DNA from: Cecembia rubra
Lineage (GTDB): Bacteria > Bacteroidota > Bacteroidia > Cytophagales > Cyclobacteriaceae
DNA: 64,000 nt
Reading direction: 5' to 3'
Assembly (NCBI RefSeq): GCF_003014575.1
Contig: NZ_PYGF01000006.1
Span: 124,001 to 188,000, forward strand
In this document: positions 1 through 64,000 of the stretch, one piece after another
Layout: each line of letters opens with the position of its first letter
How positions within the stretch are numbered: position 1 is the first letter of the stretch
Program-made: the position numbers and the translations under genes
Notes under the pieces: model-generated
What the model was told of the DNA's origin: nothing
The model's database searches: none
The model's input: the letters and a program-made list of their open reading frames with translations, nothing else

Positions 1-135
1 GTGTACTTGGTCTCTATTACAGATACCAGGTTAAGCGTTGGCATGTCAGCCATCATTCAACAATCTGCGTACCATCTGGCCAATAAAATTATTGATGACT
101 TAGAACTCTTTGAAAACAATGGAAAGGGCCTTTGA
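1..135 (+). CDS. C-terminal end of an unrecognised protein (partial)
   Basis: The frame is open from the first base and stops with TGA at 133-135, leaving the last 44 residues of a gene that starts outside the window. The visible part contains an amphipathic stretch (QQSAYHLANKIIDDLE) and no motif that I recognise. It overlaps the ATG of the next gene at 119 by 17 bases, which suggests that it and the two following genes form one operon. No function is assigned. Confidence 0.55.
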   Translation: MYLVSITDTRLSVGMSAIIQQSAYHLANKIIDDLELFENNGKGL

Positions 136-493
136 TTTCAATCAAAATATTCCACAGCAATCCAAAATACTGGATACTCCTGTTCAGCTTCATAATCTAC
201 ATTTGATTATTCAACATGAATTGGCGAATCGGCTTATTGGGGAGGAAATGCAGGCATATGCGGCAATGATGCCCGAAGCAAAAAAAATACTTTTGACAAA
301 AGCCAGTAATATTGCATTTAAGGCAAAGTATAAACCCATCATGCTATTTGTCAAACAAAAAAATACTCATGGGGATAAATCAATTTCCTTACAGGAATTT
401 TTCGCTGATCACCCTGATTTATCTCAAGATAATCAGGCACTGAAATTCAGTTTTGAAGATAAAGAAGCTATTTTAGAAATACATATTATATGA
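119..493 (+). CDS. hypothetical protein, 124 aa
   Basis: I do not recognise this protein. The ATG at 119 is preferred; a TTG at 110 would add three residues. It has no signal peptide or membrane segment, and is a mixed charged, probably cytoplasmic protein with a helical middle (residues about 25-70) followed by a lysine-rich strand-like part. Its start overlaps the upstream partial gene and its stop overlaps the next start in an ATGA arrangement at 490-493, so translational coupling in a three-gene operon is likely. Its job is probably tied to the TPR-like protein that follows. Confidence 0.6.
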   Translation: MERAFDFNQNIPQQSKILDTPVQLHNLHLIIQHELANRLIGEEMQAYAAMMPEAKKILLTKASNIAFKAKYKPIMLFVKQKNTHGDKSISLQEFFADHPDLSQDNQALKFSFEDKEAILEIHII

Positions 494-2007
494 TTAAGAT
501 ATTCTGCCACATTGGCTTATGGGAAGAAATAAAGGATGCTGTTTATTTCGGTTTTCAACTTCAAGATTGGATTGCTTTTGCGGATATAGAGACAATGAAG
601 CCATCAGCCTCTGCTAACCACTTAATCGTGGATAAAGGTTATATTATCCTGCCGGTAGATTGGCAAAATGCAATGCCTCCTTATCTGCTTCCCGAGAAAA
701 TTTTATTCAATGAAAAGGTACTTTTGGCCTTGGTCATGATAAGATTGGGAGAATTTGAGAAATCCTTACAACTTATTTCATTTTCTCCTACACTAAAAGC
801 TGAATTTCAAATTATAATTGATTTGATGGAAGGTGGTGAAATAGACCCTCAACTACTTTCTGTAGAGACTTATCAGGAATTTGATGATTATAGACTAATG
901 CATAATCATGCAGTGATAAGACATTATGGCCATGTGACAAATCCCTCCAAAGTAGACTATTACTACCAGGAAGCTACGATGTCCGCTCCAACTGAGGAAT
1001 ATGCTGCATTTTCAGCATTTCATTATTTCAATTATCTGTTTGATGAAGGAAGATTTTCCGAAGCTGAAGGACAGTTGAGAAGAATCCAAACAGCAGAAGT
1101 TTCCCAGGAAGGAAAAATGAAAATCCAGGCAGCATTGGCCCATTTATCCACACAATTGTTAAGCCCTCCTTATGATAAAGAAGGACTGACAACCCTGAAA
1201 GATAAGTTGTGGCAATGCCTTACCTACTATGAGATTCATGGGTTTAAAGTAGAAGAAGCACAATGTCTTTTGGACGCTGGTTTGATAGCAAACTTTTCTG
1301 AAAGTTTTGCTGAGGCACTGGGTTATTATACCAAAGCAGTCAAACTTTTTCAAGAAGAGGGCATGGAAGAATTTGCCTACCAAGCCTTGTTGCAAAAGGC
1401 GAGATTGCTAACTATTTGGGCTCAAAAAGGTAACCCTCAGTTCTTTAAACCAGCCATGGAAGCCTATCAGCAGGCCAGTAGATTTTTCACTAAGGAATAT
1501 TTTCCAGTGGCTTATGCAGAAATTCAAGAAAGCTTAGGGATCATTTATTCAGAAATCCCTGATGAAGTGAAAAAGAAAAGTGTGTGGGCGGCAGTTTCTG
1601 CCTCATCATTTGCAGAGGCATTGACCATTTTCACAAAAGAAGACTTTCCTTACGATTATGCGAGAGTTTGTAGCCATTATGGCAATGCCTTGATGAAATA
1701 CCCACAAGCAGTAAGATCAGATAATTTTGTAAAAGCACTAAGCTATTTTCAAGAGGCTTTGGCTGTCAGGGATGCAGAAAATTTTCCGGTTGAAAGAAGT
1801 ATCACAATCCTGAATTTCTTAGAAGCTTCTTGGTATGCCGATAATTCTAATGATGAAAATAATCCTGGCAGGCTTTATGAGATGCAGTTGAGGATCGACG
1901 AATTGATAGCTATTAATGCAGGTGAAGAATTTGTACAGGAGGCCAAGCTGCATCAAGAAAAATTGAACCAACTTAAAAGCATAATTGCAGAAGAAGGAAA
2001 AAGTTAG
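490..2007 (+). CDS. TPR-like helical repeat protein, 505 aa
   Basis: The sequence is dominated by paired amphipathic helices of the tetratricopeptide type, with repeat-like units such as FAEALGYYTKAVKLFQEEGM (about residues 273-292) and the later FVKALSYFQEALAVRDAENF. The first 130 residues are less repetitive and may form a separate domain. There is no signal peptide, so it probably acts in the cytoplasm as a protein-binding scaffold. It is translationally coupled to the 124-residue protein upstream (4-base overlap). It ends 42 bases before the convergent ABC ATPase gene. The partner proteins are unknown; the operon's identity would have to come from genes left of the window. Confidence 0.7.
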   Translation: MIKIFCHIGLWEEIKDAVYFGFQLQDWIAFADIETMKPSASANHLIVDKGYIILPVDWQNAMPPYLLPEKILFNEKVLLALVMIRLGEFEKSLQLISFSPTLKAEFQIIIDLMEGGEIDPQLLSVETYQEFDDYRLMHNHAVIRHYGHVTNPSKVDYYYQEATMSAPTEEYAAFSAFHYFNYLFDEGRFSEAEGQLRRIQTAEVSQEGKMKIQAALAHLSTQLLSPPYDKEGLTTLKDKLWQCLTYYEIHGFKVEEAQCLLDAGLIANFSESFAEALGYYTKAVKLFQEEGMEEFAYQALLQKARLLTIWAQKGNPQFFKPAMEAYQQASRFFTKEYFPVAYAEIQESLGIIYSEIPDEVKKKSVWAAVSASSFAEALTIFTKEDFPYDYARVCSHYGNALMKYPQAVRSDNFVKALSYFQEALAVRDAENFPVERSITILNFLEASWYADNSNDENNPGRLYEMQLRIDELIAINAGEEFVQEAKLHQEKLNQLKSIIAEEGKS

Positions 2008-2049
2008 TGGGATGCAAGTGTTTTTTATGGCCTAACAAAGTCAATGCCC

Positions 2050-2817
2050 CTAATTCTTTCGAGGCAATACCATCTTTTTCTCTGCAATAGTCTCCAAGGT
2101 GCACATGGGACCATAAATCTGTTGCAGTACCTGTTCAGTCATTACTTCTTTTGGGGGGCCATCGGCAATCAACCGCTTATTGTCCAGTATGAGTACTCTG
2201 TCACAAAACCAAAGAACGTGATTGGGATCATGGGTACATACCAATACCGACTTTCCTTCTTTTTTTAACTGTAATAATATATGCCATATCAGCAACTGAT
2301 TTTTAAAATCCAGTGAGGAAGTGGGTTCATCTAGCAACATTAACGTGGTCTGTTGGGCCAGTGCCCTGGCAATTAATACCATTTGCCGCTGCCCACCACT
2401 AAGCTGATTAAATGGTTTATCAGCCAAACCCTCCAAGGAAAGGGCTTGTAATGCTTCTTCTGCCTTTAGGTAATGATCATCGGATATTTTGAAATAATTG
2501 GAGATATGGACAGTCCTTCCCATGAGGACCATTTCTCTGACCAAATATGGGAATGTTATGGGGTGATCCTGTGGTACATAGGCAATTTTTTTTGCAATTT
2601 CCGAAATCTTATATAGGTTTTTTTCTTTTCCCTCAAATGAAATGCTACCGCTTTTTGCATGCAGAAAACCCATTATACATTTAAAAAGTGTTGACTTTCC
2701 GCTACCATTAATTCCCAAAATAGCGCAGAGTTCCCCTTCATTTAAGGTAAAACTGACATCCTGAAAAACAGGTTGGCTGTCGTATTGAAAACCCAGTTGA
2801 TCGACCTTTAGTAACAT
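2050..2817 (-). CDS. ABC transporter ATP-binding protein (FecE/BtuD type)
   Basis: This is the cytoplasmic ATPase of a metal-siderophore or corrinoid importer. Walker A (GINGSGKST, near residue 36), the Q-loop region (YVPQDHP), the signature LSGGQRQ and Walker B with LLDEPTSSLD are all present, followed by the H-loop (VCTHD). At 255 residues it has the usual length. The ATG at 2817 follows the permease stop (2819-2821) by one base, so the genes are coupled; a TTG at 2826 would overlap the permease. With the next two genes it forms a complete permease-ATPase-binding protein set transcribed leftwards in the order binding protein, permease, ATPase. The substrate cannot be fixed from sequence: iron-siderophore, heme or cobalamin are all possible. 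Confidence 0.9.
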   Translation of the reverse strand: MLLKVDQLGFQYDSQPVFQDVSFTLNEGELCAILGINGSGKSTLFKCIMGFLHAKSGSISFEGKEKNLYKISEIAKKIAYVPQDHPITFPYLVREMVLMGRTVHISNYFKISDDHYLKAEEALQALSLEGLADKPFNQLSGGQRQMVLIARALAQQTTLMLLDEPTSSLDFKNQLLIWHILLQLKKEGKSVLVCTHDPNHVLWFCDRVLILDNKRLIADGPPKEVMTEQVLQQIYGPMCTLETIAEKKMVLPRKN

Positions 2818-2818
2818 G

Positions 2819-3850
2819 TTATACAATTTTGGTTCTCAGTAAATAAATGAGATATGGAGCACCTAGGATGGAAGTAAGGATGCCAATAGGGATCTCCCCT
2901 GTGACTATATTTCTGGCCAGGGTATCACAAAAAAGTAAAAAAAGAGTGCCAATCAATGCGGATAAGGGAATTACAAAACGGTTATCAGGACCTATGATCA
3001 TTCTTGCTGCATGAGGAACCATCAAACCCACCCATGCGATTATCCCTACATAGGCTACCGATAGGGATGTTAAAACTGTGGCACAAAGGATTAGGATGAC
3101 TTTATTTTTTTTAGGGTCGACGCCTAAGCTTTTGGCTTCTTCATCTCCTATTGAAATTATATTTAGTTTCCAAGCTAAAAACCAAACGAATCCAGATACA
3201 GGAATGATTATTGGAGCCAAAAGATATATTTCATTCCAACCACTGTGGTAAAATCCTCCCAAAAGCCAAAACACAATTTCCCTCAGTGCCGAGTCATTGG
3301 ATATGTACTTTAAAATTGAGACCAAAGAGGAAAAGAAAGAACCTATAACGACCCCTGCTAGAATCAAGGATAAAGTTTGAATCTGACCCCTGATGACTCC
3401 CAGGGACAAAGTCAACAAGACTGTTAGTCCCGCAAAAAGGAAAGCGGATATTGGAATTGAATAAAAGATGGCCGGAAAAACGATGGCCATTGAAGCACCA
3501 AAAGCTGCACCGCTGGACACTCCTAGGATGTAAGGCTCTACCAAAGGGTTCCTAAAACAAGATTGGAAGATGTTTCCGGAAATGGATAAGGCGGTGCCTA
3601 CCAAAGCCGCTAAAATTATTCTTGGCATTCGGATTTCCCAAACGATCAACCTTGCCAATTTTTCCCTTTCAAAGTCTGAAAATTGTTGACTTTTGATCTG
3701 AAAAATTGCTTGAAACACTTCCCTCACTGATAAGTCATATGGTCCTATGCTCAGAGAAATCAAGCTTGTCAATACCACCATAAGCACCAAGAGAAAAAGT
3801 AATAATTTCTTCCGTTTATTGTTTTTTTTGGGAGCAATTACTTTTAGCAT
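2819..3850 (-). CDS. FecCD/BtuC-family ABC permease
   Basis: A 343-residue inner-membrane permease with about ten hydrophobic segments, starting with a basic N-terminus (KKNNKRKK) and a first transmembrane helix at about residues 14-33. It carries family hallmarks: RLPR-like cytoplasmic motif (EIRMPRIILAALVGTALSIS), FRNPLVEPYILGVSSGAAFG, and the ATPase-contact loop near GDEEAKSLGVDP. This family builds the homodimeric channel of siderophore and vitamin B12 importers. The gene starts four bases after the stop of the binding-protein gene and ends one base before the ATPase start, a tight operon. No TonB-dependent receptor lies beside it in the window, so outer-membrane uptake must be supplied elsewhere. 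Confidence 0.92.
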   Translation of the reverse strand: MLKVIAPKKNNKRKKLLLFLLVLMVVLTSLISLSIGPYDLSVREVFQAIFQIKSQQFSDFEREKLARLIVWEIRMPRIILAALVGTALSISGNIFQSCFRNPLVEPYILGVSSGAAFGASMAIVFPAIFYSIPISAFLFAGLTVLLTLSLGVIRGQIQTLSLILAGVVIGSFFSSLVSILKYISNDSALREIVFWLLGGFYHSGWNEIYLLAPIIIPVSGFVWFLAWKLNIISIGDEEAKSLGVDPKKNKVILILCATVLTSLSVAYVGIIAWVGLMVPHAARMIIGPDNRFVIPLSALIGTLFLLFCDTLARNIVTGEIPIGILTSILGAPYLIYLLRTKIV

Positions 3851-3853
3851 GAA

Positions 3854-5095
3854 TTAAAACTGGTTAATTGTCCAATCTAGCCATTGAGCGCTTCTTAATT
3901 TTATCGCCATTTCCCGGTCTACATGATAGATTTGTTGATAGAAGTCTAAAACCCATTCATGAATTTGAATGTCTGCAAAAGCTTCGGGGTGAGCACTTTT
4001 GGCAATCATCATAACCTCTATAGGGTATTCTAGCCTTTTGGAACAATTACATGGTGTCCATGGGAGGGCGATGACATTTTTTTCCCGGACTGCCCTAAGA
4101 TTTTGTAATCGGGAATAGTATGGCGCTTCATAAATTTCTTCTGGTGGATGATATCCTGTGGCGGTGTGTAAAATTATTACATCAGGATCTAAAGCTAAAA
4201 TCTGTTCTTCGCTAAGCATCAAGGAGGCAGATCTTCCGCCTTTTCCCCGAATGGCATTTTTAGCATGAATAATTTGCTCGATGAAATACCCTTCCATAGT
4301 GTCTGTGCCCCTTGTAACACCTGCACTTCCACTTTCCCTTGCTATTGGAGATAATCCAAGCATAAGAACATTGGGCTTTTCATCTTTCCGAAATCCGGAA
4401 GTTCGATTTTTGATGTTGTGAACGGTTTCATTTAGAAAAGTTATCAGATGGATTGCTTCTTCTTTTTTGTCAAATAAATCACCTAATAGTTGGATTTCTT
4501 GGTTTAACATATCCAGATTTGGCGGATCATAAGAAGTGGTGCCTCTCAAAACCACTACAGGAATGCCTAATGATTCCAGCATGGATAAAACCTGCTTATT
4601 TTTGGGATCATCCAAATTATTGAGCGTGCAGCATCCTTCTCTAAGAATCACAAGGTCTGGTTTTAAAGTAACCATTTGCTCCAATTGAAGTGGCATTCCT
4701 GACCAGGCTATTAAAGGTAGCTCGGCAATTTCTGGATAAAGCATACGAACGGGATTCATGCCATCAGTATACCGGTATGTCTTATTTTTTCCAGGGATGT
4801 CATATGTGAAATTTTGTTGTATGCATCTTGATCCCAATGCGATAACTTTGTCTAGTTCCCCAAAACTCCCTAGTACTGATTCTATCATCCCATCACTGAC
4901 GGTGATGACTCGCTGAGGGAATTTTGGAACATTCACCAATACATTCCTCATATCAGTGATTGTTCTTAGTCTTTCCTTTCCACTGCTGTTGTTTATCTTA
5001 TCAGCGCTTTGACCACAGGACCCGAAAAAAAGAACAATCCATAACAATATTAAGTTGATTAAACTGAATTTGTCGATAGGTTTAATCTTAAGCAT
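3854..5095 (-). CDS. ABC transporter substrate-binding lipoprotein (FecB/BtuF-like)
   Basis: A 413-residue periplasmic binding protein of the helical-backbone class. The N-terminal hydrophobic segment ends in a lipobox (FFGSC, Cys near residue 27), so it is probably membrane anchored. The two lobes show typical motifs: PQRVITVSDGMIESVLGSFG, ELPLIAWSGM, LKPDLVILRE and LALDPDVIILH. Odd features are several cysteines near the cleft (REGCCTLNN and TPCNCSKR), which are not typical of classical siderophore binders and might contact metal or heme; that is inference. It is the first gene of the importer operon. The 170 bases upstream show no cobalamin riboswitch fold that I can recognise, which weakens a pure B12 assignment. 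Confidence 0.87.
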   Translation of the reverse strand: MLKIKPIDKFSLINLILLWIVLFFGSCGQSADKINNSSGKERLRTITDMRNVLVNVPKFPQRVITVSDGMIESVLGSFGELDKVIALGSRCIQQNFTYDIPGKNKTYRYTDGMNPVRMLYPEIAELPLIAWSGMPLQLEQMVTLKPDLVILREGCCTLNNLDDPKNKQVLSMLESLGIPVVVLRGTTSYDPPNLDMLNQEIQLLGDLFDKKEEAIHLITFLNETVHNIKNRTSGFRKDEKPNVLMLGLSPIARESGSAGVTRGTDTMEGYFIEQIIHAKNAIRGKGGRSASLMLSEEQILALDPDVIILHTATGYHPPEEIYEAPYYSRLQNLRAVREKNVIALPWTPCNCSKRLEYPIEVMMIAKSAHPEAFADIQIHEWVLDFYQQIYHVDREMAIKLRSAQWLDWTINQF

Positions 5096-5266
5096 TTAAA
5101 GTCGTATTTTCGTATTAATTCGCCCAATGATAAATTAGGCTTAAACTAATCATTCGGATCTGATAATTCACCATTACCAATTAGTAAAAAATTTCTAGAT
5201 TCAAATCAGGATTGATGGGATTAGCTTTAATCTTATTAATTTAAGAAAGTCACATCACCTTAATTT

Positions 5267-5713
5267 ATGGAACTCCAACTCTCCACACCCGCTTTGCTTT
5301 TTTCGGCCATCACTCTGATGATGCTTGCCTTTACCAATCGATTTTTGGCCATTGCCAATCTGATACGGGGACTTCATAAAAAATACCTCGAAAACCCGGA
5401 AGAAAACATCATCATTGAGCAAATTCACAACCTGAAAAGGCGATTGAGCATGATCAAGTACATGCAGCTTTGCGGAGTCTTGAGTTTCCTGCTCTGTGTG
5501 ATTTGTATGTACCTGATTTTCATTGAAGCCCAAGAAGCGGCCAATTATGTATTTATTGGGAGCATGTTGGCTTTGTTGGTTTCCTTAGGTATTTCATTGA
5601 TCGAAATATTGATTTCAACCAAAGCCTTAAATTTGGAAATTCAGGATATGGAAGAACTTTTTCAAAAGCGTTCCTCTGGATTCTGGTTCAAAAAAGAAAA
5701 AAATGATGAATAA
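5267..5713 (+). CDS. DUF2721 family membrane protein
   Basis: A 148-residue protein with three hydrophobic helices (about residues 7-30, 65-87 and 95-115) separated by a charged cytoplasmic-type loop rich in Lys and Glu. The pattern LLFSAITLMMLAFTNRFLAI followed by an ALNLEIQDMEE tail matches DUF2721, a family of small inner-membrane proteins without known function. It begins divergently from the ABC importer operon. Its stop overlaps the start of the glycerophosphodiesterase gene by 11 bases, so the two are probably cotranscribed. Confidence 0.8.
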   Translation: MELQLSTPALLFSAITLMMLAFTNRFLAIANLIRGLHKKYLENPEENIIIEQIHNLKRRLSMIKYMQLCGVLSFLLCVICMYLIFIEAQEAANYVFIGSMLALLVSLGISLIEILISTKALNLEIQDMEELFQKRSSGFWFKKEKNDE

Positions 5714-6644
5714 GATTTATGGATTTTTGATGCTGTTGCTGGTTTTTTCCTGTAAAAATGGGGGTTCAGATAGTCAAAATACAGCACCTGATATTGATGA
5801 ACTGAATGGGATACTGGTTACCTCAATAGCAGAGGCCAAGGATTTTTACTCCTGGACTTCTGATAGGATATCAATGGTTTCTGCACATAGGGGAGGACCT
5901 TATCCGGGTTATCCGGAAAATTCCATTGAGGCGTTCGAAAATACATTAAGGCACACTCCTTCCATCATCGAATTTGATGTGGCACTGACCAAGGATTCGG
6001 TCTTGGTTTTGATGCATGACAATACTTTAGACAGAACTACTTCTGGGAAAGGAAAGGTAATTGATCATACTTTTGAAGAAATCAGGGAATTATTCCTGGT
6101 GGATAAAGAAGGCCATCAGACAAATTTCCGCATACCTACTTTTGAGGAAGCATTGGCATGGGGAAAAGGAAAAACCTTATTCACTGTGGATATCAAAAGA
6201 GAAGTTCCTTTTGAAATGGTCGTGGATGTTATCAAGAAGTATAATGCCGAACCCTACGCTGCGGTGATAACCTACAGTGTAGAGGCAGCAAAGAAAATGC
6301 ACAGATTGCACCCTGAACTGATGTTATCCGTGACTATCAGAAATGAGGAAGAACTTCAGCGGTTTGAGGAGTCGGGTATCCCAGTGGACCGTTGGATTGC
6401 CTTTACCGGCACTTCCGAGCGTCCGAAGGAATTCAATGAATTGCTCCATGAGAAAGGTGTTTTCACTATTCTTGGGGTTTTGGGCAACCTGGACCGCAGT
6501 GCGATTGCCCGCGGGGACCAAATCTATGCGGAATTTGTTGAGAATGGTGCTGATATCCTTGCCACAGACAGGCCAATCGAGGCTGCAGAGGCCATTGCGG
6601 ACTTGATTCCCGGGAATAGTTCTAAGTTGAAGTATTTTAGGTAA
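5703..6644 (+). CDS. glycerophosphodiester phosphodiesterase family lipoprotein
   Basis: Hydrolyses glycerophosphodiesters to glycerol-3-phosphate and an alcohol, in a TIM-barrel fold. A lipoprotein signal ends at FSC (Cys17), placing the enzyme in the envelope. The catalytic GDPD signature is complete: SAHRGG (His62, Arg63), EFDV (Glu90, Asp92) and MHDNTLDRTT (His105). Total length is 313 residues, normal for the family plus a short N-terminal spacer. The start is one of two adjacent ATGs (5703 or 5706) inside the end of the DUF2721 gene. Substrate could be deacylated phospholipids; the sequence does not say. Confidence 0.92.
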   Translation: MMNKIYGFLMLLLVFSCKNGGSDSQNTAPDIDELNGILVTSIAEAKDFYSWTSDRISMVSAHRGGPYPGYPENSIEAFENTLRHTPSIIEFDVALTKDSVLVLMHDNTLDRTTSGKGKVIDHTFEEIRELFLVDKEGHQTNFRIPTFEEALAWGKGKTLFTVDIKREVPFEMVVDVIKKYNAEPYAAVITYSVEAAKKMHRLHPELMLSVTIRNEEELQRFEESGIPVDRWIAFTGTSERPKEFNELLHEKGVFTILGVLGNLDRSAIARGDQIYAEFVENGADILATDRPIEAAEAIADLIPGNSSKLKYFR

Positions 6645-7024
6645 GAAGCAAGAACTTAGATGCTAGACACAAGACTTATGACATAAGATTTTGAACAATT
6701 AAGGAGTTGAGGGATTCATTAAGAGCCAAGGTAAAAGAGGACCGAGCGTAAATAAAAGCTTTAGTAAAGCTTTTTAGCGAGGGGCCAGGTTGCAGCGCGT
6801 GGAAAAGCCGGATTTCGAAAGTGTGATTTTGGAAATAATTAAGGATAAAGGAAGATGGAAAGCGAGAGATCAGGTTTAAGTGTGGTTTCGAATGGCGGTC
6901 GACGGGAAGCTCCAGATCTCAAATCTTGCATCTTATGTCTTATGTCTAAGATTTTTAGTCTTTATATTTACCATTTGCGGAAAAGTCTAGCATCTCGCTT
7001 CTCGCATCTAATCTCTTAAAAAAT
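6645..7024. repeat. 380-bp intergenic region with degenerate repeats
   Basis: No gene is visible here. The stretch is built of purine-rich repeat-like sequence. At the left, about 6655-6692, a segment with GACTTATGACATAAGATT is roughly mirrored near the right end (6930-6955), where ATCTTATGTCTTATGTC reads on the plus strand, making an imperfect inverted pair. A further AGTCTAGCATCTCGCTTCTC segment lies at 6981-7005. Inside, at 6695-6724, is a copy related to the inverted repeats that flank the GxxExxY gene at 10.2-10.85 kb (CAATTAAGGAGTTGAG compared with CCATTAAGGAGTTAAG). It looks like a decayed or short mobile repeat; I cannot assign a family. Confidence 0.45.
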
Positions 7025-8038
7025 ATGATTATCGATTTACGTTCAGATACCGTGACCAAGCCTACCAAAGGCATGTTGGAGGCCATGTGGTCTGCCCAAG
7101 TGGGCGATGATGTCTTTGGAGAAGACCCAACCGTCAATGCTTTAGAACAAAAGTTGGCGGACATGTTCGGGATGGAAGCAGGGCTTTTCTGCCCCTCCGG
7201 CACCATGACCAATCAGATAGCCATCAAGCTGCATACCGGCCCGCAAAAGGAAGTGATCTGCCACAAATATTCCCATATCTACCTCTATGAGGCTGGAGGT
7301 ATTATGGCCAATGCCCATGCATCGGTCAAACTCCTGGAAGGCGTATATGGTAAAATCACTGCCCAGGATGTTGCGGACAACATCAGTGCAGATGATGTAC
7401 ATGCCTGTGAAACTACACTTGTCTCCCTTGAAAACACCATGAACAAGGGTGGAGGTAGTATTTATACTTTGGATGAGGTAAAGCCGATTAAAACCCTTTG
7501 TGAAAAACATGGCATCAAACTCCACCTAGACGGTGCCAGACTTTTCAATGCCTTAGTGGCAAGCGGTGAAAGTGCCAAAGATTGGGGAGCGCAATTTGAT
7601 ACCATTTCCATTTGCTTGAGCAAGGGTTTGGGTTGTCCCATTGGTTCTGTGCTTTTGGGATCCAAGGCTGACATCAAGAGGGCGAGAAAAATCAGAAAGT
7701 CTTTTGGCGGAGGCATGCGGCAGGCCGGTTATTTGGCTGCAGCTGCCATCTATGCCCTTGACCATCATGTGGATCGTCTGGCTGAAGACCATGACAGAGC
7801 AAAGGCCATGGGACTCATGCTGGAAAAACACCCCCTTGTGTCAGAGGTTTTCCCTGTGGTGACCAATATCGTGATCGCAAGATTGCAGGACATTAGTCCG
7901 GAAGTTTTCCTTTCCAAATTAGCAGACAAGGGCATCAAGTCCGTGAAGTTCGGTAAAGACCAGGTCCGTTTTGTGACACATCTGGATTTTAATGATGAAA
8001 TGCTAGAGTTATTCGGGGAGAGGGTAAAGGAGATATAG
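7025..8038 (+). CDS. ltaE: low-specificity L-threonine aldolase
   Basis: PLP-dependent enzyme cleaving L-threonine or allo-threonine to glycine and acetaldehyde. The N-terminus MIIDLRSDTVTKP is diagnostic, followed by GDDVFGEDPTVNALE and FCPSGTMTNQIA (cofactor phosphate site). His-Leu-Asp-Gly-Ala-Arg (HLDGARLFNA) holds the conserved Asp and Arg, and SICLSKGLGCPIGS carries the PLP lysine at residue 200. Length 337 is standard. The gene stands alone between two repeat-containing spacers. Confidence in the family is high; exact stereo-preference cannot be read from sequence. Confidence 0.95.
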   Translation: MIIDLRSDTVTKPTKGMLEAMWSAQVGDDVFGEDPTVNALEQKLADMFGMEAGLFCPSGTMTNQIAIKLHTGPQKEVICHKYSHIYLYEAGGIMANAHASVKLLEGVYGKITAQDVADNISADDVHACETTLVSLENTMNKGGGSIYTLDEVKPIKTLCEKHGIKLHLDGARLFNALVASGESAKDWGAQFDTISICLSKGLGCPIGSVLLGSKADIKRARKIRKSFGGGMRQAGYLAAAAIYALDHHVDRLAEDHDRAKAMGLMLEKHPLVSEVFPVVTNIVIARLQDISPEVFLSKLADKGIKSVKFGKDQVRFVTHLDFNDEMLELFGERVKEI

Positions 8039-8246
8039 TAGAAATCGGAGCGTAGCGCAGATCCCGAGAGCTTTAGCGATTCGGGATAGGCCTCGAAAAA
8101 TGTATAGTTGATATTGGTTGATATTTATTTTATGATATTGGATATTAGTCTCAAAATCAATATCCATGAATATCTAATCAACCTTGTAGCATAAGGCTTT
8201 CACATAGTGTTTATATTTTGTTTATGCAGATTTCAAATCATACTTC
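8039..8246. repeat. intergenic region with a hairpin and an imperfect palindrome
   Basis: No gene is seen. ATCCCGA at 8061-8067 pairs with TCGGGAT at 8081-8087 and may end the threonine aldolase transcript, although no clear T-run follows. From 8107 (GTTGAT) to 8182 (ATCAAC) lies a low-complexity, imperfect inverted repeat made of GATATT-like words. The composition resembles other dispersed intergenic repeats in this window (6645-7024). Confidence 0.4.
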
Positions 8247-8501
8247 CTAATAGTGATACCGGCATTGAAGGATATAAATTGAGTCATGCTCGACTCTATA
8301 AACCAACCTGTGTTCTAGATTGATCCTTCGTGACCACCAACCTGAAAGGTTATGTTTGTGGGGTTCTGGTTTTCCTGTCCCCTCAAATGGTGTTCTTATG
8401 GATTCTTTGATCAACTCATTGATTTTTTTGAGGGTTTTTCTGTCATGCTGTTGCCAAAAAAGATAATCTTCCCATCCGGTGCTTAAAAAAATGATTTTCA
8501 T
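8247..8501 (-). CDS. yoeB: YoeB-family mRNA interferase toxin
   Basis: An 84-residue RelE-superfamily ribosome-dependent endoribonuclease, exactly the length of Escherichia coli YoeB. The catalytic residues known for that protein occur at identical positions: Glu46, Arg65, His83 and the C-terminal Tyr84 (ending CRYHY). The core HNLSGWWSRRIN is also diagnostic. It lies 17 bases downstream of the antitoxin gene, in the usual antitoxin-toxin order, and no disabling change is seen, so the toxin is probably active when released. It is expected to be controlled with yefM through the TGTACA operator at 8808-8827. Confidence 0.94.
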   Translation of the reverse strand: MKIIFLSTGWEDYLFWQQHDRKTLKKINELIKESIRTPFEGTGKPEPHKHNLSGWWSRRINLEHRLVYRVEHDSIYILQCRYHY

Positions 8502-8518
8502 GGTGAAAGAGATACTTA

Positions 8519-8770
8519 TTATTCAAAAAGATTTTTTTCTTCTCCCAAGCCTTCTTCAAATTCTTCTATTCCTCTCAAAAGTCGCTCAGCGTTTTTAGGG
8601 CTCTTTAACAAATAAAATGTTTCCTGCATGCTCTCATAGTCCGTCTTGGACATTACCACTACGTCTTCGCCATTGGCCCTTGTAACAAAAAGTGGAGACC
8701 TGTCATGGAATACTTTATCCAAAAAGCTTTTGAGATGTTGCCTGAAATTTGAGTAAGTTGTGATTTCCAT
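8519..8770 (-). CDS. yefM: YefM/Phd-family antitoxin
   Basis: An 83-residue antitoxin that neutralises YoeB and represses its own operon. The N-terminal DNA-binding and dimerisation half contains EITTYSNFRQHLKSFLDKV and PLFVTRANGEDVVVMSKTDYESMQET, the classical YefM motif; the acidic C-terminal third (RGIEEFEEGLGEEKNLFE) should wrap the toxin. First gene of the pair. Two TGTACA cores lie 38-57 bases upstream of the start codon, matching the known YefM operator sequence. Confidence 0.93.
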   Translation of the reverse strand: MEITTYSNFRQHLKSFLDKVFHDRSPLFVTRANGEDVVVMSKTDYESMQETFYLLKSPKNAERLLRGIEEFEEGLGEEKNLFE

Positions 8771-8807
8771 GATTGTTCTTTTTTACAAATTTAAGCAATT
8801 TGACTTA

Positions 8808-8827
8808 TTGTACAAAAAGCTGTACAA
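8808..8827 (-). promoter_or_regulatory. YefM-YoeB operator (paired TGTACA cores)
   Basis: TTGTACAAAAAGCTGTACAA contains two TGTACA palindromic cores (8809-8814 and 8821-8826) with a 12-bp centre-to-centre distance, just upstream of the antitoxin start at 8770. In E. coli, the YefM-YoeB complex binds adjacent palindromes with TGTACA cores of the same spacing. The assignment by position and sequence is therefore strong although unproven here. Confidence 0.8.
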
Positions 8828-8916
8828 ATTAGTAGCTTGCTGTTTTCTAATTTTATGGATAGTCTTTCCAATTACCGTCTTATTACTAATTTGCATCTTC
8901 AAAATTTCCCGGACAA

Positions 8917-10182
8917 ATGATGGACAGCACCCCTTTGGCAGAACGCATGCGGCCTTCCCGATTGGAAGAGCTGATAGGACAGGAACACCTGACGGCCCCG
9001 ACGGCATTTTTGTACAAGGCCATCAAGTCAGGCAATGTGCCTTCCCTGATCTTTTGGGGACCTCCCGGGGTGGGTAAAACTACCATCGCCAACATCATTG
9101 CCAATGAAATCAAAGTCCCTTTCTATACCCTTTCTGCCATTAGTTCAGGAGTAAAGGATATCAGAGAAGTCATTGAGAAAGCCAAATACCAAAGGGGTGC
9201 AGTACTCTTCATCGACGAGATCCACCGCTTCAATAAATCCCAGCAGGATGCCCTCTTAGGGGCCGTGGAAAAAGGGGTTATCCGTCTGATCGGTGCCACC
9301 ACCGAAAACCCCTCCTTCGAAGTCAATGCGGCTTTACTTTCCAGGTGTCAGGTCTATACCCTGAATTCCTTGGGTAAGCATGAACTTGAGGCCATGTTGC
9401 AGCAGGCCATGGAAAAGGATGTGGAGTTGAAGAAAAAGCGTATAGAACTCCAGGAAACGGAAGCGCTGCTCAGGATGTCTGGAGGGGATGGCAGAAAGCT
9501 CCTCAATTTGTTTGAAATCGTCATCAATGGGATCAATGAAGACCCATGTGTCATCACCAATGAAAAGGTCGTTCAGATCGCCCAGCAGAAAATTGCACTA
9601 TACGACAAATCCGGAGAGCAGCATTACGACATCATCTCTGCCTTTATCAAGTCTATCCGGGGTTCTGACCCGAATGCTGCTGTGTATTGGTTGGCCAGAA
9701 TGATAGAAGGAGGGGAGGATGTGAAATTTATAGCCAGGAGACTGGTAATCTTGGCCTCAGAAGACATAGGCAACGCCAATCCCAATGCCCTTTTGTTGGC
9801 CACTAATTGTTTCGAAGCTGTAAAGGTAATAGGTTATCCTGAGTCAAGAATTATCCTGTCCCAATGTGTGACTTACCTTGCCTCCTCTCCTAAAAGCAAT
9901 GCATCCTACATGGCCATCAATCGTGCCCAGGCCTTGGTCAAGGAAACGGGTGATCTGCCGGTTCCCTTACACCTGCGCAATGCCCCTACCAAGCTGATGA
10001 AGGACCTGAATTATGGAAAAGAGTACAAATATGCCCATGATTATGAGCAGAATTTTGTCGCGCAGGAATTTTTGCCTGATGCTATCAAAAACACCAAGCT
10101 TTATGAGCCAGGGAACAATGCCAGGGAAAATGAACTAAAGAGGTTTTTGGGGGATAGGTGGAAGGGGAAGTATGGGTATTAA
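8917..10182 (+). CDS. rarA: replication-associated recombination protein RarA/MgsA (AAA+ ATPase)
   Basis: A 421-residue AAA+ ATPase related to clamp loaders, acting at stalled replication forks. Start motif PLAERMRPSRLEELIGQEHL, Walker A GPPGVGKTT (near residue 50), Walker B FIDEIHRFNKSQQDALL, sensor 1 GATTENPSFE and the RarA-specific C-terminal tetramerisation part (DKSGEQHYDIISAFIKSIRGSDPNAA, VYWLARMIEGGEDVKFIARR) are in order. ATGs at 8917 and 8920 are both possible. The gene is divergent from yefM-yoeB and the operator lies in the shared 146-bp spacer, so the toxin-antitoxin repressor might touch its promoter region; that is inference. Confidence 0.95.
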   Translation: MMDSTPLAERMRPSRLEELIGQEHLTAPTAFLYKAIKSGNVPSLIFWGPPGVGKTTIANIIANEIKVPFYTLSAISSGVKDIREVIEKAKYQRGAVLFIDEIHRFNKSQQDALLGAVEKGVIRLIGATTENPSFEVNAALLSRCQVYTLNSLGKHELEAMLQQAMEKDVELKKKRIELQETEALLRMSGGDGRKLLNLFEIVINGINEDPCVITNEKVVQIAQQKIALYDKSGEQHYDIISAFIKSIRGSDPNAAVYWLARMIEGGEDVKFIARRLVILASEDIGNANPNALLLATNCFEAVKVIGYPESRIILSQCVTYLASSPKSNASYMAINRAQALVKETGDLPVPLHLRNAPTKLMKDLNYGKEYKYAHDYEQNFVAQEFLPDAIKNTKLYEPGNNARENELKRFLGDRWKGKYGY

Positions 10183-10193
10183 GTGGAATTTTC

Positions 10194-10210
10194 ACCATTA
10201 AGGAGTTAAG
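10194..10210 (+). repeat. left inverted repeat of the GxxExxY cassette
   Basis: ACCATTAAGGAGTTAAG, 12 bases after the rarA stop codon. It is the exact reverse complement of 10837-10853. Confidence 0.8.
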
Positions 10211-10333
10211 ATATTAAAGAATTTCATTGAGAATATATTATGAGAGCATAAAAAGCTCATCAAAGGCGGATTTATTGACAAAAGGGGGCTTATTATGACT
10301 ATTACTTACTATTAAACATGATAGCAATTAAAC

Positions 10334-10353
10334 ATATCCGATTATATCCGATT
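10334..10353 (+). repeat. tandem 10-bp repeat upstream of the GxxExxY gene
   Basis: ATATCCGATT occurs twice head to tail (10334-10343 and 10344-10353), 56 bases before the GxxExxY start. It may be a regulator-binding site or the remains of a slipped duplication. It lies inside the inverted-repeat cassette. Confidence 0.5.
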
Positions 10354-10408
10354 AGGAATTTTAAGATGGCTGAAACTAGGATAACTTTATTCCAAAGTTG
10401 TTTTAGCT

Positions 10409-10813
10409 ATGTATAAAAAAATGATTACCCAAATGTCATATGATGTGCTTGGTTGCGCAATTAATGTACATAGGGAAGTGGGCCCAGGTCTTTTGGAAAG
10501 TGTTTATCAAAAATGCCTAATCCATGAATTGAAATCAAAGGGTTTTAAGGTTATGCAACAAGTGAAAGCACCATTATTCTATAAAGACCTTAGGCTTGAA
10601 GTAGAATTAAAAGCAGATATAATAGTTAATGAATCAGTCATTATTGAGTTGAAGACTGTTGATTGTCTTTTGCCTGTTCATGAGGCCCAAATATTAACAT
10701 ATATGAGGCTCTTGAAAATTCCACAAGGGTTATTGATGAATTTTTATTCAGACAACCTTTCTAAAAACAAAATACCCTTGGTAAATGAATATTTCAAGGC
10801 ATTGCCTGAGTAA
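10409..10813 (+). CDS. GxxExxY family protein (PD-(D/E)XK nuclease-like fold)
   Basis: A 134-residue protein with the defining motif GPGLLESVYQKCL (residues about 27-39), preceded by GCAINVHREVG. Later KADIIVNESVIIELKTVDCL provides the Asp and the E-x-K of a PD-(D/E)XK nuclease-like core, and VHEAQILTYMRLL follows as in the family. Function is not established; a nuclease or nucleic-acid-binding role is inferred from the fold. It stands alone in the 660-bp inverted-repeat cassette. Such genes are often strain-variable in Bacteroidota, consistent with mobility. Confidence 0.88.
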   Translation: MYKKMITQMSYDVLGCAINVHREVGPGLLESVYQKCLIHELKSKGFKVMQQVKAPLFYKDLRLEVELKADIIVNESVIIELKTVDCLLPVHEAQILTYMRLLKIPQGLLMNFYSDNLSKNKIPLVNEYFKALPE

Positions 10814-10836
10814 AATCTTAATGAACCCCTTATTCC

Positions 10837-10853
10837 CTTAACTCCTTAATGGT
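10837..10853 (-). repeat. right inverted repeat of the GxxExxY cassette
   Basis: Plus-strand CTTAACTCCTTAATGGT, the exact reverse complement of the left end at 10194-10210. It lies between the GxxExxY stop codon and the convergent gene ending at 10908. Confidence 0.8.
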
Positions 10854-10907
10854 TTAACACTTCCGATATTCGCCTTTCGAAATCCAACTTGAACTTTTTT
10901 TTACCAA

Positions 10908-12143
10908 TTAGAAAGACCTGAACTCCTCAATTTTTTCAATTTTTTGCCTCAGGTCACTGATATTGATGCTGTCTTTGATACCGTTGTCCCGGGTAGATTT
11001 TTTGTCTTTCAGGTTTTTGCTGATGCGTTCATAAACCTGTTTGGGGGTCTCTTCAGTACCACCTGCCTTTCTTCCTTTGATGATGCCATTGTTATTTGCC
11101 AGATCAAGAGCTTCAAGTACCCTGGTATGGTAGCTATCTGCAATTTCGAAGAAATTGTCATAGTACATGATAAACCTCTTTGACAAGTCAGCCAAGGTAC
11201 CCATGTGGGTGCTGAAGTTTTTTAACTCAGTTTCGCGTTGGAGCAAATTTGAGTAATTGATTTCACCCCTATTGTTTTTATACCTATTCTCAATCCTCGT
11301 CAGATAAAGTTGCACATAATCATAGGAAAAACCGTTTAGAACACGGTTAAAATAAGCATCGATGGTTTCGTTATTGAATCTATCAGGGACTTGGTAACCT
11401 AACTTTGGAGCTTCTTTTTTAAGCCTTGACATCAATTCCAGCTGAAGGTTTTCAAGAAGTAAAATCCTATCGTTATAGGAGGACTGATTGGCTGCATTGG
11501 CTTTGTCTAAGGCAGCGAAATAGGTGAGGTACTTGTTCAGTTCTGTTTCAAATCGGTTCAATTTCTGGAAATCCGGTTTCTTTTCGGTCATCAGGGAACT
11601 GTATGCAACATTCAAAAGGGAATTGGAAGCGGATACAGCTTGAGAAACAAATGGGATTCCGGCAGCGATCGGACTGGCAATAACGGAATTGGTGATTTCC
11701 AGAAAGCGGTCCATCTTGGACTTGCTCTCAAATATTCCAATTCTTTTTACGGATTCCATGATTACTTCCTCAAATGAAAAACCCAATGGCCCTCCTTCAA
11801 TGGATCCCAACGAATTGATGAAACCCTGATAATCCTGATCCGTCATCCTGGACTTTAGATTGATGATGTCATCACTAAGTTTTTTATAGATTTGGGTCGA
11901 ATGAAGAATGCTTGATTTTAGGTTGGTCCATCTTGTCTCATCTGAAATATTTTTGTCACGGATCAGGTCATTCAAAGCCATGTTGGTGATTTCCAAGCTG
12001 CCTGATAGATTTTCATTGTAGTTTTTAAGCGTTTCAATTTCTTTTTCAAGCCGTTTGATTTTCAAAGAATCGGCTTCAATTTGTGAAAATGAAGCATGGA
12101 TGAAGGCGATTATCAATCCTGCTGTCAAAATTACCTTTTTCAT
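10908..12143 (-). CDS. exported coiled-coil protein of unknown function, 411 aa
   Basis: I do not recognise the family. A clear Sec signal peptide (MKKVILTAGLIIAFIHASFSQ) predicts export. Residues about 25-110 form a coiled coil (KIKRLEKEIETLKNYNENL). A moderately hydrophobic stretch near residues 160-180 (NSVIASPIAAGIPFVSQAVSAS) could be a membrane-interacting hairpin. The remainder is helical and polar, ending in a short coiled coil (LRQKIEKIEEF). It is most likely periplasmic. It is transcribed alone, between convergent GxxExxY and the nitroreductase gene upstream. Confidence 0.7.
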   Translation of the reverse strand: MKKVILTAGLIIAFIHASFSQIEADSLKIKRLEKEIETLKNYNENLSGSLEITNMALNDLIRDKNISDETRWTNLKSSILHSTQIYKKLSDDIINLKSRMTDQDYQGFINSLGSIEGGPLGFSFEEVIMESVKRIGIFESKSKMDRFLEITNSVIASPIAAGIPFVSQAVSASNSLLNVAYSSLMTEKKPDFQKLNRFETELNKYLTYFAALDKANAANQSSYNDRILLLENLQLELMSRLKKEAPKLGYQVPDRFNNETIDAYFNRVLNGFSYDYVQLYLTRIENRYKNNRGEINYSNLLQRETELKNFSTHMGTLADLSKRFIMYYDNFFEIADSYHTRVLEALDLANNNGIIKGRKAGGTEETPKQVYERISKNLKDKKSTRDNGIKDSINISDLRQKIEKIEEFRSF

Positions 12144-12233
12144 AGGTTATAGGGGGATTAAGCTTTTTTGTTGCAATCACAAAAATCAAGCAAGAATTTT
12201 AATTTTTTACAGACTGCCTTCAATTATTTTTAT

Positions 12234-12965
12234 TTATTTAAGGAAAATCACTTCTTCATTCGGTAGCCTAAACCTATCGCCATATATTCCATCTGGCAGT
12301 CCTTTGCCGCAACCAATGATCATATTTATTTCTGCCCCTGAAGGTAAGCCAAGCAGTTTTTTTACCCTTTTGGAATCAAAGCCTTCCATGGGGCAGGTAT
12401 CATAGCCCTCAGCTTTCATAGCATACATAAAAGTCATCGCGGCCAATGCAGCACTTTTGTGGACAGATATCCTCACATCAGCATTAGAAACCTGACGGAC
12501 CATAGGGCGCTTCAGTCCCACTAACCATGCAATGATCTGCTTGATGGTAGACCAGAAAAGTATCTTTGCATAAAGTTTAGGGACAAGGTTGGTATAATAG
12601 GATAGTGCCCTTTTTAACTTTTTGGGTTCTGCATCCTTATAACAATCACGAATGTATGCCTCATTGGCTTTGGCACGGGATTTCCAAAGGTCCCTTCTCG
12701 TCACTATGACCACCAGCTCACGGGCAGTGGTGGCAGCTTTTTGTCCCATGCATAATTGGGCAAGTTTAGCTTTGTTGGGCGAAGTTTCAGGCATCCGGTA
12801 GAATTCCCAAAGCTGCATGTTGCTGCTATTTGGGGCTAAAGTAGAAGCTTCTAGGCATTTTTGTACAATATGGTGGTCGAAAGCCTCTTTTGGGTCAAAG
12901 ATTCTGACTGATCTACGCTCCTGCACGACTTGAAAAAAATCCTTTATATCCGTTTTTTCGATCAT
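12234..12965 (-). CDS. nitroreductase family protein
   Basis: A 243-residue FMN-dependent oxidoreductase of the nitroreductase fold. The N-terminal VQERRSVRIFDPKEAFDHHIV matches the phosphate-binding R-R-S-x-R motif, LEASTLAPNSSNMQLWEFYR the flavin-binding segment, and the C-terminal half has DTCPMEGFDSKRVKKLLGLP and GCGKGLPDG. It probably reduces nitro- or quinone-like compounds with NAD(P)H; the natural substrate is unknown. About 25 residues longer than minimal members, with an insertion around residues 105-150 that may close the active site. It is divergent from the ABC exporter operon at 13068. Confidence 0.87.
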   Translation of the reverse strand: MIEKTDIKDFFQVVQERRSVRIFDPKEAFDHHIVQKCLEASTLAPNSSNMQLWEFYRMPETSPNKAKLAQLCMGQKAATTARELVVIVTRRDLWKSRAKANEAYIRDCYKDAEPKKLKRALSYYTNLVPKLYAKILFWSTIKQIIAWLVGLKRPMVRQVSNADVRISVHKSAALAAMTFMYAMKAEGYDTCPMEGFDSKRVKKLLGLPSGAEINMIIGCGKGLPDGIYGDRFRLPNEEVIFLK

Positions 12966-13067
12966 TTGGTCAATAATTCAGGGTTCATCTAATTTCTGAA
13001 ATTTCTTTTAGTTATATTCAAAGCTCAAAAATAAGTTTTTATCCTATAACCACATCGCATTCTTATT

Positions 13068-14555
13068 ATGATCCTTAGTCTGCTTAAGTTGGAGTTATTG
13101 AAGACCATGCGCTCAACCTCTTTTGCAAAAAGCGCATTAGTAGCCATTTTTCTGGCATTTTTGGCAGTAATACTGCTTTCTTATGTGCTTTTGTTGGGTG
13201 TCTTTTTAAAAGAGATCATTGAAGAGGGTTTTGATAGCTCAGATGCCTATGTTACCTTGAGTGGAGCCCTGATTTATTTTTACCTTTTTGAGTTCATGTA
13301 CCGGTATTTTGTACAAAAGCTTCCGGTAATGGAATTGCAGAGTTTCCTGCACCTGCCTTTGAAAAAAAGCAGGATCATTCAGTTCCTGTTGGGAAGGAGT
13401 TTCGTGTCTCCTTTGACATTGATTGCTCCGCTTTTATTTGCGCCATTTGCTTTTAAGGAAATTGCACCAAGATTCGGCGATCTGGCAGCTTGGTCCTGGT
13501 TAGGCTCCGTTGTGATGAGCAGTTGGTCACTTCATTGGCTGATGCTTTGGTTCAAACAAAAGTTTGAAGACAGTCTGATCGGTTTAGGGGTGGTGTTTTT
13601 AGTACTTTTATTGGGTGCTGGGTCTAATTATTACGGTTGGTTCAATTTAGGGGCTTTGATGAAACCTATCTTTGATTGGTCTCTGACTTCTGTTTTTCCA
13701 CCGATTATCATGACATTGGTTTTTCTGATCCTGTACAGATTGGCCTATACATATTATTACCGTAATGCCTATCTGGAGGATTTGGTAGAAGAAGAGGAGG
13801 CAAGATTTCTCAATCATAGTCTTGGAATTTTCAAGCGTTTTGGATTGGCCGGTGAATTGGCCAACCTGGAATGGAAACTGATCATCCGGCACAAAAAGAG
13901 CAGGACATACCTTACCTTGGCAGGTTTCTTCCTGCTTTATGGATTGATCTTTTATACCAATCCCCAATACAAGACAGAGGATGGGTTCAGTCATCTTTTT
14001 GTTTTTGTGGGCTCATTTATCACCGGCATCTTCATGTTACAGTATGGGCAGCTTTTCCTAAGTTGGAATTCCTCCAATTTCGATTTCTTCCTTAATCGAA
14101 AAGGTGGGGTAGAAGCGTTGGTGAAAGGAAAATACCTGTTGTTTGTGGCTACTTCGATTCTATGCTATATCATTTCAGTGCCCTATGTGTATTTCGGGTG
14201 GGATATATTGCTCATCCATACAGCAGCTTTCCTTTTCAATATAGGTGTAGTCATGCATTTAGTGGTATACCTTGCCCTTTGGAAACCCAAACCCATGGAC
14301 CTGAATAAAGGGGCCATGTTCAATTATGAGGGTGTTGGTATCGCTCAATTTTTAATGATCATCCCCATGATGGTAGCACCTTATTTGATTTACCTGCCAT
14401 TTGCGCTTTTGGTCAGTCAATATGCGGGATTGCTTGCCTTAGCCGTTGTAGGTACGGTAGGCGTGATAGCCTTTCCTTATTTGTCTGATCTGTCGGTCCA
14501 GCGAGTTTTATCCAATAAATATCAGATTTCATCATCTTTTAGACAAGAATTATGA
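13068..14555 (+). CDS. DUF5687 family ABC-type membrane protein
   Basis: A 495-residue integral membrane protein with around twelve hydrophobic helices, starting with a short cytoplasmic segment and a first helix near residues 23-45. It looks like the membrane subunit of an ABC-2-like exporter of the DUF5687 type, found in Bacteroidota beside ATPase genes. Its stop (ATGA overlap at 14552-14555) is coupled to the ATPase gene, which supports a two-gene transporter. The transported substrate is unknown. An internal charged loop, YLEDLVEEEEARFLNHSLG, around residues 235-253 probably faces the cytoplasm. Confidence 0.8.
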   Translation: MILSLLKLELLKTMRSTSFAKSALVAIFLAFLAVILLSYVLLLGVFLKEIIEEGFDSSDAYVTLSGALIYFYLFEFMYRYFVQKLPVMELQSFLHLPLKKSRIIQFLLGRSFVSPLTLIAPLLFAPFAFKEIAPRFGDLAAWSWLGSVVMSSWSLHWLMLWFKQKFEDSLIGLGVVFLVLLLGAGSNYYGWFNLGALMKPIFDWSLTSVFPPIIMTLVFLILYRLAYTYYYRNAYLEDLVEEEEARFLNHSLGIFKRFGLAGELANLEWKLIIRHKKSRTYLTLAGFFLLYGLIFYTNPQYKTEDGFSHLFVFVGSFITGIFMLQYGQLFLSWNSSNFDFFLNRKGGVEALVKGKYLLFVATSILCYIISVPYVYFGWDILLIHTAAFLFNIGVVMHLVVYLALWKPKPMDLNKGAMFNYEGVGIAQFLMIIPMMVAPYLIYLPFALLVSQYAGLLALAVVGTVGVIAFPYLSDLSVQRVLSNKYQISSSFRQEL

Positions 14556-15247
14556 TCAGTATCAATTATCTCAGAAAACAATACAAAGACATTGTTGTCC
14601 TCGATGTAGAGCATTTGGAAATTCCTAAGAAGGAGTGTTTTGGCCTTGTAGGAAATAACGGTGCAGGAAAGACAACCCTTTTCAGGATCATGTTGGATTT
14701 GGTGCGGGCTACAGAAGGCCAGGTACTTCTTGATGGGATAAATGTTGCCAAAAATGAAGATTGGAAATCCAGGGTCGGGGCCTTCTTGGACGAGCACATG
14801 TTGCTCTCTTATCTGACTCCGGATGAATATTTCGAAACACTGAGAAAAATCTACGTGCTTTCGGAGGAGGATTTAAAGTTGCACTTGGAGAAATTCGAAG
14901 AACTTTTCAATGGGGAAATTATCGGTAAAAAGAAATATATCAGGGACCTGTCCAAAGGTAATCTCAAAAAAGTGGGAATTGCGGCAGCAATGATGGGTAA
15001 TCCTGAAGTAGTCATGTTGGACGAACCTTTTGAAAACCTTGATCCAAGTTCTCAGGTGAGGTTAAAAAAGCTCATTCTTCAAGAAAAGGAAATATCCCAG
15101 GTCACTTTTCTGATTTCCAGCCATGACCTCAACCATGTGACGGAAATCTGTGACAGAATTGTATTATTGGAGAAGGGGAAAATTATAAGGGATCTTCGTG
15201 AAAAATCAGAGATGGTAGAGGAGTTGAATGCTTATTTTGGCACTTAA
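14552..15247 (+). CDS. ABC transporter ATP-binding protein
   Basis: A 231-residue ATPase with Walker A GNNGAGKTT (near residue 35), Walker B VVMLDEPFENLDP and H-loop SSHD. The signature motif reads LSKGNLKKVG, with K in place of the usual G (L-S-x-G-Q), a variant common in CcmA/ABC-2-type exporters. It overlaps the DUF5687 gene by four bases and is its evident partner. Its stop lies 98 bases before the terminator that marks the left boundary of the ssrA element, so it is the last chromosomal gene before the integration. Confidence 0.9.
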   Translation: MISINYLRKQYKDIVVLDVEHLEIPKKECFGLVGNNGAGKTTLFRIMLDLVRATEGQVLLDGINVAKNEDWKSRVGAFLDEHMLLSYLTPDEYFETLRKIYVLSEEDLKLHLEKFEELFNGEIIGKKKYIRDLSKGNLKKVGIAAAMMGNPEVVMLDEPFENLDPSSQVRLKKLILQEKEISQVTFLISSHDLNHVTEICDRIVLLEKGKIIRDLREKSEMVEELNAYFGT

Positions 15248-15345
15248 GAATTTTGGCAAGCCTATTTTGGCTGTTGATATATACTTTAAATACAACGATG
15301 AACAAAACAAATGATTTTACTGCGAATCTTCTAAAGAAGAAAAAC

Positions 15346-15384
15346 AAAAAATCCCTGTAATCTCAACAATTACAGGGATTTTTT
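15346..15384 (-). terminator. strong hairpin terminator, probably the original ssrA terminator
   Basis: A perfect 15-bp stem, AAAAAATCCCTGTAA (15346-15360) and TTACAGGGATTTTTT (15370-15384), with a 9-base loop and T-runs on both strands. On the minus strand it directly follows the displaced ssrA 3' end, so before integration it presumably ended tmRNA transcription. It can also end the ABC exporter transcript on the plus strand. Confidence 0.8.
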
Positions 15385-15386
15385 GG

Positions 15387-15411
15387 TGGTGGAGCTGGCG
15401 GGATTTGAACC
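15387..15411 (-). other. att site, displaced 3' end of ssrA (left end of element)
   Basis: The minus strand reads the T-arm and acceptor end of tmRNA, including an encoded CCA (15389-15387). The stretch 15389-15411 matches 28624-28646 in 22 of 23 bases (T/C difference at 15406 against 28641). It is separated from the rest of the gene by 13.2 kb, the expected result of integrase-mediated insertion at the ssrA 3' end. Confidence 0.88.
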
Positions 15412-15516
15412 TTTGATTTTTATAATTGCTCAATTTTACATAAAGTGCTTTATTTTAGCTTTTTATTGTGTTTTTTGTAATTTGTTGTAAATTTATGTTA
15501 ACCTTTGTAATACATA

Positions 15517-15552
15517 ATTTGCACCAGTAATTGCACCAGTAATTGCACCACT
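15517..15552 (+). repeat. three 12-bp direct repeats, candidate integrase arm sites (left)
   Basis: ATTTGCACCAGT, AATTGCACCAGT and AATTGCACCACT follow one another at a 12-bp period between the att site and the integrase start at 15564. The same core in the same orientation occurs twice at the right end (28548-28569). The position immediately before the integrase gene also makes autoregulation possible. Confidence 0.7.
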
Positions 15553-15563
15553 AAATTTAAAGC

Positions 15564-16889
15564 ATGGGATTTACACTAAGATTTGAGGCAAGAAAAGACA
15601 CCATCAATAAAGATGGGAAAGTCCCGGTATCTATCATAGTTTCTGTTTCAGGGAAAAGAAAAAGAATCAAAACAGATATCAGGACATACTATTTCAATTG
15701 GGATCAAGGATTGCAAAGGGCAGTATTTGTAAACAGAAAAAAGATCAAGGAACTAAACCCGGAATTTGATCCCAATAATTTGCCATCTTCCATGGATATT
15801 GAAGATATTAACCAAGAGCTTGTTTTGGTTGAATCAAGATTCAGAGACCTGGCTAAAAAATTTGAGCTTGACAACATTGCCTATGGGGTTCAATCTCTTT
15901 GTGAGGCTTTTTTGTTGGAGCAAAAGCCAAAAACGATTAAAGAAGAATCAAGTAAATACGTGCTGGATTACATTGAGAAATACATCCGGGAAAATGAAGC
16001 AAAAAGGGCTAGGGGCAGCATGAGTGTTTACAAGTCCCTAAAAGGCAAACTTGAAGCTTATCTGAAAAAATCAAGAATCTCAATCTCATTTGAAAAAATT
16101 GATTTGGCTTTTTTCCGGTCTTTTGAAAATTACCTAATAAAGGAAGGCGAAATAAATAATATTACCATAGCCAAACAATTGAGCACTTTGAAAACCTTTC
16201 TCAATTATGCTTCAATGGACGGTATCAAAGTAAATGATTCTTGGAGGGCTTTTAAAATCACAAGACAAACCCTTGAAGTAATAGCATTAACTGAAAAGGA
16301 GTTCTTGACCTTGTACAATCTTGATCTTTCAAATAACAAAAAACTGGATAAGGTCCGGGATGTGTTTTGTTTTGGCTGTGCTACTGGCTATCGCTACAGT
16401 GACCTAAATCAACTTAGAAGAGGCCATATTTATGGTATGGAAATTAGGCTTACAGTTCAAAAAACCCAAAAACCCTTGATGGTGCCCTTGAACAAGTATG
16501 CTTATGAAATTTTAGAAAAATATAAGGAAATGGAAATGCCGCTTCCTGTTATTAGCAACCAGAAAATGAATGACTATTTAAAAGACCTGGGTAAGCTGGC
16601 AGAGATCAATGAACCCATTGAAATAGTCAGATACAGGGGAGCAAATAAAGTGGTCAACATTTACCCAAAATATGACCTGTTAACTGTTCATGTTGCACGT
16701 AAAACCTTTGCCACCTTGTCCCTTGAAAAAGGAATACCGGTTGAAACAGTGATGTCTGTGACAGGTCATTCCAGTTATAGTAGTTTTCAAAGGTATGTCA
16801 AAGTTACTGAGGAAAGGAAAAGAAAAGAGATGGCCAGGGCCTGGGGTGCGCCTGAGCTTAAAAAAGTTGTGGGAGGAGCTGACCAATAA
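15564..16889 (+). CDS. tyrosine-type site-specific integrase
   Basis: A 441-residue tyrosine recombinase of the Bacteroidetes type that should integrate and excise the element at ssrA. The N-terminal part (residues 1-110) resembles an arm-binding domain (FTLRFEARKDTINKDGKVPVSI), followed by a core-binding SAM-like domain (about 125-230) and the catalytic domain. Catalytic residues are visible: Arg277 (ATGYRYSDL), Lys300, His376 and Arg379 (HVARKTFAT), His402 (TGHSS) and the nucleophile Tyr411 (FQRYVKVT). All are intact, so the enzyme is probably active. It lies next to the distal att copy, with candidate arm repeats just upstream. Confidence 0.95.
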   Translation: MGFTLRFEARKDTINKDGKVPVSIIVSVSGKRKRIKTDIRTYYFNWDQGLQRAVFVNRKKIKELNPEFDPNNLPSSMDIEDINQELVLVESRFRDLAKKFELDNIAYGVQSLCEAFLLEQKPKTIKEESSKYVLDYIEKYIRENEAKRARGSMSVYKSLKGKLEAYLKKSRISISFEKIDLAFFRSFENYLIKEGEINNITIAKQLSTLKTFLNYASMDGIKVNDSWRAFKITRQTLEVIALTEKEFLTLYNLDLSNNKKLDKVRDVFCFGCATGYRYSDLNQLRRGHIYGMEIRLTVQKTQKPLMVPLNKYAYEILEKYKEMEMPLPVISNQKMNDYLKDLGKLAEINEPIEIVRYRGANKVVNIYPKYDLLTVHVARKTFATLSLEKGIPVETVMSVTGHSSYSSFQRYVKVTEERKRKEMARAWGAPELKKVVGGADQ

Positions 16890-16894
16890 TAGGT

Positions 16895-17614
16895 ATGATT
16901 GACATCAGAAATATTTTAGAATCGGAAGAAATTAACAATGGATCTTTGTTAGAGGAATTTTTTATAAAGGAAATTGATGGTGGCCTGAAAAGTAAATCCC
17001 CCTACAAAACAAAGTATTTTGAAGATGAAATCGGGTTCAGTGAACTTATTCAAAGAGAGTTGAAATCCAGAAATAGTAAGTTTTCGAAAAGACTAGTTGA
17101 GGCTGTTGAGTTTGACTTAAACCTAATGATTGAGGACCATAAAAAACTGTATAAAGGAAGGAATACGGATTTACTTGAATTGGCAGATAGGTTTAAAAAT
17201 TGGTTGATGGGATCATCAAATCAATTTAATTTTCAAAAGGAACCAACTGAAAAAAGAACACTTGAAAATGTTCTCAAAGAACCTTCAAATAGTAATTTTA
17301 GAAAGATTGTTGAAATTCTATTGTTAAAGAATGCTGAAATTTCCTTAGATCATTTGAAACCTTTAATAGACGTTAAATTGAATTGGGTAGGAAATAAAGG
17401 AGCAGTTCAAGTTTTCGGGGAAATTTTGATTAATAAAAAAATAGTTATTGAGACTAAGAAATCAAAACTAGGAAGAATCCTTTCCAATACTTTCCATGGT
17501 GTTAAAGAAAAATGCATGGAACAGGGTAATGCTGAAAAATATGGGGCAAAGGAATATGAAGAGTATTTTTTGAATAGCCTTAAGGATCTATCAGGCCCAA
17601 ACCAACTTAAGTAA
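16895..17614 (+). CDS. hypothetical protein next to integrase, 239 aa
   Basis: I do not recognise this protein. It starts five bases after the integrase stop and is probably cotranscribed with it. It is hydrophilic with no signal peptide. The C-terminal 90 residues (ISLDHLKPLIDVKLNWVGNK and FGEILINKKIVIETKKSKLG) look like a small alpha-beta domain, possibly a winged helix; this is inference only. Similar accompanying genes after integrase are frequent in Bacteroidota mobile elements. A role in integration, excision or its control is plausible from position. Confidence 0.65.
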   Translation: MIDIRNILESEEINNGSLLEEFFIKEIDGGLKSKSPYKTKYFEDEIGFSELIQRELKSRNSKFSKRLVEAVEFDLNLMIEDHKKLYKGRNTDLLELADRFKNWLMGSSNQFNFQKEPTEKRTLENVLKEPSNSNFRKIVEILLLKNAEISLDHLKPLIDVKLNWVGNKGAVQVFGEILINKKIVIETKKSKLGRILSNTFHGVKEKCMEQGNAEKYGAKEYEEYFLNSLKDLSGPNQLK

Positions 17615-17653
17615 TGATTTGATTTACTTTTTTCCCCTTTTTATGACTTTTTT

Positions 17654-17684
17654 TTAGGAATCCTAAAATCCTAAATCCTCCTAA
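17654..17684 (+). promoter_or_regulatory. TCCTAA repeat cluster, candidate operator of the excisionase-like gene
   Basis: TTAGGA-A-TCCTAA (17654-17666) is a palindrome with a one-base centre; further TCCTAA words follow at 17669-17674 and 17679-17684. The cluster lies 43-73 bases upstream of the HTH gene at 17727, where a regulator or the HTH protein itself could bind. Confidence 0.45.
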
Positions 17685-17726
17685 AGTTCCATTTATAATC
17701 TTTGATCCATCAACAAATCAAAAATT

Positions 17727-18002
17727 ATGGAACAAATAATTTTATCCCCTATACCACTAAATGAGCTTAAGATGGCAATTAGGGAAATAACTGAGGAGGC
17801 TTTATTGAATATCCAGAACAGACCTCAAAAAGCAAAGTCCCAGATTGTTGATGGGGACTATCTCCAAAAAAAGTTTGGGGTGACAAGGCAAACTTTAGGA
17901 AGGTGGCGAAAACAAAATAAAATACCTTTTATCAAGCAAGGCGGCATAATAAGATATGATCTTGATAAGGTAATTGAATCATTGGAGAAAAAGAAGCGGT
18001 AA
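17727..18002 (+). CDS. excisionase-like helix-turn-helix DNA-binding protein
   Basis: A 91-residue protein whose second half is a MerR/excisionase-type winged HTH (HTH_17-like): DYLQKKFGVTRQTLGRWRKQNKIPFIKQGGIIRYDLDKVIES, where the wing ends in the typical I-R-Y-D motif. The first 40 residues form a helix (LNELKMAIREITEEALL) probably used for dimerisation. In integrative elements such proteins serve as recombination directionality factors or regulators. It lies downstream of the integrase operon after a TCCTAA repeat cluster. The exact role, excision or transcription control, is not decided by sequence. Confidence 0.8.
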   Translation: MEQIILSPIPLNELKMAIREITEEALLNIQNRPQKAKSQIVDGDYLQKKFGVTRQTLGRWRKQNKIPFIKQGGIIRYDLDKVIESLEKKKR

Positions 18003-18068
18003 CAACAACAGGAAAAATCCCGGTCTTAACAACACTGAAAAATATGTGTTACCAAAATTTTATTGAAA

Positions 18069-18398
18069 ATGAATCAAAAAAGAAAGGCCCTAACCGTGGA
18101 GGAGGAAAGGGCCGAAATAACTAGAGGGCAACAGCTACAAAGAAACAAATTTATTGCTCAAAAAAGAAGGGTTTTTGAATCTTTTCTTGAACGTCCTAAG
18201 ACAATGCTGGAAGTGGAGGCTGAAACAGGTATTATGCGATCAAATATCTGTTATTATGTGAGGGATTTTTTGCTGGAAGATAAAATAAAAAGAGTAATAA
18301 CCGGAATTTGTTCGATCACATTCATGAGGGCAGGACGGTACACTACTGACCGGAGCCAATGGAATTACCCAACCGGAAAAGGGGGTTCACATGAATAG
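18069..18398 (+). CDS. small putative winged-helix protein, 109 aa
   Basis: A basic protein with a probable winged-helix core: FLERPKTMLEVEAETGIM is followed by RSNICYYVRDFLLEDKI, the pattern of a helix-turn-helix that recognises DNA and then a short wing ending with tyrosine and arginine. ATG at 18069 is preferred; TTG at 18063 is possible. It overlaps the next gene by eight bases (18391-18398) and starts a run of coupled genes up to the putative replication protein. Regulator or replication accessory factor; not certain. Confidence 0.65.
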   Translation: MNQKRKALTVEEERAEITRGQQLQRNKFIAQKRRVFESFLERPKTMLEVEAETGIMRSNICYYVRDFLLEDKIKRVITGICSITFMRAGRYTTDRSQWNYPTGKGGSHE

Positions 18399-18708
18399 TA
18401 ATGGCCCCTATATCGCCAAACTTGATGATTTCCCAATCGAAAAATCCATGTTTGATTCATGGTCCTCAGAGGATCTTATTTCAAGATACCAGGGTAATAA
18501 AAAGCTATTGGGTAAGCTGGTTGAAAATCTCAGCCTAAACAAAGAGCTGCAGAAAGAATATTGGCAAAATGGCTGGATACAAACTTATACCATTGAGAAC
18601 AGGATTATCCTAAATGTCCTGGGATCACGGCTGGAAAATATTCAGCTGGAATCCCTCCTGGAAAAAAATGTAGCTGGAAGAAAGGAGGTGAGAAATGGAC
18701 ATCTATAG
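18391..18708 (+). CDS. hypothetical protein, 105 aa
   Basis: No family is recognised. It is a soluble, helical protein with a leucine-rich middle (NKKLLGKLVENLSLNKELQKEYW) and no export signal. It overlaps both the preceding gene (eight bases) and the following one (14 bases), so it is translated as part of the regulation/replication run. Confidence 0.6.
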   Translation: MNSNGPYIAKLDDFPIEKSMFDSWSSEDLISRYQGNKKLLGKLVENLSLNKELQKEYWQNGWIQTYTIENRIILNVLGSRLENIQLESLLEKNVAGRKEVRNGHL

Positions 18709-19504
18709 GCTTTCCCGTTCATTCTGGGATTTTGCATTTGAAAATCCGGATAAAATAAAACCTAATCATTGTGCCCTCTTCTTTTTTGCGATAGAGCATT
18801 GCAACCGTCTTGGATGGAAAGAAAAATTTGGGCTACCTACCACAATGGTTATGGAGGCAATTGGTATAAAAAGCTACAACACGTATATCAAGACATTCAA
18901 TGAACTTGTTGAAATAGGTCTTTTTGTTCTACACCAAAAATCCAAAAATCAATATTCAAGCAATATCATTGCTCTATCAAAATTTGACAAAGCAAATGAC
19001 AAAGCACTTGATAAAGCATTGATAAAGCACGGAACAAAGCAAAGAGAAAGCACGGAACAAAGCATTGATAGTATAGATATACAATATACCAATTTAAAAA
19101 TTAACAAAAGTACCATTGATGATTCACCTGATTTGATTGAAAAAAAAATTGATGAAGAAAGAGTGATCAAAGGTACAAAGCAGATAGCAGAATTCTTTTC
19201 CATATCTGAATTGAGGCAGCCAAAGCACTACATGACAATAGGAAACTTTGTCCGGCACCATGCCCTAAAAGGAAATCTTGATCACCTGGCAGAGCAGTTC
19301 ACTGCTTACCAGATGATAAAAAGCAAAGATCCGAAATTCAAACACAAATGGTATAACTGGATAGGAAGTCCGGAAAAAAGCTATGAAGACGGACAGTGGA
19401 ACATTGTTGACTGGGTGGAAGAAATGGAGAGGCAAAAGGAACCGGTTGATAAAAAAACAATAAATGCAATGAAAAGAACCTATGAGCTTCTAAACGAGAA
19501 ATAA
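18695..19504 (+). CDS. putative phage-type replication initiation protein, 269 aa
   Basis: The N-terminal 90 residues (FWDFAFENPDKIKPNHCALF; MEAIGIKSYNTYIKTFNELVEIG) form a winged-helix domain like that of replication initiators of Bacteroidota phages and elements. A low-complexity charged linker follows (KANDKALDKALIKHGTKQRE, about residues 93-112, and a Ser/Thr/Asp part), and the C-terminal part (IGNFVRHHALKGNLDHLAEQ; HKWYNWIGSPEKSYEDGQW) resembles a DnaD/primosome-like domain. It probably loads the host replicative helicase onto element DNA; this is an inference from architecture. It is the last of three overlapping genes. No helicase or primase is encoded beside it. Confidence 0.6.
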   Translation: MDIYRLSRSFWDFAFENPDKIKPNHCALFFFAIEHCNRLGWKEKFGLPTTMVMEAIGIKSYNTYIKTFNELVEIGLFVLHQKSKNQYSSNIIALSKFDKANDKALDKALIKHGTKQRESTEQSIDSIDIQYTNLKINKSTIDDSPDLIEKKIDEERVIKGTKQIAEFFSISELRQPKHYMTIGNFVRHHALKGNLDHLAEQFTAYQMIKSKDPKFKHKWYNWIGSPEKSYEDGQWNIVDWVEEMERQKEPVDKKTINAMKRTYELLNEK

Positions 19505-19530
19505 ATACTTACAACCAAAAACTAAAAATC

Positions 19531-19785
19531 ATGGAAAAACTAAACATCTTCCAAAATTTGGAGAAAACGCAAAAGGCCATAGTCCTTAAAAGATTAAAAG
19601 AGATGAATGACGACTTGGGACAGAAAATCAGTAAGATACCAAAGGAGTTGATTCCTGATCTTATAACCGAGTTGGAAACTGACCTTACAGCAGGGGGCAA
19701 GGAAAGCCCGCAAAACCAAAAACCTGAATACACGGAAGACGAGAATTCTACATTAAATGAGGCCGTAAAATCAATATTCAGATAA
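19531..19785 (+). CDS. hypothetical protein, 84 aa
   Basis: Small soluble protein of unknown function. The first 50 residues are helical (FQNLEKTQKAIVLKRLKEM), followed by a disordered Gly/Ser/Gln/Pro/Glu linker and a short C-terminal helix. It begins 26 bases after the putative replication gene and ends two bases before the next start, consistent with one operon. Confidence 0.55.
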   Translation: MEKLNIFQNLEKTQKAIVLKRLKEMNDDLGQKISKIPKELIPDLITELETDLTAGGKESPQNQKPEYTEDENSTLNEAVKSIFR

Positions 19786-19787
19786 TC

Positions 19788-20414
19788 ATGGAAGCTATTT
19801 TACTAGAATACAAGGAAAAAGAGCATGCCCAGTTCAATGAGCATGCCACTAGGCTAACTAAAAAAATAAATTCATTCCTGGAATCATGGGAGACCGTTAA
19901 CAGTGAATTAAAAATTGACATAGCTTACCCGGATCTTGTCAAAGGTATCATTGAAGTTGGACCGGCCTTGTTTGAAAGGCTTGAAGTTGATTACCTTAAA
20001 GACAAGGATACGCCACTGATCAAGCACTACCAGGAATTTTATTATTCAAAAATCAACCTCCTTACTGACCTTTGCCGAAAGATAACTGAGGGCACAATTG
20101 GTATGGGTAATTACCCCAAGGAATTACAGGACGTTGCCCAATGGCCCTGGGAAGCAGACAGGCTAAAACCCCATGAAGCTTGGTTTTCTTCCCTCAGAGA
20201 ACACTTTGAGCTAGTTGCCAGCACCAAAGAGCAGCAGGAACTTGTTGACCTCTATTTGGCACTTAAAAATGCGTATAATGCCCTACATGAATTTTCTGAT
20301 TCGAAAGGGTTGGGGCTATCACATGACATCAGAGGGATGTATAATTTCCATCATGAGGGACTTCAATTCAGAATAAGCGAGAATTTTGACCTCTTGCCCC
20401 TCCACAGGTTGTAG
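19788..20414 (+). CDS. hypothetical protein, 208 aa
   Basis: Unrecognised, soluble, mainly helical protein with many aromatic residues and two histidine-containing segments (LSHDIRGMYNFHHEGLQF). It starts directly after the 84-residue gene. A hairpin at 20426-20451 follows it and probably ends this transcript. No motif justifies a function. Confidence 0.6.
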   Translation: MEAILLEYKEKEHAQFNEHATRLTKKINSFLESWETVNSELKIDIAYPDLVKGIIEVGPALFERLEVDYLKDKDTPLIKHYQEFYYSKINLLTDLCRKITEGTIGMGNYPKELQDVAQWPWEADRLKPHEAWFSSLREHFELVASTKEQQELVDLYLALKNAYNALHEFSDSKGLGLSHDIRGMYNFHHEGLQFRISENFDLLPLHRL

Positions 20415-20425
20415 AATGGTTTGGC

Positions 20426-20451
20426 AGGGCCCCATCATTAATTGGGGCCTT
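20426..20451 (+). terminator. hairpin terminator after the replication/unknown gene run
   Basis: AGGGCCCCA (20426-20434) pairs with TGGGGCCTT (20443-20451), including one G-T pair, with an 8-base loop and TTGTT after it. It separates the 17.7-20.4 kb gene run from the gene at 20489. Confidence 0.6.
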
Positions 20452-20488
20452 TGTTACACCAATCTTTAAAGATTTAGGTTTCAATTTT

Positions 20489-21106
20489 ATGGCCAGAACC
20501 CCAACTTATCCCGATATAGCAGAGGATCTTCCTTACATTTCCATCAAGGATTTAAAGGATCAAGGACTTTTTAATTTGGGTATTAATTCTTTGGGAGTTT
20601 TCAGGCTTTGTATTGATGGAATGCCCCGTGGAGGCACTATAGAGGCTTTTGTTGGCTTAAAGGATATCAAATACATTTCCCTTTCTTGGTACTCAGAAGA
20701 CAAATACTTTACTGCGTCCACAAAAATAACAAGTATAAAATCTAATCTTGGAGCAGGAGAAATTTACTATTTCCTATGCCCAAAAACATCAAAAAGGTGC
20801 CTAAAACTTTACTTTTTGGGTAATGTTTTGGCATCAAGACGCTACTTTAACCTCTATTATCGCGATCAAATCCTTTCAAAACCAAACTACGGCATTATCC
20901 AGTTATGCAAGGCCTTCCAGGAATTTGATGAACTTAAAAATAAATATTGGTCACTGAGGACGAAATCCTATAAAGGGGTTCCCACTAGGCAGGCCATCAG
21001 GTTAAGGGTAAAAATGGAGAATAAAAGAAGGATTATCCAGGCTATACAGAAAGTGACTGAAAAGGATTATCAGAAAGAAATTCAAAGGATCAAAAAAGGA
21101 ATTTAA
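20489..21106 (+). CDS. hypothetical protein, 205 aa
   Basis: No family is assigned. The centre reads YFLCPKTSKRCLKLYFLGNV followed by SRRYFNLYYRDQ, which resembles the C-P-x-C-G-R-R-x-R-K-L-Y zinc-ribbon proteins of phages and plasmids, but with most zinc cysteines missing; that link is inference. The C-terminus is strongly basic (RLRVKMENKRRIIQAIQKV; EIQRIKKGI), suggesting nucleic-acid contact. It is separated from neighbours by a terminator upstream and a spacer with inverted TTGCACCA-type sites downstream. Confidence 0.6.
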   Translation: MARTPTYPDIAEDLPYISIKDLKDQGLFNLGINSLGVFRLCIDGMPRGGTIEAFVGLKDIKYISLSWYSEDKYFTASTKITSIKSNLGAGEIYYFLCPKTSKRCLKLYFLGNVLASRRYFNLYYRDQILSKPNYGIIQLCKAFQEFDELKNKYWSLRTKSYKGVPTRQAIRLRVKMENKRRIIQAIQKVTEKDYQKEIQRIKKGI

Positions 21107-21211
21107 AACCGGACTTTTCTGACCTCTATAAAAGGGTTCAAATCCAATCACATCTAATGCATAACATCAAAATCAACCATTGAAGGCCTATAAATAGGGA
21201 TAATTGCTAAA

Positions 21212-21235
21212 GGTGGTGCAATTAGTGGTGTAGTT
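21212..21235 (-). repeat. internal pair of TTGCACCA-type 12-bp repeats
   Basis: On the minus strand, AACTACACCACT (21235-21224) and AATTGCACCACC (21223-21212) are adjacent at 12-bp spacing. They share the core of the terminal repeats but in the opposite orientation. They lie 36 bases before the ParB-like gene, suggesting a regulatory use or an additional integrase/accessory site. Confidence 0.55.
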
Positions 21236-21270
21236 AAACAGTAAAAAACTTAAAATATTTGGAAGTTGGT

Positions 21271-21771
21271 ATGTTTAAACTTGATAATGGAATTCAGATT
21301 CCCGGTGAGATTGATTCTAAAGATAGCTTTGTGAATTTTGTCTTAAATCAATGTCAAGAAAGGAAAACGGTTTTAATGGAAAAAATGAAGCTGAAAAATC
21401 CAGGTTCATTCATTTCCAAAGAAGAGCTTTTTGAATATGTCCAGGCCCTAAAAGATTTTCAGGACTTTGATTTGGTAACAACAAAATTTTTGATCTCCTT
21501 ATTCAAATGCCCAGAAGATTACAAAATCCAATTGATTGAGGCCAATAAAATAAAACCAAGATCCATATCAAGCGGTGATAAAGTAGAGGCATTCAAGAAA
21601 ATGATTTATGAAAGTGATTTTATACCCCCGGTCTTTGTTACAAATTCATTTGATCTAGTGGATGGGCATCATAGGCTATTAGCTGCAATTGAATTGGGAT
21701 ATGATTTAATACCCTCATTTGTTTTAAGCGGAGCATGTAATTCAAACTTTGGTAATCAGGTGGTTTTATAA
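21271..21771 (+). CDS. ParB/sulfiredoxin-fold protein, 166 aa
   Basis: The C-terminal part contains IPPVFVTNSFDLVDGHHRLL followed by AAIELGYDLIPSFVL, the D-G-x-H-R-x-x-A motif of the ParB N-terminal/sulfiredoxin-like nuclease superfamily that binds CTP in ParB proteins. Residues about 60-110 include a polar helix region and KIKPRSISSGDKVEAFKKMI. No ParB-type HTH follows, so plasmid partition in the classical sense is unlikely; a nuclease, kinase-like or ligand-binding role is possible. ATG 21271 is chosen over TTG 21259. It is preceded by the internal 12-bp repeats and followed by an AT-rich spacer with a tandem repeat. Confidence 0.7.
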   Translation: MFKLDNGIQIPGEIDSKDSFVNFVLNQCQERKTVLMEKMKLKNPGSFISKEELFEYVQALKDFQDFDLVTTKFLISLFKCPEDYKIQLIEANKIKPRSISSGDKVEAFKKMIYESDFIPPVFVTNSFDLVDGHHRLLAAIELGYDLIPSFVLSGACNSNFGNQVVL

Positions 21772-21788
21772 AAAAGTGTAAATAATTC

Positions 21789-21816
21789 ACTTACATATCA
21801 ATACTTACATGTCAAT
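21789..21816 (+). repeat. 14-bp tandem repeat in an AT-rich spacer
   Basis: ACTTACATATCAAT and ACTTACATGTCAAT are adjacent and differ at one base. The surrounding 128-bp spacer (21772-21899) is extremely AT-rich with A- and T-runs and further TACAT words. It could hold a promoter operator or an origin-like region for the small genes at 21900 onwards. Confidence 0.5.
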
Positions 21817-21899
21817 ATAATACATACATAAAATTTTGTTATTTTAAAAAAAATAAAATAATATTTGTTTTTTTAATTTTTTCTTTTTTATTTTCAGTT

Positions 21900-22169
21900 A
21901 TGGAAGCAAACAAAGAATTGATTTTTGAAATAGCATACTTTCTGAAAAGTTATTCAGCATTTGAAATGTCTGTTTGTGTGAATCATGCAAAAAAGTTACT
22001 TGAAGAGCTTACTTGTATGACAGATCAAGAAAAAGAAATTAAGATTTCAGAAATCAAGAATTCAATAGGGCAATTCAAGCTATCTCTTAGTTTGACAGGT
22101 TCGCACAAAATTTCAGCCTTTCACTTACAATCATTAACAATTGGAAAAATCAAATTAATGCCTACATGA
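21900..22169 (+). CDS. hypothetical protein, 89 aa
   Basis: Unrecognised small soluble protein with a helical N-terminal half (ELIFEIAYFLKSYSAFEMSV) and a polar remainder. Its stop overlaps the next start by four bases (ATGA at 22166-22169), so the two are coupled. It begins right after the AT-rich spacer with the 14-bp tandem repeat. Confidence 0.55.
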   Translation: MEANKELIFEIAYFLKSYSAFEMSVCVNHAKKLLEELTCMTDQEKEIKISEIKNSIGQFKLSLSLTGSHKISAFHLQSLTIGKIKLMPT

Positions 22170-22390
22170 AAGAAATAAAGATTGAACACAAAATTTTAAT
22201 TCATGATGAATTAAAAAAAGCCCTAGATGCAATAGGCAATATTGGTGAATTATGCGCTAAAGAAAAATACCATCATATTTTGCTTTCCACAACATCAATT
22301 TTAGGATTGATAAATAATGTTTCCCGATTAACAATGGGGAAGGATATTGATAAATCATTAATACCAAATCAAGATTTTACTAAAAACTAA
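22166..22390 (+). CDS. hypothetical protein, 74 aa
   Basis: Small protein of unknown function, helical, with a histidine-containing N-terminal segment (EHKILIHDELKKALDAIGNI). Translationally coupled to the gene before it and followed after 12 bases by another small gene. No motif or membrane segment. Confidence 0.5.
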   Translation: MKEIKIEHKILIHDELKKALDAIGNIGELCAKEKYHHILLSTTSILGLINNVSRLTMGKDIDKSLIPNQDFTKN

Positions 22391-22402
22391 AACTACAAAA
22401 CC

Positions 22403-22591
22403 ATGAAAAATTCAAAATCAACAGAACAATTATTGCAAGGTATCCACTTAATGGAAGAGGGCTTGAAAAAAGTTAGGACCGAGATTGGTAAACTTGATGA
22501 TCCTTGGTTGGATGATTATTCTGCTATTTTACAAAATAGACTTGAAGTACTGAAAACAGGAATTGAAGTTGAGGTAATTGAAGTTGATTAA
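22403..22591 (+). CDS. hypothetical protein, 62 aa
   Basis: Very small acidic protein, mostly one or two amphipathic helices (TEQLLQGIHLMEEGLKKVRT; YSAILQNRLEVLKTGIEVEV). It lies in the tight run 21900-22968 with a 12-base gap before it. Function unknown. Confidence 0.5.
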   Translation: MKNSKSTEQLLQGIHLMEEGLKKVRTEIGKLDDPWLDDYSAILQNRLEVLKTGIEVEVIEVD

Positions 22592-22605
22592 TTATGATTA
22601 TTGTT

Positions 22606-22968
22606 ATGAAAAGGAGGCTGGTTTTAATCTTTATGACCATTTTGGTGGGTTGTATAGAAACCAATCCTGAACCAAATCAAAGCAATATTTCAGATGTCAG
22701 TGTTGCTGGTTTTTCTGTTAAAAAACTTGGTGAAGAAGTTTCTTTATTTTTTGCAGTGGAAAGGATTCCAAAAAGGAATAAGTGGATTATGGTGTGGAAA
22801 ATAAACGGAACAATAGTCCATCAAGAGCCAATTCCAAAAAACAATGTAAGCATTGTTTTATTTCATCGCTATAAACCTTCAAGTACAGGACAATACCTTT
22901 ATGAGGGTTGTATTTCAAATGGTTCCTCTGAATTCTGTAATGGGGATAGTTTTTCAGTAATTGAATAA
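22606..22968 (+). CDS. small lipoprotein, 120 aa
   Basis: Starts with a lipoprotein signal, MKRRLVLIFMTILVGC, whose cysteine at residue 16 follows a proper lipobox, so the mature part should be membrane anchored outside the cytoplasm. The ATG at 22606 is preferred over 22594 because it starts the signal directly. The mature domain of about 100 residues has alternating strands (EVSLFFAVERIPKRNKWIMV) and two late cysteines (YEGCISNGSSEFCNGD) that could form a disulfide, consistent with a small immunoglobulin-like fold; this is inference. An envelope protein in an element may act in superinfection exclusion or surface change, but nothing proves this. Confidence 0.65.
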   Translation: MKRRLVLIFMTILVGCIETNPEPNQSNISDVSVAGFSVKKLGEEVSLFFAVERIPKRNKWIMVWKINGTIVHQEPIPKNNVSIVLFHRYKPSSTGQYLYEGCISNGSSEFCNGDSFSVIE

Positions 22969-23009
22969 AAACACTACTTTGAAGACTATTTAAATTAAAT
23001 GAATTCGCA

Positions 23010-23033
23010 AAAGCCCTTAACTGGGTTTTTTTT
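23010..23033 (+). terminator. weak hairpin terminator before the tape-measure gene
   Basis: AAGCCC and GGGTTT form a six-base stem (with a G-T pair) around TTAACT, followed by a run of T at about 23025-23033. It likely ends the small-gene/lipoprotein transcript. Confidence 0.55.
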
Positions 23034-23060
23034 ATTGACATTTATTCTAAGTGTCAATAA
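23032..23060. promoter_or_regulatory. 9-bp perfect inverted repeat upstream of the tape-measure gene
   Basis: TTATTGACA (23032-23040) and TGTCAATAA (23052-23060) enclose an 11-base centre, 82 bases before the tape-measure ATG at 23142. The two-fold symmetry and one-turn-and-a-bit half-site spacing suit a dimeric repressor. No T-run follows, so an operator is likelier than a terminator. Confidence 0.5.
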
Positions 23061-23141
23061 TCAAAAACCTTTTTCCTTAGATATATTAACCTTTTTTCAA
23101 AAATTGTTCACAGGAATATTTTTAACACAAAAGGAAAAACA

Positions 23142-26100
23142 ATGAGCGTAGAAGTCAATGACGGAGGATTGGGATGGGTAGCCAGGATAGATACATCCCA
23201 ACTGCAGAGAGATGCCCAGAAAGTTGCGGACATCATTGAAGATGCCGCAAAGAAAGGTGAAATCGGACAGCAGAAAGTAATCAAGAACCTTAGCACCAAT
23301 GCGAGGACAGTTGTCCAGGACGGAGCCGAAGCACTAAAAAGCCTCACACCTGAAATACAGAAACAGGTGGCAATCCTACAATCATTCCAGGTTGAACTTG
23401 GAAAAGTAAAGCTCACACAAAAGGAACTTCAAAGGGACCTTGACAGAGGAACAATTTCCCAAAAACAATACAACCAGGCAACCCAGGGATTATCCGTAAG
23501 ATATGCTGAAATAAACGAGAATATTAGAAAGTATTCTGACAGCCTTTCAAGGAACAGGGCTCTTATGGACACTTCCAACGGTTCCATTGATCAAAAAAGG
23601 ATCAAGCTACAGCAGATGGTAACCGCTTACAATGCGCTTTCCAGATCCGAAAGGGAAAATTCCGAAACCGGAAGAAGGCTTGCTAAAGAAATCCGTCAAC
23701 TTGACCGTGAAATCACCAAAGCTTCAAGAAGCCTTAAGGGAATGTCGGACAGTTCAGCCGTTCTTAACAGAATCCTTGCAGCCTCTGCAGGTCTATTCAC
23801 TTTGGCCAGTGCAAAAAGATTCATCACGGACATAGTAAGGGTAAGGGGTGAAATCGAACAGCTTGAAGTGGCCTTTGCAACGATCCTGAAATCAAAAGAA
23901 AAGGCAAATGTTCTTTTCAAGGAAATTGTTCAGGTGGCAACCACAACACCTTTTACCATTACAGAAGTAGCGGACGCCACAAAACAGCTTTTGGCCTATG
24001 GATTTGCAGCAGAGGAAGTAAGGGGCGAACTATTGAAAATAGGCAACGTGGCTTCCGGTACCGGTTCCACATTCCAGGAGGTTGCTTATGCATACGGAAC
24101 ACTCAAAACCCAGGGACGTGCTTTTGCAAGGGATATCAGGCAGTTTACCACCCGTGGTATTCCTATTGTGGCTGAATTGGCCAAACAGTTTGGAGTTACG
24201 GAAGAAAGAGTAAATGAACTTGTTTCAGCAGGTAAAGTAGGATTTCCAGAGGTTTCCAAGGCATTCGAAAGCATGACCAAGGAAGGAGGGGTATTTTTCA
24301 ACCTCATGGAAGAGCAGGCAAAAACTGTTTCCGGTGAAGTGGCAAGATTACAGGACAAACTTCAACTGATGCTCAACAGTATCGGGGAATCCAACGAAGG
24401 TATAATCAAAGCAGGTATTTCGGGCCTTGGTTCTTTGGTGGAAAACTATGAAACAATAGTTGAAATATTGGGAAGCCTGGTAGTACTCTATGGATCTTAT
24501 AAAGCTGCTTTATTGTTGACTTTTGCCGCTTCCAAGCTTGTGGCCACAGGCACAGCAGGTATGACAGCGGCCCAGGCCATCAACACAACAGCAACAGCAC
24601 TTGCGACAAGGGCAACAGCTCTTTGGGGAGCTGCCATGAACGCCCTTCCATTGGTTGCGCTTACTACTCTTATTGCAGCTCTTGTAGGAGCTGTTTATTC
24701 CTGGAACAGTGCCGTTGATTCTGCAACGGCTTCCCAAAGAAGGTTGAACGATATACAGAAAGACGGGGAGGCAGCAGCAGATAAGGAGAAAAACAAGATC
24801 AACGAACTTATTGCGGTCCTGAAATCCGAGGTTGCTACAATTGCCCAAAAGGAAGGTGCCATGAGAGGCCTACAGGGAATTTTGGGAGATTATATTGACG
24901 GTTATACCCAGGAAGAAATTGCAGCAGGAAAAGCCGAAAAAGCCATAATTGATTATACAGAAGCTCTCAAAAAATCCGTAGAGATCAAAGAGGCTTTTGA
25001 GGCTTACAATAAGCTTGGTGATCAGATCACCGATATTGAGAAAAAAGGTGTTGATGCACTCGATACCTATGAGCAGGTAGGTCAGAACCTGAAAAATGTT
25101 TTCCAGCTCAACGGAAGGTCCATTAGCCAGTATTTCAAAGAACTTTTCTTTGTTGATGACCAAACTTTGATTGACAGGAATATCCAGAGCCTTAAAGAGC
25201 AGAGAGAAGCATTAAAAGAGGCTTTTGATTTTACTGACATCCTGACAGGAAATGAATCCATAGGAACCATACAAAGGGAGTTTGATACTCTTATCGGAAA
25301 TGTAGAAGGGAATTTCAACAGGCTTATTGAGCTTGCCGAAAACAAAGCAGATCTTGAAAGGATCAAAAAAGGACTTACCGAATTTTTGGAAGAGCTGGCA
25401 CCCAATGATCCACAGATCGAAGGTTTGAAAAGGCAGATTTCCAAGGTCAATGACATCCTCAAATCCTACAGCCTTACCGAGGAAAACAAAACCTTGAAAG
25501 ATGCTTCAAGGGAAAGGAAAAAAATCCTTGAAGAGCTCAACAAAATGGAGGCAGAGACTTTTGTTAAAGGTTTTGACAAAAGGGAACAGGAAATCCAGAA
25601 AGTAAAGAAACAGTTTGAGGACCTTAGGGATGCAGCTAAACAGGCTGGACTTGGACAGGGTGTCATGGAAAGAATTGACAGGCTGGAAGAGCGTAGGACA
25701 GGGGACATCAGTTACAGAACCGAAACAGACCTTTTAAAACAGGAGCTTGAAAAAAGAAAGCAGCTTTATGAAGACCTTGAAGTGTATGCCAAGGATTTTG
25801 GAATACAGGCAGCAGAAGCAAGGTATTCAGCTGAGCTTGATGTAGCAAAAAGATACCTTGATCTTGTACAGGAGGAATATAACAAGCTTGTCCAGATCAA
25901 TCCTGAGGAAAGGACAGGTGTCCAGAATGAAAGGCTTGAATTCCTTCAAAAGGAGCTGGACAGTGAAAAAAGAATCCAGCAGAAAAAGTATGATGAATTT
26001 CTTAAGACTGTCCAGGACTATGAGACACAAAGAAGCCAGATTACAGAAAAGTACCAACTGGAAAGACAGAAATTGTTGGAAAACGGTGACAACCAGTATC

Positions 26101-27764
26101 TTGAACAGCTTAAGCAGAATTATGAAACAGAAATAGGGGCCCTTGATGATGCCAATGCCCAAAAACTCGGACTTTACCAAAGATTCTTTAGAGGTCTTGA
26201 AACACTTTCCGTTGCAGCTTCCAGAAAACTGATCAATGACCTTAGGGACAATCTTGAAGCATTAAGAGGACAGGGAAGGGTTACTGATGCCTTCTATAGG
26301 GATATGCTTGACAGACTTAACCAGGCAGAGATCCAGACAAACATGAGGATTCCACAGGGCCTTAAGACCATGGCCCAGGAATTTGCAAATATTTCAAGGG
26401 AAATAGGGAAATCCAACAAAGGACTTTCCACAATGTTGGGAATACTTTCCGAATCACTCAGCAGGGTTGCGGACATAAAGGCGAATATTGCCCAATTTCA
26501 GATTGCATCCAAAGCCAATGAAGGCAAGGGTGATATTCTGGGAATGGCAACAGCGGGACTTGGTGTCATTGGATCAGCAGTAGGAGGGATATTCCAGATC
26601 ATAAATGCCATCAACAGGATAAATGAAAGGCAGCTTGAAATGATCAGGTCCCAGCTTGCATTTCAAAGAAGGCTTATTTTCGGGGAACTGGAAATAAACG
26701 AACTGAGAAGGCAAAGAGCCCTGGAATCTGCAAAGATTGAAAACGAGACTTTGAACACCTTATTGGCACAAAGGGATGTTTTGAAAGAAAATTTGGGCGA
26801 GTTAGGAGTAGATAAAGCAGCCATTGAATCAAAATTCAATGTTGATCTCACAAAAAACCAGCAGAAAAGACTGAATGATTTCAGGAAAGGGATGGACAAG
26901 GAGAGAGAGACTGTTAGGGCAGCCCTTGAAGAAAGTCTTTTTATAGTAGGTGAAAAAACAGTGAATACCGGGTTCCTGAATCTTGGAAGAAAGACAGTGC
27001 AGGAGTTTGGAAGCCTTGCAGGAAAAAGCTTTGAAGAAATAGAAAGACTTTTCCTTGAAGGAAGGCTTACCAAGGCAGCGGAAGAGCTTTTCCAAAAACT
27101 TAAGGAGCTACAGGACAGCGGCAAGGAAATCGAAAGTCAGTTGAAGGATATTGATGATCAGCTAAGGGATATTTTCACAGGTGGGGCAACTTCCCTTGGA
27201 CTGGCAGACAGCATTATTTCAGGATTCCAACAGGGAAAAAGGGCAGCAGAGGACTTTGGGGATGATGTGGAGGAAATATTGAGAAATGCAATCCTTAGCG
27301 GGTTCAAATACAAGTTTCTTGAAGCTCCTTTGAATGCTTTGCTGGAACAGCTTTACCAGGATTCGCTTTCAGAAGAAGAGCTTAGCGCTTCTGAAATTGC
27401 CAATTTCCAGCAACAGTTCGGAAAGATCATAGATGAATATTCCAAGGTTTTTGAAGACCTACAGAACGCAACAGGAATAGACCTTTCGGGAATAACAGGA
27501 AATGTGGCGCAAAAAGGACTTGCAGGGGCTATCAGGAGGGAAATGACTGAGGCAACTGCTTCTGAACTTGCGGGGATTATGAGGGGAGATTTTGACGTGA
27601 ACAAAAGGCATTTGCAGATTGCTCAGGACAATCTACAGATCCAGTTCCAGATTGAGAGAAATACGGCTGAAACAGTACTGGAACTCAGGCAGGCAGTTGT
27701 TGAACTTAAAGAAATCAGGATCAACACCAAGAGTGGATCAGGAAGGGATTTGGGGCTGGATTAA
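23142..27764 (+). CDS. phage tail tape-measure-like protein, 1540 aa
   Basis: An intact tape-measure-like protein, the kind that sets tail length in siphophage and myophage virions. The diagnostic domain lies at about residues 215-400: REGIEQLEVAF-like opening (GEIEQLEVAFATILKSKEKA), TTPFTITEVADATKQLLAYG, and GTLKTQGRAFARDIRQFTTRG. Hydrophobic segments follow (about 435-530: LGSLVVLYGSYKAALLLTFA; ALPLVALTTLIAALVGAVYS), then a long coiled coil (about 550-1080), another hydrophobic patch near 1145-1170 (GMATAGLGVIGSAVGGIFQI) and a further coiled coil. By the usual tape-measure relation the length would suit a tail of roughly 230 nm. No other tail or head gene is present in the element. The reading frame shows no decay. 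Confidence 0.87.
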   Translation: MSVEVNDGGLGWVARIDTSQLQRDAQKVADIIEDAAKKGEIGQQKVIKNLSTNARTVVQDGAEALKSLTPEIQKQVAILQSFQVELGKVKLTQKELQRDLDRGTISQKQYNQATQGLSVRYAEINENIRKYSDSLSRNRALMDTSNGSIDQKRIKLQQMVTAYNALSRSERENSETGRRLAKEIRQLDREITKASRSLKGMSDSSAVLNRILAASAGLFTLASAKRFITDIVRVRGEIEQLEVAFATILKSKEKANVLFKEIVQVATTTPFTITEVADATKQLLAYGFAAEEVRGELLKIGNVASGTGSTFQEVAYAYGTLKTQGRAFARDIRQFTTRGIPIVAELAKQFGVTEERVNELVSAGKVGFPEVSKAFESMTKEGGVFFNLMEEQAKTVSGEVARLQDKLQLMLNSIGESNEGIIKAGISGLGSLVENYETIVEILGSLVVLYGSYKAALLLTFAASKLVATGTAGMTAAQAINTTATALATRATALWGAAMNALPLVALTTLIAALVGAVYSWNSAVDSATASQRRLNDIQKDGEAAADKEKNKINELIAVLKSEVATIAQKEGAMRGLQGILGDYIDGYTQEEIAAGKAEKAIIDYTEALKKSVEIKEAFEAYNKLGDQITDIEKKGVDALDTYEQVGQNLKNVFQLNGRSISQYFKELFFVDDQTLIDRNIQSLKEQREALKEAFDFTDILTGNESIGTIQREFDTLIGNVEGNFNRLIELAENKADLERIKKGLTEFLEELAPNDPQIEGLKRQISKVNDILKSYSLTEENKTLKDASRERKKILEELNKMEAETFVKGFDKREQEIQKVKKQFEDLRDAAKQAGLGQGVMERIDRLEERRTGDISYRTETDLLKQELEKRKQLYEDLEVYAKDFGIQAAEARYSAELDVAKRYLDLVQEEYNKLVQINPEERTGVQNERLEFLQKELDSEKRIQQKKYDEFLKTVQDYETQRSQITEKYQLERQKLLENGDNQYLEQLKQNYETEIGALDDANAQKLGLYQRFFRGLETLSVAASRKLINDLRDNLEALRGQGRVTDAFYRDMLDRLNQAEIQTNMRIPQGLKTMAQEFANISREIGKSNKGLSTMLGILSESLSRVADIKANIAQFQIASKANEGKGDILGMATAGLGVIGSAVGGIFQIINAINRINERQLEMIRSQLAFQRRLIFGELEINELRRQRALESAKIENETLNTLLAQRDVLKENLGELGVDKAAIESKFNVDLTKNQQKRLNDFRKGMDKERETVRAALEESLFIVGEKTVNTGFLNLGRKTVQEFGSLAGKSFEEIERLFLEGRLTKAAEELFQKLKELQDSGKEIESQLKDIDDQLRDIFTGGATSLGLADSIISGFQQGKRAAEDFGDDVEEILRNAILSGFKYKFLEAPLNALLEQLYQDSLSEEELSASEIANFQQQFGKIIDEYSKVFEDLQNATGIDLSGITGNVAQKGLAGAIRREMTEATASELAGIMRGDFDVNKRHLQIAQDNLQIQFQIERNTAETVLELRQAVVELKEIRINTKSGSGRDLGLD

Positions 27765-27790
27765 TTATTTTTTATTGTTTTAATATTCCT

Positions 27791-27820
27791 AAAAAGCCTC
27801 TATCCTGGGGGCTTTTTTTA
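27791..27820 (+). terminator. hairpin terminator after the tape-measure gene
   Basis: AAAAAGCC (27791-27798) pairs with GGCTTTTT (27810-27817), and the T-run continues. It lies 27 bases after the tape-measure stop codon and separates this gene from the paralogous pair. Confidence 0.75.
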
Positions 27821-27888
27821 TAAAATACCCTGTAGAGGGGATTTTTTCCTATTTGAAAATTTTCTAATATGGGATTTAAAAAAAAGCC

Positions 27889-28221
27889 ATGGATCAGGAC
27901 CTTAATTTATTTCTCCCTTTAATTCTGAATATCGGTTTATTAATCGGAGTGGTCATCCTTTTCGTAAATGTGGCTAAAATTAAAAATTCAGTTTCAAAGA
28001 GTTCTGAATTCTGGACAGATCAATTTTGGAAACATTACCATTTTGGTGAAAATGAAAAGGCATTTGAAGCGCTGAAAGAATTGACCTGGACAGAAATAAG
28101 GATAATCTACAAAGATGAATTTGTCCAATCTGAAAGGCAAAGGAGGGTAGAAGTATTAAAAAACAAGTATAAATCAATGTTTGAAAAGATAGGGAAAACT
28201 TTTCCTGAGACACCGGAATGA
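27889..28221 (+). CDS. small membrane protein, paralogue A, 110 aa
   Basis: One transmembrane helix near the N-terminus (about residues 10-28, LILNIGLLIGVVILFVNVAK) followed by a charged cytoplasmic-type domain with a repeated theme WKHYHFGENEKAFEALKELTW and a C-terminal KNKYKSMFEKIGKTFPETPE. The next gene shows the same order of elements, so the two arose by duplication. No family is recognised. Ends one base before its paralogue begins. Possible roles include envelope or tail-linked regulation, but no evidence beyond position. Confidence 0.65.
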   Translation: MDQDLNLFLPLILNIGLLIGVVILFVNVAKIKNSVSKSSEFWTDQFWKHYHFGENEKAFEALKELTWTEIRIIYKDEFVQSERQRRVEVLKNKYKSMFEKIGKTFPETPE

Positions 28222-28222
28222 T

Positions 28223-28537
28223 ATGGATTCAGTCATAATTCTGCTTTTTATAATTCAGGTTATTTTGATAGTGGTTTTTATTAGAATGACCTTCAATGTC
28301 AGCAAGATCAGAAGGCTTCTTGAAAGCTCGGGAAAAGACTGGTATTATGAGTACAACAAAAACATGTATTTGGGCAGAAGAGATAAGGCAGCAAATTGTA
28401 TTCAGGAACATGTATGGGTATTGATGGAAAAGAATAGATCTAACTCCAACTATGAAAAATTGAAATCTAAATATCAATCCGATTTTGAAAACCTTGGAAT
28501 CCAGTTTCCATTAAATCCTTATAAAACCGTTGATTGA
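28223..28537 (+). CDS. small membrane protein, paralogue B, 104 aa
   Basis: Same layout as the preceding gene: N-terminal helix (IILLFIIQVILIVVFIRMTF), VSKIRRLLESS, then YEYNKNMYLGRRDKAANCIQ and a C-terminal KSKYQSDFENLGIQFP matching KNKYKSMFEKIGKTFP of paralogue A. The divergence is considerable, so the duplication is not recent. It is the last gene of the element, only 11 bases before the right-end TTGCACCA repeats. Function unknown. Confidence 0.65.
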   Translation: MDSVIILLFIIQVILIVVFIRMTFNVSKIRRLLESSGKDWYYEYNKNMYLGRRDKAANCIQEHVWVLMEKNRSNSNYEKLKSKYQSDFENLGIQFPLNPYKTVD

Positions 28538-28547
28538 GCTTTAAAAA

Positions 28548-28569
28548 TTGCACCACTTTTTGCACCACT
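28548..28569 (+). repeat. two 12-bp-spaced direct repeats, candidate integrase arm sites (right)
   Basis: TTGCACCACT at 28548-28557 and again at 28560-28569, same orientation and period as the three left-end copies. They lie about 55 bases inside the right att site, the usual place for an arm-type site of a tyrosine integrase. Confidence 0.7.
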
Positions 28570-28581
28570 GTTTAAAACAAG

Positions 28582-28616
28582 AATCCTAACTGATTGAAAT
28601 AATGTCAGTTAGGATT
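28582..28616. terminator. hairpin terminator at the right end of the element
   Basis: AATCCTAACTGA (28582-28593) and TCAGTTAGGATT (28605-28616) make a perfect 12-bp stem with an 11-base loop; a T-run follows on the plus strand. It can stop element transcripts before ssrA. On the minus strand it follows the ssrA 3' end but has only a weak T-rich sequence after it, replacing the stronger original terminator now at 15346-15384. Confidence 0.7.
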
Positions 28617-28623
28617 TTTTGTT

Positions 28624-28646
28624 GTGGAGCTGGCGGGATTCGAACC
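28624..28646 (-). other. att site within the ssrA 3' end (right end of element)
   Basis: The 23 bases match 15389-15411 except for one position. They form the T-arm and acceptor part of the functional ssrA gene, which the integration event reconstituted with element-derived sequence. Confidence 0.85.
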
Positions 28647-29024
28647 CGCGTCCAGATAGGGAAACACCGTACCGTCTACATGCTTAGTCACCTGTTGGGT
28701 TTTCGACTGTTGTTTGCTGGGTGACACACCGGACAACAGCTTAGCCACTGGTCTTAATCCCGTTTAGTAGCCTCACGGGAAGCATCATTGTCTTATCGAC
28801 ACCCCAAATCCATCCGGACAATGCAACAAATGGCGGAGTGTGGCTGGGGAGTCACTCTTGCAACTCAACCCTTTAAGCGATATCTATCCCCTTAGGGTTA
28901 GATTAGGCAGCCATGGCGTAAGAAGTTTCGCCAGTTATCTTTGCATGAATCTTTTAAGGCCGTACATACTTCAGCCTGCATGCGAGCCCGATCTTCACAC
29001 CTACTGTCAAAACCGGTCAGCCCC
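28625..29024 (-). ncRNA. ssrA: transfer-messenger RNA (tmRNA)
   Basis: Rescues stalled ribosomes. The 5' end GGGGCTGACCGGTTTTGACA (from 29024 leftwards) and the 3' end GGTTCGAATCCCGCCAGCTC followed by C and A form the tRNA-Ala-like half: the GGGGCTG acceptor strand pairs with CAGCTCC with one G-U. The tag frame, 28932 to 28903, reads GETSYAMAA and TAA. CCA is not encoded: after discriminator A (28625) the gene reads CAA, so the end must be added after transcription. A TAnnTTTG box lies upstream. The 3' end is the target of the integrative element. Confidence 0.95.
28903..28932 (-). other. tmRNA tag reading frame (GETSYAMAA)
   Basis: On the minus strand, nine codons from GGC (28932-28930) are followed by stop TAA (28905-28903). 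The peptide GETSYAMAA is of the Bacteroidota type (compare GETNYALAA in Bacteroides). The hydrophobic AMAA end should be recognised by ClpXP-type proteases. The exact resume codon is inferred from family comparison. Confidence 0.8.
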
Positions 29025-29047
29025 TGAATTAGGGTACTCTTATTAAG

Positions 29048-29055
29048 CAAATATA
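29048..29055 (-). promoter_or_regulatory. ssrA promoter -7 box
   Basis: Minus-strand TATATTTG matches the Bacteroidota TAnnTTTG -7 element exactly and lies 24 bases upstream of the mature tmRNA 5' end, leaving a short leader to be removed by RNase P. No clear TTTG -33 element is seen. Confidence 0.6.
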
Positions 29056-29225
29056 AAGGGAAAAAAGTTCCTGACAGGAAAAGCAATCATTTTTGATAAT
29101 AGGTTTTTATCCTGAAAAAACCATTCAATTTTAAAATACCTTAAAATGAATGCTTTACAGAAAAATCGAGCAACAATGATTTTTTTTCAGGGAACATAAT
29201 TCCAATAATTTTATATCTTGCGGTG

Positions 29226-30371
29226 ATGGAAAATTTTGTTGTTTCTGCCAGAAAGTATAGACCTTCCAATTTCAAAAGTGTGGTAGGCCAGGGCCATATT
29301 ACTACTACTTTGAAAAATGCCATTAAAAACAACCATTTGGCTCAGGCTTTCCTCTTTTGTGGCCCAAGAGGGGTAGGGAAGACTACTTGTGCAAGGATTC
29401 TTGCAAAAACCATCAACTGCCAGAACCTTACTCCTGAATTTGAAGCCTGTAACCAATGTGACTCCTGCAAGGCTTTTAACAATAATGCTTCCTTCAATGT
29501 ACATGAGCTGGATGCTGCGTCCAATAACTCCGTTGATGATATCAGAAACCTGGTAGATCAGGTGAGATATGCACCTCAGCAGGGTCAATACAAAGTGTAC
29601 ATCATAGATGAGGTGCACATGCTTTCTAATCAGGCTTTCAATGCCTTTTTGAAGACTTTGGAAGAGCCTCCTAAGTATGCCATTTTCATATTGGCTACCA
29701 CGGAAAAGCACAAAATCATTCCCACCATCCTTTCACGTTGTCAGATTTTTGACTTCAACAGGATTCAGATCAATGACATCACTGATCACCTGAAATATAT
29801 ATCCAGGGAAGAAAATATCGAAGCTGAGGACGAAGCACTTAGACTCATCGCTACCAAGGCAGATGGAGCTTTGAGGGATGCCTTATCAATTTTTGACCTT
29901 ATCGTAACTTATTCAGCTGGAAATAAGGTTACCTACCAAGAGACAATCAATAATCTGCATATTTTGGATTATGACTATTATTTCAAAGTAGTCGATGCCC
30001 TATTGGCAGGTAATATTTCCAATGTACTGCTCACTTTTGATGAGATCCTCAAAAAAGGATTTGATGGACACAACTTTATCATTGGCCTGACCGAACACCT
30101 ACGAGACCTGATGGTTTGTAAAGATCCAGCCACTGTTGAGCTTATTCAGGTTTCTGAGGCTACCAAAGAAAGGTATTTAGATCAATCAAAAAACAGCAGT
30201 ATTTCTTTTTTGCTTTCAGCATTGAATATCTGTAACCAATGCGATATCCATTATAAGGCAAGCAAAAACCAAAGGCTTCATGTGGAATTGGCTTTGATGA
30301 AATTGGCCAAACTGCCACAAGCCCTAAGCTTAGCTGCATTGGCACAGGAAGAATCAAAAAAAAAAGTCTGA
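29226..30371 (+). CDS. dnaX: DNA polymerase III subunit gamma (short product of dnaX)
   Basis: The zero-frame product has 381 residues and contains the complete clamp-loader ATPase: FVVSARKYRPSNFKSVVGQ, Walker A GPRGVGKTT (46-54), four zinc cysteines (65, 75, 78, 81), Walker B YIIDEVHML, sensor ILATTEKHKI and SRCQIF, then domain III. It ends with EESKKKV and TGA immediately after a run of ten A (30356-30365). This is exactly where a gamma form is expected to end. ATG 29226 is preferred to GTG 29223. The longer tau product requires a -1 shift at the A-run. Confidence 0.92.
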   Translation: MENFVVSARKYRPSNFKSVVGQGHITTTLKNAIKNNHLAQAFLFCGPRGVGKTTCARILAKTINCQNLTPEFEACNQCDSCKAFNNNASFNVHELDAASNNSVDDIRNLVDQVRYAPQQGQYKVYIIDEVHMLSNQAFNAFLKTLEEPPKYAIFILATTEKHKIIPTILSRCQIFDFNRIQINDITDHLKYISREENIEAEDEALRLIATKADGALRDALSIFDLIVTYSAGNKVTYQETINNLHILDYDYYFKVVDALLAGNISNVLLTFDEILKKGFDGHNFIIGLTEHLRDLMVCKDPATVELIQVSEATKERYLDQSKNSSISFLLSALNICNQCDIHYKASKNQRLHVELALMKLAKLPQALSLAALAQEESKKKV

Positions 30372-30964
30372 TTGACCAAGAGCAAAGCCCAAATGGTAAC
30401 GGAACTGTTGCCCCGTCCCTTTTTAAAGAAGCCAATCCTTTTGCTGCCAAGAAAACCCCGGTACAAAAAACGATAGCCATTCCTTCCAGTTTGATGGCTA
30501 CGCGGAAAATGGTCCAAGAAAAGCCTCAGCCTGAAGTTCAACAGACAGAGTTGAAAAAGGAGGACGAAAAAGTCAGTCTGAATCCCCAATTGGCAGAGGA
30601 ATTTGACCTACAAAAATTGAACAGTATCTTACAGGAGATTATTTTTACTTACAAAGAACAGCACAAAAACCTTGAAACCACTGTCTTAAAGCAACCAGTG
30701 GAATTGACAGGGGAGACCATAACTTTTAAACTGAACGGTGAAATCCAGCAGGATATTTTTCAGAAAATAAAGCCGGAAGTCTTTCAACTGTTGAGAAGGA
30801 AGCTGAACAATTATAGTATTCACTTAGATTCCGTGATTGTGGAGGAAGTTATTGATGGGAAGAAGAAACTCTACACCAGTACCGATAAACTGCAATATTT
30901 AAAGGGAAAATCCCCCGCCTTGATAGAATTACAAAAAAGATTTGGACTTGAAACGGACTTTTAG
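29226..30964 (+). CDS. dnaX: DNA polymerase III subunit tau (frameshifted full-length dnaX product)
   Basis: Shifting -1 on the A10 tract continues without a stop into the frame that ends at 30964, giving about 579 residues. The extra part begins SLIDQEQSPNGNGTVAPSLF, runs through a linker rich in Pro, Lys and Gln and ends in a compact domain (LNSILQEIIFTYKEQHKNLE; LDSVIVEEVIDGKKKLYTST), the usual place for the polymerase alpha-binding region. The downstream frame has no good own start and no independent promoter, so a separate gene at 30491 is unlikely. The 3' end overlaps the convergent DUF3078 gene by four bases. Confidence 0.85.
30356..30365 (+). promoter_or_regulatory. A10 slippery tract of dnaX (programmed frameshift or transcriptional slippage)
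   Basis: Ten consecutive A, read in the zero frame as AAA AAA AAA before GTC TGA. Upstream, AGGAAGA (about 30347-30353) resembles the Shine-Dalgarno stimulator of the E. coli dnaX site. Downstream, GGTAAC (30395-30400) and GTTGCC (30407-30412) can form a six-base hairpin. A -1 ribosomal shift or RNA polymerase slippage, as known from Thermus thermophilus dnaX (A9), would yield tau. Confidence 0.8.
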
Positions 30965-31950
30965 AAGTCCAGAGTCAGTCCAAAATTGATCATGTTCTGG
31001 AGTTGTATCGCCTGTTGGGGTGGGCCACTGTCCTGTTGAATGAGTACACTTTCATCATAAATTAGGATAGTCTCAATCCGCGTTGAAATATACTTATTCA
31101 CCCGCATCGTGATCAGGGAATTGAAGTTGACAACAAAGTTGCCCAGTTTTTCAAAATTGGAGAAGAGGTTTAAATCTGCCCTCCATCGTACATTTTCGAT
31201 AATTTGAAAATCTGTGGTCGAACCAATGGATATACCTGCCTCCGCTCTCACGGCTTCTCCAGGTACCACCCCGAATGCTCCGGCCCTGCTGAGGGAATCA
31301 TCCAACACTACTGTAAATCTTCCGGTAAACGGAGATGCTATTATAGATAACCTGTCCTTGTTTTTGTACTCTTTTCGATAATTCAAACCTGTAGAGGACT
31401 GGAGATAAGCCGGTGCAAGAAAATCTGAAATCTGACTTCGGGAGTCCTGTTCCGCCCCTGCGGGTCTAAAATACCTAAACCCCTCCAATAACTGTGTTCT
31501 TGCATCTATCTGTGTAGAAAGATACCAGAGTTCGGTCAGTTCCCTGCCATACTTACTAATGAAAATAAAGTTATCATTGGTCTTCCTGGTCTTGAATCTC
31601 CTGTCAGCCTGTCTGTTGAAACCTGCGTTAATATTGAGTTTGGTGTCCCAGATGATCTTATCCTTTTTATAATTGGCAAACATTGCAAGGCCTGAATTTA
31701 GAGCCATATTACTGGCCCCGCCTGCGTTCCAGTTGGAAAGGCTGACTTGCTGGATGCTGAGGTTAAAATTCCCCCCTTTTTCCCAATATATAGGTCTGAT
31801 TTTTTGCTTGACTATGATTGAATCACCTATCATAATGATGGTGTCTCCGGCTATCAAAAGCGTATCAGCCAAAATAGCAGGGTCTTGGGCTCTTGATAAA
31901 CCCAAGGACCCTGCTAATAAAATTATTATAAGCGTAAGCCTCTTAATCAT
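30961..31950 (-). CDS. DUF3078 domain outer-membrane-associated protein
   Basis: A 329-residue exported protein with signal peptide (LTLIIILLAGSLGLSRAQ). After a short strand-rich N-terminal part (DTLLIAGDTIIMIGDSIIVK) the DUF3078 domain begins with WEKGGNFNLSIQQVSLSNWN and contains repeated aromatic beta strands, ending in INFGLTLDF with a terminal Phe, as in outer-membrane barrels. The family occurs widely in Bacteroidota with unknown function, probably a small beta-barrel. It is transcribed downstream of the lytic transglycosylase gene (21-base gap), so it may belong to the same operon. Confidence 0.85.
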   Translation of the reverse strand: MIKRLTLIIILLAGSLGLSRAQDPAILADTLLIAGDTIIMIGDSIIVKQKIRPIYWEKGGNFNLSIQQVSLSNWNAGGASNMALNSGLAMFANYKKDKIIWDTKLNINAGFNRQADRRFKTRKTNDNFIFISKYGRELTELWYLSTQIDARTQLLEGFRYFRPAGAEQDSRSQISDFLAPAYLQSSTGLNYRKEYKNKDRLSIIASPFTGRFTVVLDDSLSRAGAFGVVPGEAVRAEAGISIGSTTDFQIIENVRWRADLNLFSNFEKLGNFVVNFNSLITMRVNKYISTRIETILIYDESVLIQQDSGPPQQAIQLQNMINFGLTLDF

Positions 31951-31970
31951 CTATATATATTCCCAAAAAA

Positions 31971-33929
31971 TCAGGGTTTAATGATGGTTATTTTTTGCCC
32001 CACCTGGATAGTGTTATCAGGTAAATTGTTCCATTTTCTGATATCATCTACACTTACGCCATAGTTTTGGCTCAATCGGAACAATGTTTCTCCCGGGCTA
32101 ACGGTATGAACAATTGTCCCACTTGAAGATGTACTGCTAGGAGTTGTTGCACGGCTCTGGGTAGAAGTGCCTGAAGGGTTGATGATGATTTCCTGTCCTA
32201 CTTTTATGGTATTGTCGGGTAGATTATTCCATCTCTTAAGATCATCCACACTTACTCCGTAGTTTTGACTTATTCTGAATAAGGTTTCCCCTGGAGACAC
32301 GGTATGAACTGTCCTTGAAGATGATGAGGTACTTGACGGCTGAGTTCTGTTTACAGTCTCCGTTGACCTCGTAGGCTCAGGAGTCCTTACAGGTGCAGTG
32401 GTTTCAGTTCGGACAGGCTCAGTTCTTGCAGGCTCAGTTCTGCTTGGTTCTGTCCTTACAGGCTCAGGGGTTCTTGTAACCGGTGCCGTACTTGGAGTTA
32501 CTGTAGTACTTGGTTGTGATGCAGGCGTACTGGTTTGAGAAGTAGCTGTTGCTTGGTTTGTCTGTGTTTGGTTAGCAGATAAAGCTTCCAACATTTTCCT
32601 GTATTCGGAACCGGAAACCATCACGAAATCTTCACCCCTTTTTCTAGGTTCCTGAAGATTAAGGATCATTCCTGGGGATAAATCTATGTCATCCCTGATC
32701 CTGTTCTTGGCTTTTAGTGCTGCCAACCTAATACCATATTTCTGAGAAATGGACCATAGTGTTTCTCCTGGCATCACTACGTGATTGGCCACATCCGCTT
32801 TGGTAGCTTTTTTGTCCAGGTAATAATATTGGCCTGCCACTACCGGGTCATTTTTGTCCAGATCATTCAGTTTCCTGAATTTATTGGGTTTCATTCCTAC
32901 CTGTTTTGCAAAACTGGCCTGTGAAACCGAGTTGGCTGCACGTACCCCTTCAATGTTGTTGACTTTGATTTGGTTTGGGGCAGTGGCACTTTGTTGATTT
33001 CCTGATATTCTAGGGAAACCGGAAGTAGGGGTTTGGGTTTGTTGCTGGCCGGTACTTGAACTTTCTCTTTGGGCCACTATGGGTCTCGCAGGAGGTGTTC
33101 CCTGTTTCAAGTAAACCACGGAATAGGTTTTGTCACTCGGAATATCACCTCTTCCTATCCATTTATTATATTCCCTAAGGTGGTCTTCACTTATTCCCAA
33201 ACGACTTGAAAGGTCTTGCAGGGAAGAAGGTCCTTGAATACGTACTTCTTCCAAATAACCGGTGTTGCTTACAAAATTTGCGCCTGCATGATTTTCAAAA
33301 GCAATTTTATGTGCAAGAAACTTCTTGAAATACCAATGTGAATTTCTGTCTACATCGACAACTTTTTTGCCGTTAAACTGGCTTCCAAAATAGGCTTTAG
33401 CTCCTCCCAGTCCCATTTGATAAGAGACAAGGGCACACATCCAATTATCAAATTGGGTATTGTTTTTCTTGAGATAAAGAGCAGCGCCTCTTGTTGAAGA
33501 CACTATGTTTTTTCTCTCATCGATCTGATTATCTACTCTCAAAAAAACTTCTTCGGCTGTTCCTTGCTTGAATTGCCAGAATCCCACTGCATTGGAGCTG
33601 GAAACTGCATCAGGAATAAGACTTGATTCCTGGATTACCAGATATTTAAAATCATCAGGCACCCCAGATTCTCTTAATTCCCTTTCCACTAATGGCAGGT
33701 AAAGATTGGCCCTGTCTGCCTTGCTTTTGAAGTATATCTGATTGCGGTGAAGGGCATCCACATCCAGCTGAATTTCCCGTCTGGCCTGTTCATTGATTCT
33801 TATTGTCAGGTCAGCAAATTGCATTTCTTTAGGAACCTGGGGCACTTGGGCCAAAGTTTCAAAAGACAAAAGAAGGAACAAAATTTGAATAAGGGGACGT
33901 CGAAACAATTGACTTTTTATATTTTTCAT
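31971..33929 (-). CDS. lytic transglycosylase with LysM repeats (MltD-like)
   Basis: A 652-residue exported murein hydrolase. Signal peptide at the N-terminus, then an SLT domain (about residues 75-200) with the catalytic Glu in YLVIQESSLIPDAVSSSNAV and GFWQFKQGTA. LysM peptidoglycan-binding modules follow: a degenerate one near residue 340, one near 390 (VVMPGETLWSISQKYGI), and two almost identical modules at the C-terminus (HTVSPGETLFRISQNYGVSV and HTVSPGETLFRLSQNYGVSV) separated by a Ser/Thr spacer. A repetitive Thr/Arg/Glu/Pro linker precedes them. Its start overlaps the O-methyltransferase stop by four bases, placing it in a run of four genes read leftwards. Confidence 0.93.
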   Translation of the reverse strand: MKNIKSQLFRRPLIQILFLLLSFETLAQVPQVPKEMQFADLTIRINEQARREIQLDVDALHRNQIYFKSKADRANLYLPLVERELRESGVPDDFKYLVIQESSLIPDAVSSSNAVGFWQFKQGTAEEVFLRVDNQIDERKNIVSSTRGAALYLKKNNTQFDNWMCALVSYQMGLGGAKAYFGSQFNGKKVVDVDRNSHWYFKKFLAHKIAFENHAGANFVSNTGYLEEVRIQGPSSLQDLSSRLGISEDHLREYNKWIGRGDIPSDKTYSVVYLKQGTPPARPIVAQRESSSTGQQQTQTPTSGFPRISGNQQSATAPNQIKVNNIEGVRAANSVSQASFAKQVGMKPNKFRKLNDLDKNDPVVAGQYYYLDKKATKADVANHVVMPGETLWSISQKYGIRLAALKAKNRIRDDIDLSPGMILNLQEPRKRGEDFVMVSGSEYRKMLEALSANQTQTNQATATSQTSTPASQPSTTVTPSTAPVTRTPEPVRTEPSRTEPARTEPVRTETTAPVRTPEPTRSTETVNRTQPSSTSSSSRTVHTVSPGETLFRISQNYGVSVDDLKRWNNLPDNTIKVGQEIIINPSGTSTQSRATTPSSTSSSGTIVHTVSPGETLFRLSQNYGVSVDDIRKWNNLPDNTIQVGQKITIIKP

Positions 33930-34570
33930 AACTTTCTCGCTATCATTAAGCCATCTCTAATAGGTAAAAGTACATTTTCTACCCGTGGGTCTTCCTGTAC
34001 CATACAGTTGTATTCCAAGATAATTTTTGTGTCTTTATCGATTTTCTGGCCTTCTTTTAAAACGACTTTTCCCGACCAAAGAACATTGTCTGCAATAATA
34101 ATTCCACCAGGGCTTACACGGTCTATTACCAGATTGTAGTAGTTAATATAATTATTTTTATCCGCATCGATAAAGACCATATCAAAATTTCCTTCCAAGG
34201 AAGGAATAATTTCTATAGCGTCTCCCAATCTGTAGTCAATTTTATGGCTTAATCCTGATTTTTCAAAGAAATTCCTGACCATTGTTTCCAATTCATCATT
34301 GATATCCAAGGTAATGAGCTTTCCGTCCTGCCCTAAACCCCTGGCCATGCATATGCCTGAATAGCCAGTATAGGTGCCGATTTCAAGGATGGTCTTGGGA
34401 TTCAATAGCTTGACAAGAAGTTCGAGTGTCTTCCCTTGCAAATGCCCGGAAATCATCCTGGGCATGAGTACTTTTGCATGTGTTTCCCTTTTAACCCATT
34501 TCAGTAAAGGATCTTCTTCAGTACTGTGCTGTTCACAATAGGCCAATAATTCAGGTGAAATGAATTCCAT
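33926..34570 (-). CDS. class I SAM-dependent O-methyltransferase
   Basis: A 214-residue enzyme of the caffeoyl-CoA/catechol O-methyltransferase family. The SAM motif ILEIGTYTGYSGICMARGL (motif I), ITLDINDE, GDAIEIIPSL, the metal-binding FDMVFIDADKNNYINYY and GGIIIADNVLWSGKV are in order. A divalent metal is used to bind the substrate hydroxyls in this family; the substrate here is unknown. It lies one base after the M16 peptidase gene start side and overlaps the lytic transglycosylase start by four bases, so it is in the middle of an operon with them. Confidence 0.93.
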   Translation of the reverse strand: MEFISPELLAYCEQHSTEEDPLLKWVKRETHAKVLMPRMISGHLQGKTLELLVKLLNPKTILEIGTYTGYSGICMARGLGQDGKLITLDINDELETMVRNFFEKSGLSHKIDYRLGDAIEIIPSLEGNFDMVFIDADKNNYINYYNLVIDRVSPGGIIIADNVLWSGKVVLKEGQKIDKDTKIILEYNCMVQEDPRVENVLLPIRDGLMIARKL

Positions 34571-34571
34571 G

Positions 34572-35801
34572 TCAGGAAGGTAAGTAGGTTAAATAGCTCA
34601 TCTGTTTGGGATCAAATATTTCATTGGCGATATCCATCAATTCTTCAGCTGTGGAACTTCTTATGATTTCAAATATAGTATCCAGAGAATCTATCCTGTC
34701 TTTGTCCAAAAGATTTTTTCCATACACCAGCATCAAGGCTGCGTAATTTTCTTCGGCCATCGCCATCTGACCTATTGCTTGCTCTTTTGCCATATGGAGT
34801 TGGAGAGTCCCCATTTTTACTTTCCGAAGCTTCTCCATTTCTTTGAGGACAAGTTTTTTGGCCTTATTGGCTGTCTTTTGCTCAGTTCCAAAGAATACAC
34901 CAAAAAAACCAGTATCTGAATAGGTTTGGTAATGGGATTCAACACTGTAAACATAACCGTGCTTTTCTCTCAGTGCCATATTTAAGCGGGAGTTCATACT
35001 GGGGCCACCGAGTATGTTATTCAGCAAATAAAGCTTAAATCTTCTGGGATCGTACATGGAATAGGCAGGTTTTCCTAAAGCACAGTGTGCTTGGGTGATA
35101 TCCTTCTTTACCATTTTGTTTTTGGCCTGGTAATTAGAAAAACCGCTCCTGATATAAAGGCTTCTTTTTAATGGAACCTCGCCAAGTAGTCCTTCAATTT
35201 TTTGTAGCGCTTTTTCGAAAGTAATGTTCCCTATTACTGAAAACACAATTTGTGTGGTATCCAATCGGGTCGAAACAAAATCAAAAAAATCCTCCTGCTT
35301 GAATTTACTGACTGTGTCCTCGTTGCCCAGGATGTTTCTGCCCAAGGCATGGCCTTCGAAAACCATTTCGTCAAAGTCATCTTGAAGAGAATCATCAGGA
35401 GAATCTCTGTACATGGCCATTTCTTCCAATATTACCTGTCTTTCCTTTTCTATCTGTTTTTGGGGAAAGGTAGAATTGAAGGTGATATCAAAAAGCAATT
35501 CGGCAGCTTTACCATAATGCTCTTTTAATACGCTGGAGTAAAAACAGATTTTCTCCTTCGTAGTATAGGCATTGAGTTCACCACCCAATGATTCAAGCCT
35601 GTTTATGATGTGAAAGGCCTTTCTTTTCCTGGTGCCTTTGAAGGCCATGTGTTCCCAAAAATGAGCTATACCCTCTTCCTCTTTAGATTCATCTCTGCTA
35701 CCAATATTGAGGACAAAACCACAATGGACAATTCTGGTATGGTTGACTTCCTGGTGAACAATTCGTATCCCGTTTGCTAACTGCTTTAAATTGTACTGCA
35801 T
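34572..35801 (-). CDS. M16 family zinc peptidase
   Basis: A 409-residue peptidase of the pitrilysin/processing-peptidase family. The inverted zinc motif H-x-x-E-H is His47-Phe-Trp-Glu50-His51, followed by MAFKGTRKRKAFHIINRLES and LGGELNAYTTKEKICFYSSV; the third ligand Glu is in the KERQVILEEM helix. The C-terminal half (GGPSMNSRLNMALREKHGYV) is the partner domain with the R/Y pair that binds substrate. No signal peptide, so it is cytoplasmic. First gene of the leftward operon 35801-30961. It processes peptides; a specific substrate cannot be named. Confidence 0.93.
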   Translation of the reverse strand: MQYNLKQLANGIRIVHQEVNHTRIVHCGFVLNIGSRDESKEEEGIAHFWEHMAFKGTRKRKAFHIINRLESLGGELNAYTTKEKICFYSSVLKEHYGKAAELLFDITFNSTFPQKQIEKERQVILEEMAMYRDSPDDSLQDDFDEMVFEGHALGRNILGNEDTVSKFKQEDFFDFVSTRLDTTQIVFSVIGNITFEKALQKIEGLLGEVPLKRSLYIRSGFSNYQAKNKMVKKDITQAHCALGKPAYSMYDPRRFKLYLLNNILGGPSMNSRLNMALREKHGYVYSVESHYQTYSDTGFFGVFFGTEQKTANKAKKLVLKEMEKLRKVKMGTLQLHMAKEQAIGQMAMAEENYAALMLVYGKNLLDKDRIDSLDTIFEIIRSSTAEELMDIANEIFDPKQMSYLTYLPS

Positions 35802-35997
35802 GTAATCCTATTTCCTCTCCTCAAGGTACAAAATTAAAAGACTTTCAAAACTCTTTTTTCAATATTCCAAAGATTCAATTTCAGGGAAGGTTTTTTTTAA
35901 AGCCGGACTGAATTGATAATTTAGGGCTTTATTAACCCTTATATTGTCCGTGTTAATAATTTCACGGTAATCCAAACATTTGAAAATATACTTAAAT

Positions 35998-37284
35998 ATG
36001 AAGTATTCGCCTCTTCCAAAAAGTCTTTATATCAAAAACAGGAAAAAATTAATTGAGAAATTTCCAGCTAAATCAGTAGCTGTATTTCATTCCAATGATA
36101 TCATGCCCACCAATGCCGACGGGACCATGCGTTTTAGGCAAAATAATGACCTATTTTACCTTTGCGGAATTGACCAGGAAGAAACCATCTTGGTGCTTTG
36201 TCCGGATTTTCCTGATCCGAATATGAGGGAAATCCTCTTTCTAAGAGAGACCAATGAACACATTGCGGTCTGGGAAGGGCATAAGTACACCAAGGAAGAG
36301 GCTTATGAAGCTTCTGGGATTGAAAATATCCAGTGGCTTGGAAGCTTTGATAATGTTTTCAATACTTTGATGGCACTGAGCCAACATGTTTTATTGAATA
36401 CCAATGAGCATCTTCGGGCAGATATCCAAGTGGAAACCAGGGATGCCAGGTTTATAAAAAAATGTAAAGAAAAATATCCGCTCCATCATTTTCATAGATT
36501 AGCTCCGCTGATGCACCAATTAAGAGGAGTGAAGGAGCAGGAAGAAATTGACCAATTGCAGATTGCCTGTGATATTACTGAGAAAGGATTTAGAAGAGTT
36601 CTTTCTTTTGTAAGACCTGGAGTTGCAGAATTTGAGATTGAAGCTGAATTTATCCATGAATTTATTAGAAACAGAAGCAAAGGCTTTGCCTATGAACCGA
36701 TAATTGCTTCCGGGGCCAATGCCTGTGTACTGCACTACATTGAAAATAAAGAAATATGTAAGGAAGGTGAACTTATTTTGCTGGATGTAGGGGCGGAATA
36801 TGGAAACTATAATGCCGATATGACAAGGACTATCCCGGTAAATGGCAAATTCTCCAAAAGGCAAAGACAAGTCTATGATGCTGTGCTACGGGTTCAAAGA
36901 GGAGCAATGGAAATCCTGAGACCTGGGATAAATATACAGGATTACCACAAAGAAGTAGGCTTGATGATGCAGTCCGAACTCATTGGTTTGGGGCTTTTGG
37001 ATCAGACTGATATCAAAAACCAAGACCCTAAATGGCCTGCCTTCAAAAAATACTTCATGCATGGGACTTCCCACCATTTAGGGCTAGATGTCCACGATGT
37101 AGGCACCATGCATGAACCTATTGCTCCAGGGATGGTTTTTACCGTTGAGCCCGGCATCTACATCAGGGAAGAGGGGTTGGGCATTCGGCTTGAAAATAAC
37201 ATAGTGATCCTACAAGATGGATATCTTGACCTGATGCGTAATATTCCAATTGAAGCAGAAGAAATCGAGAGTTTAATGAATTAA
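35998..37284 (+). CDS. pepP: Xaa-Pro aminopeptidase (aminopeptidase P, M24B)
   Basis: Removes the N-terminal residue of peptides with proline in second position. The 428-residue protein has the N-terminal creatinase-like domain (residues 1-165) and the pita-bread catalytic domain. Metal ligands are visible: the two Asp in LLDVGAEYGNYNADMTRTIP, His in HGTSHHLGLDVHD, Glu in FTVEPGIYI and Glu in RLENNIVI. The ATG at 35998 is preferred; a TTG at 35980 adds six residues. It is divergent from the M16 peptidase operon. A long inverted repeat at 37304-37346 ends it. Confidence 0.93.
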   Translation: MKYSPLPKSLYIKNRKKLIEKFPAKSVAVFHSNDIMPTNADGTMRFRQNNDLFYLCGIDQEETILVLCPDFPDPNMREILFLRETNEHIAVWEGHKYTKEEAYEASGIENIQWLGSFDNVFNTLMALSQHVLLNTNEHLRADIQVETRDARFIKKCKEKYPLHHFHRLAPLMHQLRGVKEQEEIDQLQIACDITEKGFRRVLSFVRPGVAEFEIEAEFIHEFIRNRSKGFAYEPIIASGANACVLHYIENKEICKEGELILLDVGAEYGNYNADMTRTIPVNGKFSKRQRQVYDAVLRVQRGAMEILRPGINIQDYHKEVGLMMQSELIGLGLLDQTDIKNQDPKWPAFKKYFMHGTSHHLGLDVHDVGTMHEPIAPGMVFTVEPGIYIREEGLGIRLENNIVILQDGYLDLMRNIPIEAEEIESLMN

Positions 37285-37303
37285 AAAAAGAGGAAAGGAA
37301 TCA

Positions 37304-37346
37304 GGGAAAAGGTGAAAAGACCAGCAAAATCAATTTACCTTTTCCC
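37304..37346. terminator. bidirectional hairpin between convergent genes
   Basis: GGGAAAAGG (37304-37312) pairs with CCTTTTCCC (37338-37346) around a 25-base loop. It lies between the ends of pepP and the sugar dehydrogenase-like gene, so it may serve both; the loop is long and T-runs are modest. Confidence 0.5.
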
Positions 37347-37359
37347 CTTCACCTTTCTA

Positions 37360-38487
37360 CTAATTCTTATAACTTATCTTATAAATACAATTGGCCATAT
37401 CGTCAGATACCAGTAAACTTCCATCAGGAAGCTGAAGGACATCCACCGGCCTTCCCCAGACATCCTGAGTGGCATGGTTTAGCCAACCTTCAGCAAAAAC
37501 TTCTTCTTTGACTACTTTTTGGTTGCCGTCTAAGATGACATGCGTGAGCTGATATCCAATTTTTTTGCTTCGGTTCCAAGATCCGTGTTTGGCAATAAAA
37601 ATATTGTTTCGGTATTTTTCAGGGAATTGGTTGCCAGTATAGAACCGCATGCCCAAAGGTGCAGTATGAGGGCCCATTTTGGCAGCAGGCGCCACATATG
37701 CATTTTTATCCTTTCCTTTATTGCCAAACTCCGGGTCTTTTATATCACCTGCATGCCAATAGGGATAGCCAAAATGCATGCCTTTTTGAGGAGCATGATT
37801 CAATTCGCAATCCGGAAAGTCATCCCCCATCATGTCTCTGCCATTATCTGTGAACCATAATTCTTTGCTTTTGGGATGCCAGGCAAATCCAACAGTGTTC
37901 CTTACACCCTTTGCAAAGATTTCAGGTTTTATATTAGAGGAATTGACATCAATCCTGGTAATCGAAGCAAATATTTCCTCGGGATCGCAAATATTGCAGG
38001 GAGCGCCCACAGGTACATAGAGCATACCGTCCGGGCCAAAAGCAATGAATTTCCAACCATGATGGGCTTTATCTGGATATTGGTCATATACCACTTCGAA
38101 TTTTGGATTCTCAAGGTTCTTTTCTATGTTTCTGAACCTTAAGATCCTACTTACCTCTGCCACATACAGGTCACCATCTTTGAAGGCTACCCCATTGGGC
38201 ATCCTTAAACCTGAAGCTAATGTGTACCTTTTGTCAGCTTTCCCGTCTCCATTACTGTCCTGAAGGGCATATACGTTTTTACCTTGTCTATTGCCAACAA
38301 AGATAACGCTGCCGTCTGCATTCATGGCCAATGACCTTGCATCGGGAACATCCTCAGCCCAAACCGAAATCTGAAAACCCGGCGGTAGCTTTATGGTCTC
38401 CAGCTGTACATAATTGTTTTTTTTGTTTTGTCCCGAGCAGGAGTAACTGACCAGGATAAAAAAGCTTAAGAACAAATGTCTTACCAT
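37360..38487 (-). CDS. PQQ-dependent sugar dehydrogenase-like lipoprotein (beta-propeller)
   Basis: A 375-residue soluble glucose/sorbosone dehydrogenase-type beta propeller. The N-terminus carries a lipoprotein signal ending SYSC (Cys17), so it is probably anchored in the envelope. Propeller motifs are clear: LPPGFQISVWAEDVPDARSL, GLRMPNGVAFKDGDLYVAEV, HHGWKFIAFGPDGMLYVPVG, GVRNTVGFAWHPKSKELWFT and the final RPVDVLQLPDGSLLVSDD. The catalytic His and Arg positions of the family fall in HHGW and RNTVGFAW. Cysteines in CNICDPEE may form a disulfide or bind metal. Natural substrate not known. Confidence 0.88.
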   Translation of the reverse strand: MVRHLFLSFFILVSYSCSGQNKKNNYVQLETIKLPPGFQISVWAEDVPDARSLAMNADGSVIFVGNRQGKNVYALQDSNGDGKADKRYTLASGLRMPNGVAFKDGDLYVAEVSRILRFRNIEKNLENPKFEVVYDQYPDKAHHGWKFIAFGPDGMLYVPVGAPCNICDPEEIFASITRIDVNSSNIKPEIFAKGVRNTVGFAWHPKSKELWFTDNGRDMMGDDFPDCELNHAPQKGMHFGYPYWHAGDIKDPEFGNKGKDKNAYVAPAAKMGPHTAPLGMRFYTGNQFPEKYRNNIFIAKHGSWNRSKKIGYQLTHVILDGNQKVVKEEVFAEGWLNHATQDVWGRPVDVLQLPDGSLLVSDDMANCIYKISYKN

Positions 38488-38673
38488 CTAGTGTTTTTTT
38501 TGATTCATTGTCAATTTAACCAAATCTTTCATGTATTGTTGGGTAAATTCAATAAGTGATAAAATTGGTGTATTACACACAACAAAAGCTAATTTAAAAG
38601 GTAATCTGGAATCCAAACTCAGCATACTTTGTTAATTTAGCCGACTGGTTTAGTGTTGACCCGAATTTGAAGC

Positions 38674-40599
38674 ATGTTATCTATCAATAATCTTTCCTAT
38701 TTTATCGGAGGCAGAGCCCTATATGAAAATGCCTCTTTGCATATCAAACCAAAAGATAAAATCGGCCTTGTCGGACTGAACGGGACCGGTAAATCTACGT
38801 TGCTCAAACTGATCAATGGGGACTATCAGCCAAGCTCTGGAGAAATCCAAAAGGCTAAGGACTGTACCATTGGGTTTCTCAACCAGGACCTGCTTTCTTA
38901 TCAGTCTGAGGACAGCATCTTGGATGTTGCTTTAGAAGCATTTAAGGCCACCCTTCAATTACAGGAGGAAATAGATATGGTCCTTAAACAGATGGAAACC
39001 GATTATTCAGAAGAAATAATCCATAAGCTTGCCAAATTACAGGATCAGTTTGAGGCCAATGAAGGCTATACCATCAAGGCCAAGGCAGAAGAGGTCTTGG
39101 AGGGGATTGGTTTTTCTACTGAGGACCTAAAAAGGCCGCTCAAAACTTTTTCCGGAGGATGGAGAATGAGGGTGATGTTGGCTAAATTGCTTTTGGAAAA
39201 GCCATCGTTGCTAATGTTGGATGAACCAACCAACCACCTGGATCTTCCCTCCATCCAATGGGTGGAAAATTACCTAAGGACCTATGAAGGGGCTGTAATT
39301 GTAGTTTCCCACGACAAGGAATTCCTTGATAATTGTATAGATACCACGGTAGAGGTTTCCAATGGAACACTTACGGTATATGCTGGTAATTATTCTTTCT
39401 ACCAATCGGAAAAAAAAGAAAGGATGGAAATACAGCAAAACGCTTATGAAAACCAGCAACAGATGATCAAGCAAACGGAACGCTTTATTGAGCGTTTCCG
39501 GGCCAAAGCTTCCAAGTCCAATCAAGTCCAATCACGCATCAAAGCGTTGGACAAAATGGATAGGGTAGCAGAGGTAGTGGATGACAATATTGCGGTAAAT
39601 TTTAAATTTAAGTTCTCCCAAAAATCAGGTCGGGATGTAGTTGTTTTGGATCATGTTTCCAAGGCTTATGGGAATTTATGCATTCTTAAAAATACTTCAG
39701 CAAGAATCGAAAGAGGGGATAAAATAGCCTTGATCGGTGCTAATGGAAAGGGAAAATCAACCCTTTTGAGGATCATCGACGGTACAGAAAAATTAGAAGG
39801 GAAAAGGGAACAGGGGCACAATGTCATCAAGTCATTTTATGCCCAACATCAGTTGGAAGCATTGAATGTGGACAATGAAATTCTCCAGGAATTACAACAG
39901 GCAGGTTCGGGAAAGACCGACACAGAACTTAGGAATGTTTTGGGATGCTTTCTATTTACCAATGAAGATGTGTTCAAAAAAATCAAAGTACTCTCTGGAG
40001 GTGAGAAATCGAGGGTAGCTCTGGCAAAAACCCTTATTTCGGAGGCGAACTTTCTGCTGCTTGATGAACCTACCAATCACTTGGATATGCAGTCAGTCAA
40101 TATTCTTATCCAGGCACTGCAGCAATACGAAGGTACTTTTATCACTGTTTCGCACGACAGGCACTTTATCAGGGGAGTGGCCAATAAAATCTGGTATATC
40201 GAAGCGCATCAAATCAAAGAATATCCCGGATCTTATGAGGAGTTTGTCTATTGGAAATCACAGCAGCTGGAAAATCAAGGATCCAGTATTCAAGTTGAAA
40301 AAAGCAAGGCAGAGCCCAAAAAGAAAGTGTATAATGATGTAGAGCTCCAACAAAATAAAAAGGAACTCAAGAAAAAGGAACAGGAACTGGCCCAATTGGA
40401 GGAGAGAATCATGGCATGTGAATCCCAAAAAAGTGAGTTGGAGGCAGCCTTGGCAAATCCTGAAAACTTTTCAGACCCTTCAAAATTGGAAACATTAAAC
40501 CGTGAATATCAAAATTTGAAACAGAATGAGGATTTATTGAACAGTGAATGGGAGCAGCTCGTAGAACTGATTGGGGCCTTACAGGAAAATATCAGATAA
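38674..40599 (+). CDS. ABC-F family ATPase (Uup/YdiF-like)
   Basis: A 641-residue soluble protein with two ATPase domains and no membrane part, typical of ABC-F translation factors that act at the ribosomal exit site. Domain 1: Walker A GLNGTGKST, signature FSGGWRMR, Walker B LMLDEPTNHLD. The linker (KKERMEIQQNAYENQQQMIK) joins to domain 2: GANGKGKST, LSGGEKSR, LLLDEPTNHLD. A C-terminal coiled coil (about residues 560-635, ELKKKEQELAQLEERIMACE) is as in Uup or YfmR. It is probably a translation-stall or ribosome-quality factor rather than a resistance protein. Start at ATG 38674. Confidence 0.92.
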   Translation: MLSINNLSYFIGGRALYENASLHIKPKDKIGLVGLNGTGKSTLLKLINGDYQPSSGEIQKAKDCTIGFLNQDLLSYQSEDSILDVALEAFKATLQLQEEIDMVLKQMETDYSEEIIHKLAKLQDQFEANEGYTIKAKAEEVLEGIGFSTEDLKRPLKTFSGGWRMRVMLAKLLLEKPSLLMLDEPTNHLDLPSIQWVENYLRTYEGAVIVVSHDKEFLDNCIDTTVEVSNGTLTVYAGNYSFYQSEKKERMEIQQNAYENQQQMIKQTERFIERFRAKASKSNQVQSRIKALDKMDRVAEVVDDNIAVNFKFKFSQKSGRDVVVLDHVSKAYGNLCILKNTSARIERGDKIALIGANGKGKSTLLRIIDGTEKLEGKREQGHNVIKSFYAQHQLEALNVDNEILQELQQAGSGKTDTELRNVLGCFLFTNEDVFKKIKVLSGGEKSRVALAKTLISEANFLLLDEPTNHLDMQSVNILIQALQQYEGTFITVSHDRHFIRGVANKIWYIEAHQIKEYPGSYEEFVYWKSQQLENQGSSIQVEKSKAEPKKKVYNDVELQQNKKELKKKEQELAQLEERIMACESQKSELEAALANPENFSDPSKLETLNREYQNLKQNEDLLNSEWEQLVELIGALQENIR

Positions 40600-40636
40600 T
40601 GGCCCAGGATTTGTTTGTGAAACTCAAAAGAACTTA

Positions 40637-41914
40637 ATGATGATGCGCAGAATTCTTATTCTTTTTATATTTTTTCTATGGTATGGCTTCACCTTTGGTC
40701 AGGCAAACAAAATTATTTATGATAGGATTTTTGAAGAAAACATCCAGTCTGTAAGACTCTTTCCCATGCGGGGAGATTTAGAGGCACAAATGAATTCTCC
40801 TGTAATACAGTTGGGGGGAAATATTCCGCTTGTATTGTATTTTGATGATCTTGCCTACGACCCTGATATGTATTCAGTAAAGATTATCCATTGCAATATG
40901 GACTGGACACCTTCTGACCTTAAAGAGCCAGAATACCTTGATGCCTACAATGAGTTTAATGTGACTTCATACGATTATTCAATTGATACCCGTATTCCTT
41001 ATATCCATTACAGGTTTACCATTCCCCAGGTCAAAAAATCCGGCAATTATGCCGTGATGGTTTATAGAGGGAGGGACCAAAATCAACCTATCATCACAAG
41101 AAGGTTTATGGTCTTTCAAAACATGGTCAATCTTGCGGCACGGGTTGTTCCCCCCAGTCAAACAGAGATGCGCAGACAGGTACAACAGATCAATGTGAAT
41201 GTCAATTATAAGGGAAGGGAGTTATTTGATCCTATCAATAACCTAAGAGTGGTAATCAGGCAAAACCAAAGGTGGGATAATATAAAAGTCCTTAAGAAAC
41301 CGACTATGCTCAGAGAAGATACCAAGATGCTGGAATATAACCTTTTTGATGGGCGCAATGCGTTTTTTGCTGGTAATGAATTCAGGTTTGTGGATCTAAG
41401 GTTCATGAGGGCAAGGGGAGTTAACATAAGGAATGTTAGGGTAGAAGAGGATGCAGTATTTGCGGAAGGTTTACTTGATAAATTACGGCCTGCGGGAGTT
41501 TACTCTCAATACCTGGACCTCAACGGTCAATATGCCATCATGAACATGGAACGTCAGAATTATGAGTTGGAAAGTGAATATATGATCATGACCTTCAGTC
41601 TGGATGCAGATGGAATTAATGATACCCCTTATCTTGTAGGGGCTCTCTCTGAGTGGGGCTTTAGTCCTGATGCAAAAATGACTTTAAATAAGAAAAGAAA
41701 TGCCTATGAAACCACTTTGCTTTTGAAACAAGGGTGGTATGATTATCAATTTGCTTATAAAGGTCAGGAGGGGTGGGATATGCTACCTATTGAAGGGAGT
41801 TATTTTGAAACAGAGAATGAATATGAAGTCTTAGTATATTATCGGGACATGGGGTCAAGATATGATGAACTTATCAGCTATTTTAATTTGAATCCAAATA
41901 AAAGGAGGTTATAA
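40637..41914 (+). CDS. DUF5103 domain exported protein
   Basis: A 425-residue secreted protein. The ATG at 40637 starts a normal signal peptide (MMMRRILILFIFFLWYGFTF then GQ); starting earlier would overlap the ABC-F gene and add a non-signal stretch. The mature protein begins ANKIIYDRIFEENIQSVRLF and contains immunoglobulin-like beta-rich parts with PLVLYFDDLAYDPDMYSVKI and IIHCNMDWTPSDLK, characteristic of DUF5103 of Bacteroidota. A C-terminal carbohydrate-binding-like domain follows (LVGALSEWGFSPDAKMTLNK). Possibly periplasmic or surface; function unknown. A strong bidirectional terminator (41921-41940) ends the gene. Confidence 0.85.
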   Translation: MMMRRILILFIFFLWYGFTFGQANKIIYDRIFEENIQSVRLFPMRGDLEAQMNSPVIQLGGNIPLVLYFDDLAYDPDMYSVKIIHCNMDWTPSDLKEPEYLDAYNEFNVTSYDYSIDTRIPYIHYRFTIPQVKKSGNYAVMVYRGRDQNQPIITRRFMVFQNMVNLAARVVPPSQTEMRRQVQQINVNVNYKGRELFDPINNLRVVIRQNQRWDNIKVLKKPTMLREDTKMLEYNLFDGRNAFFAGNEFRFVDLRFMRARGVNIRNVRVEEDAVFAEGLLDKLRPAGVYSQYLDLNGQYAIMNMERQNYELESEYMIMTFSLDADGINDTPYLVGALSEWGFSPDAKMTLNKKRNAYETTLLLKQGWYDYQFAYKGQEGWDMLPIEGSYFETENEYEVLVYYRDMGSRYDELISYFNLNPNKRRL

Positions 41915-41920
41915 AAAAAA

Positions 41921-41940
41921 TCCCGATCGACTGATCGGGA
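41921..41940. terminator. bidirectional terminator between DUF5103 and the cas6-like gene
   Basis: TCCCGATC-GACT-GATCGGGA forms a perfect 8-bp stem with a 4-base loop, A-run before and T-run after, so it serves both convergent genes. Confidence 0.9.
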
Positions 41941-41946
41941 TTTTTT

Positions 41947-42816
41947 TTAGATTTCCTGTTCACCTTCAAGTTCATCAGGCTTTTGCCTTTCGGTGTGGGA
42001 TTTGTAAGGAATAAATCCCTCTCTTTTGAATTTGTAAGGTTCAGTCCTTTGACTTGGCAAATGGTTTGCTAAATCCAGCATTCCAAAGCCTTTGTGGGTG
42101 AAAGCACCCAGTCCACATTTGAACACAAAGTCCTGAACTTCTTGGGCTGCATATAAGGTAAAAGGTAAAGTATAACCTCTTACTTCATATTTCACATCCA
42201 TGTCGTAAACAGAATAGATTCTTGCAAATTTTTTCTGCTGTTCTCTCAGCTTATTTACATAATTCATATCCGGTACCACTTGGAATTTGTAGAAAGATTC
42301 CATTTGTTCCTGGCTGTACCAACCTGATTTTTCCATTCTGGTAAGGGTAGATTCATACAATAGATCCGAAAATTCATCGGTATCCGGATTGATGAAGCGC
42401 TTACCTGACTCATCATTGAATGATGGAGTGATCAATACCAAGGGTGAAATACAAACAAATTTGTTTGAACTCTCCAAGGTTGGTTCAAATTCCTGTTCGG
42501 TGTACTCAGGAGAGAGTATCAAATTGCCCAACTCAATTTTCGGCGTTTCGAATACCTGCTCCAGCAAATAGTCCATAAATTCTTCATTGGGTGATGAAAG
42601 CACTAAGGTGACTAAACTGGAATAGTAATGAAGTCCGCTTCTACTTACTTTGGTCTGTCCTTTGAGACCAGAGAAATTGAAGTAATTGTAATTGAAAAAC
42701 TCTTCTCTCCCACCTTTTACGATGAGACCTTTAAGGAATTGTGCCAGAATGTACTGGTGGTGAAAGGGTAAATAAGCACCTTTGTTTTTTAGGGAAAATA
42801 TTAGTCTTATTCTCAC
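41947..42816 (-). CDS. Cas6-like RAMP endoribonuclease family protein, no CRISPR locus nearby
   Basis: A 289-residue protein with the two RAMP/ferredoxin-like domains of Cas6. N-terminal: MRIRLIFSLKNKGAYLPFHH followed by the helix QYILAQFLKGLI, then YNYFNFSGLKGQTKVSRSGL and SSLVTLVLSSPNEEFMDYLL. C-terminal: the glycine-rich loop CGLGAFTHKGFGMLDL (residues 234-249) is the Cas6 hallmark. No histidine lies in the segment between the first helix and FNFS (33-48) where many Cas6 enzymes have their catalytic His; His19/His20 are near the helix start. Translation starts at GTG 42816. No cas gene or repeat array occurs in the window. It has its own TAnnTTTG promoter and terminator. Confidence 0.78.
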   Translation of the reverse strand: MRIRLIFSLKNKGAYLPFHHQYILAQFLKGLIVKGGREEFFNYNYFNFSGLKGQTKVSRSGLHYYSSLVTLVLSSPNEEFMDYLLEQVFETPKIELGNLILSPEYTEQEFEPTLESSNKFVCISPLVLITPSFNDESGKRFINPDTDEFSDLLYESTLTRMEKSGWYSQEQMESFYKFQVVPDMNYVNKLREQQKKFARIYSVYDMDVKYEVRGYTLPFTLYAAQEVQDFVFKCGLGAFTHKGFGMLDLANHLPSQRTEPYKFKREGFIPYKSHTERQKPDELEGEQEI

Positions 42817-42888
42817 GGTTTTAAAAATAAAATTTAAACAATCATTAAACTTAGATTACTTACTATTTACTTTTTGTTTGGTATCTGG

Positions 42889-42896
42889 CAAAAGTA
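42889..42896 (-). promoter_or_regulatory. promoter -7 box of the cas6-like gene
   Basis: Minus-strand TACTTTTG matches TAnnTTTG exactly and lies 72-80 bases upstream of the GTG start at 42816, downstream of the ychF stop. It predicts an independent transcript with a leader of about 65 bases. Confidence 0.5.
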
Positions 42897-42917
42897 CAAA
42901 TTTTTTTTAAAGATTGA

Positions 42918-44015
42918 TTAAACATTGAACCTAAAATGCATAATATCTCCATCCTGTACTACATACTCTTTGCCTTCTATGGAAATTTTTCCATTTTCCC
43001 TACAAGCTGATTCGGTTTTAAATGTTTGATAATCATTGAGTTTTATTACTTCTGCTTTGATAAAACCTCTCTCGAAATCAGAATGGATAACTCCTGCAGC
43101 CTGTGGAGCTTTCCAGCCTTTCTTGATAGTCCAAGCTCTTACCTCTTGAACACCAGCTGTAAAATAAGTGATCAGGTTAAGTAACTTATACGCAGCCTGA
43201 ATCAATTTGTTGAGGCCGCTTTCATCTAATCCATATTCAGAAAGAAACATAGCCTTTTCTTCCTGATCTTCAAATTCTGCAATTTGGGACTCTATTGCCG
43301 CACAAAGTACAATGACTTCAGCATTTTCCTCCTTTACTTTTTCTCTCAGCTGTTCCACAAATTTGTTTCCTGTGAGTATGCTTCCTTCTTCTACATTGGC
43401 CACATAGAGTACAGGCTTAATTGTCAACAGGTGGAGATCCCTCACAACCTCCAGATCTTCTTTTTCTACTTCAATTGCCCTTGCGTTTTTGCCAGACTCC
43501 AGACCCTGCTTAAACAGTTGAAGGATTTCAAGCTCTTTCTTGGCTTTGGCATCACCTGATTTGGCAATTTTTTCAATCCTGATGATCTTTTTCTCCACAG
43601 ATTCCAAATCTTTAAGCTGAAGCTCTGTATCAATAACTTCCTTGTCAAAAACAGGGTCTACGCCTCCTGCTACATGGACGATATTGTCATCCTGAAAGCA
43701 ACGGATCACGTGAATAATGGCATCCACTTCTCTGATGTTTGCAAGAAATTTATTGCCCAATCCTTCTCCCTTACTGGCTCCCTTTACCAAACCCGCGATA
43801 TCTACGAATTCAATTACTGTGGGGACAAGCTTATTGGGCTTTACCAAATCTTCCAAAATCTGTAACCTTTGATCAGGTACAGTAACTACACCAACATTGG
43901 GTTCTATGGTGCAGAAGGGGAAATTAGCAGCTTCTGCTTTTGCACTTGATAGTGCATTGAATAAAGTAGATTTACCTACGTTGGGAAGTCCAACGATACC
44001 ACATTGTAAAGCCAT
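42918..44015 (-). CDS. ychF: YchF/OLA1 family ATPase
   Basis: A 365-residue P-loop protein of the Obg-like family. G1 is GLPNVGKSTLFNAL (near residue 8), G3 DIAGLVKGASKGEGLGNKFL, and the altered G4 (NVEE in YVANVEEG) explains why the family prefers ATP over GTP. The TGS domain is at the C-terminus, with AGVQEVRAWTIKKGWKAPQA and ADGD-like YVVQDGDIMHFRFNV. It binds the ribosome and is linked with oxidative and stress control of translation. It follows the AI-2E-family permease gene after 15 bases and precedes the cas6-like gene. Start MALQCGIVG is standard. Confidence 0.96.
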   Translation of the reverse strand: MALQCGIVGLPNVGKSTLFNALSSAKAEAANFPFCTIEPNVGVVTVPDQRLQILEDLVKPNKLVPTVIEFVDIAGLVKGASKGEGLGNKFLANIREVDAIIHVIRCFQDDNIVHVAGGVDPVFDKEVIDTELQLKDLESVEKKIIRIEKIAKSGDAKAKKELEILQLFKQGLESGKNARAIEVEKEDLEVVRDLHLLTIKPVLYVANVEEGSILTGNKFVEQLREKVKEENAEVIVLCAAIESQIAEFEDQEEKAMFLSEYGLDESGLNKLIQAAYKLLNLITYFTAGVQEVRAWTIKKGWKAPQAAGVIHSDFERGFIKAEVIKLNDYQTFKTESACRENGKISIEGKEYVVQDGDIMHFRFNV

Positions 44016-44030
44016 TCTTGATTTTTTCTT

Positions 44031-45113
44031 TTACAGTTTAAATATTCTGTACTCCCTGTAACCTTTGTAGAACTCCAAAAAGGATACCCTAAAGATTGTG
44101 TAAACAGGTATCGCAAAAATCATCCCCAGGATGCCTGCGATTTTAGCACCGGCAAAGATAATAACAAATATTTCAAGAGGATGCGCTTTTACAGATTTAG
44201 AGAAAATTAATGGCTGAAGGACCACATTGTCCGTCAGCTGAACGACAGAAAATACAGAAAGGATCTTTACCACCATAAAAATAATTTCATTGGATGATTC
44301 AAAGGATCCAGTAGTGAGGCCGACTATAACGCCAAAGGCTGCACCCAATAAAGGCCCTGCATAGGGAATTAAATTAGCCACAGCAGCAAACATCGCAATG
44401 GTAAGTGCATATTCTATACCCATTAGACTCAAACCAATGGCCGCTAAAGAAAAAATACAGGTCAGCTGTATAAGTAAGCCGATTAAATAATTCGAGAGTA
44501 GCCTTTCAACTTTATTGAAAGTATACACTGCCAGCTCAAAATAGGCATTAGGTACCAAACTCATGATATTTCTCCTCAGCAGGCCGTTTTCCAGCAATAA
44601 GAAAAAAGTGATAAAGGAAATCGCCATGAAACCCAATAATATTGAGCTTGTTGTACTGAATATGGTGTTGATTAAACCCTGAATATTTATACTACTGAAG
44701 CTATTGACAAGGTTTTCCCGGACTTGAGTGATCAGAAATCCAGGCTCACTTTTTATAATCTCATATTTAATCAGGAGGTCTTCAACTCTACCGGCAGGGT
44801 TTTGGATCTGTTGATAAACATAATCTAAATCATAAGTGGCTATTACCTGAATTTGAGCGCCAATCAATGGGATAAACAATGCACCAATGGAAAAGATGAT
44901 AGCGCCCACCACTGCAAATGAAATGAATATGGAAATCCAGCGCGGTACATGTTGTCCAAAAATATGAATAGAATTGATCCTATTGGTCAGTGGCCTAAGG
45001 ATAGCAGCCAGCACCAATGAGAAAACAAAATACATGGTAATGTTCGAAAAATACCAACCCACTCCAAAGAGCAGTAAAAAGATAAGGACTAGTTTTGGAA
45101 TCGGCTTTTTCAT
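44031..45113 (-). CDS. AI-2E/PerM-family membrane transporter
   Basis: A 360-residue integral membrane protein with about seven to eight helices. Family features: short basic N-terminus followed by two helices (LVLIFLLLFGVGWYFSNITM), a large soluble loop (about residues 90-150) and the conserved C-terminal half with NLIPYAGPLLGAAFGVIVGL and LTDNVVLQPLIFSKSVKAHP, then LEIFVIIFAGAKIAGILGMI. The family includes the quorum-signal exporter TqsA and Na+/H+ antiporters; the substrate is not determined here. The next gene, ychF, starts 15 bases later. Confidence 0.88.
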   Translation of the reverse strand: MKKPIPKLVLIFLLLFGVGWYFSNITMYFVFSLVLAAILRPLTNRINSIHIFGQHVPRWISIFISFAVVGAIIFSIGALFIPLIGAQIQVIATYDLDYVYQQIQNPAGRVEDLLIKYEIIKSEPGFLITQVRENLVNSFSSINIQGLINTIFSTTSSILLGFMAISFITFFLLLENGLLRRNIMSLVPNAYFELAVYTFNKVERLLSNYLIGLLIQLTCIFSLAAIGLSLMGIEYALTIAMFAAVANLIPYAGPLLGAAFGVIVGLTTGSFESSNEIIFMVVKILSVFSVVQLTDNVVLQPLIFSKSVKAHPLEIFVIIFAGAKIAGILGMIFAIPVYTIFRVSFLEFYKGYREYRIFKL

Positions 45114-45220
45114 AGGATAACAAAAAGGAGAAAGACGCTCTCCTCCGCATAAAAATTATGCCGGCGATTGACAAATTTGTCTAAGAGCTTCTTTCTCCTA
45201 AATAAACTAAAAAATGGGAA

Positions 45221-45553
45221 TTAATCCCATTTTAACTCATCATCAAATTCATTTTCTGATTCTTCTTCTCTTTCAAATTGAGAGAAATCGAAGTCAGCCA
45301 TCAAATCGTTTTTTACATGATCCACTGCTTCCTGCAATGCTTCGAGAAATTTGGCAAAATCTTCTTTATAAAGAAAAATCTTGTGCTTTTCAAAGGAAAA
45401 TGAGTCGTCCCTCATTCTTCTTTTACTCTCAGTAATTGTTAAGTAATAATCATTTGATTTTGTTGACTTAACATCGAAAAAATATGTTCTTTTACCTGCC
45501 TTTACTCTTTTGGAGAAGATTTCTTCTCTGTCGTTGCCTCTGTTGTCTTCCAC
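45221..45553 (-). CDS. DUF3276/PUR-alpha-like protein
   Basis: A 110-residue cytoplasmic protein. EIFSKRVKAGKRTYFFDVKS and YYLTITESKRRMRDDSFSFE, followed by KHKIFLYKEDFAKFLEALQE, match the PUR-alpha-like beta-beta-beta-beta-alpha unit (DUF3276) that binds single-stranded nucleic acid. An acidic C-terminal tail (EREEESENEFDDELKWD) follows. Such proteins are common in Bacteroidota and may act as RNA/DNA chaperones. The gene stands alone between the AI-2E-type gene and a spacer with the ferredoxin terminator. Confidence 0.9.
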   Translation of the reverse strand: MEDNRGNDREEIFSKRVKAGKRTYFFDVKSTKSNDYYLTITESKRRMRDDSFSFEKHKIFLYKEDFAKFLEALQEAVDHVKNDLMADFDFSQFEREEESENEFDDELKWD

Positions 45554-45720
45554 TGTTAAAAGAATTTATTGTTTGTGTTTGGAATGATTTGTCCTCCAAG
45601 ATAAAGCAAATCAAAAAACATATTCAAGGGAATTGTCAGTTTTTTTTAAATAAATGATAGGAAATGTGTGTCAAACGGTTAAAAATCAGAAGTATTTATA
45701 AGTGATGCGTATTTAAAAAT

Positions 45721-45751
45721 TATGGCTGTCACCTTTTTGGAGACAGCCATA
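45721..45751 (-). terminator. terminator of the ferredoxin gene
   Basis: TATGGCTGTC (45721-45730) and GACAGCCATA (45742-45751) form a perfect 10-bp stem with an 11-base loop; on the minus strand ATTTTT follows. The rest of the 282-bp spacer 45554-45835 is AT-rich and holds no gene that I can support. Confidence 0.7.
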
Positions 45752-45835
45752 TCGTAATTTTTGTATTAGTTTCAACCTTGATTTTGAACCTATAAAACGA
45801 ATAAGCCTTTCACGCGGAGAAGTTTTTACACTTAA

Positions 45836-46213
<378 letters not shown>

Positions 46214-46301
46214 CTATGCAAATAACATTGGATGCAAAAAAAAGTTGTCATGCTAACTAATTTAAATTCATTCTATCCAAAGTTCCTTTTTACTAATTGA
46301 A

Positions 46302-46309
46302 TATCTTTG
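46302..46309 (+). promoter_or_regulatory. acyl-CoA reductase promoter -7 box
   Basis: TATCTTTG matches TAnnTTTG, 20-27 bases upstream of the ATG at 46329. No clear TTTG at the -33 position. Confidence 0.5.
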
Positions 46310-46328
46310 TGCCTGAAATTGCGTGAAA

Positions 46329-47345
46329 ATGACCCTGGAAGAAAGAATTAAAGCATTTGTTTTACTTGGAAAAGCCATAAATGAAATCTCAGAAGAGGAG
46401 TTTGGGGAGCTTTCCTGGAAAATAGAAAATAACAATAACTGGTTTATCCCTGATCAGACCCGACTGGCATTTCTTGCAATTTCTGATATGCTTCAGGAAG
46501 ATAAGTTAAGGAATTGGGTGAAATCTTATGCTTTGATAGAGGAAGTTGAAACCAAAGATATCGGAATCCTGATGGCTGGAAATATCCCGGCTGTTGGCTT
46601 TCATGATTTACTTTGTGTGTTGATTGCAGGCCATCATGCTTCTGTCAAGCTCAGTTCTGCTGACTTGGTTTCCATTAAATGGTTGATGGATAAACTCTTC
46701 GCTATCGAACCAAAATTTTCCTCTTTGGTAAGTTTTGAAGATATGCTGAAAGGAAAAGATGCCTATATAGCTACAGGAAGCGACAACTCTGCTAGATATT
46801 TCAATTATTATTTTGGAAAATATCCTCATATTATCAGAAAAAACAGAACATCGGTTGCCGTCCTAGATGGTTCCGAAACAGCCTCTGATTATCAGGAGCT
46901 TGCCAAGGATGTTTTCCAATATTTTGGTATGGGATGTAGAAATGTTTCTAAAATATTCATCAACCAGGAGTCATCACTTATCGGATTTTTGGACAACATC
47001 AATGGTTTTCAATTTTTGGGCAGCCATCATAAATACCTCAATAATTATGATTACAATAAATCCATATATCTCGTAAATAAGGATACTCATTTCGATAATG
47101 GATTTTTGTTGCTAAAAGAAAGCCATGACCTGGTTTCCCCTATAGGGGTTTTATATTATGAGTATTATCAAGATCTGGAAGACCTGAAGTCCAAAATCAA
47201 TCCTTTGAAAGAGAAAGTGCAGTGCATTGTTAGTAGGGGAGCCTGGTTTGAAAACAGCATTCCTTTTGGAGAAGCTCAGTGCCCTGGTTTGGCTGATTAT
47301 GCTGATGGTGTCGATACCATGGAGTTTCTAATCAAACTCAAATGA
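46329..47345 (+). CDS. acyl-CoA reductase (LuxC-like)
   Basis: A 338-residue NAD(P)-dependent reductase of the LuxC/aldehyde dehydrogenase superfamily. Characteristic stretches are NIPAVGFHDLLCVLIAGHHA, AYIATGSDNSARYFNYYFGK and FGMGCRNVSKIFI, whose Cys is the probable catalytic thiol (inference by comparison with LuxC). It would reduce an acyl-CoA or acyl-thioester to the aldehyde. ATG 46329 is preferred to GTG 46323. It is divergent from the ferredoxin gene, an arrangement frequent in Bacteroidota, although the enzyme itself uses a nicotinamide cofactor. Its 3' end overlaps the convergent histidine kinase gene by eight bases. Confidence 0.88.
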   Translation: MTLEERIKAFVLLGKAINEISEEEFGELSWKIENNNNWFIPDQTRLAFLAISDMLQEDKLRNWVKSYALIEEVETKDIGILMAGNIPAVGFHDLLCVLIAGHHASVKLSSADLVSIKWLMDKLFAIEPKFSSLVSFEDMLKGKDAYIATGSDNSARYFNYYFGKYPHIIRKNRTSVAVLDGSETASDYQELAKDVFQYFGMGCRNVSKIFINQESSLIGFLDNINGFQFLGSHHKYLNNYDYNKSIYLVNKDTHFDNGFLLLKESHDLVSPIGVLYYEYYQDLEDLKSKINPLKEKVQCIVSRGAWFENSIPFGEAQCPGLADYADGVDTMEFLIKLK

Positions 47346-49098
47346 TTAATTGATTTTGTTTGGGCAAGCTGAAGCTAAAAGCACTTCCTTTGTTAAGTTC
47401 ACTGGAAATGTTCAGAACGCCTCCATTCTTGACAATATAGTCTCTCACCAAAACCATTCCCAGACCGGTTCCTTTCTCTTTGTTTTTTCCAAAAGTTGTA
47501 AAGGAAATTCCCATCCTTAATTTTTCAAGGTTTTCATGGGTCATTCCTGTACCTGTATCAATTACCTGGATAAATACTGAATTGATATGGTCTGTGGCAG
47601 ATAATAAAATCTGGTCCCCTTTGCTGCAGAATTTAATTGCATTGCTTAAAAGATTCCTGATGATCAGGTCTATCATATTTCTGTCAGCATATACCTGAAG
47701 GTCTCCTTCTTTTTCTAAGCGGATTGATATGCCTTTATCTTGGGCATATTTTCCGAAAAGCTCCAAATGTTGATCCATCTGTATCCCAATATCAAATTGT
47801 TTTTTGACGATGTATTCTCCCTGCATCTGCGTACTGGCCCAAGCCAATAAATTTTCCATTAGAATGGAAACAGAATCCAGGTTTTTGGAAATTTCAGGCA
47901 TCAGATCAAAAAACTCCTGTTGGCTTACCAGACCGGACCTGGTCATTTTGATAAGTTCTTTCAATCCAAATATCGGCCCTTTGAGATCATGGGAAATGAT
48001 ACTGAAGATTTTGTCTTTGAGTTGGTTTAGATCCTTTAGCTCCTCAGCTTGCTTTTTTATTTGGTCAGCTGTTTTTCGGCCATCGGAAATATCATCAAAG
48101 GTAAGCACTGTGCCCATGTAATTTTGATTTTTACCAAATATGGGGCTTAAGCTCAATTGTAAATGTTTAAGTTCTCCGGACTTAATAGTCAATATTTCGA
48201 ATTTTTCGCCTTTTCTATGCGCTAGGCTTTTTTCAATTTCTTCACGATCAGGAAAAATCTCAGAGATTTTTTTACCAATTAGCCTCCATTTTGGAAGCTC
48301 AAGTAATTTGAAAATAAATGGGTTGAAATCTATAATCCGGTTTTTGGGATCTACCACCAGGATCCCTTTGTCCAGGGATTCGATAATGGTATCCCTGACA
48401 ATAGGCTTAAAATCAAATAATTTGTATTTGAGTAAAGCAAAGCCAACAATCAGGTATAGAAACAAAAAAGAAAACGGGGTAAGATCAATGTGGCCAAAAG
48501 GTCTTAAGCCAAGCATATAAAATATATTGAAAATCCATGGAAAAAAGCTTGCAAGGATCAAAAGGTAAGTTTGCCTTCTGTAAACAGGATCCAGGTCCTT
48601 GAAGCGGATCAGCAGAATGGCATTTCCTGCCAACAGGCATAAATAAAAATACCCCACATGGATGTAATACCATGGACCAACGGTAATAGCTAGCATAGGA
48701 AATGGCCCTGAAGTGTCAACAGAAGTCTGTGCATAATAAATGCCATGCCATTCATTTGTCCAGACCAGCAAAAGCGTAATGAGTGGGATAATTAAGATCA
48801 AAAGAAAAATAAGTTTATTCGTAAGCTTATCCATTCTGGAATAAGTTATACAAAACCATAAAAAAGTGGCCGGGACAATTGAGATACCCAGATACTCGAT
48901 TTTGATCCAGAATAGCATTCGGTCAAATTCCAGACTTGCCAACTCAAATCCATAGGCTACTGCCCAGAGGGAAACAGATATCATAGTAATCGCAAACCAG
49001 CGAATACTGCCTCTAACCTGGCTTATCAGAACGCTTGAAATCCCTGCTACAGTGAAGCCGGACGCAAGTAGAATTACAGAAAAAACATTTAATTCCAA
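47338..49098 (-). CDS. sensor histidine kinase with 7TM N-terminal domain and PAS domain
   Basis: A 586-residue membrane sensor kinase. About seven hydrophobic helices fill residues 5-225 (histidine-kinase N-terminal 7TM type), followed by a PAS domain (about 230-340, ESLDKGILVVDPKNRIIDFN), a HisKA region with the phosphate-accepting His in FSIISHDLKGPIFGLKEL, and a HATPase domain with the N box NLLSNAIKFC, G1 IDTGTGM and G2 GKNKEKGTGLGMVLV. No response regulator is adjacent, so it is an orphan kinase. The signal is probably a membrane or extracellular small molecule, which cannot be identified from sequence. Confidence 0.92.
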   Translation of the reverse strand: MELNVFSVILLASGFTVAGISSVLISQVRGSIRWFAITMISVSLWAVAYGFELASLEFDRMLFWIKIEYLGISIVPATFLWFCITYSRMDKLTNKLIFLLILIIPLITLLLVWTNEWHGIYYAQTSVDTSGPFPMLAITVGPWYYIHVGYFYLCLLAGNAILLIRFKDLDPVYRRQTYLLILASFFPWIFNIFYMLGLRPFGHIDLTPFSFLFLYLIVGFALLKYKLFDFKPIVRDTIIESLDKGILVVDPKNRIIDFNPFIFKLLELPKWRLIGKKISEIFPDREEIEKSLAHRKGEKFEILTIKSGELKHLQLSLSPIFGKNQNYMGTVLTFDDISDGRKTADQIKKQAEELKDLNQLKDKIFSIISHDLKGPIFGLKELIKMTRSGLVSQQEFFDLMPEISKNLDSVSILMENLLAWASTQMQGEYIVKKQFDIGIQMDQHLELFGKYAQDKGISIRLEKEGDLQVYADRNMIDLIIRNLLSNAIKFCSKGDQILLSATDHINSVFIQVIDTGTGMTHENLEKLRMGISFTTFGKNKEKGTGLGMVLVRDYIVKNGGVLNISSELNKGSAFSFSLPKQNQLII

Positions 49099-49210
49099 AT
49101 CTGTCTTCTTAAGTTTAATTTTGATTTAAAACGTTTTTAATCGCTACTAAGAATTTTAATTTTGGCCTCTTGCCTATAAATAAAGATGACAAATGTAACT
49201 TGAGAGCCTG

Positions 49211-50512
49211 ATGAGCAAATTCTTCAAATTTCCTTCCACATTTGAGATAGCCCTTTATCTGAGCCTATTTATCTTCATTTTGGCTTTGATTTTTACCAAG
49301 CCCATGGAAGTTAATTCATTCTGGTATGGTTTGGAAATTTTATTTTTCTGGAAATCAGGGTTTTGGCAACTCCTTGAATTTACCATGCAAATGGTGTTGA
49401 TTTTGGTTTTGGGGCATACATTAGCTTTATCCGAACCAATTGATAGGTTACTTGGAAAATTGGTCAGCATGGTGAAGTCCAATGTGCAGGCAGTATTGCT
49501 GACAGGGATTTTAGCATTATTGGGAGGATTCATCAATTGGGGTTTCGGTCTAGTTCTTGGGGCGATTCTTGCTAGAAAAATAGGTGAAACTGCCCAAGAA
49601 AAAAAACTTCCAATCAATTATTCTTTAGTAGGTGCTTCTGGATACCTGGGAATGCTGGTTTGGCACGGAGGATTGTCAGGTTCTTCTACCTTAAAAGTTG
49701 CAGAAGGGTCTCATTTTTTATCCGGTCTTATAGGGGTTGTTCCCGTGAATCAAACCATATTTTCTGAATTTAATTTAGTTATCAATTTGGTTTTGGTGAT
49801 TTCTTTAATATTTCTTTTGTTGTTTTTGTCAAGGAAGAAACAGGAGGGGGTGCCTTTTCATTTTGTGGTAAAAGAAATTGAAAAACCGGAAGAAGGTTCC
49901 GATAAGTTAGGATGGGTAATTGGTGCTTTGATTTTCTTATCTATTGGTTGGGAATTTATGGCGTCAGAGAGACAAGATTGGTCAATTATTGACCTTAACT
50001 TGGTTAATTTCTTCTTGTTGGGGACAGGACTTTTGTTCTTTGGAAGCTTGAAGTCATTTGTACAGACCTTGGCACAAGCCGTAAAGGGAGCTACCGATAT
50101 TATCATACAGTTTCCATTTTATGCAGGGATTTTGGGGATTTTGAAGTATTCAGGTCTTTTAGTGTTATTGGCAGATGATATGGTTTCCCGTTCGACAGCG
50201 GAGACTTTTCCTTTATTTTCTTTCTTCAGTGCTGCTTTGGTTAACTTTTTCATCCCTTCCGGTGGAGGGCAATGGGCCATTCAGGGTCCTGTAATGATGG
50301 AAGCTGCCATCAAAATGGGATTGGATATTCCTAAGATGATTTTAGTATTTGCCTATGGGGATCAGGTTTCCAATATGCTCCAACCCTTTTGGGCTTTACC
50401 GCTGCTTTCCATTACAGGTATACCTGCTAAAGAAATTTTCAAATACACCGTTTATTTCTTTTTCACTGCATTTACAGTCCTTGGAATTGGAGTATGGATA
50501 GCAGTGAGTTAG
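49211..50512 (+). CDS. short-chain fatty acid transporter, AtoE family
   Basis: A 433-residue membrane protein with about eleven hydrophobic helices. The family motifs are visible: GGFINWGFGLVLGAILARKI, NYSLVGASGYLGMLVWHGGL-SGS, and near the end FIPSGGGQWAIQGPVMMEAA followed by YGDQVSNMLQPFWALPLLSI. AtoE-type proteins take up short-chain fatty acids such as butyrate or acetoacetate. No atoDAB-type genes lie beside it. The gene before is divergent (histidine kinase) and the gene after is aconitase. Confidence 0.9.
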   Translation: MSKFFKFPSTFEIALYLSLFIFILALIFTKPMEVNSFWYGLEILFFWKSGFWQLLEFTMQMVLILVLGHTLALSEPIDRLLGKLVSMVKSNVQAVLLTGILALLGGFINWGFGLVLGAILARKIGETAQEKKLPINYSLVGASGYLGMLVWHGGLSGSSTLKVAEGSHFLSGLIGVVPVNQTIFSEFNLVINLVLVISLIFLLLFLSRKKQEGVPFHFVVKEIEKPEEGSDKLGWVIGALIFLSIGWEFMASERQDWSIIDLNLVNFFLLGTGLLFFGSLKSFVQTLAQAVKGATDIIIQFPFYAGILGILKYSGLLVLLADDMVSRSTAETFPLFSFFSAALVNFFIPSGGGQWAIQGPVMMEAAIKMGLDIPKMILVFAYGDQVSNMLQPFWALPLLSITGIPAKEIFKYTVYFFFTAFTVLGIGVWIAVS

Positions 50513-50582
50513 GTGTTTTTTTAAATTGGATATAAATAACTGCTTATGATGGGATTTCGCTTCCATTTTTGCCGCTAATTTT

Positions 50583-50590
50583 TATCTTTG
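50583..50590 (+). promoter_or_regulatory. aconitase promoter -7 box
   Basis: TATCTTTG, a perfect TAnnTTTG, 49-56 bases upstream of the aconitase ATG at 50639. Confidence 0.5.
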
Positions 50591-50638
50591 CGGACGATTT
50601 AAATAACCTAATCCATATATTAATTTTAATTATTTGTA

Positions 50639-52900
50639 ATGGCGTTTGATATAGAAATGATAAAGGCAGTCTATGAAAAATATCCTTCCAGGATAGCGGC
50701 TGCCAGAAAAGCTGTGGGGAAACCACTTACATTGACTGAAAAAATTCTGTATGCTCACCTGACACAGGGAGAAGCTACCCAGGTTTTTAAAAGAGGTGCA
50801 GATTACGTGGATTTCAACCCTGACAGAGTAGCGATGCAGGATGCAACTGCACAAATGGCATTGTTGCAATTTATGCAAGCTGGTAGAGATAAAGTTGCGG
50901 TTCCTTCAACTGTTCATTGTGATCACTTGATCCAGGCAGAAGTCGGAGCAACAGCTGACCTTAACAAAGCGAAAGATAAGAACAGAGAAGTCTACGAATT
51001 CCTTTCTTCTGTATCCAACAAATATGGAATTGGTTTCTGGAAGCCTGGAGCAGGTATTATTCATCAGGTAGTTTTGGAGAATTATGCCTTTCCTGGAGGT
51101 ATGATGATCGGAACGGATTCCCATACACCCAATGCGGGCGGTTTGGGAATGATTGCTATCGGTGTAGGTGGTGCGGATGCCTGTGATGTAATGGCAGGTT
51201 TGCCATGGGAACTGAAATTCCCTAAGCTGATCGGTGTAAAATTGACCGGTAAACTTTCAGGTTGGACTTCTGCCAAGGACGTAATTCTAAAAGTAGCAGG
51301 AATCCTTACCGTTAAAGGTGGTACGGGTTATATCGTTGAGTATTTTGGAGATGGAGCTAAATCTTTGTCAGCAACGGGTAAAGGAACTATCTGTAACATG
51401 GGTGCCGAAATTGGTGCTACTACCTCTATTTTCGGCTATGATGAAAAGTCAGAAGCCTACCTAAGAGGAACAGATAGAAGCGACATTGCTGACATGGCAA
51501 ATACTATCAAGGAGCACTTGACAGGGGATGCTGAGGTTTATGCCGATCCTAAGCAATACTTCGATCAGGTAATCGAGATCAATCTTTCTGAGTTGGAGCC
51601 TCATGTAAATGGTCCATTTACTCCGGATCTGGCTTGGCCGCTTTCCAAATTTGCAGCTGCTGTCAAAGAGAACGGATGGCCAGCAAAATTAGAAGTTGGC
51701 CTGATCGGTTCCTGTACCAACTCATCCTATGAGGATATATCCAGAGCAGCTTCTTTGGCACAACAAGCTGTTGACAAAAAGCTGATCGCAAGATCAGAAT
51801 ATACTATCACCCCAGGTTCAGAGCAGGTAAGGTTTACAGTAGAAAGAGATGGTTTCTTGGATGTGTTTGGTAAGATGGGCGGAGTAGTATTGGCCAATGC
51901 CTGCGGTCCTTGTATAGGCCAGTGGGCACGCCATGGTGCTGAAAAGCAGGAGAAAAATTCTATCATTACTTCATTCAACAGGAACTTTGCAAAGAGAGCA
52001 GATGGTAATCCAAATACCCATGCTTTTGTTGCCTCACCAGAGATTGTGACGGCATTGGCTATTGCCGGTGACCTGACCTTCAATCCTATGACAGACACTT
52101 TGACCAATGAAGATGGTCAGCAGGTGAAATTGGATGAGCCAAGAGGTTTGGAGCTACCAAGCAAAGGTTTTGCTGTAGAGGATGCAGGATATCAGGCTCC
52201 AGCAGAAGACGGATCTAAGGTAGAAGTAATTGTAGATCCGAAATCTGAGAGATTACAACTCCTAGAGCCTTTCAAAGCTTGGGAAGGAGTTGATTTGAAA
52301 GGATTGAAGCTCTTGATCAAAGCAAAAGGTAAATGTACCACAGACCATATTTCTATGGCAGGTCCTTGGTTGAGATTCAGAGGGCACTTGGATAATATCT
52401 CCAACAACATGCTGATTGGTGCCGTGAACGCATACAATAATGAAACCAATAAAGTGAAGAACCAGATTTCCGGTGAATATGGTGAAGTTCCAGCTGTACA
52501 GAGAAATTATAAGCAGCATGGAATTGGCTCTATTGTAGTCGGAGACGAGAACTATGGTGAAGGTTCTTCCAGAGAGCATGCTGCCATGGAGCCTAGATTC
52601 CTTGGAGTAAGGGCTATCCTGGTGAAATCTTTTGCAAGGATCCATGAGACAAACCTTAAAAAACAAGGTATGTTGGCCCTGACATTTGCTAATCCAGCAG
52701 ATTATGATCTGATTAGGGAAGATGATTCCATTGATATCCTTGGCTTGACAGAGTTTGCACCAGGCAAGCCTCTGACTGTAGTATTAAACCATGCTGATGG
52801 TACAAAAGATGAGATTTCAGTAAACCATACTTACAATGAAGGTCAGATTGAATGGTTCAAAGCAGGCTCTGCATTGAACCTTATCAAAGCCAGTGTATAA
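50639..52900 (+). CDS. aconitate hydratase
   Basis: Citric-acid-cycle enzyme interconverting citrate and isocitrate, with a [4Fe-4S] cluster. The 753-residue form resembles mitochondrial aconitase rather than E. coli AcnB. Cluster cysteines appear in [13 protein letters not shown] and in [11 protein letters not shown]. Other family motifs are [28 protein letters not shown]-like [20 protein letters not shown], and, in the swivel domain, [20 protein letters not shown]. It is monocistronic, with a strong terminator at 52923-52953. Confidence 0.96.
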
Positions 52901-52922
52901 TGATTCATAACACATAATTGAG

Positions 52923-52953
52923 AAAGAGCCAGATGTACAAGCACTGGCTCTTT
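52923..52953 (+). terminator. aconitase terminator
   Basis: AAAGAGCCAG (52923-52932) and CTGGCTCTTT (52944-52953) form a perfect 10-bp stem with an 11-base loop, followed by more T. Confidence 0.9.
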
Positions 52954-53032
52954 TTCTTTTTTATTGAATTTTTTATAAGTGGGGAGCAAGTATCTGCATT
53001 TTTTTCTATTTTGATGAAAAAACCATTAAACT

Positions 53033-53800
53033 ATGGAAATGGAGCCCATCATTCAGCAGCATTATCCCAATGCGAAAACAGGTGAAGAGATCACCTTCAA
53101 TTATTTGAATCTCCTTGCACGGGAATATAAGACCAATCTAAAAAAGATGCTTTTTGCTACCTCATTGTGCTCAGATGATGTCAATGTTTCCACTGATTTT
53201 AGAAAAGTACTTAACAGGCCATTTTCAATGGGGGGGTTGGGAGGACTTCCTTATTCTGGGTTGACCGGGATGGTGGCTTTTTCCCACCACATTCCTGATG
53301 GGGGTGATGCATTTATTTTTTATGGTCCCCATATTGGAATTACGGATGAGGGGGAACTTGGAAGGATGCGAAGACTGGGTCAGAAAAAGCTCACCAATAG
53401 TTGTGGGGCTCTTATGCTGGCTTTGGAAAGATTTCAGCAAGAAGATAAGGGAGAAGAAACCTACGTTCCACATTTAGTGGAATATGATTACCAACAGGTC
53501 CTGTTGGAGCAAATGCTGATGCCTTTTAAGGACAGAATTATTCATTCCGAAAATCCCAAAAAGGAAATCACCGAGGTGGCGTACTATAAAATCAATAAAC
53601 AGATCAATCGCCTGGTAAGGATGAGTATCAAAGAATTCCGTTGCCAAAAAATTTTTTTGTTGGGGGGAATTATCATCAATACTTCCGAGGATTATCATGA
53701 TTATGTGGACATCAGGAATTTTGAAGTAATCCATACCAAAGAACAAGAGCAATACATACCTAATTCCATTTTAGAGACGGAAGCTTTTAAACATTTATAA
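53033..53800 (+). CDS. LCIB/LCIC-like (theta-class) carbonic anhydrase domain protein
   Basis: A 255-residue cytoplasmic protein resembling the Limiting CO2-Inducible B/C family, a beta-CA-like fold that binds zinc through Cys-His-Cys. Matching stretches are CSDDVN (residues about 48-53: first Cys plus Asp), FSMGGLGGLPYSGLTGMVAF, FSHHIPDGGDAFIFYGPHIG (His), and KLTNSCGALMLAL (second Cys). It is alone, between aconitase and a porin. Activity depends on an Asp/Arg pair in the family: here C-S-D is present but the following Arg is not obvious (D-V-N), so activity may be altered. Family identity is inferred from motif memory, not searched. Confidence 0.7.
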   Translation: MEMEPIIQQHYPNAKTGEEITFNYLNLLAREYKTNLKKMLFATSLCSDDVNVSTDFRKVLNRPFSMGGLGGLPYSGLTGMVAFSHHIPDGGDAFIFYGPHIGITDEGELGRMRRLGQKKLTNSCGALMLALERFQQEDKGEETYVPHLVEYDYQQVLLEQMLMPFKDRIIHSENPKKEITEVAYYKINKQINRLVRMSIKEFRCQKIFLLGGIIINTSEDYHDYVDIRNFEVIHTKEQEQYIPNSILETEAFKHL

Positions 53801-53820
53801 TGTAATGACGTAAAATTGGA

Positions 53821-53853
53821 TTTTGCGGACTTAAATTTTTTAAATCCGCAAAA
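53821..53853. other. hairpin between the LCIB-like and porin genes
   Basis: TTTTGCGGA (53821-53829) pairs with TCCGCAAAA (53845-53853) around an A/T-only centre. Without a T-run it may be a weak terminator or a regulatory hairpin. Confidence 0.4.
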
Positions 53854-53957
53854 ATGCATTACAAAAACGTAATTAGTCTTTGTTTAACAAGGCTGTTTTT
53901 TATTTGGTAAATTGCTTTATATTTATTCGGTTTTCGTTAAAAATTTATTCAAAACGT

Positions 53958-55175
53958 ATGGGCCATTTGGCTGGTAAAGGACATAAAATTGTATTGATTC
54001 TCATTCTTGGATTTTCAATTTTTATGACAGCAGAGGCACAGGTGGTAGAGTCTGATGAAAGGGCTCTTATTAAAGTGCAAAATGGGATCTCTTTTTCAAA
54101 GGATACATTGTTTCTACTCAATTTTAGGTTCAGGATGCAAAATAGAGCTGGATTCAATACTTTGGAAGGCGATGATTTTCAGGTAAACCAATTTGAGATG
54201 CGGGTGAGACGACTTCGACTGCGTTTTGATGGTCATGTAGGTAATCCTAGGATTCAATATTATATCCAATTGGCATTTTCCCGGGCTGATATGGATCTTG
54301 AAAACGCTTTGGTCGCCCAGCCTGTAAGGGATGCAGTGCTCTATTACGTGGTGAATAAAAATTTTTATATGGGTTTTGGACAGTCCAAGCTTCCGGGTAA
54401 CAGGCAGCGGGTAATCAGTTCTGGAAACTTACAGTTTTCGGACAGGTCAACTGCAAATGCACTGTACACTTTAGACAGGGATTTTGGTTTGTTTTTGTAT
54501 CAGACTATACCTTTTAAGAGCAGTGCGCAGGTACAATTGAAAGGAGCTTTGACTACAGGTGATGGCAGAAATGCCCCTGCCATAAACAATGGACTGGCCT
54601 ATACTGGGAGGTTAGAGTTTTTGCCATTTGGTAAATTTCTCAATAACGGGGACTATTCAGAGGGAGATCTCGAGTTTGAAACCAAGCCCAAATTGTCTAT
54701 AGGCCTAACTTATTCGGCAAACCAAAAAGCCACAAGAACTGGTGGTCAGTTGGGGCCTGAATTATTCGCCCCACGAAACATGAATACATTGATTGTGGAT
54801 GGTATGTTCAAATATGCAGGTTGGGGGATCTTGGCAGAATATTTTAATAGAACCAGTCCGGATCCAATCACTGTCAATGAGCAAGGTGATGTCCGATTTG
54901 TTCAGGAAGGGGTAGGAGTCAATACCCAGATCAGCAGGATGCTGGATAGAAATAAAGAAATTGCATTTCGTTATTCAAAAGCTACACCTGATTTAAGTAT
55001 TAGACAATTCCAAAATAGAGTAGATGAGGCTTTGTTTGGGTTTACCAAATACGTCAATGGCCATAGGATAAAATTACAGGGAAATATTGGTTATAAGTGG
55101 CTGGAAGGCCTATCTAGTTTTGAGAATGCAGGGAATTCTTGGACAGGTATGTTCCAGGTAGAATTTGGGATTTAA
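53958..55175 (+). CDS. OprO/OprP-type porin
   Basis: A 405-residue outer-membrane beta barrel. The ATG at 53958 begins a normal signal peptide (GHLAGKGHKIVLILILGFSI, ending AEAQ); an upstream TTG start at 53880 would bury it. The mature protein resembles phosphate-selective porins: NFRFRMQNRAGFNTL, VRRLRLRFDGHVGNPRIQYY, FYMGFGQSKLPGNRQRVISS and an aromatic strand pattern with terminal residues MFQVEFGI. It is expected to form a general or anion-selective channel. No Pst or Pho gene is next to it. Confidence 0.85.
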   Translation: MGHLAGKGHKIVLILILGFSIFMTAEAQVVESDERALIKVQNGISFSKDTLFLLNFRFRMQNRAGFNTLEGDDFQVNQFEMRVRRLRLRFDGHVGNPRIQYYIQLAFSRADMDLENALVAQPVRDAVLYYVVNKNFYMGFGQSKLPGNRQRVISSGNLQFSDRSTANALYTLDRDFGLFLYQTIPFKSSAQVQLKGALTTGDGRNAPAINNGLAYTGRLEFLPFGKFLNNGDYSEGDLEFETKPKLSIGLTYSANQKATRTGGQLGPELFAPRNMNTLIVDGMFKYAGWGILAEYFNRTSPDPITVNEQGDVRFVQEGVGVNTQISRMLDRNKEIAFRYSKATPDLSIRQFQNRVDEALFGFTKYVNGHRIKLQGNIGYKWLEGLSSFENAGNSWTGMFQVEFGI

Positions 55176-55321
55176 GTTCTTAAAGACAAAAATTTGCATT
55201 TTAAAAGCAAAAAATTTGTTACAAAAAACAATTTAATGTATGTTTACATCGGCACTTGAAGAGTACCGCAATTGTCACCCGATTACTTAAGTTTTATAGG
55301 CAGCGTTATATTGGACTTTCG

Positions 55322-58300
55322 ATGAAAGAAAGAGGTATTAATAACACTTTTAAGAAGATAATTTTTGAATCCAGCGAAATGGTTTTTTTGGCTGATGATT
55401 CTTATCCCTATAATATTTTTTATAGTAATCAGGCTTTTGAAAATCAGATAGGTCAATTTCTTGATGAAAGGAGCCTTGTTGGTTTAGGGTTGGACATCAA
55501 TTCATATATTTTCAATGAGGAATTGATTCTGACTTTTATGGGTGTGGAATACACCTTTTTTCTGGAATTACCTCAGGAAAATGCTTCAAATTATTTCCTC
55601 TTTTATAAAGGAAAAGAATTGAGAGGGCAGGGCTTGCCTAATAAAAATGACTCTCAGTATTTCTTCAGAAATTCAATTGACCTGATAGGCATTGGACAGG
55701 AATCTTTTCTGACATGGGTAAGTAATTCCGTTAAAACGGTTTTGGGCTACAATCCAGATGAAATTATAAATATCGAGTTGTGCGGCTTTTTCCATCAAGA
55801 TGATTTAGAGGTGGTAAAATCCCTGCTTTTTGATGTAAGGCAAGAGAGAAAAAACACCCACTTTGAAGCAAGACTTCAGGCCAAAAATGGAGAATACCGT
55901 TGGTTCGAATTCAATGTTCATTTTATCGTTGGTAAATTTTATGCTGTTGCCAGGGAAATCACTGATTTTAAATCTAAAATATTACAAGCTGAAAATCTTA
56001 ACGAACTCTACACACTTGGAGAGAAATTAAGCCAAATTGGTTTTTGGGAAATTGATGCACAGGCCAATTCAGTTTATTTCTCTGATGAACTCTATAAGAT
56101 TTTTGCTTTAAACAAAAACACCAAGCTGAGTCTGGAAGATACCATTGAATTATTCCAGCCTGCGGATAGGTCTTTGGTAAAAACTTCCCTTTCTTCACTC
56201 ATATCATCCAGTAAGGAGATTGACTTGGTTTTGCAGGTAAAGGCTGGTGAAGATGGGATGAAATGGATTAGGCTTTCGGGAAGTGCCCACGTACTGACCA
56301 ATAATGTTTCCAGGATTTTTGGAACCATTCAGGATATAAGCAAAGATCAAGAGTACTTGGGTCAACTTGATTTTTATAAAGAACTTTATACACTTACTCC
56401 AGACCCTTCTATTATCCTTGATTTATCAGGAAGGATCCAGTTTTTCAATACAGAGGCACAGAGGAAATTGCTGGCTGACAGTACTCAGCAATTCCCTCAG
56501 ACCATTGAGCAATTGGATTCACATTTCACAGAAAAGCAGGTTTGGGAAAATCACTTATCGGAACTGGGAACAAATGGACAGAAGTTACATTCTGTCAAGT
56601 TGAAAAATGCCAAGGGGGATGATGTGTCCTTTGAGATTATTTCAAAACTTGTTCAGATAAAAGGGGCAAACTATATTATTTCAAATTTCAGGGAAATTTC
56701 AGAGAGTCATGTGACTGCTACAGCCCAGGCAGCCCCAGATTTCCTATCCCATCTTACAGAGCATATTCCTGGAGCGCTTTACCAGTTTGTGGTAGACAAG
56801 GAGGGAGAAATGAAATTCAATTATTTAAGTCCGGGGATCAAAAGCTTGCTCGACTTGGATGAAAAAGAACTTTCTGATTTTAAAGATGTAGGAAAGGTAA
56901 TTGCCAAAGTACATCCTGAAGATATTGCAAATGTGCTTACTTCGACTGTTTCTTCAGCCAGAAAACTTACTCCCTGGTCCTGTAAATTCAGGATTGTTGA
57001 ACCCGAAAGTAAAAATTATAAATGGGTAATGGGTGCCGCCAAGCCTGAGCAACAGGAAAGCGGTGATGTGGTATGGTATGGATATCTGACCGATATCACT
57101 GATCAGAAGCGTTTTGAGGAGAAATTAAGGGATGCAAAAGAGGAAGCCCTAAAGACCAGTCAGATCAAATCTGAATTCCTTTCCATTATCAGCCATGAAC
57201 TGAGGACGCCTCTTAATGCCATTTCGGGTTCTGTTTATTCTTTGCTTCAGGATGATCATACGCCTGTTCAGGCATCAGCATTCAAAACCATTAATTTTGC
57301 AGTAGATAACCTTATTACGATGATCAATGATCTCCTCGATTTCCAAAAGATTGAGGCAGGTAAGTTGACATTGGAAATGACTCCGATGAACCTCGAAGAG
57401 GTGATCAAAAATGTAATCAGCGGACTGGAATACCATGCCAAAGACAGCGGTAATAAACTGACCCTTCACCTAAAAAATGACTTGAATTTTGAGGTAAAGG
57501 GCGATAAGACCCGCTTGGCCCAAGTATTGAATAATTTGATTACTAATGCCCTTAAATTCACAGATAATGGCAATGTGGATGTATTGGTTGAGATTCGGGA
57601 AAAGGATGATTCCAAGGTCAGAATATATTTTGAAATTAAGGACAATGGCATAGGTATAGCTGAAGAACATAAGCAGCGTATCTTCAATGAGTTTGATCAG
57701 ATTCAACACTCTTTCAGCAAGAAATATGGTGGAACAGGTTTAGGTCTGTCTATTACCAAAAAGCTGCTTGGTCTGATGGACAGTCAAATCGACCTGCACT
57801 CTGAATTAGGAATTGGTTCTACTTTCTTCTTTGAAATTGTTTTTGAAAAAGTATTTGGCCAACCTTCAATTAAGACAAATATAAACCACAACCCTGTGGT
57901 AGAGGTAAAGCCTATCAAACCTGAACTTGCCGATGTAGAAAAAGGTAGTCAATTGACAGGGAAAGAAGAAGTGAGAGCGCTGGAATCACAGATTCCTGCT
58001 CAATCCTTTATCAGTCCGAAGACTTTATCAGATGTCAAATTATTGATGGTTGAAGATAACGATGTAAATGCCCTGGTTTTGGGCAAAATCATCAAAAAAT
58101 GGGGAATCCAATACCATAGGGTAAATAATGGGAAACTTGCTGTAGAAGCCGTTCAGGATGGGGATTATGATTGCGTGCTAATGGATATCCAAATGCCGGT
58201 AATGAACGGGTTTGATGCTACAGAAAAAATCAAGCAAATATCCAGCGTACCGGTATTAGCTCTTTCTGCTGCTGATAAGATTGAGGTCATGGACAGAATT

Positions 58301-58402
58301 GACAAAACAGGTTTTGACGGATATGTTGCCAAACCTATTGATGCATCTGAACTCCTGAGAAAAATCAAAGAAGTACTAAAAATCTCCAGTCAGAGTGTCT
58401 GA
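55322..58402 (+). CDS. hybrid histidine kinase with several PAS domains and a receiver
   Basis: A roughly 1026-residue cytoplasmic hybrid kinase. At least three PAS-like regions precede the kinase (about residues 130-230, 245-345 and 490-610; e.g. FARWFEF-like NGEYRWFEFNVHFIVGKFYA). HisKA has the H-box FLSIISHELRTPLNAISGSV, the HATPase has NLITNALKFTDNG, KDNGIGIAEEH and KYGGTGLGLSITK, and the receiver domain has LMVEDNDVNALV, the phosphorylated Asp in CVLMDIQMPVMNG and the KP motif in YVAKPIDAS. ATG 55322 is used; TTG 55256 would add 22 residues. No membrane segment. Its stop lies 13 bases past the convergent TPR gene's end. Confidence 0.88.
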   Translation: MKERGINNTFKKIIFESSEMVFLADDSYPYNIFYSNQAFENQIGQFLDERSLVGLGLDINSYIFNEELILTFMGVEYTFFLELPQENASNYFLFYKGKELRGQGLPNKNDSQYFFRNSIDLIGIGQESFLTWVSNSVKTVLGYNPDEIINIELCGFFHQDDLEVVKSLLFDVRQERKNTHFEARLQAKNGEYRWFEFNVHFIVGKFYAVAREITDFKSKILQAENLNELYTLGEKLSQIGFWEIDAQANSVYFSDELYKIFALNKNTKLSLEDTIELFQPADRSLVKTSLSSLISSSKEIDLVLQVKAGEDGMKWIRLSGSAHVLTNNVSRIFGTIQDISKDQEYLGQLDFYKELYTLTPDPSIILDLSGRIQFFNTEAQRKLLADSTQQFPQTIEQLDSHFTEKQVWENHLSELGTNGQKLHSVKLKNAKGDDVSFEIISKLVQIKGANYIISNFREISESHVTATAQAAPDFLSHLTEHIPGALYQFVVDKEGEMKFNYLSPGIKSLLDLDEKELSDFKDVGKVIAKVHPEDIANVLTSTVSSARKLTPWSCKFRIVEPESKNYKWVMGAAKPEQQESGDVVWYGYLTDITDQKRFEEKLRDAKEEALKTSQIKSEFLSIISHELRTPLNAISGSVYSLLQDDHTPVQASAFKTINFAVDNLITMINDLLDFQKIEAGKLTLEMTPMNLEEVIKNVISGLEYHAKDSGNKLTLHLKNDLNFEVKGDKTRLAQVLNNLITNALKFTDNGNVDVLVEIREKDDSKVRIYFEIKDNGIGIAEEHKQRIFNEFDQIQHSFSKKYGGTGLGLSITKKLLGLMDSQIDLHSELGIGSTFFFEIVFEKVFGQPSIKTNINHNPVVEVKPIKPELADVEKGSQLTGKEEVRALESQIPAQSFISPKTLSDVKLLMVEDNDVNALVLGKIIKKWGIQYHRVNNGKLAVEAVQDGDYDCVLMDIQMPVMNGFDATEKIKQISSVPVLALSAADKIEVMDRIDKTGFDGYVAKPIDASELLRKIKEVLKISSQSV

Positions 58403-59319
58403 GCAATTGCCAGGTATTCTTGAACCAGGTCCATTTCCGGGTCCTTCGCTTTGACATCCTCCAAATACCTTAAAGCCAATTCTTTTTGACCTTTTTTGAC
58501 ATAATAGATGCCTTTGTTTCTTAATGCGTATAAATTTTTGGAGTCTTGTTTCAAACTGAAGTTGATGTCCCCAAGTCCACCATCCAAGTCGTCGAGGAAT
58601 AATTTGTAAAGGCCCCTGTTGTTGTAGAGATAGGGATCCCTCGGATTTAGAATGATTGCCTTTTCCACCCATTCCAAAGCTTTTTCAGGCGCTTTTTGTT
58701 CAAAGGCAATCATGGATTTCAAATTAAAAATATTGGGTTCATTAGGGTTTACCACTTCTGCTTTTTGGAGCATTTCTTCAGCTTCCTGGTAAGATTTTTT
58801 GTAGAATAGAATGATGGCTTTATTGACCAGTAAGTCTGAATTTTGGGGTTCAATGGAAAGGCCATTTTCAAAAGCATCCAAAGCAGCTTCCCAATTTTTC
58901 AACTGTTCAAGTACAAGCCCTTGCAGAAAATAACTTTGCCAGTTTTCAGGAAAAAGTTGCACGGATTTTTCAGCATCTGAAAGGGCTTTGTAAAATTCCC
59001 CATTATCCATCAATGCCAGTCCCCTTTGAAATAAAGCCTCTCTATGCGCAGATTGAATGGCAAGGACTGCGCTGAAATCCAAAATTGCTTCTTCAAGGCG
59101 GTTTAATCGTTGGAAAACCAGCCCCCTGTTGAATAAAGCATCTATGAACTCAGGGTCTATTTTTAGGGCCTCCGAATAAAAGTCAATGGCAGATTTGGTG
59201 TCATTTTCTTTAAGTTTTTCATTTCCTTTTAGTAGGAATCTACCCTTTTTATTTTCCTGAGTGTCGCAGGCACTTAGGCTGATAGCAGCCACAATTATCA
59301 AAAGCAATCTAAGTTTCAT
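58390..59319 (-). CDS. TPR-repeat lipoprotein
   Basis: A 309-residue lipoprotein with a signal ending LSAC (Cys17), then eight or so tetratricopeptide repeats: DTKSAIDFYSEALKIDPEFI, DALFNRGLVFQRLNRLEEAI, SYFLQGLVLEQLKNWEAALD and so on to KKGQKELALRYLEDVKAKDP. It probably forms an envelope scaffold. The ATG at 59319 gives the correct signal peptide; the longer frame from 59340 is not needed. The start overlaps the AI-2E-family gene end by 11 bases, so the two genes are coupled. Its 3' end overlaps the convergent hybrid kinase gene. Confidence 0.88.
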   Translation of the reverse strand: MKLRLLLIIVAAISLSACDTQENKKGRFLLKGNEKLKENDTKSAIDFYSEALKIDPEFIDALFNRGLVFQRLNRLEEAILDFSAVLAIQSAHREALFQRGLALMDNGEFYKALSDAEKSVQLFPENWQSYFLQGLVLEQLKNWEAALDAFENGLSIEPQNSDLLVNKAIILFYKKSYQEAEEMLQKAEVVNPNEPNIFNLKSMIAFEQKAPEKALEWVEKAIILNPRDPYLYNNRGLYKLFLDDLDGGLGDINFSLKQDSKNLYALRNKGIYYVKKGQKELALRYLEDVKAKDPEMDLVQEYLAIAQTL

Positions 59320-60400
59320 CAGTTTTCCCAGTCTTATCACCCTTTGGTTCTTCCTCTCCTAACAAAAGGGCATAGGGCTTGGTTGCATCGCTGAGTTCAA
59401 AAATTTGTCTCAGGACGGCCAATGTAGGTATAATGATGATCATACCTGCTATCCCCCAAATTGCGGTTCCTATCATCAGGCCCACAAAAGTAACAAAGGC
59501 ATTAAGGTTAACATTGCTTCCCACGATTTTTGGTGTCAAAAAGTTGCTTTCTATCAATTGTATAACCTGAAATGCTATTACTACTCCCAAAGGATACCAT
59601 AGACTATCTTTGGTCAAGAAGGCGAAAATGGTGGGTAAGATAGCACCCAAAAAGGGTCCCAGAAATGGTATGATATTCAATATCCCTGCAAAGACACCAA
59701 AGAAAACAGCATGTTTGATTCCCAGGCCAAACAATACAGCTGTATTCATCACTGCTAAAATCGCCATTACCTTCAGCACACCGATAATATATTTTTGGAT
59801 GACTTTTCTGAGGTTTTTGATTTCTCTACTGACATGTTCTGGGTCCTGGTTTTTAAAAACTTGCGAAATGAAAAGTGTCAGGTGATCCCTGTAAAGCAGA
59901 AAGAAAAAGATAAAGACAATTAATAAAACAAAAGAGGTCAATGAACCTAAAGTACCAAAAATAAAATCCGCTACACTTTTGCTATTGTCCTGTAGGAGAT
60001 TGATCAGGTAGTCCTGATCGATCCCTTTGCCAATTCCGGTTTCAATAAATAGCTTTTCCGAGAAGAATTGCTCTGCATCTTGTAAATATTTGTTTAGTTT
60101 TTCACCGACATTGCCCAAGTCCTTGCTGAAACTTGCTACTTGAAAAGCAATAAAAGTCAGTAGTGCCAAAATCCCCAATAATCCGGAAAGCAAGGCCAGA
60201 AGCGAACTGGAGATTCGGGAAAGCTTTTTGGATTCCAGCCAATTCCCCATTGGAACCAAAAGTGCTGAAATAAATCCTGCCAGGAAAAGTGGGATCAAAA
60301 GGCTCTTTCCCAAGATCAAAATAAAGATGATTACAATGATCAAAAGTAAAACAGACAGCGCTTTTAGATAAGCGGGTAAGATTACAGTAGGCTTTTCCAT
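59309..60400 (-). CDS. AI-2E/PerM-family membrane transporter, second copy
   Basis: A 363-residue membrane protein of the same family as the gene at 44031-45113. N-terminal pair of helices (LKALSVLLLIIVIIFILILG), a soluble loop with a coiled-coil-like part (NVGEKLNKYLQDAEQFF), and a conserved end with LNIIPFLGPFLGAILPTIFA and LIESNFLTPKIVGSNVNLNA. It ends in a charged cytoplasmic tail (EEEPKGDKTGKTDET). It is not a close duplicate of the other copy. The TPR lipoprotein gene overlaps its 3' end by 11 bases, suggesting cotranscription and perhaps a shared envelope function. Confidence 0.88.
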   Translation of the reverse strand: MEKPTVILPAYLKALSVLLLIIVIIFILILGKSLLIPLFLAGFISALLVPMGNWLESKKLSRISSSLLALLSGLLGILALLTFIAFQVASFSKDLGNVGEKLNKYLQDAEQFFSEKLFIETGIGKGIDQDYLINLLQDNSKSVADFIFGTLGSLTSFVLLIVFIFFFLLYRDHLTLFISQVFKNQDPEHVSREIKNLRKVIQKYIIGVLKVMAILAVMNTAVLFGLGIKHAVFFGVFAGILNIIPFLGPFLGAILPTIFAFLTKDSLWYPLGVVIAFQVIQLIESNFLTPKIVGSNVNLNAFVTFVGLMIGTAIWGIAGMIIIIPTLAVLRQIFELSDATKPYALLLGEEEPKGDKTGKTDET

Positions 60401-60544
60401 AGAATTTTGAACAATTTGCGAACCTCTAGGATTTAATACATTGTTGACCTAAAAAGACAACCGGATCAAATCCAGCAGTTCAATAAAATAATTGAGAGCA
60501 TTCCATAAATTTAATCCTATTTTTGCCACTTTAAAAGACCGCCA

Positions 60545-61537
60545 GTGGAAAGAGAGAAATCATTTTGGATCAGAATTTCATTCATTATCAGTGTGATCCT
60601 CCTGATAGTGAAATTCTATTCTTATTATATTACCAATTCGGCAGCAATTTTAACTGATGCGCTGGAAAGTATAGTGAATGTTGTGGCTGCCGGTTTTGCT
60701 TCTTACAGTATTTATCTAAGTTCAAGACCCAGAGATGATAACCATCCCTATGGACATGGTAAAATAGAGTTTTTTAGCGCAGGAGTCGAAGGTGTTCTCA
60801 TTATGCTGGCTGGACTTTTTATCATTTATCAGGCTGTATACAATCTGTTTTTCCCAAGTGGCTTGGAGAAACTCCTTGAGGGGATGATTTTGGTGGCTTT
60901 TTCGGGGGCTGTCAATGGGATTTTGGGGGTGTTGCTGCAAAAAAAAGGAAAAAAGCTGAACAGCATTACCCTTGAGGCTAGCGGTAAGCATTTGCTTACA
61001 GATACCTTTACTTCATTTCTATTGATTCTGGGTGTCCTGGTTATTTACCTCACCGGTTTAAATTTCCTGGATTCAGTTATAGCCATCTTATTTTCTTTAT
61101 ATATCCTTTATTCTGGATATGGCCTGGTCAGAAAATCTGTTGGAGGGTTAATGGATGAAGCTGATCCTGTGGCTGTAGAATCTACTGTAAGCGCTATTAA
61201 TAAAAACAGGAAGAATGTTTGGATCGATATCCATAACATGAGGGTGCAGCAATATGGTGGGGACAGGCATGTGGATTTGCATCTTACCTTGCCCTATTAT
61301 CTGGATTTGGAACAAGTCCATAATGAAGTAGAGGAACTTGAAAAGGTATTAGAAGATGATTGGCCTGGTATTATGGAGGTGTTTGTCCATGCCGATCCCT
61401 GCATTCCAGAAAAGTGCTGTCATTATTGCCAGATAGCAGATTGTCCTGTAAGAAAATTTCCTGTGGATACAAAAATTGAATGGAATGCATTGAATATGTC
61501 GAAAAATCAGAAACATTACCACGATTTGAGTGATTAA
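60545..61537 (+). CDS. cation diffusion facilitator (CDF) family transporter
   Basis: A 330-residue metal-ion exporter. Six membrane helices are expected in residues 8-210, with NSAAILTDALESIVNVVAAG and RDDNHPYGHGKIEFF holding the metal-site Asp and His residues, plus the cytoplasmic C-terminal domain (GLMDEADPVAVESTVSAINK; NMRVQQYGGDRHVDLHLTLP). A cysteine-rich tail, EKCCHYCQIADCPVRKF, follows, unusual for the family, and may bind zinc, iron or another thiophilic metal; that is inference. The start is GTG at 60545, the only in-frame start that begins the first helix correctly. Confidence 0.92.
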   Translation: MEREKSFWIRISFIISVILLIVKFYSYYITNSAAILTDALESIVNVVAAGFASYSIYLSSRPRDDNHPYGHGKIEFFSAGVEGVLIMLAGLFIIYQAVYNLFFPSGLEKLLEGMILVAFSGAVNGILGVLLQKKGKKLNSITLEASGKHLLTDTFTSFLLILGVLVIYLTGLNFLDSVIAILFSLYILYSGYGLVRKSVGGLMDEADPVAVESTVSAINKNRKNVWIDIHNMRVQQYGGDRHVDLHLTLPYYLDLEQVHNEVEELEKVLEDDWPGIMEVFVHADPCIPEKCCHYCQIADCPVRKFPVDTKIEWNALNMSKNQKHYHDLSD

Positions 61538-61623
61538 AACCTCTTTTTTCTTTTGTAAAAAGAAAATTTTTCGTTTATTTGAATTGCTACAAAAATATTT
61601 GTACATTTAACAAAAAAAAGGCT

Positions 61624-61710
61624 ATGAACGAGGAAAAACAATTCAAGATACTATTGGCGATCTCGTCGATCGTTTGGTTGATCCTTGTTGGGTTGCTCAT
61701 TGTGGTCTAA
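61624..61710 (+). CDS. 28-residue single-pass membrane peptide (candidate small gene)
   Basis: ATG at 61624 and TAA at 61708-61710 give a peptide whose first eight residues are charged (MNEEKQFK), followed by one hydrophobic helix from ILLAISSIVWLILVGLLIVV. The layout is that of a typical single-pass small membrane protein. A strong terminator lies 71 bases downstream (61781-61809), making an independent short transcript plausible. The gene is not supported by family recognition; confidence is moderate. The remaining 61711-61951 spacer holds no gene that I can support. Confidence 0.45.
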   Translation: MNEEKQFKILLAISSIVWLILVGLLIVV

Positions 61711-61780
61711 CAGGATCCAAGGAGTGCAAAGCTACTTACAAAAGACAGCTGCTGCTTTTCAAATGGATTAAAGATTTTGA

Positions 61781-61814
61781 AAAAGAGGATGTGAAAACGA
61801 TCCTCTTTTTTTTT
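61781..61814 (+). terminator. hairpin terminator after the 28-residue peptide
   Basis: AAAAGAGGAT (61781-61790) pairs with ATCCTCTTTT (61800-61809) around a 9-base loop, followed by T. It lies between the candidate small gene and the amidohydrolase and ends an upstream plus-strand transcript. Confidence 0.8.
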
Positions 61815-61951
61815 GCCATAGCGAATAATTCCGTGGTCCTCAATCGATTTAATTTTTGTCGTTTTTAACTTGCTCAAAATTCTGTTTTGTTTTCAAATTG
61901 CTTCAGTTATTTTTATAATCAGGTAATTCAGCGAAATTAAAAATCACCTTT

Positions 61952-63400
61952 ATGAAAAAATCTATACTCAGTTTGATGGGGGTTTTCTTGTCTGTGTTTG
62001 TCTTTGCACAAGAGACTTCCCATGATGCATTTATTGTCAGAAATCTCGATAACAATACAGAGAGATTCTCCAAGGTAGCAAGACAGATTTGGGAAAACCC
62101 CGAATTAGGTTACCTGGAATTTACAAGTTCCAAGCTCTTGATTGATGAACTGAAAACGGCAGGATTTAAGGTTCAAACAGGACTGGCGGGAATGCCCACT
62201 TCCTTTGTAGCAACATATGATAAAGGTGGGCCTGTAATAGGCTTTTTGGCAGAATATGATGCTCTTCCCGGATTGTCCCAAGATGCTGTTCCATTTAGGT
62301 CTGTGTTAGTAGATGGAGGTAATGGACATGGATGTGGGCATAATCTTTTTGGTACTGCTGTAGTCGCCTCTGCTGTAGCACTGAAAGAGTGGATAGATGC
62401 TAATAACATTCAGGCAACCCTCAAAATATTTGGTACTCCGGCAGAAGAAGGTGGTGCTGGAAAAGTGTATATGGTAAGAGAAGGATTGTTCAAAGGAGTG
62501 GATGCAGTGATAAACTGGCATCCCAGCGATAGAAATGCTGCCAATGCCTCAACCTGTACCGCAGTCATGCAGGGCTATTTTAAATTCCATGGACAAACTT
62601 CCCATGCTGCCGGTGCTCCACAGCGGGGACGCTCTGCTCTTGACGGAGTGGAAGCAATGAATATGATGGTGAATATGATGCGGGAACACGTTGACCAAGA
62701 AAGCAGGATACATTATGTGATCACCAATGGTGGATTGGCAGCCAATGTTGTGCCGGATTATGCAGTGGTAGAATATATGGTCAGACATCCTGATGTGACA
62801 GAAGTGAAAGATATATGGCAAAGAGTCATCAAAGCTGCTGAAGGTGCTGCTATGGGAACTGGCACAAGAGTGGAAGTCGAAGTAGTAGCCGGAATTTATG
62901 GATTGCTTCCCAATGAAACATTGGCCAAAGCCATGCATAAAAATCTGACTTTGGTTGGCGGAGTGGAATATGACCAACAGGAAACCGAGTTTGCCAAGCA
63001 AATCCAGGCAAGTTTCAATACACCAAGAGTCCCTCCTCTATCAGTGGCCAAGCAAATTCAGCCCTACCAGCTAACTCACTTTCCCGCTTCCACAGATGTA
63101 GGTGATGTCAGTTACGTGGTCCCTACTGTTGGCCTCGGAACTGCTACTTGGGTACCTGGAACTGCTGCCCATACTTGGCAGGCAGTGGCCGCAGACGGTA
63201 TGAGTATTGGCTATAAAGGTATGATGGTGGCTGCAAAAACCATGGCCCTAACCGGAAAAGACCTTATCCTCAGCCCACTGTTGATCAAAGAAGCGAAAAA
63301 GGAATTTGATGAAAGGTTAGGGGATGTGGTATATGAGCCTTTGATCGGGGATATGGCTCCTCCTTTGCACTTTAGAAAAGATCAAAACAAGGTCAAATAA
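61952..63400 (+). CDS. M20-family amidohydrolase (AbgB-like), exported
   Basis: A 482-residue zinc hydrolase with a signal peptide (KKSILSLMGVFLSVFVFAQE). The M20D motifs are IGFLAEYDALPGLSQDAVPF (first Asp), HGCGHNLFGTAVV (His pair region), GTPAEEGGAGKVYMV (Glu-Glu) and VINWHPSDRNAANAST; the dimerisation lid follows with FKFHGQTSHAAGAPQRGRSA. The type is that of aminobenzoyl-glutamate hydrolases and related acyl-amino-acid amidohydrolases; the true substrate is unknown. It is monocistronic with a terminator-like inverted repeat after it. Confidence 0.91.
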   Translation: MKKSILSLMGVFLSVFVFAQETSHDAFIVRNLDNNTERFSKVARQIWENPELGYLEFTSSKLLIDELKTAGFKVQTGLAGMPTSFVATYDKGGPVIGFLAEYDALPGLSQDAVPFRSVLVDGGNGHGCGHNLFGTAVVASAVALKEWIDANNIQATLKIFGTPAEEGGAGKVYMVREGLFKGVDAVINWHPSDRNAANASTCTAVMQGYFKFHGQTSHAAGAPQRGRSALDGVEAMNMMVNMMREHVDQESRIHYVITNGGLAANVVPDYAVVEYMVRHPDVTEVKDIWQRVIKAAEGAAMGTGTRVEVEVVAGIYGLLPNETLAKAMHKNLTLVGGVEYDQQETEFAKQIQASFNTPRVPPLSVAKQIQPYQLTHFPASTDVGDVSYVVPTVGLGTATWVPGTAAHTWQAVAADGMSIGYKGMMVAAKTMALTGKDLILSPLLIKEAKKEFDERLGDVVYEPLIGDMAPPLHFRKDQNKVK

Positions 63401-63420
63401 GTATTGCTCTTAAATAGGTA

Positions 63421-63492
63421 AATCCCATAAAGTCCAGCGTTATCCAAATAAAGCCAAATAAGGCACACAATGGATTAGGTCTTTATGGGATT
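63421..63492. terminator. bidirectional inverted repeat between convergent genes
   Basis: AATCCCATAAAG (63421-63432) pairs perfectly with CTTTATGGGATT (63481-63492) and is followed by ATTTTT on the plus strand. The 48-base loop is long but the 12-bp arms are exact, so it may end both the amidohydrolase and the M3 peptidase transcripts. Confidence 0.55.
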
Positions 63493-63509
63493 ATTTTTAC
63501 AATGAAAGG

Positions 63510-64000
63510 TTAATTGAGTAAACCAGCTCTTTTTAACAAAGCTTCCGGTTCCGGATCTCTTCCCCTGAACCTTTTGAATAGAATGGAAGGATGCTCACTT
63601 CCTCCTGCAGATAAAATATTTTCTTTGAAAGATCTAGCTGTTTCCCTATCAAATATTCCCCTTTCCAAAAAGAGTTCAAATGCATCTGCATCCAGGACTT
63701 CTGCCCATTTATAGCTGTAATATCCAGATGCATATCCTCCTTGGAAAATATGGGAAAATGAGGTGCTCATCAATGTTCCTTCTACCTCAGGCAGCAACTG
63801 AGTAGGTTTCATAACTTCATTCTCAAAGGTTGGAATGTCAGTTATTTTATTAGGATCAGAACCATGATAAGCCATATCCAAAAGGCCAAAGCTTATCTGT
63901 TTCACGGTTTGGTAACCCATGTGGAAATTTGCCGAGTTCTTTATTTTCTGAATCAGTTCGACCGGAATAGGCTCTCCGGATTCATAGTGCCTGGCAAATA
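63510..64000 (-). CDS. M3-family metallopeptidase, C-terminal part (partial)
   Basis: The frame is open from the right edge (FARHYESGEPIPVELIQKIK on the minus strand) to a stop at 63510, giving the last 162 or so residues. They match the end of peptidyl-dipeptidase Dcp/oligopeptidase A-type enzymes: NSANFHMGYQTVKQISFGLL, FSHIFQGGYASGYYSYKWAE and the end SEHPSILFKRFRGRDPEPEA. The zinc HEXXH motif lies upstream, outside the window. The Tyr/Gly-rich GGYASGYYSYKW loop closes over the substrate in this family. No damage seen in the visible part. Confidence 0.88.
   Translation of the reverse strand, partial: FARHYESGEPIPVELIQKIKNSANFHMGYQTVKQISFGLLDMAYHGSDPNKITDIPTFENEVMKPTQLLPEVEGTLMSTSFSHIFQGGYASGYYSYKWAEVLDADAFELFLERGIFDRETARSFKENILSAGGSEHPSILFKRFRGRDPEPEALLKRAGLLN

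Follow-up and report, generated by a model that had tools for sequence, protein, structure and literature searches.

A tape measure protein without other recognised tail genes in a satellite-like element of Cecembia rubra suggests hybrid tails on a helper phage

PICI satellites are characterized by the gene set AlpA/Stl/Pri/TerS. In SaPIs, the protein CpmB has its C-terminal capsid-binding part in common with the scaffold (excerpt of PMC5644958). The PLE satellites of Vibrio cholerae encode a tape measure protein (TMP), TAC and sometimes BhuB, and their own TMP is built into chimeric tails with ICP1 (Nature 2026, PMC12987554); deletion of the TMP gene is reported there to lower PLE transfer by 96 to about 99.9%. 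In the excerpts of that article cited here, PLEs are presented as the first known satellites that form chimeric tails from their own TMP, the benefit of which needs further work, and some capsid-forming cf-PICIs are listed with putative tmp genes. The Streptomyces satellite described in an excerpt of PMC10690885 differs in that it carries its own tail fibre.

Here, we analysed a 64,000-nt stretch of Cecembia rubra DNA (the window), which holds a TMP gene within integrated DNA hereafter called the window element. We put at roughly two in three (0.68) the probability that this element is a Bacteroidota phage satellite, or a satellite-like integrative element, that places its own TMP into the tails of a helper phage, a reading drawn from sequence alone. 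The element has its own integrase and att sites and lacks a full virion gene set, as phage satellites generally do. Its 17-bp att repeat sits inside an imperfect 32-bp repeat, its att ends are intact and the insertion site is clean; in a congener (G001), the same site is empty and joined. An earlier sequence-only reading of this DNA was silent on the limits of the element, its tmRNA site and its relatives. The features are as follows (+ and -, strand;., no strand).

15389-28640 (.): whole integrated element, satellite-like, 13,252 bp; direct repeats at both ends, empty site in congener
15389-15405 (.): left att repeat, 17 bp, GTGGAGCTGGCGGGATT; direct repeat
15529-15552 (.): repeat beginning AATTGCACCA, putative integrase arm site; partner at 28546-28569
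15564-16889 (+): tyrosine integrase (PF13102 1.3e-17, PF00589 6.1e-14)
16895-17614 (+): 239-aa protein without match in Pfam, PHROGs and PADLOC scans
17727-18002 (+): HTH_17 protein (PF12728 2.3e-6), read as excisionase/regulator
18063-18398 (+): g4, core gene in three of four related elements (51% to G376, 38% to G048)
18391-18708 (+): 105-aa protein without match at E 0.01
18695-19504 (+): Rep-like protein (replication-initiation O-like; phrog_18020 1.1e-5), also found in phages
19531-19785 (+): g7, 84 aa, in the slot of the relatives' scaffold-like protein
19788-20414 (+): g8, core gene in all four elements (phmmer 2e-18, 4e-8 and 1e-6 to the three relatives)
20489-21106 (+): g9, shared by three of the four and also by other integrative elements
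21259-21771 (+): ParB-N domain protein (PF02195 5.1e-6, 26.9 bits, cut-off 26.3)
21900-22169 (+): small protein (Phage_tail_terminator_8 at 0.014, under cut-off)
22166-22390 (+): small protein without virion-related match in Pfam and PHROGs
22403-22591 (+): g13, small protein kept in relatives (29% to G312, 27% to G048; phmmer 1e-6, 3e-6)
22594-22968 (+): lipoprotein-like small protein, named by eye (Rz-like spanin PHROG at 0.15)
23142-27764 (+): TMP, 1540 aa (PF20155, phrog_9959)
27889-28221 (+): small membrane-like protein m1, named by eye; paralogue of m2 (phmmer 7e-11)
28223-28537 (+): small membrane-like protein m2, named by eye; paralogue of m1
28546-28569 (.): partner repeat of 15529-15552, putative integrase arm site
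28624-28640 (.): right att repeat, 17 bp, GTGGAGCTGGCGGGATT, the 3' end of the tmRNA gene; direct repeat
28624-29024 (-): tmRNA gene (ssrA), host target, whole on the right side (ARAGORN; Rfam RF00023 at 28622-29024, 116.6 bits)

The 1540-residue frame is a genuine TMP that stands alone in its element. It starts with ATG and has no internal stop; given the single-base composition of the window element, the chance of 1540 open codons has a log10 of -51.7. Pfam places it in TMP_3, as PF20155 matches residues 231-415 (E 8.2e-23, 81.6 bits, cut-off 41), and the tape-measure family phrog_9959 matches it with an E of 5.9e-143, alongside nine further tape-measure PHROGs at E <=0.001. Furthermore, it is 49% identical to the TMP of the complete prophage of G032 over residues 1-1532, both ends included. 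The sequence-only reading had claimed an orphan, intact TMP with a motif block at residues 215-400 and hydrophobic segments. The open frame and the family matches bear this out, the block agrees with the PF20155 match, and hydrophobic 19-residue windows were located at 442-460, 493-522 and 1132-1151.

The 17 ORFs bounded by the att repeats were scanned with Pfam and PHROGs up to E 1. These scans and tblastn recognised no portal, capsid, large terminase, tail tube, sheath or chaperone gene, in agreement with the earlier claim that the TMP has no tube, chaperone or baseplate gene beside it. A very divergent tail assembly chaperone, the kind of protein that PLEs encode in addition to their own TMP, could escape this search. 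tblastn with 24 head- and tail-region proteins from two complete prophages (TMPs left out) gave no match in the window element at E 0.01, hence no remnants of head or tail genes in phage order as a prophage would leave; the own capsid, portal and terminase that mark cf-PICIs were likewise not recognised. The sole terminase-like signal came from the HTH protein at 17727-18002, which matched the terminase-small-subunit families phrog_57 (8.9e-5), phrog_309 (0.095) and phrog_7344 (0.14). A DNA-binding family is, however, its top PHROG (4.2e-5) and HTH_17 its Pfam match, and we read it as a probable excisionase or regulator or, less likely, a small terminase. PADLOC on ten element proteins gave only weak, partial matches (ParB-N protein to MTase_II, 8.2e-5; 21900-22169 to Cas2, 0.0035 and 0.0058; m2 to E1-E2, 0.0055), which we do not interpret as a sign of defence. 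An AlphaFold model of g8 from a 4-row alignment was poor (pLDDT 43.9) and set aside, and a g8 profile run against 390 genomes of the order matched only the window's own g8. The g9 model (pLDDT 76.6) matched neither PDB nor viral folds at E 0.001.

A Rep-based search of 390 genomes of the family Cyclobacteriaceae yielded a small set of four TMP-carrying elements, the further three (G312, G376 and G048) lying in two other genera. All share the gene order int-HTH-(g4)-rep-g7-g8-(g9)-...-TMP, g4 not being found in G312, and form a recurrent lineage with a core gene set (n=4) as satellites generally do. They occupy three insertion sites in three genera: the tmRNA gene in the window, tRNA-Arg with a perfect 40-bp repeat in G312, and, in both G376 and G048, the start of a phosphatidylserine-decarboxylase-like gene with a short imperfect att repeat, gene and repeat being assigned by eye. 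Across all four, the 24 tblastn queries matched only a scaffold-position C-terminus (G048, G312), an HK97gp10-like protein (G048) and a Tal-like protein (G376, G048), the latter encoded directly after the TMP and labelled tail-tip-type in this analysis. Besides the TMP, no tail gene was thus recognised in the window element and G312, and only tail-tip-type or tail-completion-type genes in G376 and G048. The largest unassigned ORFs (239, 257, 302 and 332 aa) fall below the usual size of a portal or large terminase; for G312 and G376, the lack of head genes was judged from tblastn and ORF sizes, HMM libraries having covered part of their proteins. The sequence-only reading had held that frequent pseudogenes among homologues, or homologues always sitting beside complete tail modules, would speak against a selected role. 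The TMP frame is open in all four elements, and the window element and G312 show that complete modules do not always accompany it. Among other candidates, the Rep match G170, a candidate only, lies on a 4.9-kb contig without TMP, the G110 element was not accepted as a bounded one since no repeat >11 bases was found, and the G196 element (integrase, TMP) was rejected from the set because it has portal and capsid, which bring it nearer to cf-PICIs.

A profile of the scaffold-position protein built from phages only detected G312 g7 (2e-16) and its G048 counterpart (6e-13) and, weakly, that of G376 (6e-4), the best of 1000 shuffles reaching 0.069. By profile similarity, G048 and G312, and weakly G376, therefore encode the C-terminal part of this phage protein. 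Window g7 could be aligned by eye but reached an E of only 1.2, and shuffled sequences outscored it, so it was rejected as a scaffold mimic. A PDB search with the scaffold-position protein returned nothing useful (two dynein chains at 0.31 and 0.37), and a search of phage records with G312 g7 gave no match.

One alternative is that the window element is a prophage decaying by deletion, whose TMP survives by chance after the loss of the head genes and most of the tail genes. IMG/VR contigs match the N-terminus of its Rep with up to 76% identity, and the closest relative of its TMP on the tree is the complete prophage of G032 (G032:C5), which also has a Rep relative; this pattern also fits phage descent by deletion. 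A frame split lies close to the start of G048 Rep, and that copy may therefore be decayed, whereas a break suspected in G312 Rep was rejected because its TAA falls at the frame end (1522347-1523048). However, the same headless plan with an open TMP recurs in four elements, which span three sites and three genera, and the window element retains intact ends at a clean site. The fetched stretches (4.5-20.6 kb) of 34 Rep-matched IMG/VR contigs held no other core gene, one distant integrase excepted. Searched against viral contigs, the g4 alignment and G312 g8 had no relative, the Rep alignment had one, and G312 TMP had two weak C-terminal matches. G032:C5 shares with the set its TMP, its Rep relative and the scaffold-position C-terminus that recurs in G048 and G312, but it has portal, head-morphogenesis and capsid genes (PHROGs) as well as additional tail and terminase genes assigned from their position, and g4, g8 and g9 have no match in 50 kb of its region.

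The rate of TMP evolution also argues against chance survival. In relative-rate tests, the window TMP and the G032 TMP accumulated 166 vs 152 private changes (chi2 0.62) and 134 vs 130, and their tree branches are equal (0.54/0.54). Codon-position identities between the two are 0.588/0.697/0.360. As judged from these comparisons, the orphan TMP has evolved no faster than that of the complete prophage and is under phage-like constraint. Rates are not uniform through the TMP clade, as G312 had 135 private changes vs 257 for the window with G376 as outgroup (chi2 38). The dN/dS ratio proposed as a check could not serve as decider because synonymous sites are saturated: for window vs G032, LWL85 gave dN 0.46, dS 1.79 and an unreliable ratio of ~0.26, and NG86 yielded no dS, so that the evidence for constraint comes from codon positions and relative rates instead. 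Taken together, we disfavour decay by deletion and consider it unlikely.

TMP length and ancestry were also compared. The TMPs of the window, two further elements and the G032 prophage have near-equal lengths (1540, 1554, 1544 and 1537 aa), despite low identity to the window TMP at residues 631-700 in G312 (9%) and G376 (13%; G032, 34%). Several more distant phage TMPs are of similar size (1535, 1565, 1565 and 1572), making length by itself weak evidence, and the G048 TMP (1036 aa) indicates that length is not kept in all elements. Satellite and phage labels on the TMP tree require 3 changes, forced by the starred branches, and the satellite label is not clustered, 115 of 500 shuffles being as low. 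Furthermore, g8 is most similar between G312 and G048 (55%), a pairing that the TMP does not repeat (24%). These relationships suggest repeated exchange of the TMP module with phages, which would be expected if it must fit changing helpers.

In the satellite reading that we favour, the element would excise and replicate during intracellular growth of a tailed helper phage. The satellite TMP would be loaded on the helper's tail-tip complex instead of, or in competition with, the helper TMP, and the helper tube protein would polymerise up to the satellite ruler length. The chimeric tail would then join a head packed with satellite DNA. In G048 and G376, the Tal-like protein would give the satellite adsorption or ejection parts of its own, and in G048 and G312 (weakly G376) the scaffold-C-terminus protein would steer capsid assembly, as SaPI CpmB does.

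A replacement tape measure for a helper phage was one of the roles offered in the sequence-only reading, and it is the best supported of them, at the level of sequence evidence. The decoy also offered there fares less well. Such a TMP would poison helper tail assembly and so shield the host, while never entering satellite particles. Element-borne defences known to target tail assembly, Tai (excerpt of PMC11364771) and Rta (excerpt of PMC12987554), provide precedents, and two elements carry a TMP without any other recognised tail gene. Nevertheless, three of the four TMPs have full length and their ends align with phage TMPs, neither of which a decoy requires, and the tail-tip-type protein of two relatives fits building rather than blocking. 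We regard a dedicated interference device as improbable, although interference may arise as a by-product of a satellite TMP. The last role offered, a secreted or host-interaction protein, or else cargo unrelated to phage tails, could account for the missing adjoining tail gene but found no support and is very improbable given the end-to-end homology to a phage TMP and its retention in three relatives, twice directly before a Tal-like gene.

Compared by description, the set resembles PLEs in that an integrated satellite encodes its own TMP, which by analogy would replace that of the helper, and in that a tail-tip or hub protein occurs in some members only. The set differs in belonging to another phylum, in its TMP_3-type TMP, related over its whole length to one in a Bacteroidota prophage, in the lack of a recognisable chaperone in the window element, and in its Rep-like and g4/g8/g9 genes and the scaffold-C-terminus mimic of two (perhaps three) of the four. 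Size, an integrase with HTH and Rep-like genes, and an att site in a host gene recall SaPI1 and other PICIs, and the short protein of G048 and G312 recalls CpmB; PICIs, however, use helper tails, the window element has no scaffold signal, and the PICI genes were not recognised as a set, HTH_17 (weakly TerS-like) and the Rep-like gene being those found. Like some cf-PICIs the elements bear a TMP, but of the capsid and packaging proteins that cf-PICIs produce for themselves, none was recognised in the four.

The occurrence of a TMP in three related elements as well suggests that the window element builds hybrid tails for its own spread. As a tentative joint reading, the four would form a distinct Bacteroidota satellite lineage with the TMP as (nearly) the only virion gene, in which a TMP without chaperone would suffice to convert helper tails and would be swapped with phages to follow helpers. 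TMP carriage would then have arisen on several unrelated backbones in the phylum (integrase, Mu/Tni-transposon and TerS-bearing types), and tail conversion would be a strategy of satellites in general. A separate set from a different phylum, whose TMP is under phage-like constraint with no recognised chaperone and with exchange visible on the tree, offers a natural comparison with PLEs, and elements with and without a tail-tip-type gene make it possible to ask what the ruler alone gives a satellite.

The open frame at 23142-27764 starts with ATG and runs for 1540 residues with zero stops, as the sequence-only reading had proposed. Its identity as a tape measure protein (TMP) was confirmed by matches to Pfam PF20155 (E 8.2e-23, residues 231-415) and to phrog_9959 of PHROGs (E 5.9e-143), and the predicted hydrophobic segments were located at residues 442-460, 493-522 and 1132-1151. 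The claim that the TMP stands without a tail tube, chaperone or baseplate gene also held, as none was recognised alongside it in a Pfam and PHROGs scan of the element, whereas the tail length of about 230 nm proposed for it is plain arithmetic at 0.15 nm per residue. The G+C content of the TMP gene is 0.435 versus 0.345 for the remainder of the element, with a smaller gap at codon third positions, consistent with a module of outside origin.

The limits of the element carrying this gene are set by the following features:

15389-15405, 17-base repeat of the tmRNA 3' end, directly ahead of the integrase
15564-16889, tyrosine integrase
28624-29024, minus strand, tmRNA gene

The repeats enclose 13,252 bp, interpreted as a single element, with 17 main ORFs that all lie on the same strand. 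The congener G001 lacks the element, and its left and right flanks meet directly at the tmRNA. Repeat pairs of the TTGCACCA type, putative arm sites of the integrase, are present at both ends. The recognised products are the integrase, an HTH_17 protein, a replication-initiation-like protein (Rep), a ParB-N protein and the TMP; the other ORFs are small and without recognised function, and no portal, capsid, large terminase, tail tube, chaperone or baseplate was recognised among them. A further match of the HTH protein, to a terminase-small-subunit PHROG (E 8.9e-5), is probably due to its HTH.

Three elements with a similar gene order (g-numbers denote genes of the element) occur in two other genera of the same family:

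G312, 14.4 kb, from tRNA-Arg to a perfect 40-base repeat: integrase, HTH, rep, g7, g8, g9, g13, TMP of 1554 aa
G376, about 16.9 kb, inserted where a phosphatidylserine-decarboxylase-like gene begins: integrase, two HTH-type genes, g4, rep, g7, g8, g9, g13-like, TMP of 1544 aa, tail-tip-type protein
G048, same insertion site as G376: integrase, HTH-type genes, g4, rep, g7, g8, g13, HK97gp10-like, TMP of 1036 aa, tail-tip-type protein

The ends of the G376 and G048 elements were placed by eye, using a short and imperfect repeat found where the decarboxylase-like gene begins, and the decarboxylase, IS21 and tail-tip (Tal) labels were also given by eye. In G048, rep is divided between two frames near its start and an IS21-like pair lies at the right end; its HK97gp10-like protein matches phrog_5 (tail completion, E 3e-6), and its tail-tip-type protein matches PHROGs of tail proteins, 5.6e-11 being the strongest of these matches, while the PHROGs that score best overall are unnamed. 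No tail genes besides the TMP were recognised in G312. When 24 head/tail-region proteins of two complete prophages were compared with the four elements by tblastn (E 0.01), we found the C-terminus of a scaffold-position protein in G048 and G312, HK97gp10 in G048 and Tal in G376 and G048, while the window element was unmatched. The largest ORFs without assignment in the four elements (239, 257, 302 and 332 aa) fall below the usual size of a portal or a large terminase. A DUF5681 similarity in the G048 stretch (L047 9734-10036; G048:C1:1771733-1772035) is weak (6e-4) and below the cut-off; this domain also occurs in a G115 stretch (L103, 1.1e-14), and a link of the L047 protein to packaging is only a guess.

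The scaffold-position protein, G032_54917 (222 aa), is encoded two genes upstream of the capsid gene in the G032 prophage; a relative in Porphyromonas phage PP754928.1, annotated as 'hypothetical protein', lies directly ahead of the head-fibre and major capsid genes, and both are presumed from their place to be scaffolds. A profile built from four such phage proteins and zero satellite sequences scored g7 of G312 at 2.2e-16, of G048 at 6.3e-13 and of G376 at 5.7e-4, against 0.069 for the best of 1000 shuffles. These g7 products, those of G312 and G048 and more weakly that of G376, thus resemble the C-terminal part of a scaffold-position phage protein. SaPI1 CpmB is likewise short, and the C-terminal part with which it binds the capsid is common to it and the scaffold of the helper (PMC5644958), a parallel that supports a satellite lifestyle for the four-element set. 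The window g7, which occupies the same slot, was rejected as a scaffold mimic (profile E 1.2, beaten by a few dozen shuffles).

TMP matches were found in 7 genomes, the window's own included, of an initial draw of 146 relatives, and the one other full-length match was that of G032 (49% identity across residues 1-1532). PHROGs named the portal, head-morphogenesis and major head proteins of this complete prophage (contig C5); its terminase, tail tube, chaperone, tail-completion and tail-tip proteins, whose best PHROGs lack a named function, were assigned by position or likeness. The Rep profile matched 6 of 390 genomes of the family at E 1e-8, namely the window, G032, G170, G048, G312 and G376; the G170 match lies on a 4.9-kb contig from which a TMP is absent. 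The window Rep led to 34 IMG/VR contigs, and in the stretches of them that were read (up to 20.6 kb per contig) the other core genes of the element were absent, save for a distant integrase in one. The sole TMP_3 protein found in G048, G312 and G376 is that of the element. A further TMP of the TMP_3 type is encoded on contig 2 of the window's own genome, in a Mu-like prophage where Pfam recognises a portal, a protease and a capsid protein. This prophage, a candidate helper, lies at G000:C2, about 407000-440000, and its TMP is 34% identical to that of the window over the best segment.

Since synonymous sites are saturated, constraint on the window TMP was assessed by tests other than dN/dS. Private changes numbered 166 in the window TMP vs 152 in the G032 phage TMP with G312 as outgroup (chi2 0.62), and 134 vs 130 with G376 (chi2 0.06). 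In a maximum-likelihood tree of 20 of the 27 TMPs collected (four under 1000 aa and rows L023, L033 and L036 were left out), the two are sisters (100/100) with branches of 0.54 and 0.54; the tree tool flags unusual composition in five rows, including G312 and G032. Codon-position identities are 0.588, 0.697 and 0.360. Rates are not uniform among TMPs, as G312 has 135 private changes vs 257 for the window with G376 as outgroup (chi2 38). At residues 631-700 identity of the window TMP drops to 34% (G032), 9% (G312) and 13% (G376), yet lengths are 1540 (window), 1537 (G032), 1554 (G312) and 1544 (G376); a disused ruler would not be expected to retain its length. However, the G048 TMP, at 1036 aa, speaks against uniform retention, and some less related phage TMPs also lie near 1540 (1535, 1565, 1565 and 1572).

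Satellite TMPs do not form a single clade in the 20-TMP tree, where well-supported branches force three label changes, a number as low being reached in 115 of 500 shuffles. The G048 TMP groups as sister (100/100) with the one from the Mu-like prophage of the window's own genome. For g8, identity is 55% between G312 and G048, two elements with a common genus label, and 22-30% for the remaining pairs; the TMPs of G312 and G048 are only 24% identical, whereas the G312 TMP shares 43% with the window and 41% with G376. The TMP thus appears to be exchanged separately from the element backbone.

PF20155 was found at 25 places in 21 of 380 genomes of the family (E 1e-6): 4 in the window-type set, 12 beside head genes, 5 in other short elements with no full head set nearby (G071 twice, G430, G369, G196) and 4 left unplaced at contig ends (G045, G233 twice, G326:C8), classes that reflect our reading of stretches up to 20 kb, partly by homology to annotated genes and partly by eye. 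The two G071 places (L183 and L184, G071:C1), 100% identical across at least 15,063 bases, encode an rve transposase, a TniB/MuB-like ATPase, a Clp protease and a TMP_3 protein, with no capsid or portal seen within the stretch; this is a possible transposing TMP element. L189 (G430:C5) and L192 (G369:C4, by homology alone) are short elements of the transposase/MuB type. Each has a TMP together with a Mu-type portal, and homology to reference proteins revealed no further head genes in them. L197 (G196:C55, 5197-14744) resembles a capsid-forming satellite with a TMP, combining integrase, AAA protein, TMP, portal and capsid within about 10 kb. In another family of the order, L113 (G110:C55:186000-205000, 5652-17643) holds in one run an integrase, an excisionase-like protein, a primase, a small terminase (phrog_51, 4.4e-34), a tail-chaperone-like protein (phrog_183, 3e-4) and a 936-aa TMP; its ends were sought and not found, and it is a second satellite-like backbone bearing a TMP.

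Relatives of g9 (window 20489-21106; consensus motif CPxTGKRCRKLY, no match in a fold search) occur in integrase-bearing stretches without a TMP (L098, L099, L103, L104, L106), and some g9-bearing stretches without a TMP carry, by eye, restriction- or defence-like cargo. In L177 (G002:C99:172000-190000) the tmRNA 3' end recurs in part about 4 kb away from the gene itself, which suggests a further element at that site.

What the sequences show is an integrated element that has no recognised head genes and carries a full-length TMP under constraint; every later step is inferred. The best reading for window-type elements is tail conversion, in which the satellite TMP would take the place of the helper TMP while tails assemble. 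Such replacement is established for PLE satellites. PLE11 particles contain the PLE TMP and exclude that of the helper, tail length shifting as predicted, and TMP deletion cuts transfer by 96% (PLE1), 99% (PLE4) and about 99.9% (PLE11) (PMC12987554). According to that paper, PLE-like elements and some cf-PICIs have putative tmp genes as well. In a search of the open literature for satellite TMPs or Bacteroidota phage satellites, with preprints and most subscription journals outside its scope, PMC12987554 alone among the matches listed reports satellite TMPs; Bacteroidota elements of the window type may already be in print. Possible gains for a satellite from its own TMP are escape from helper-TMP-directed defence, or compatibility with the host membrane when DNA is ejected.
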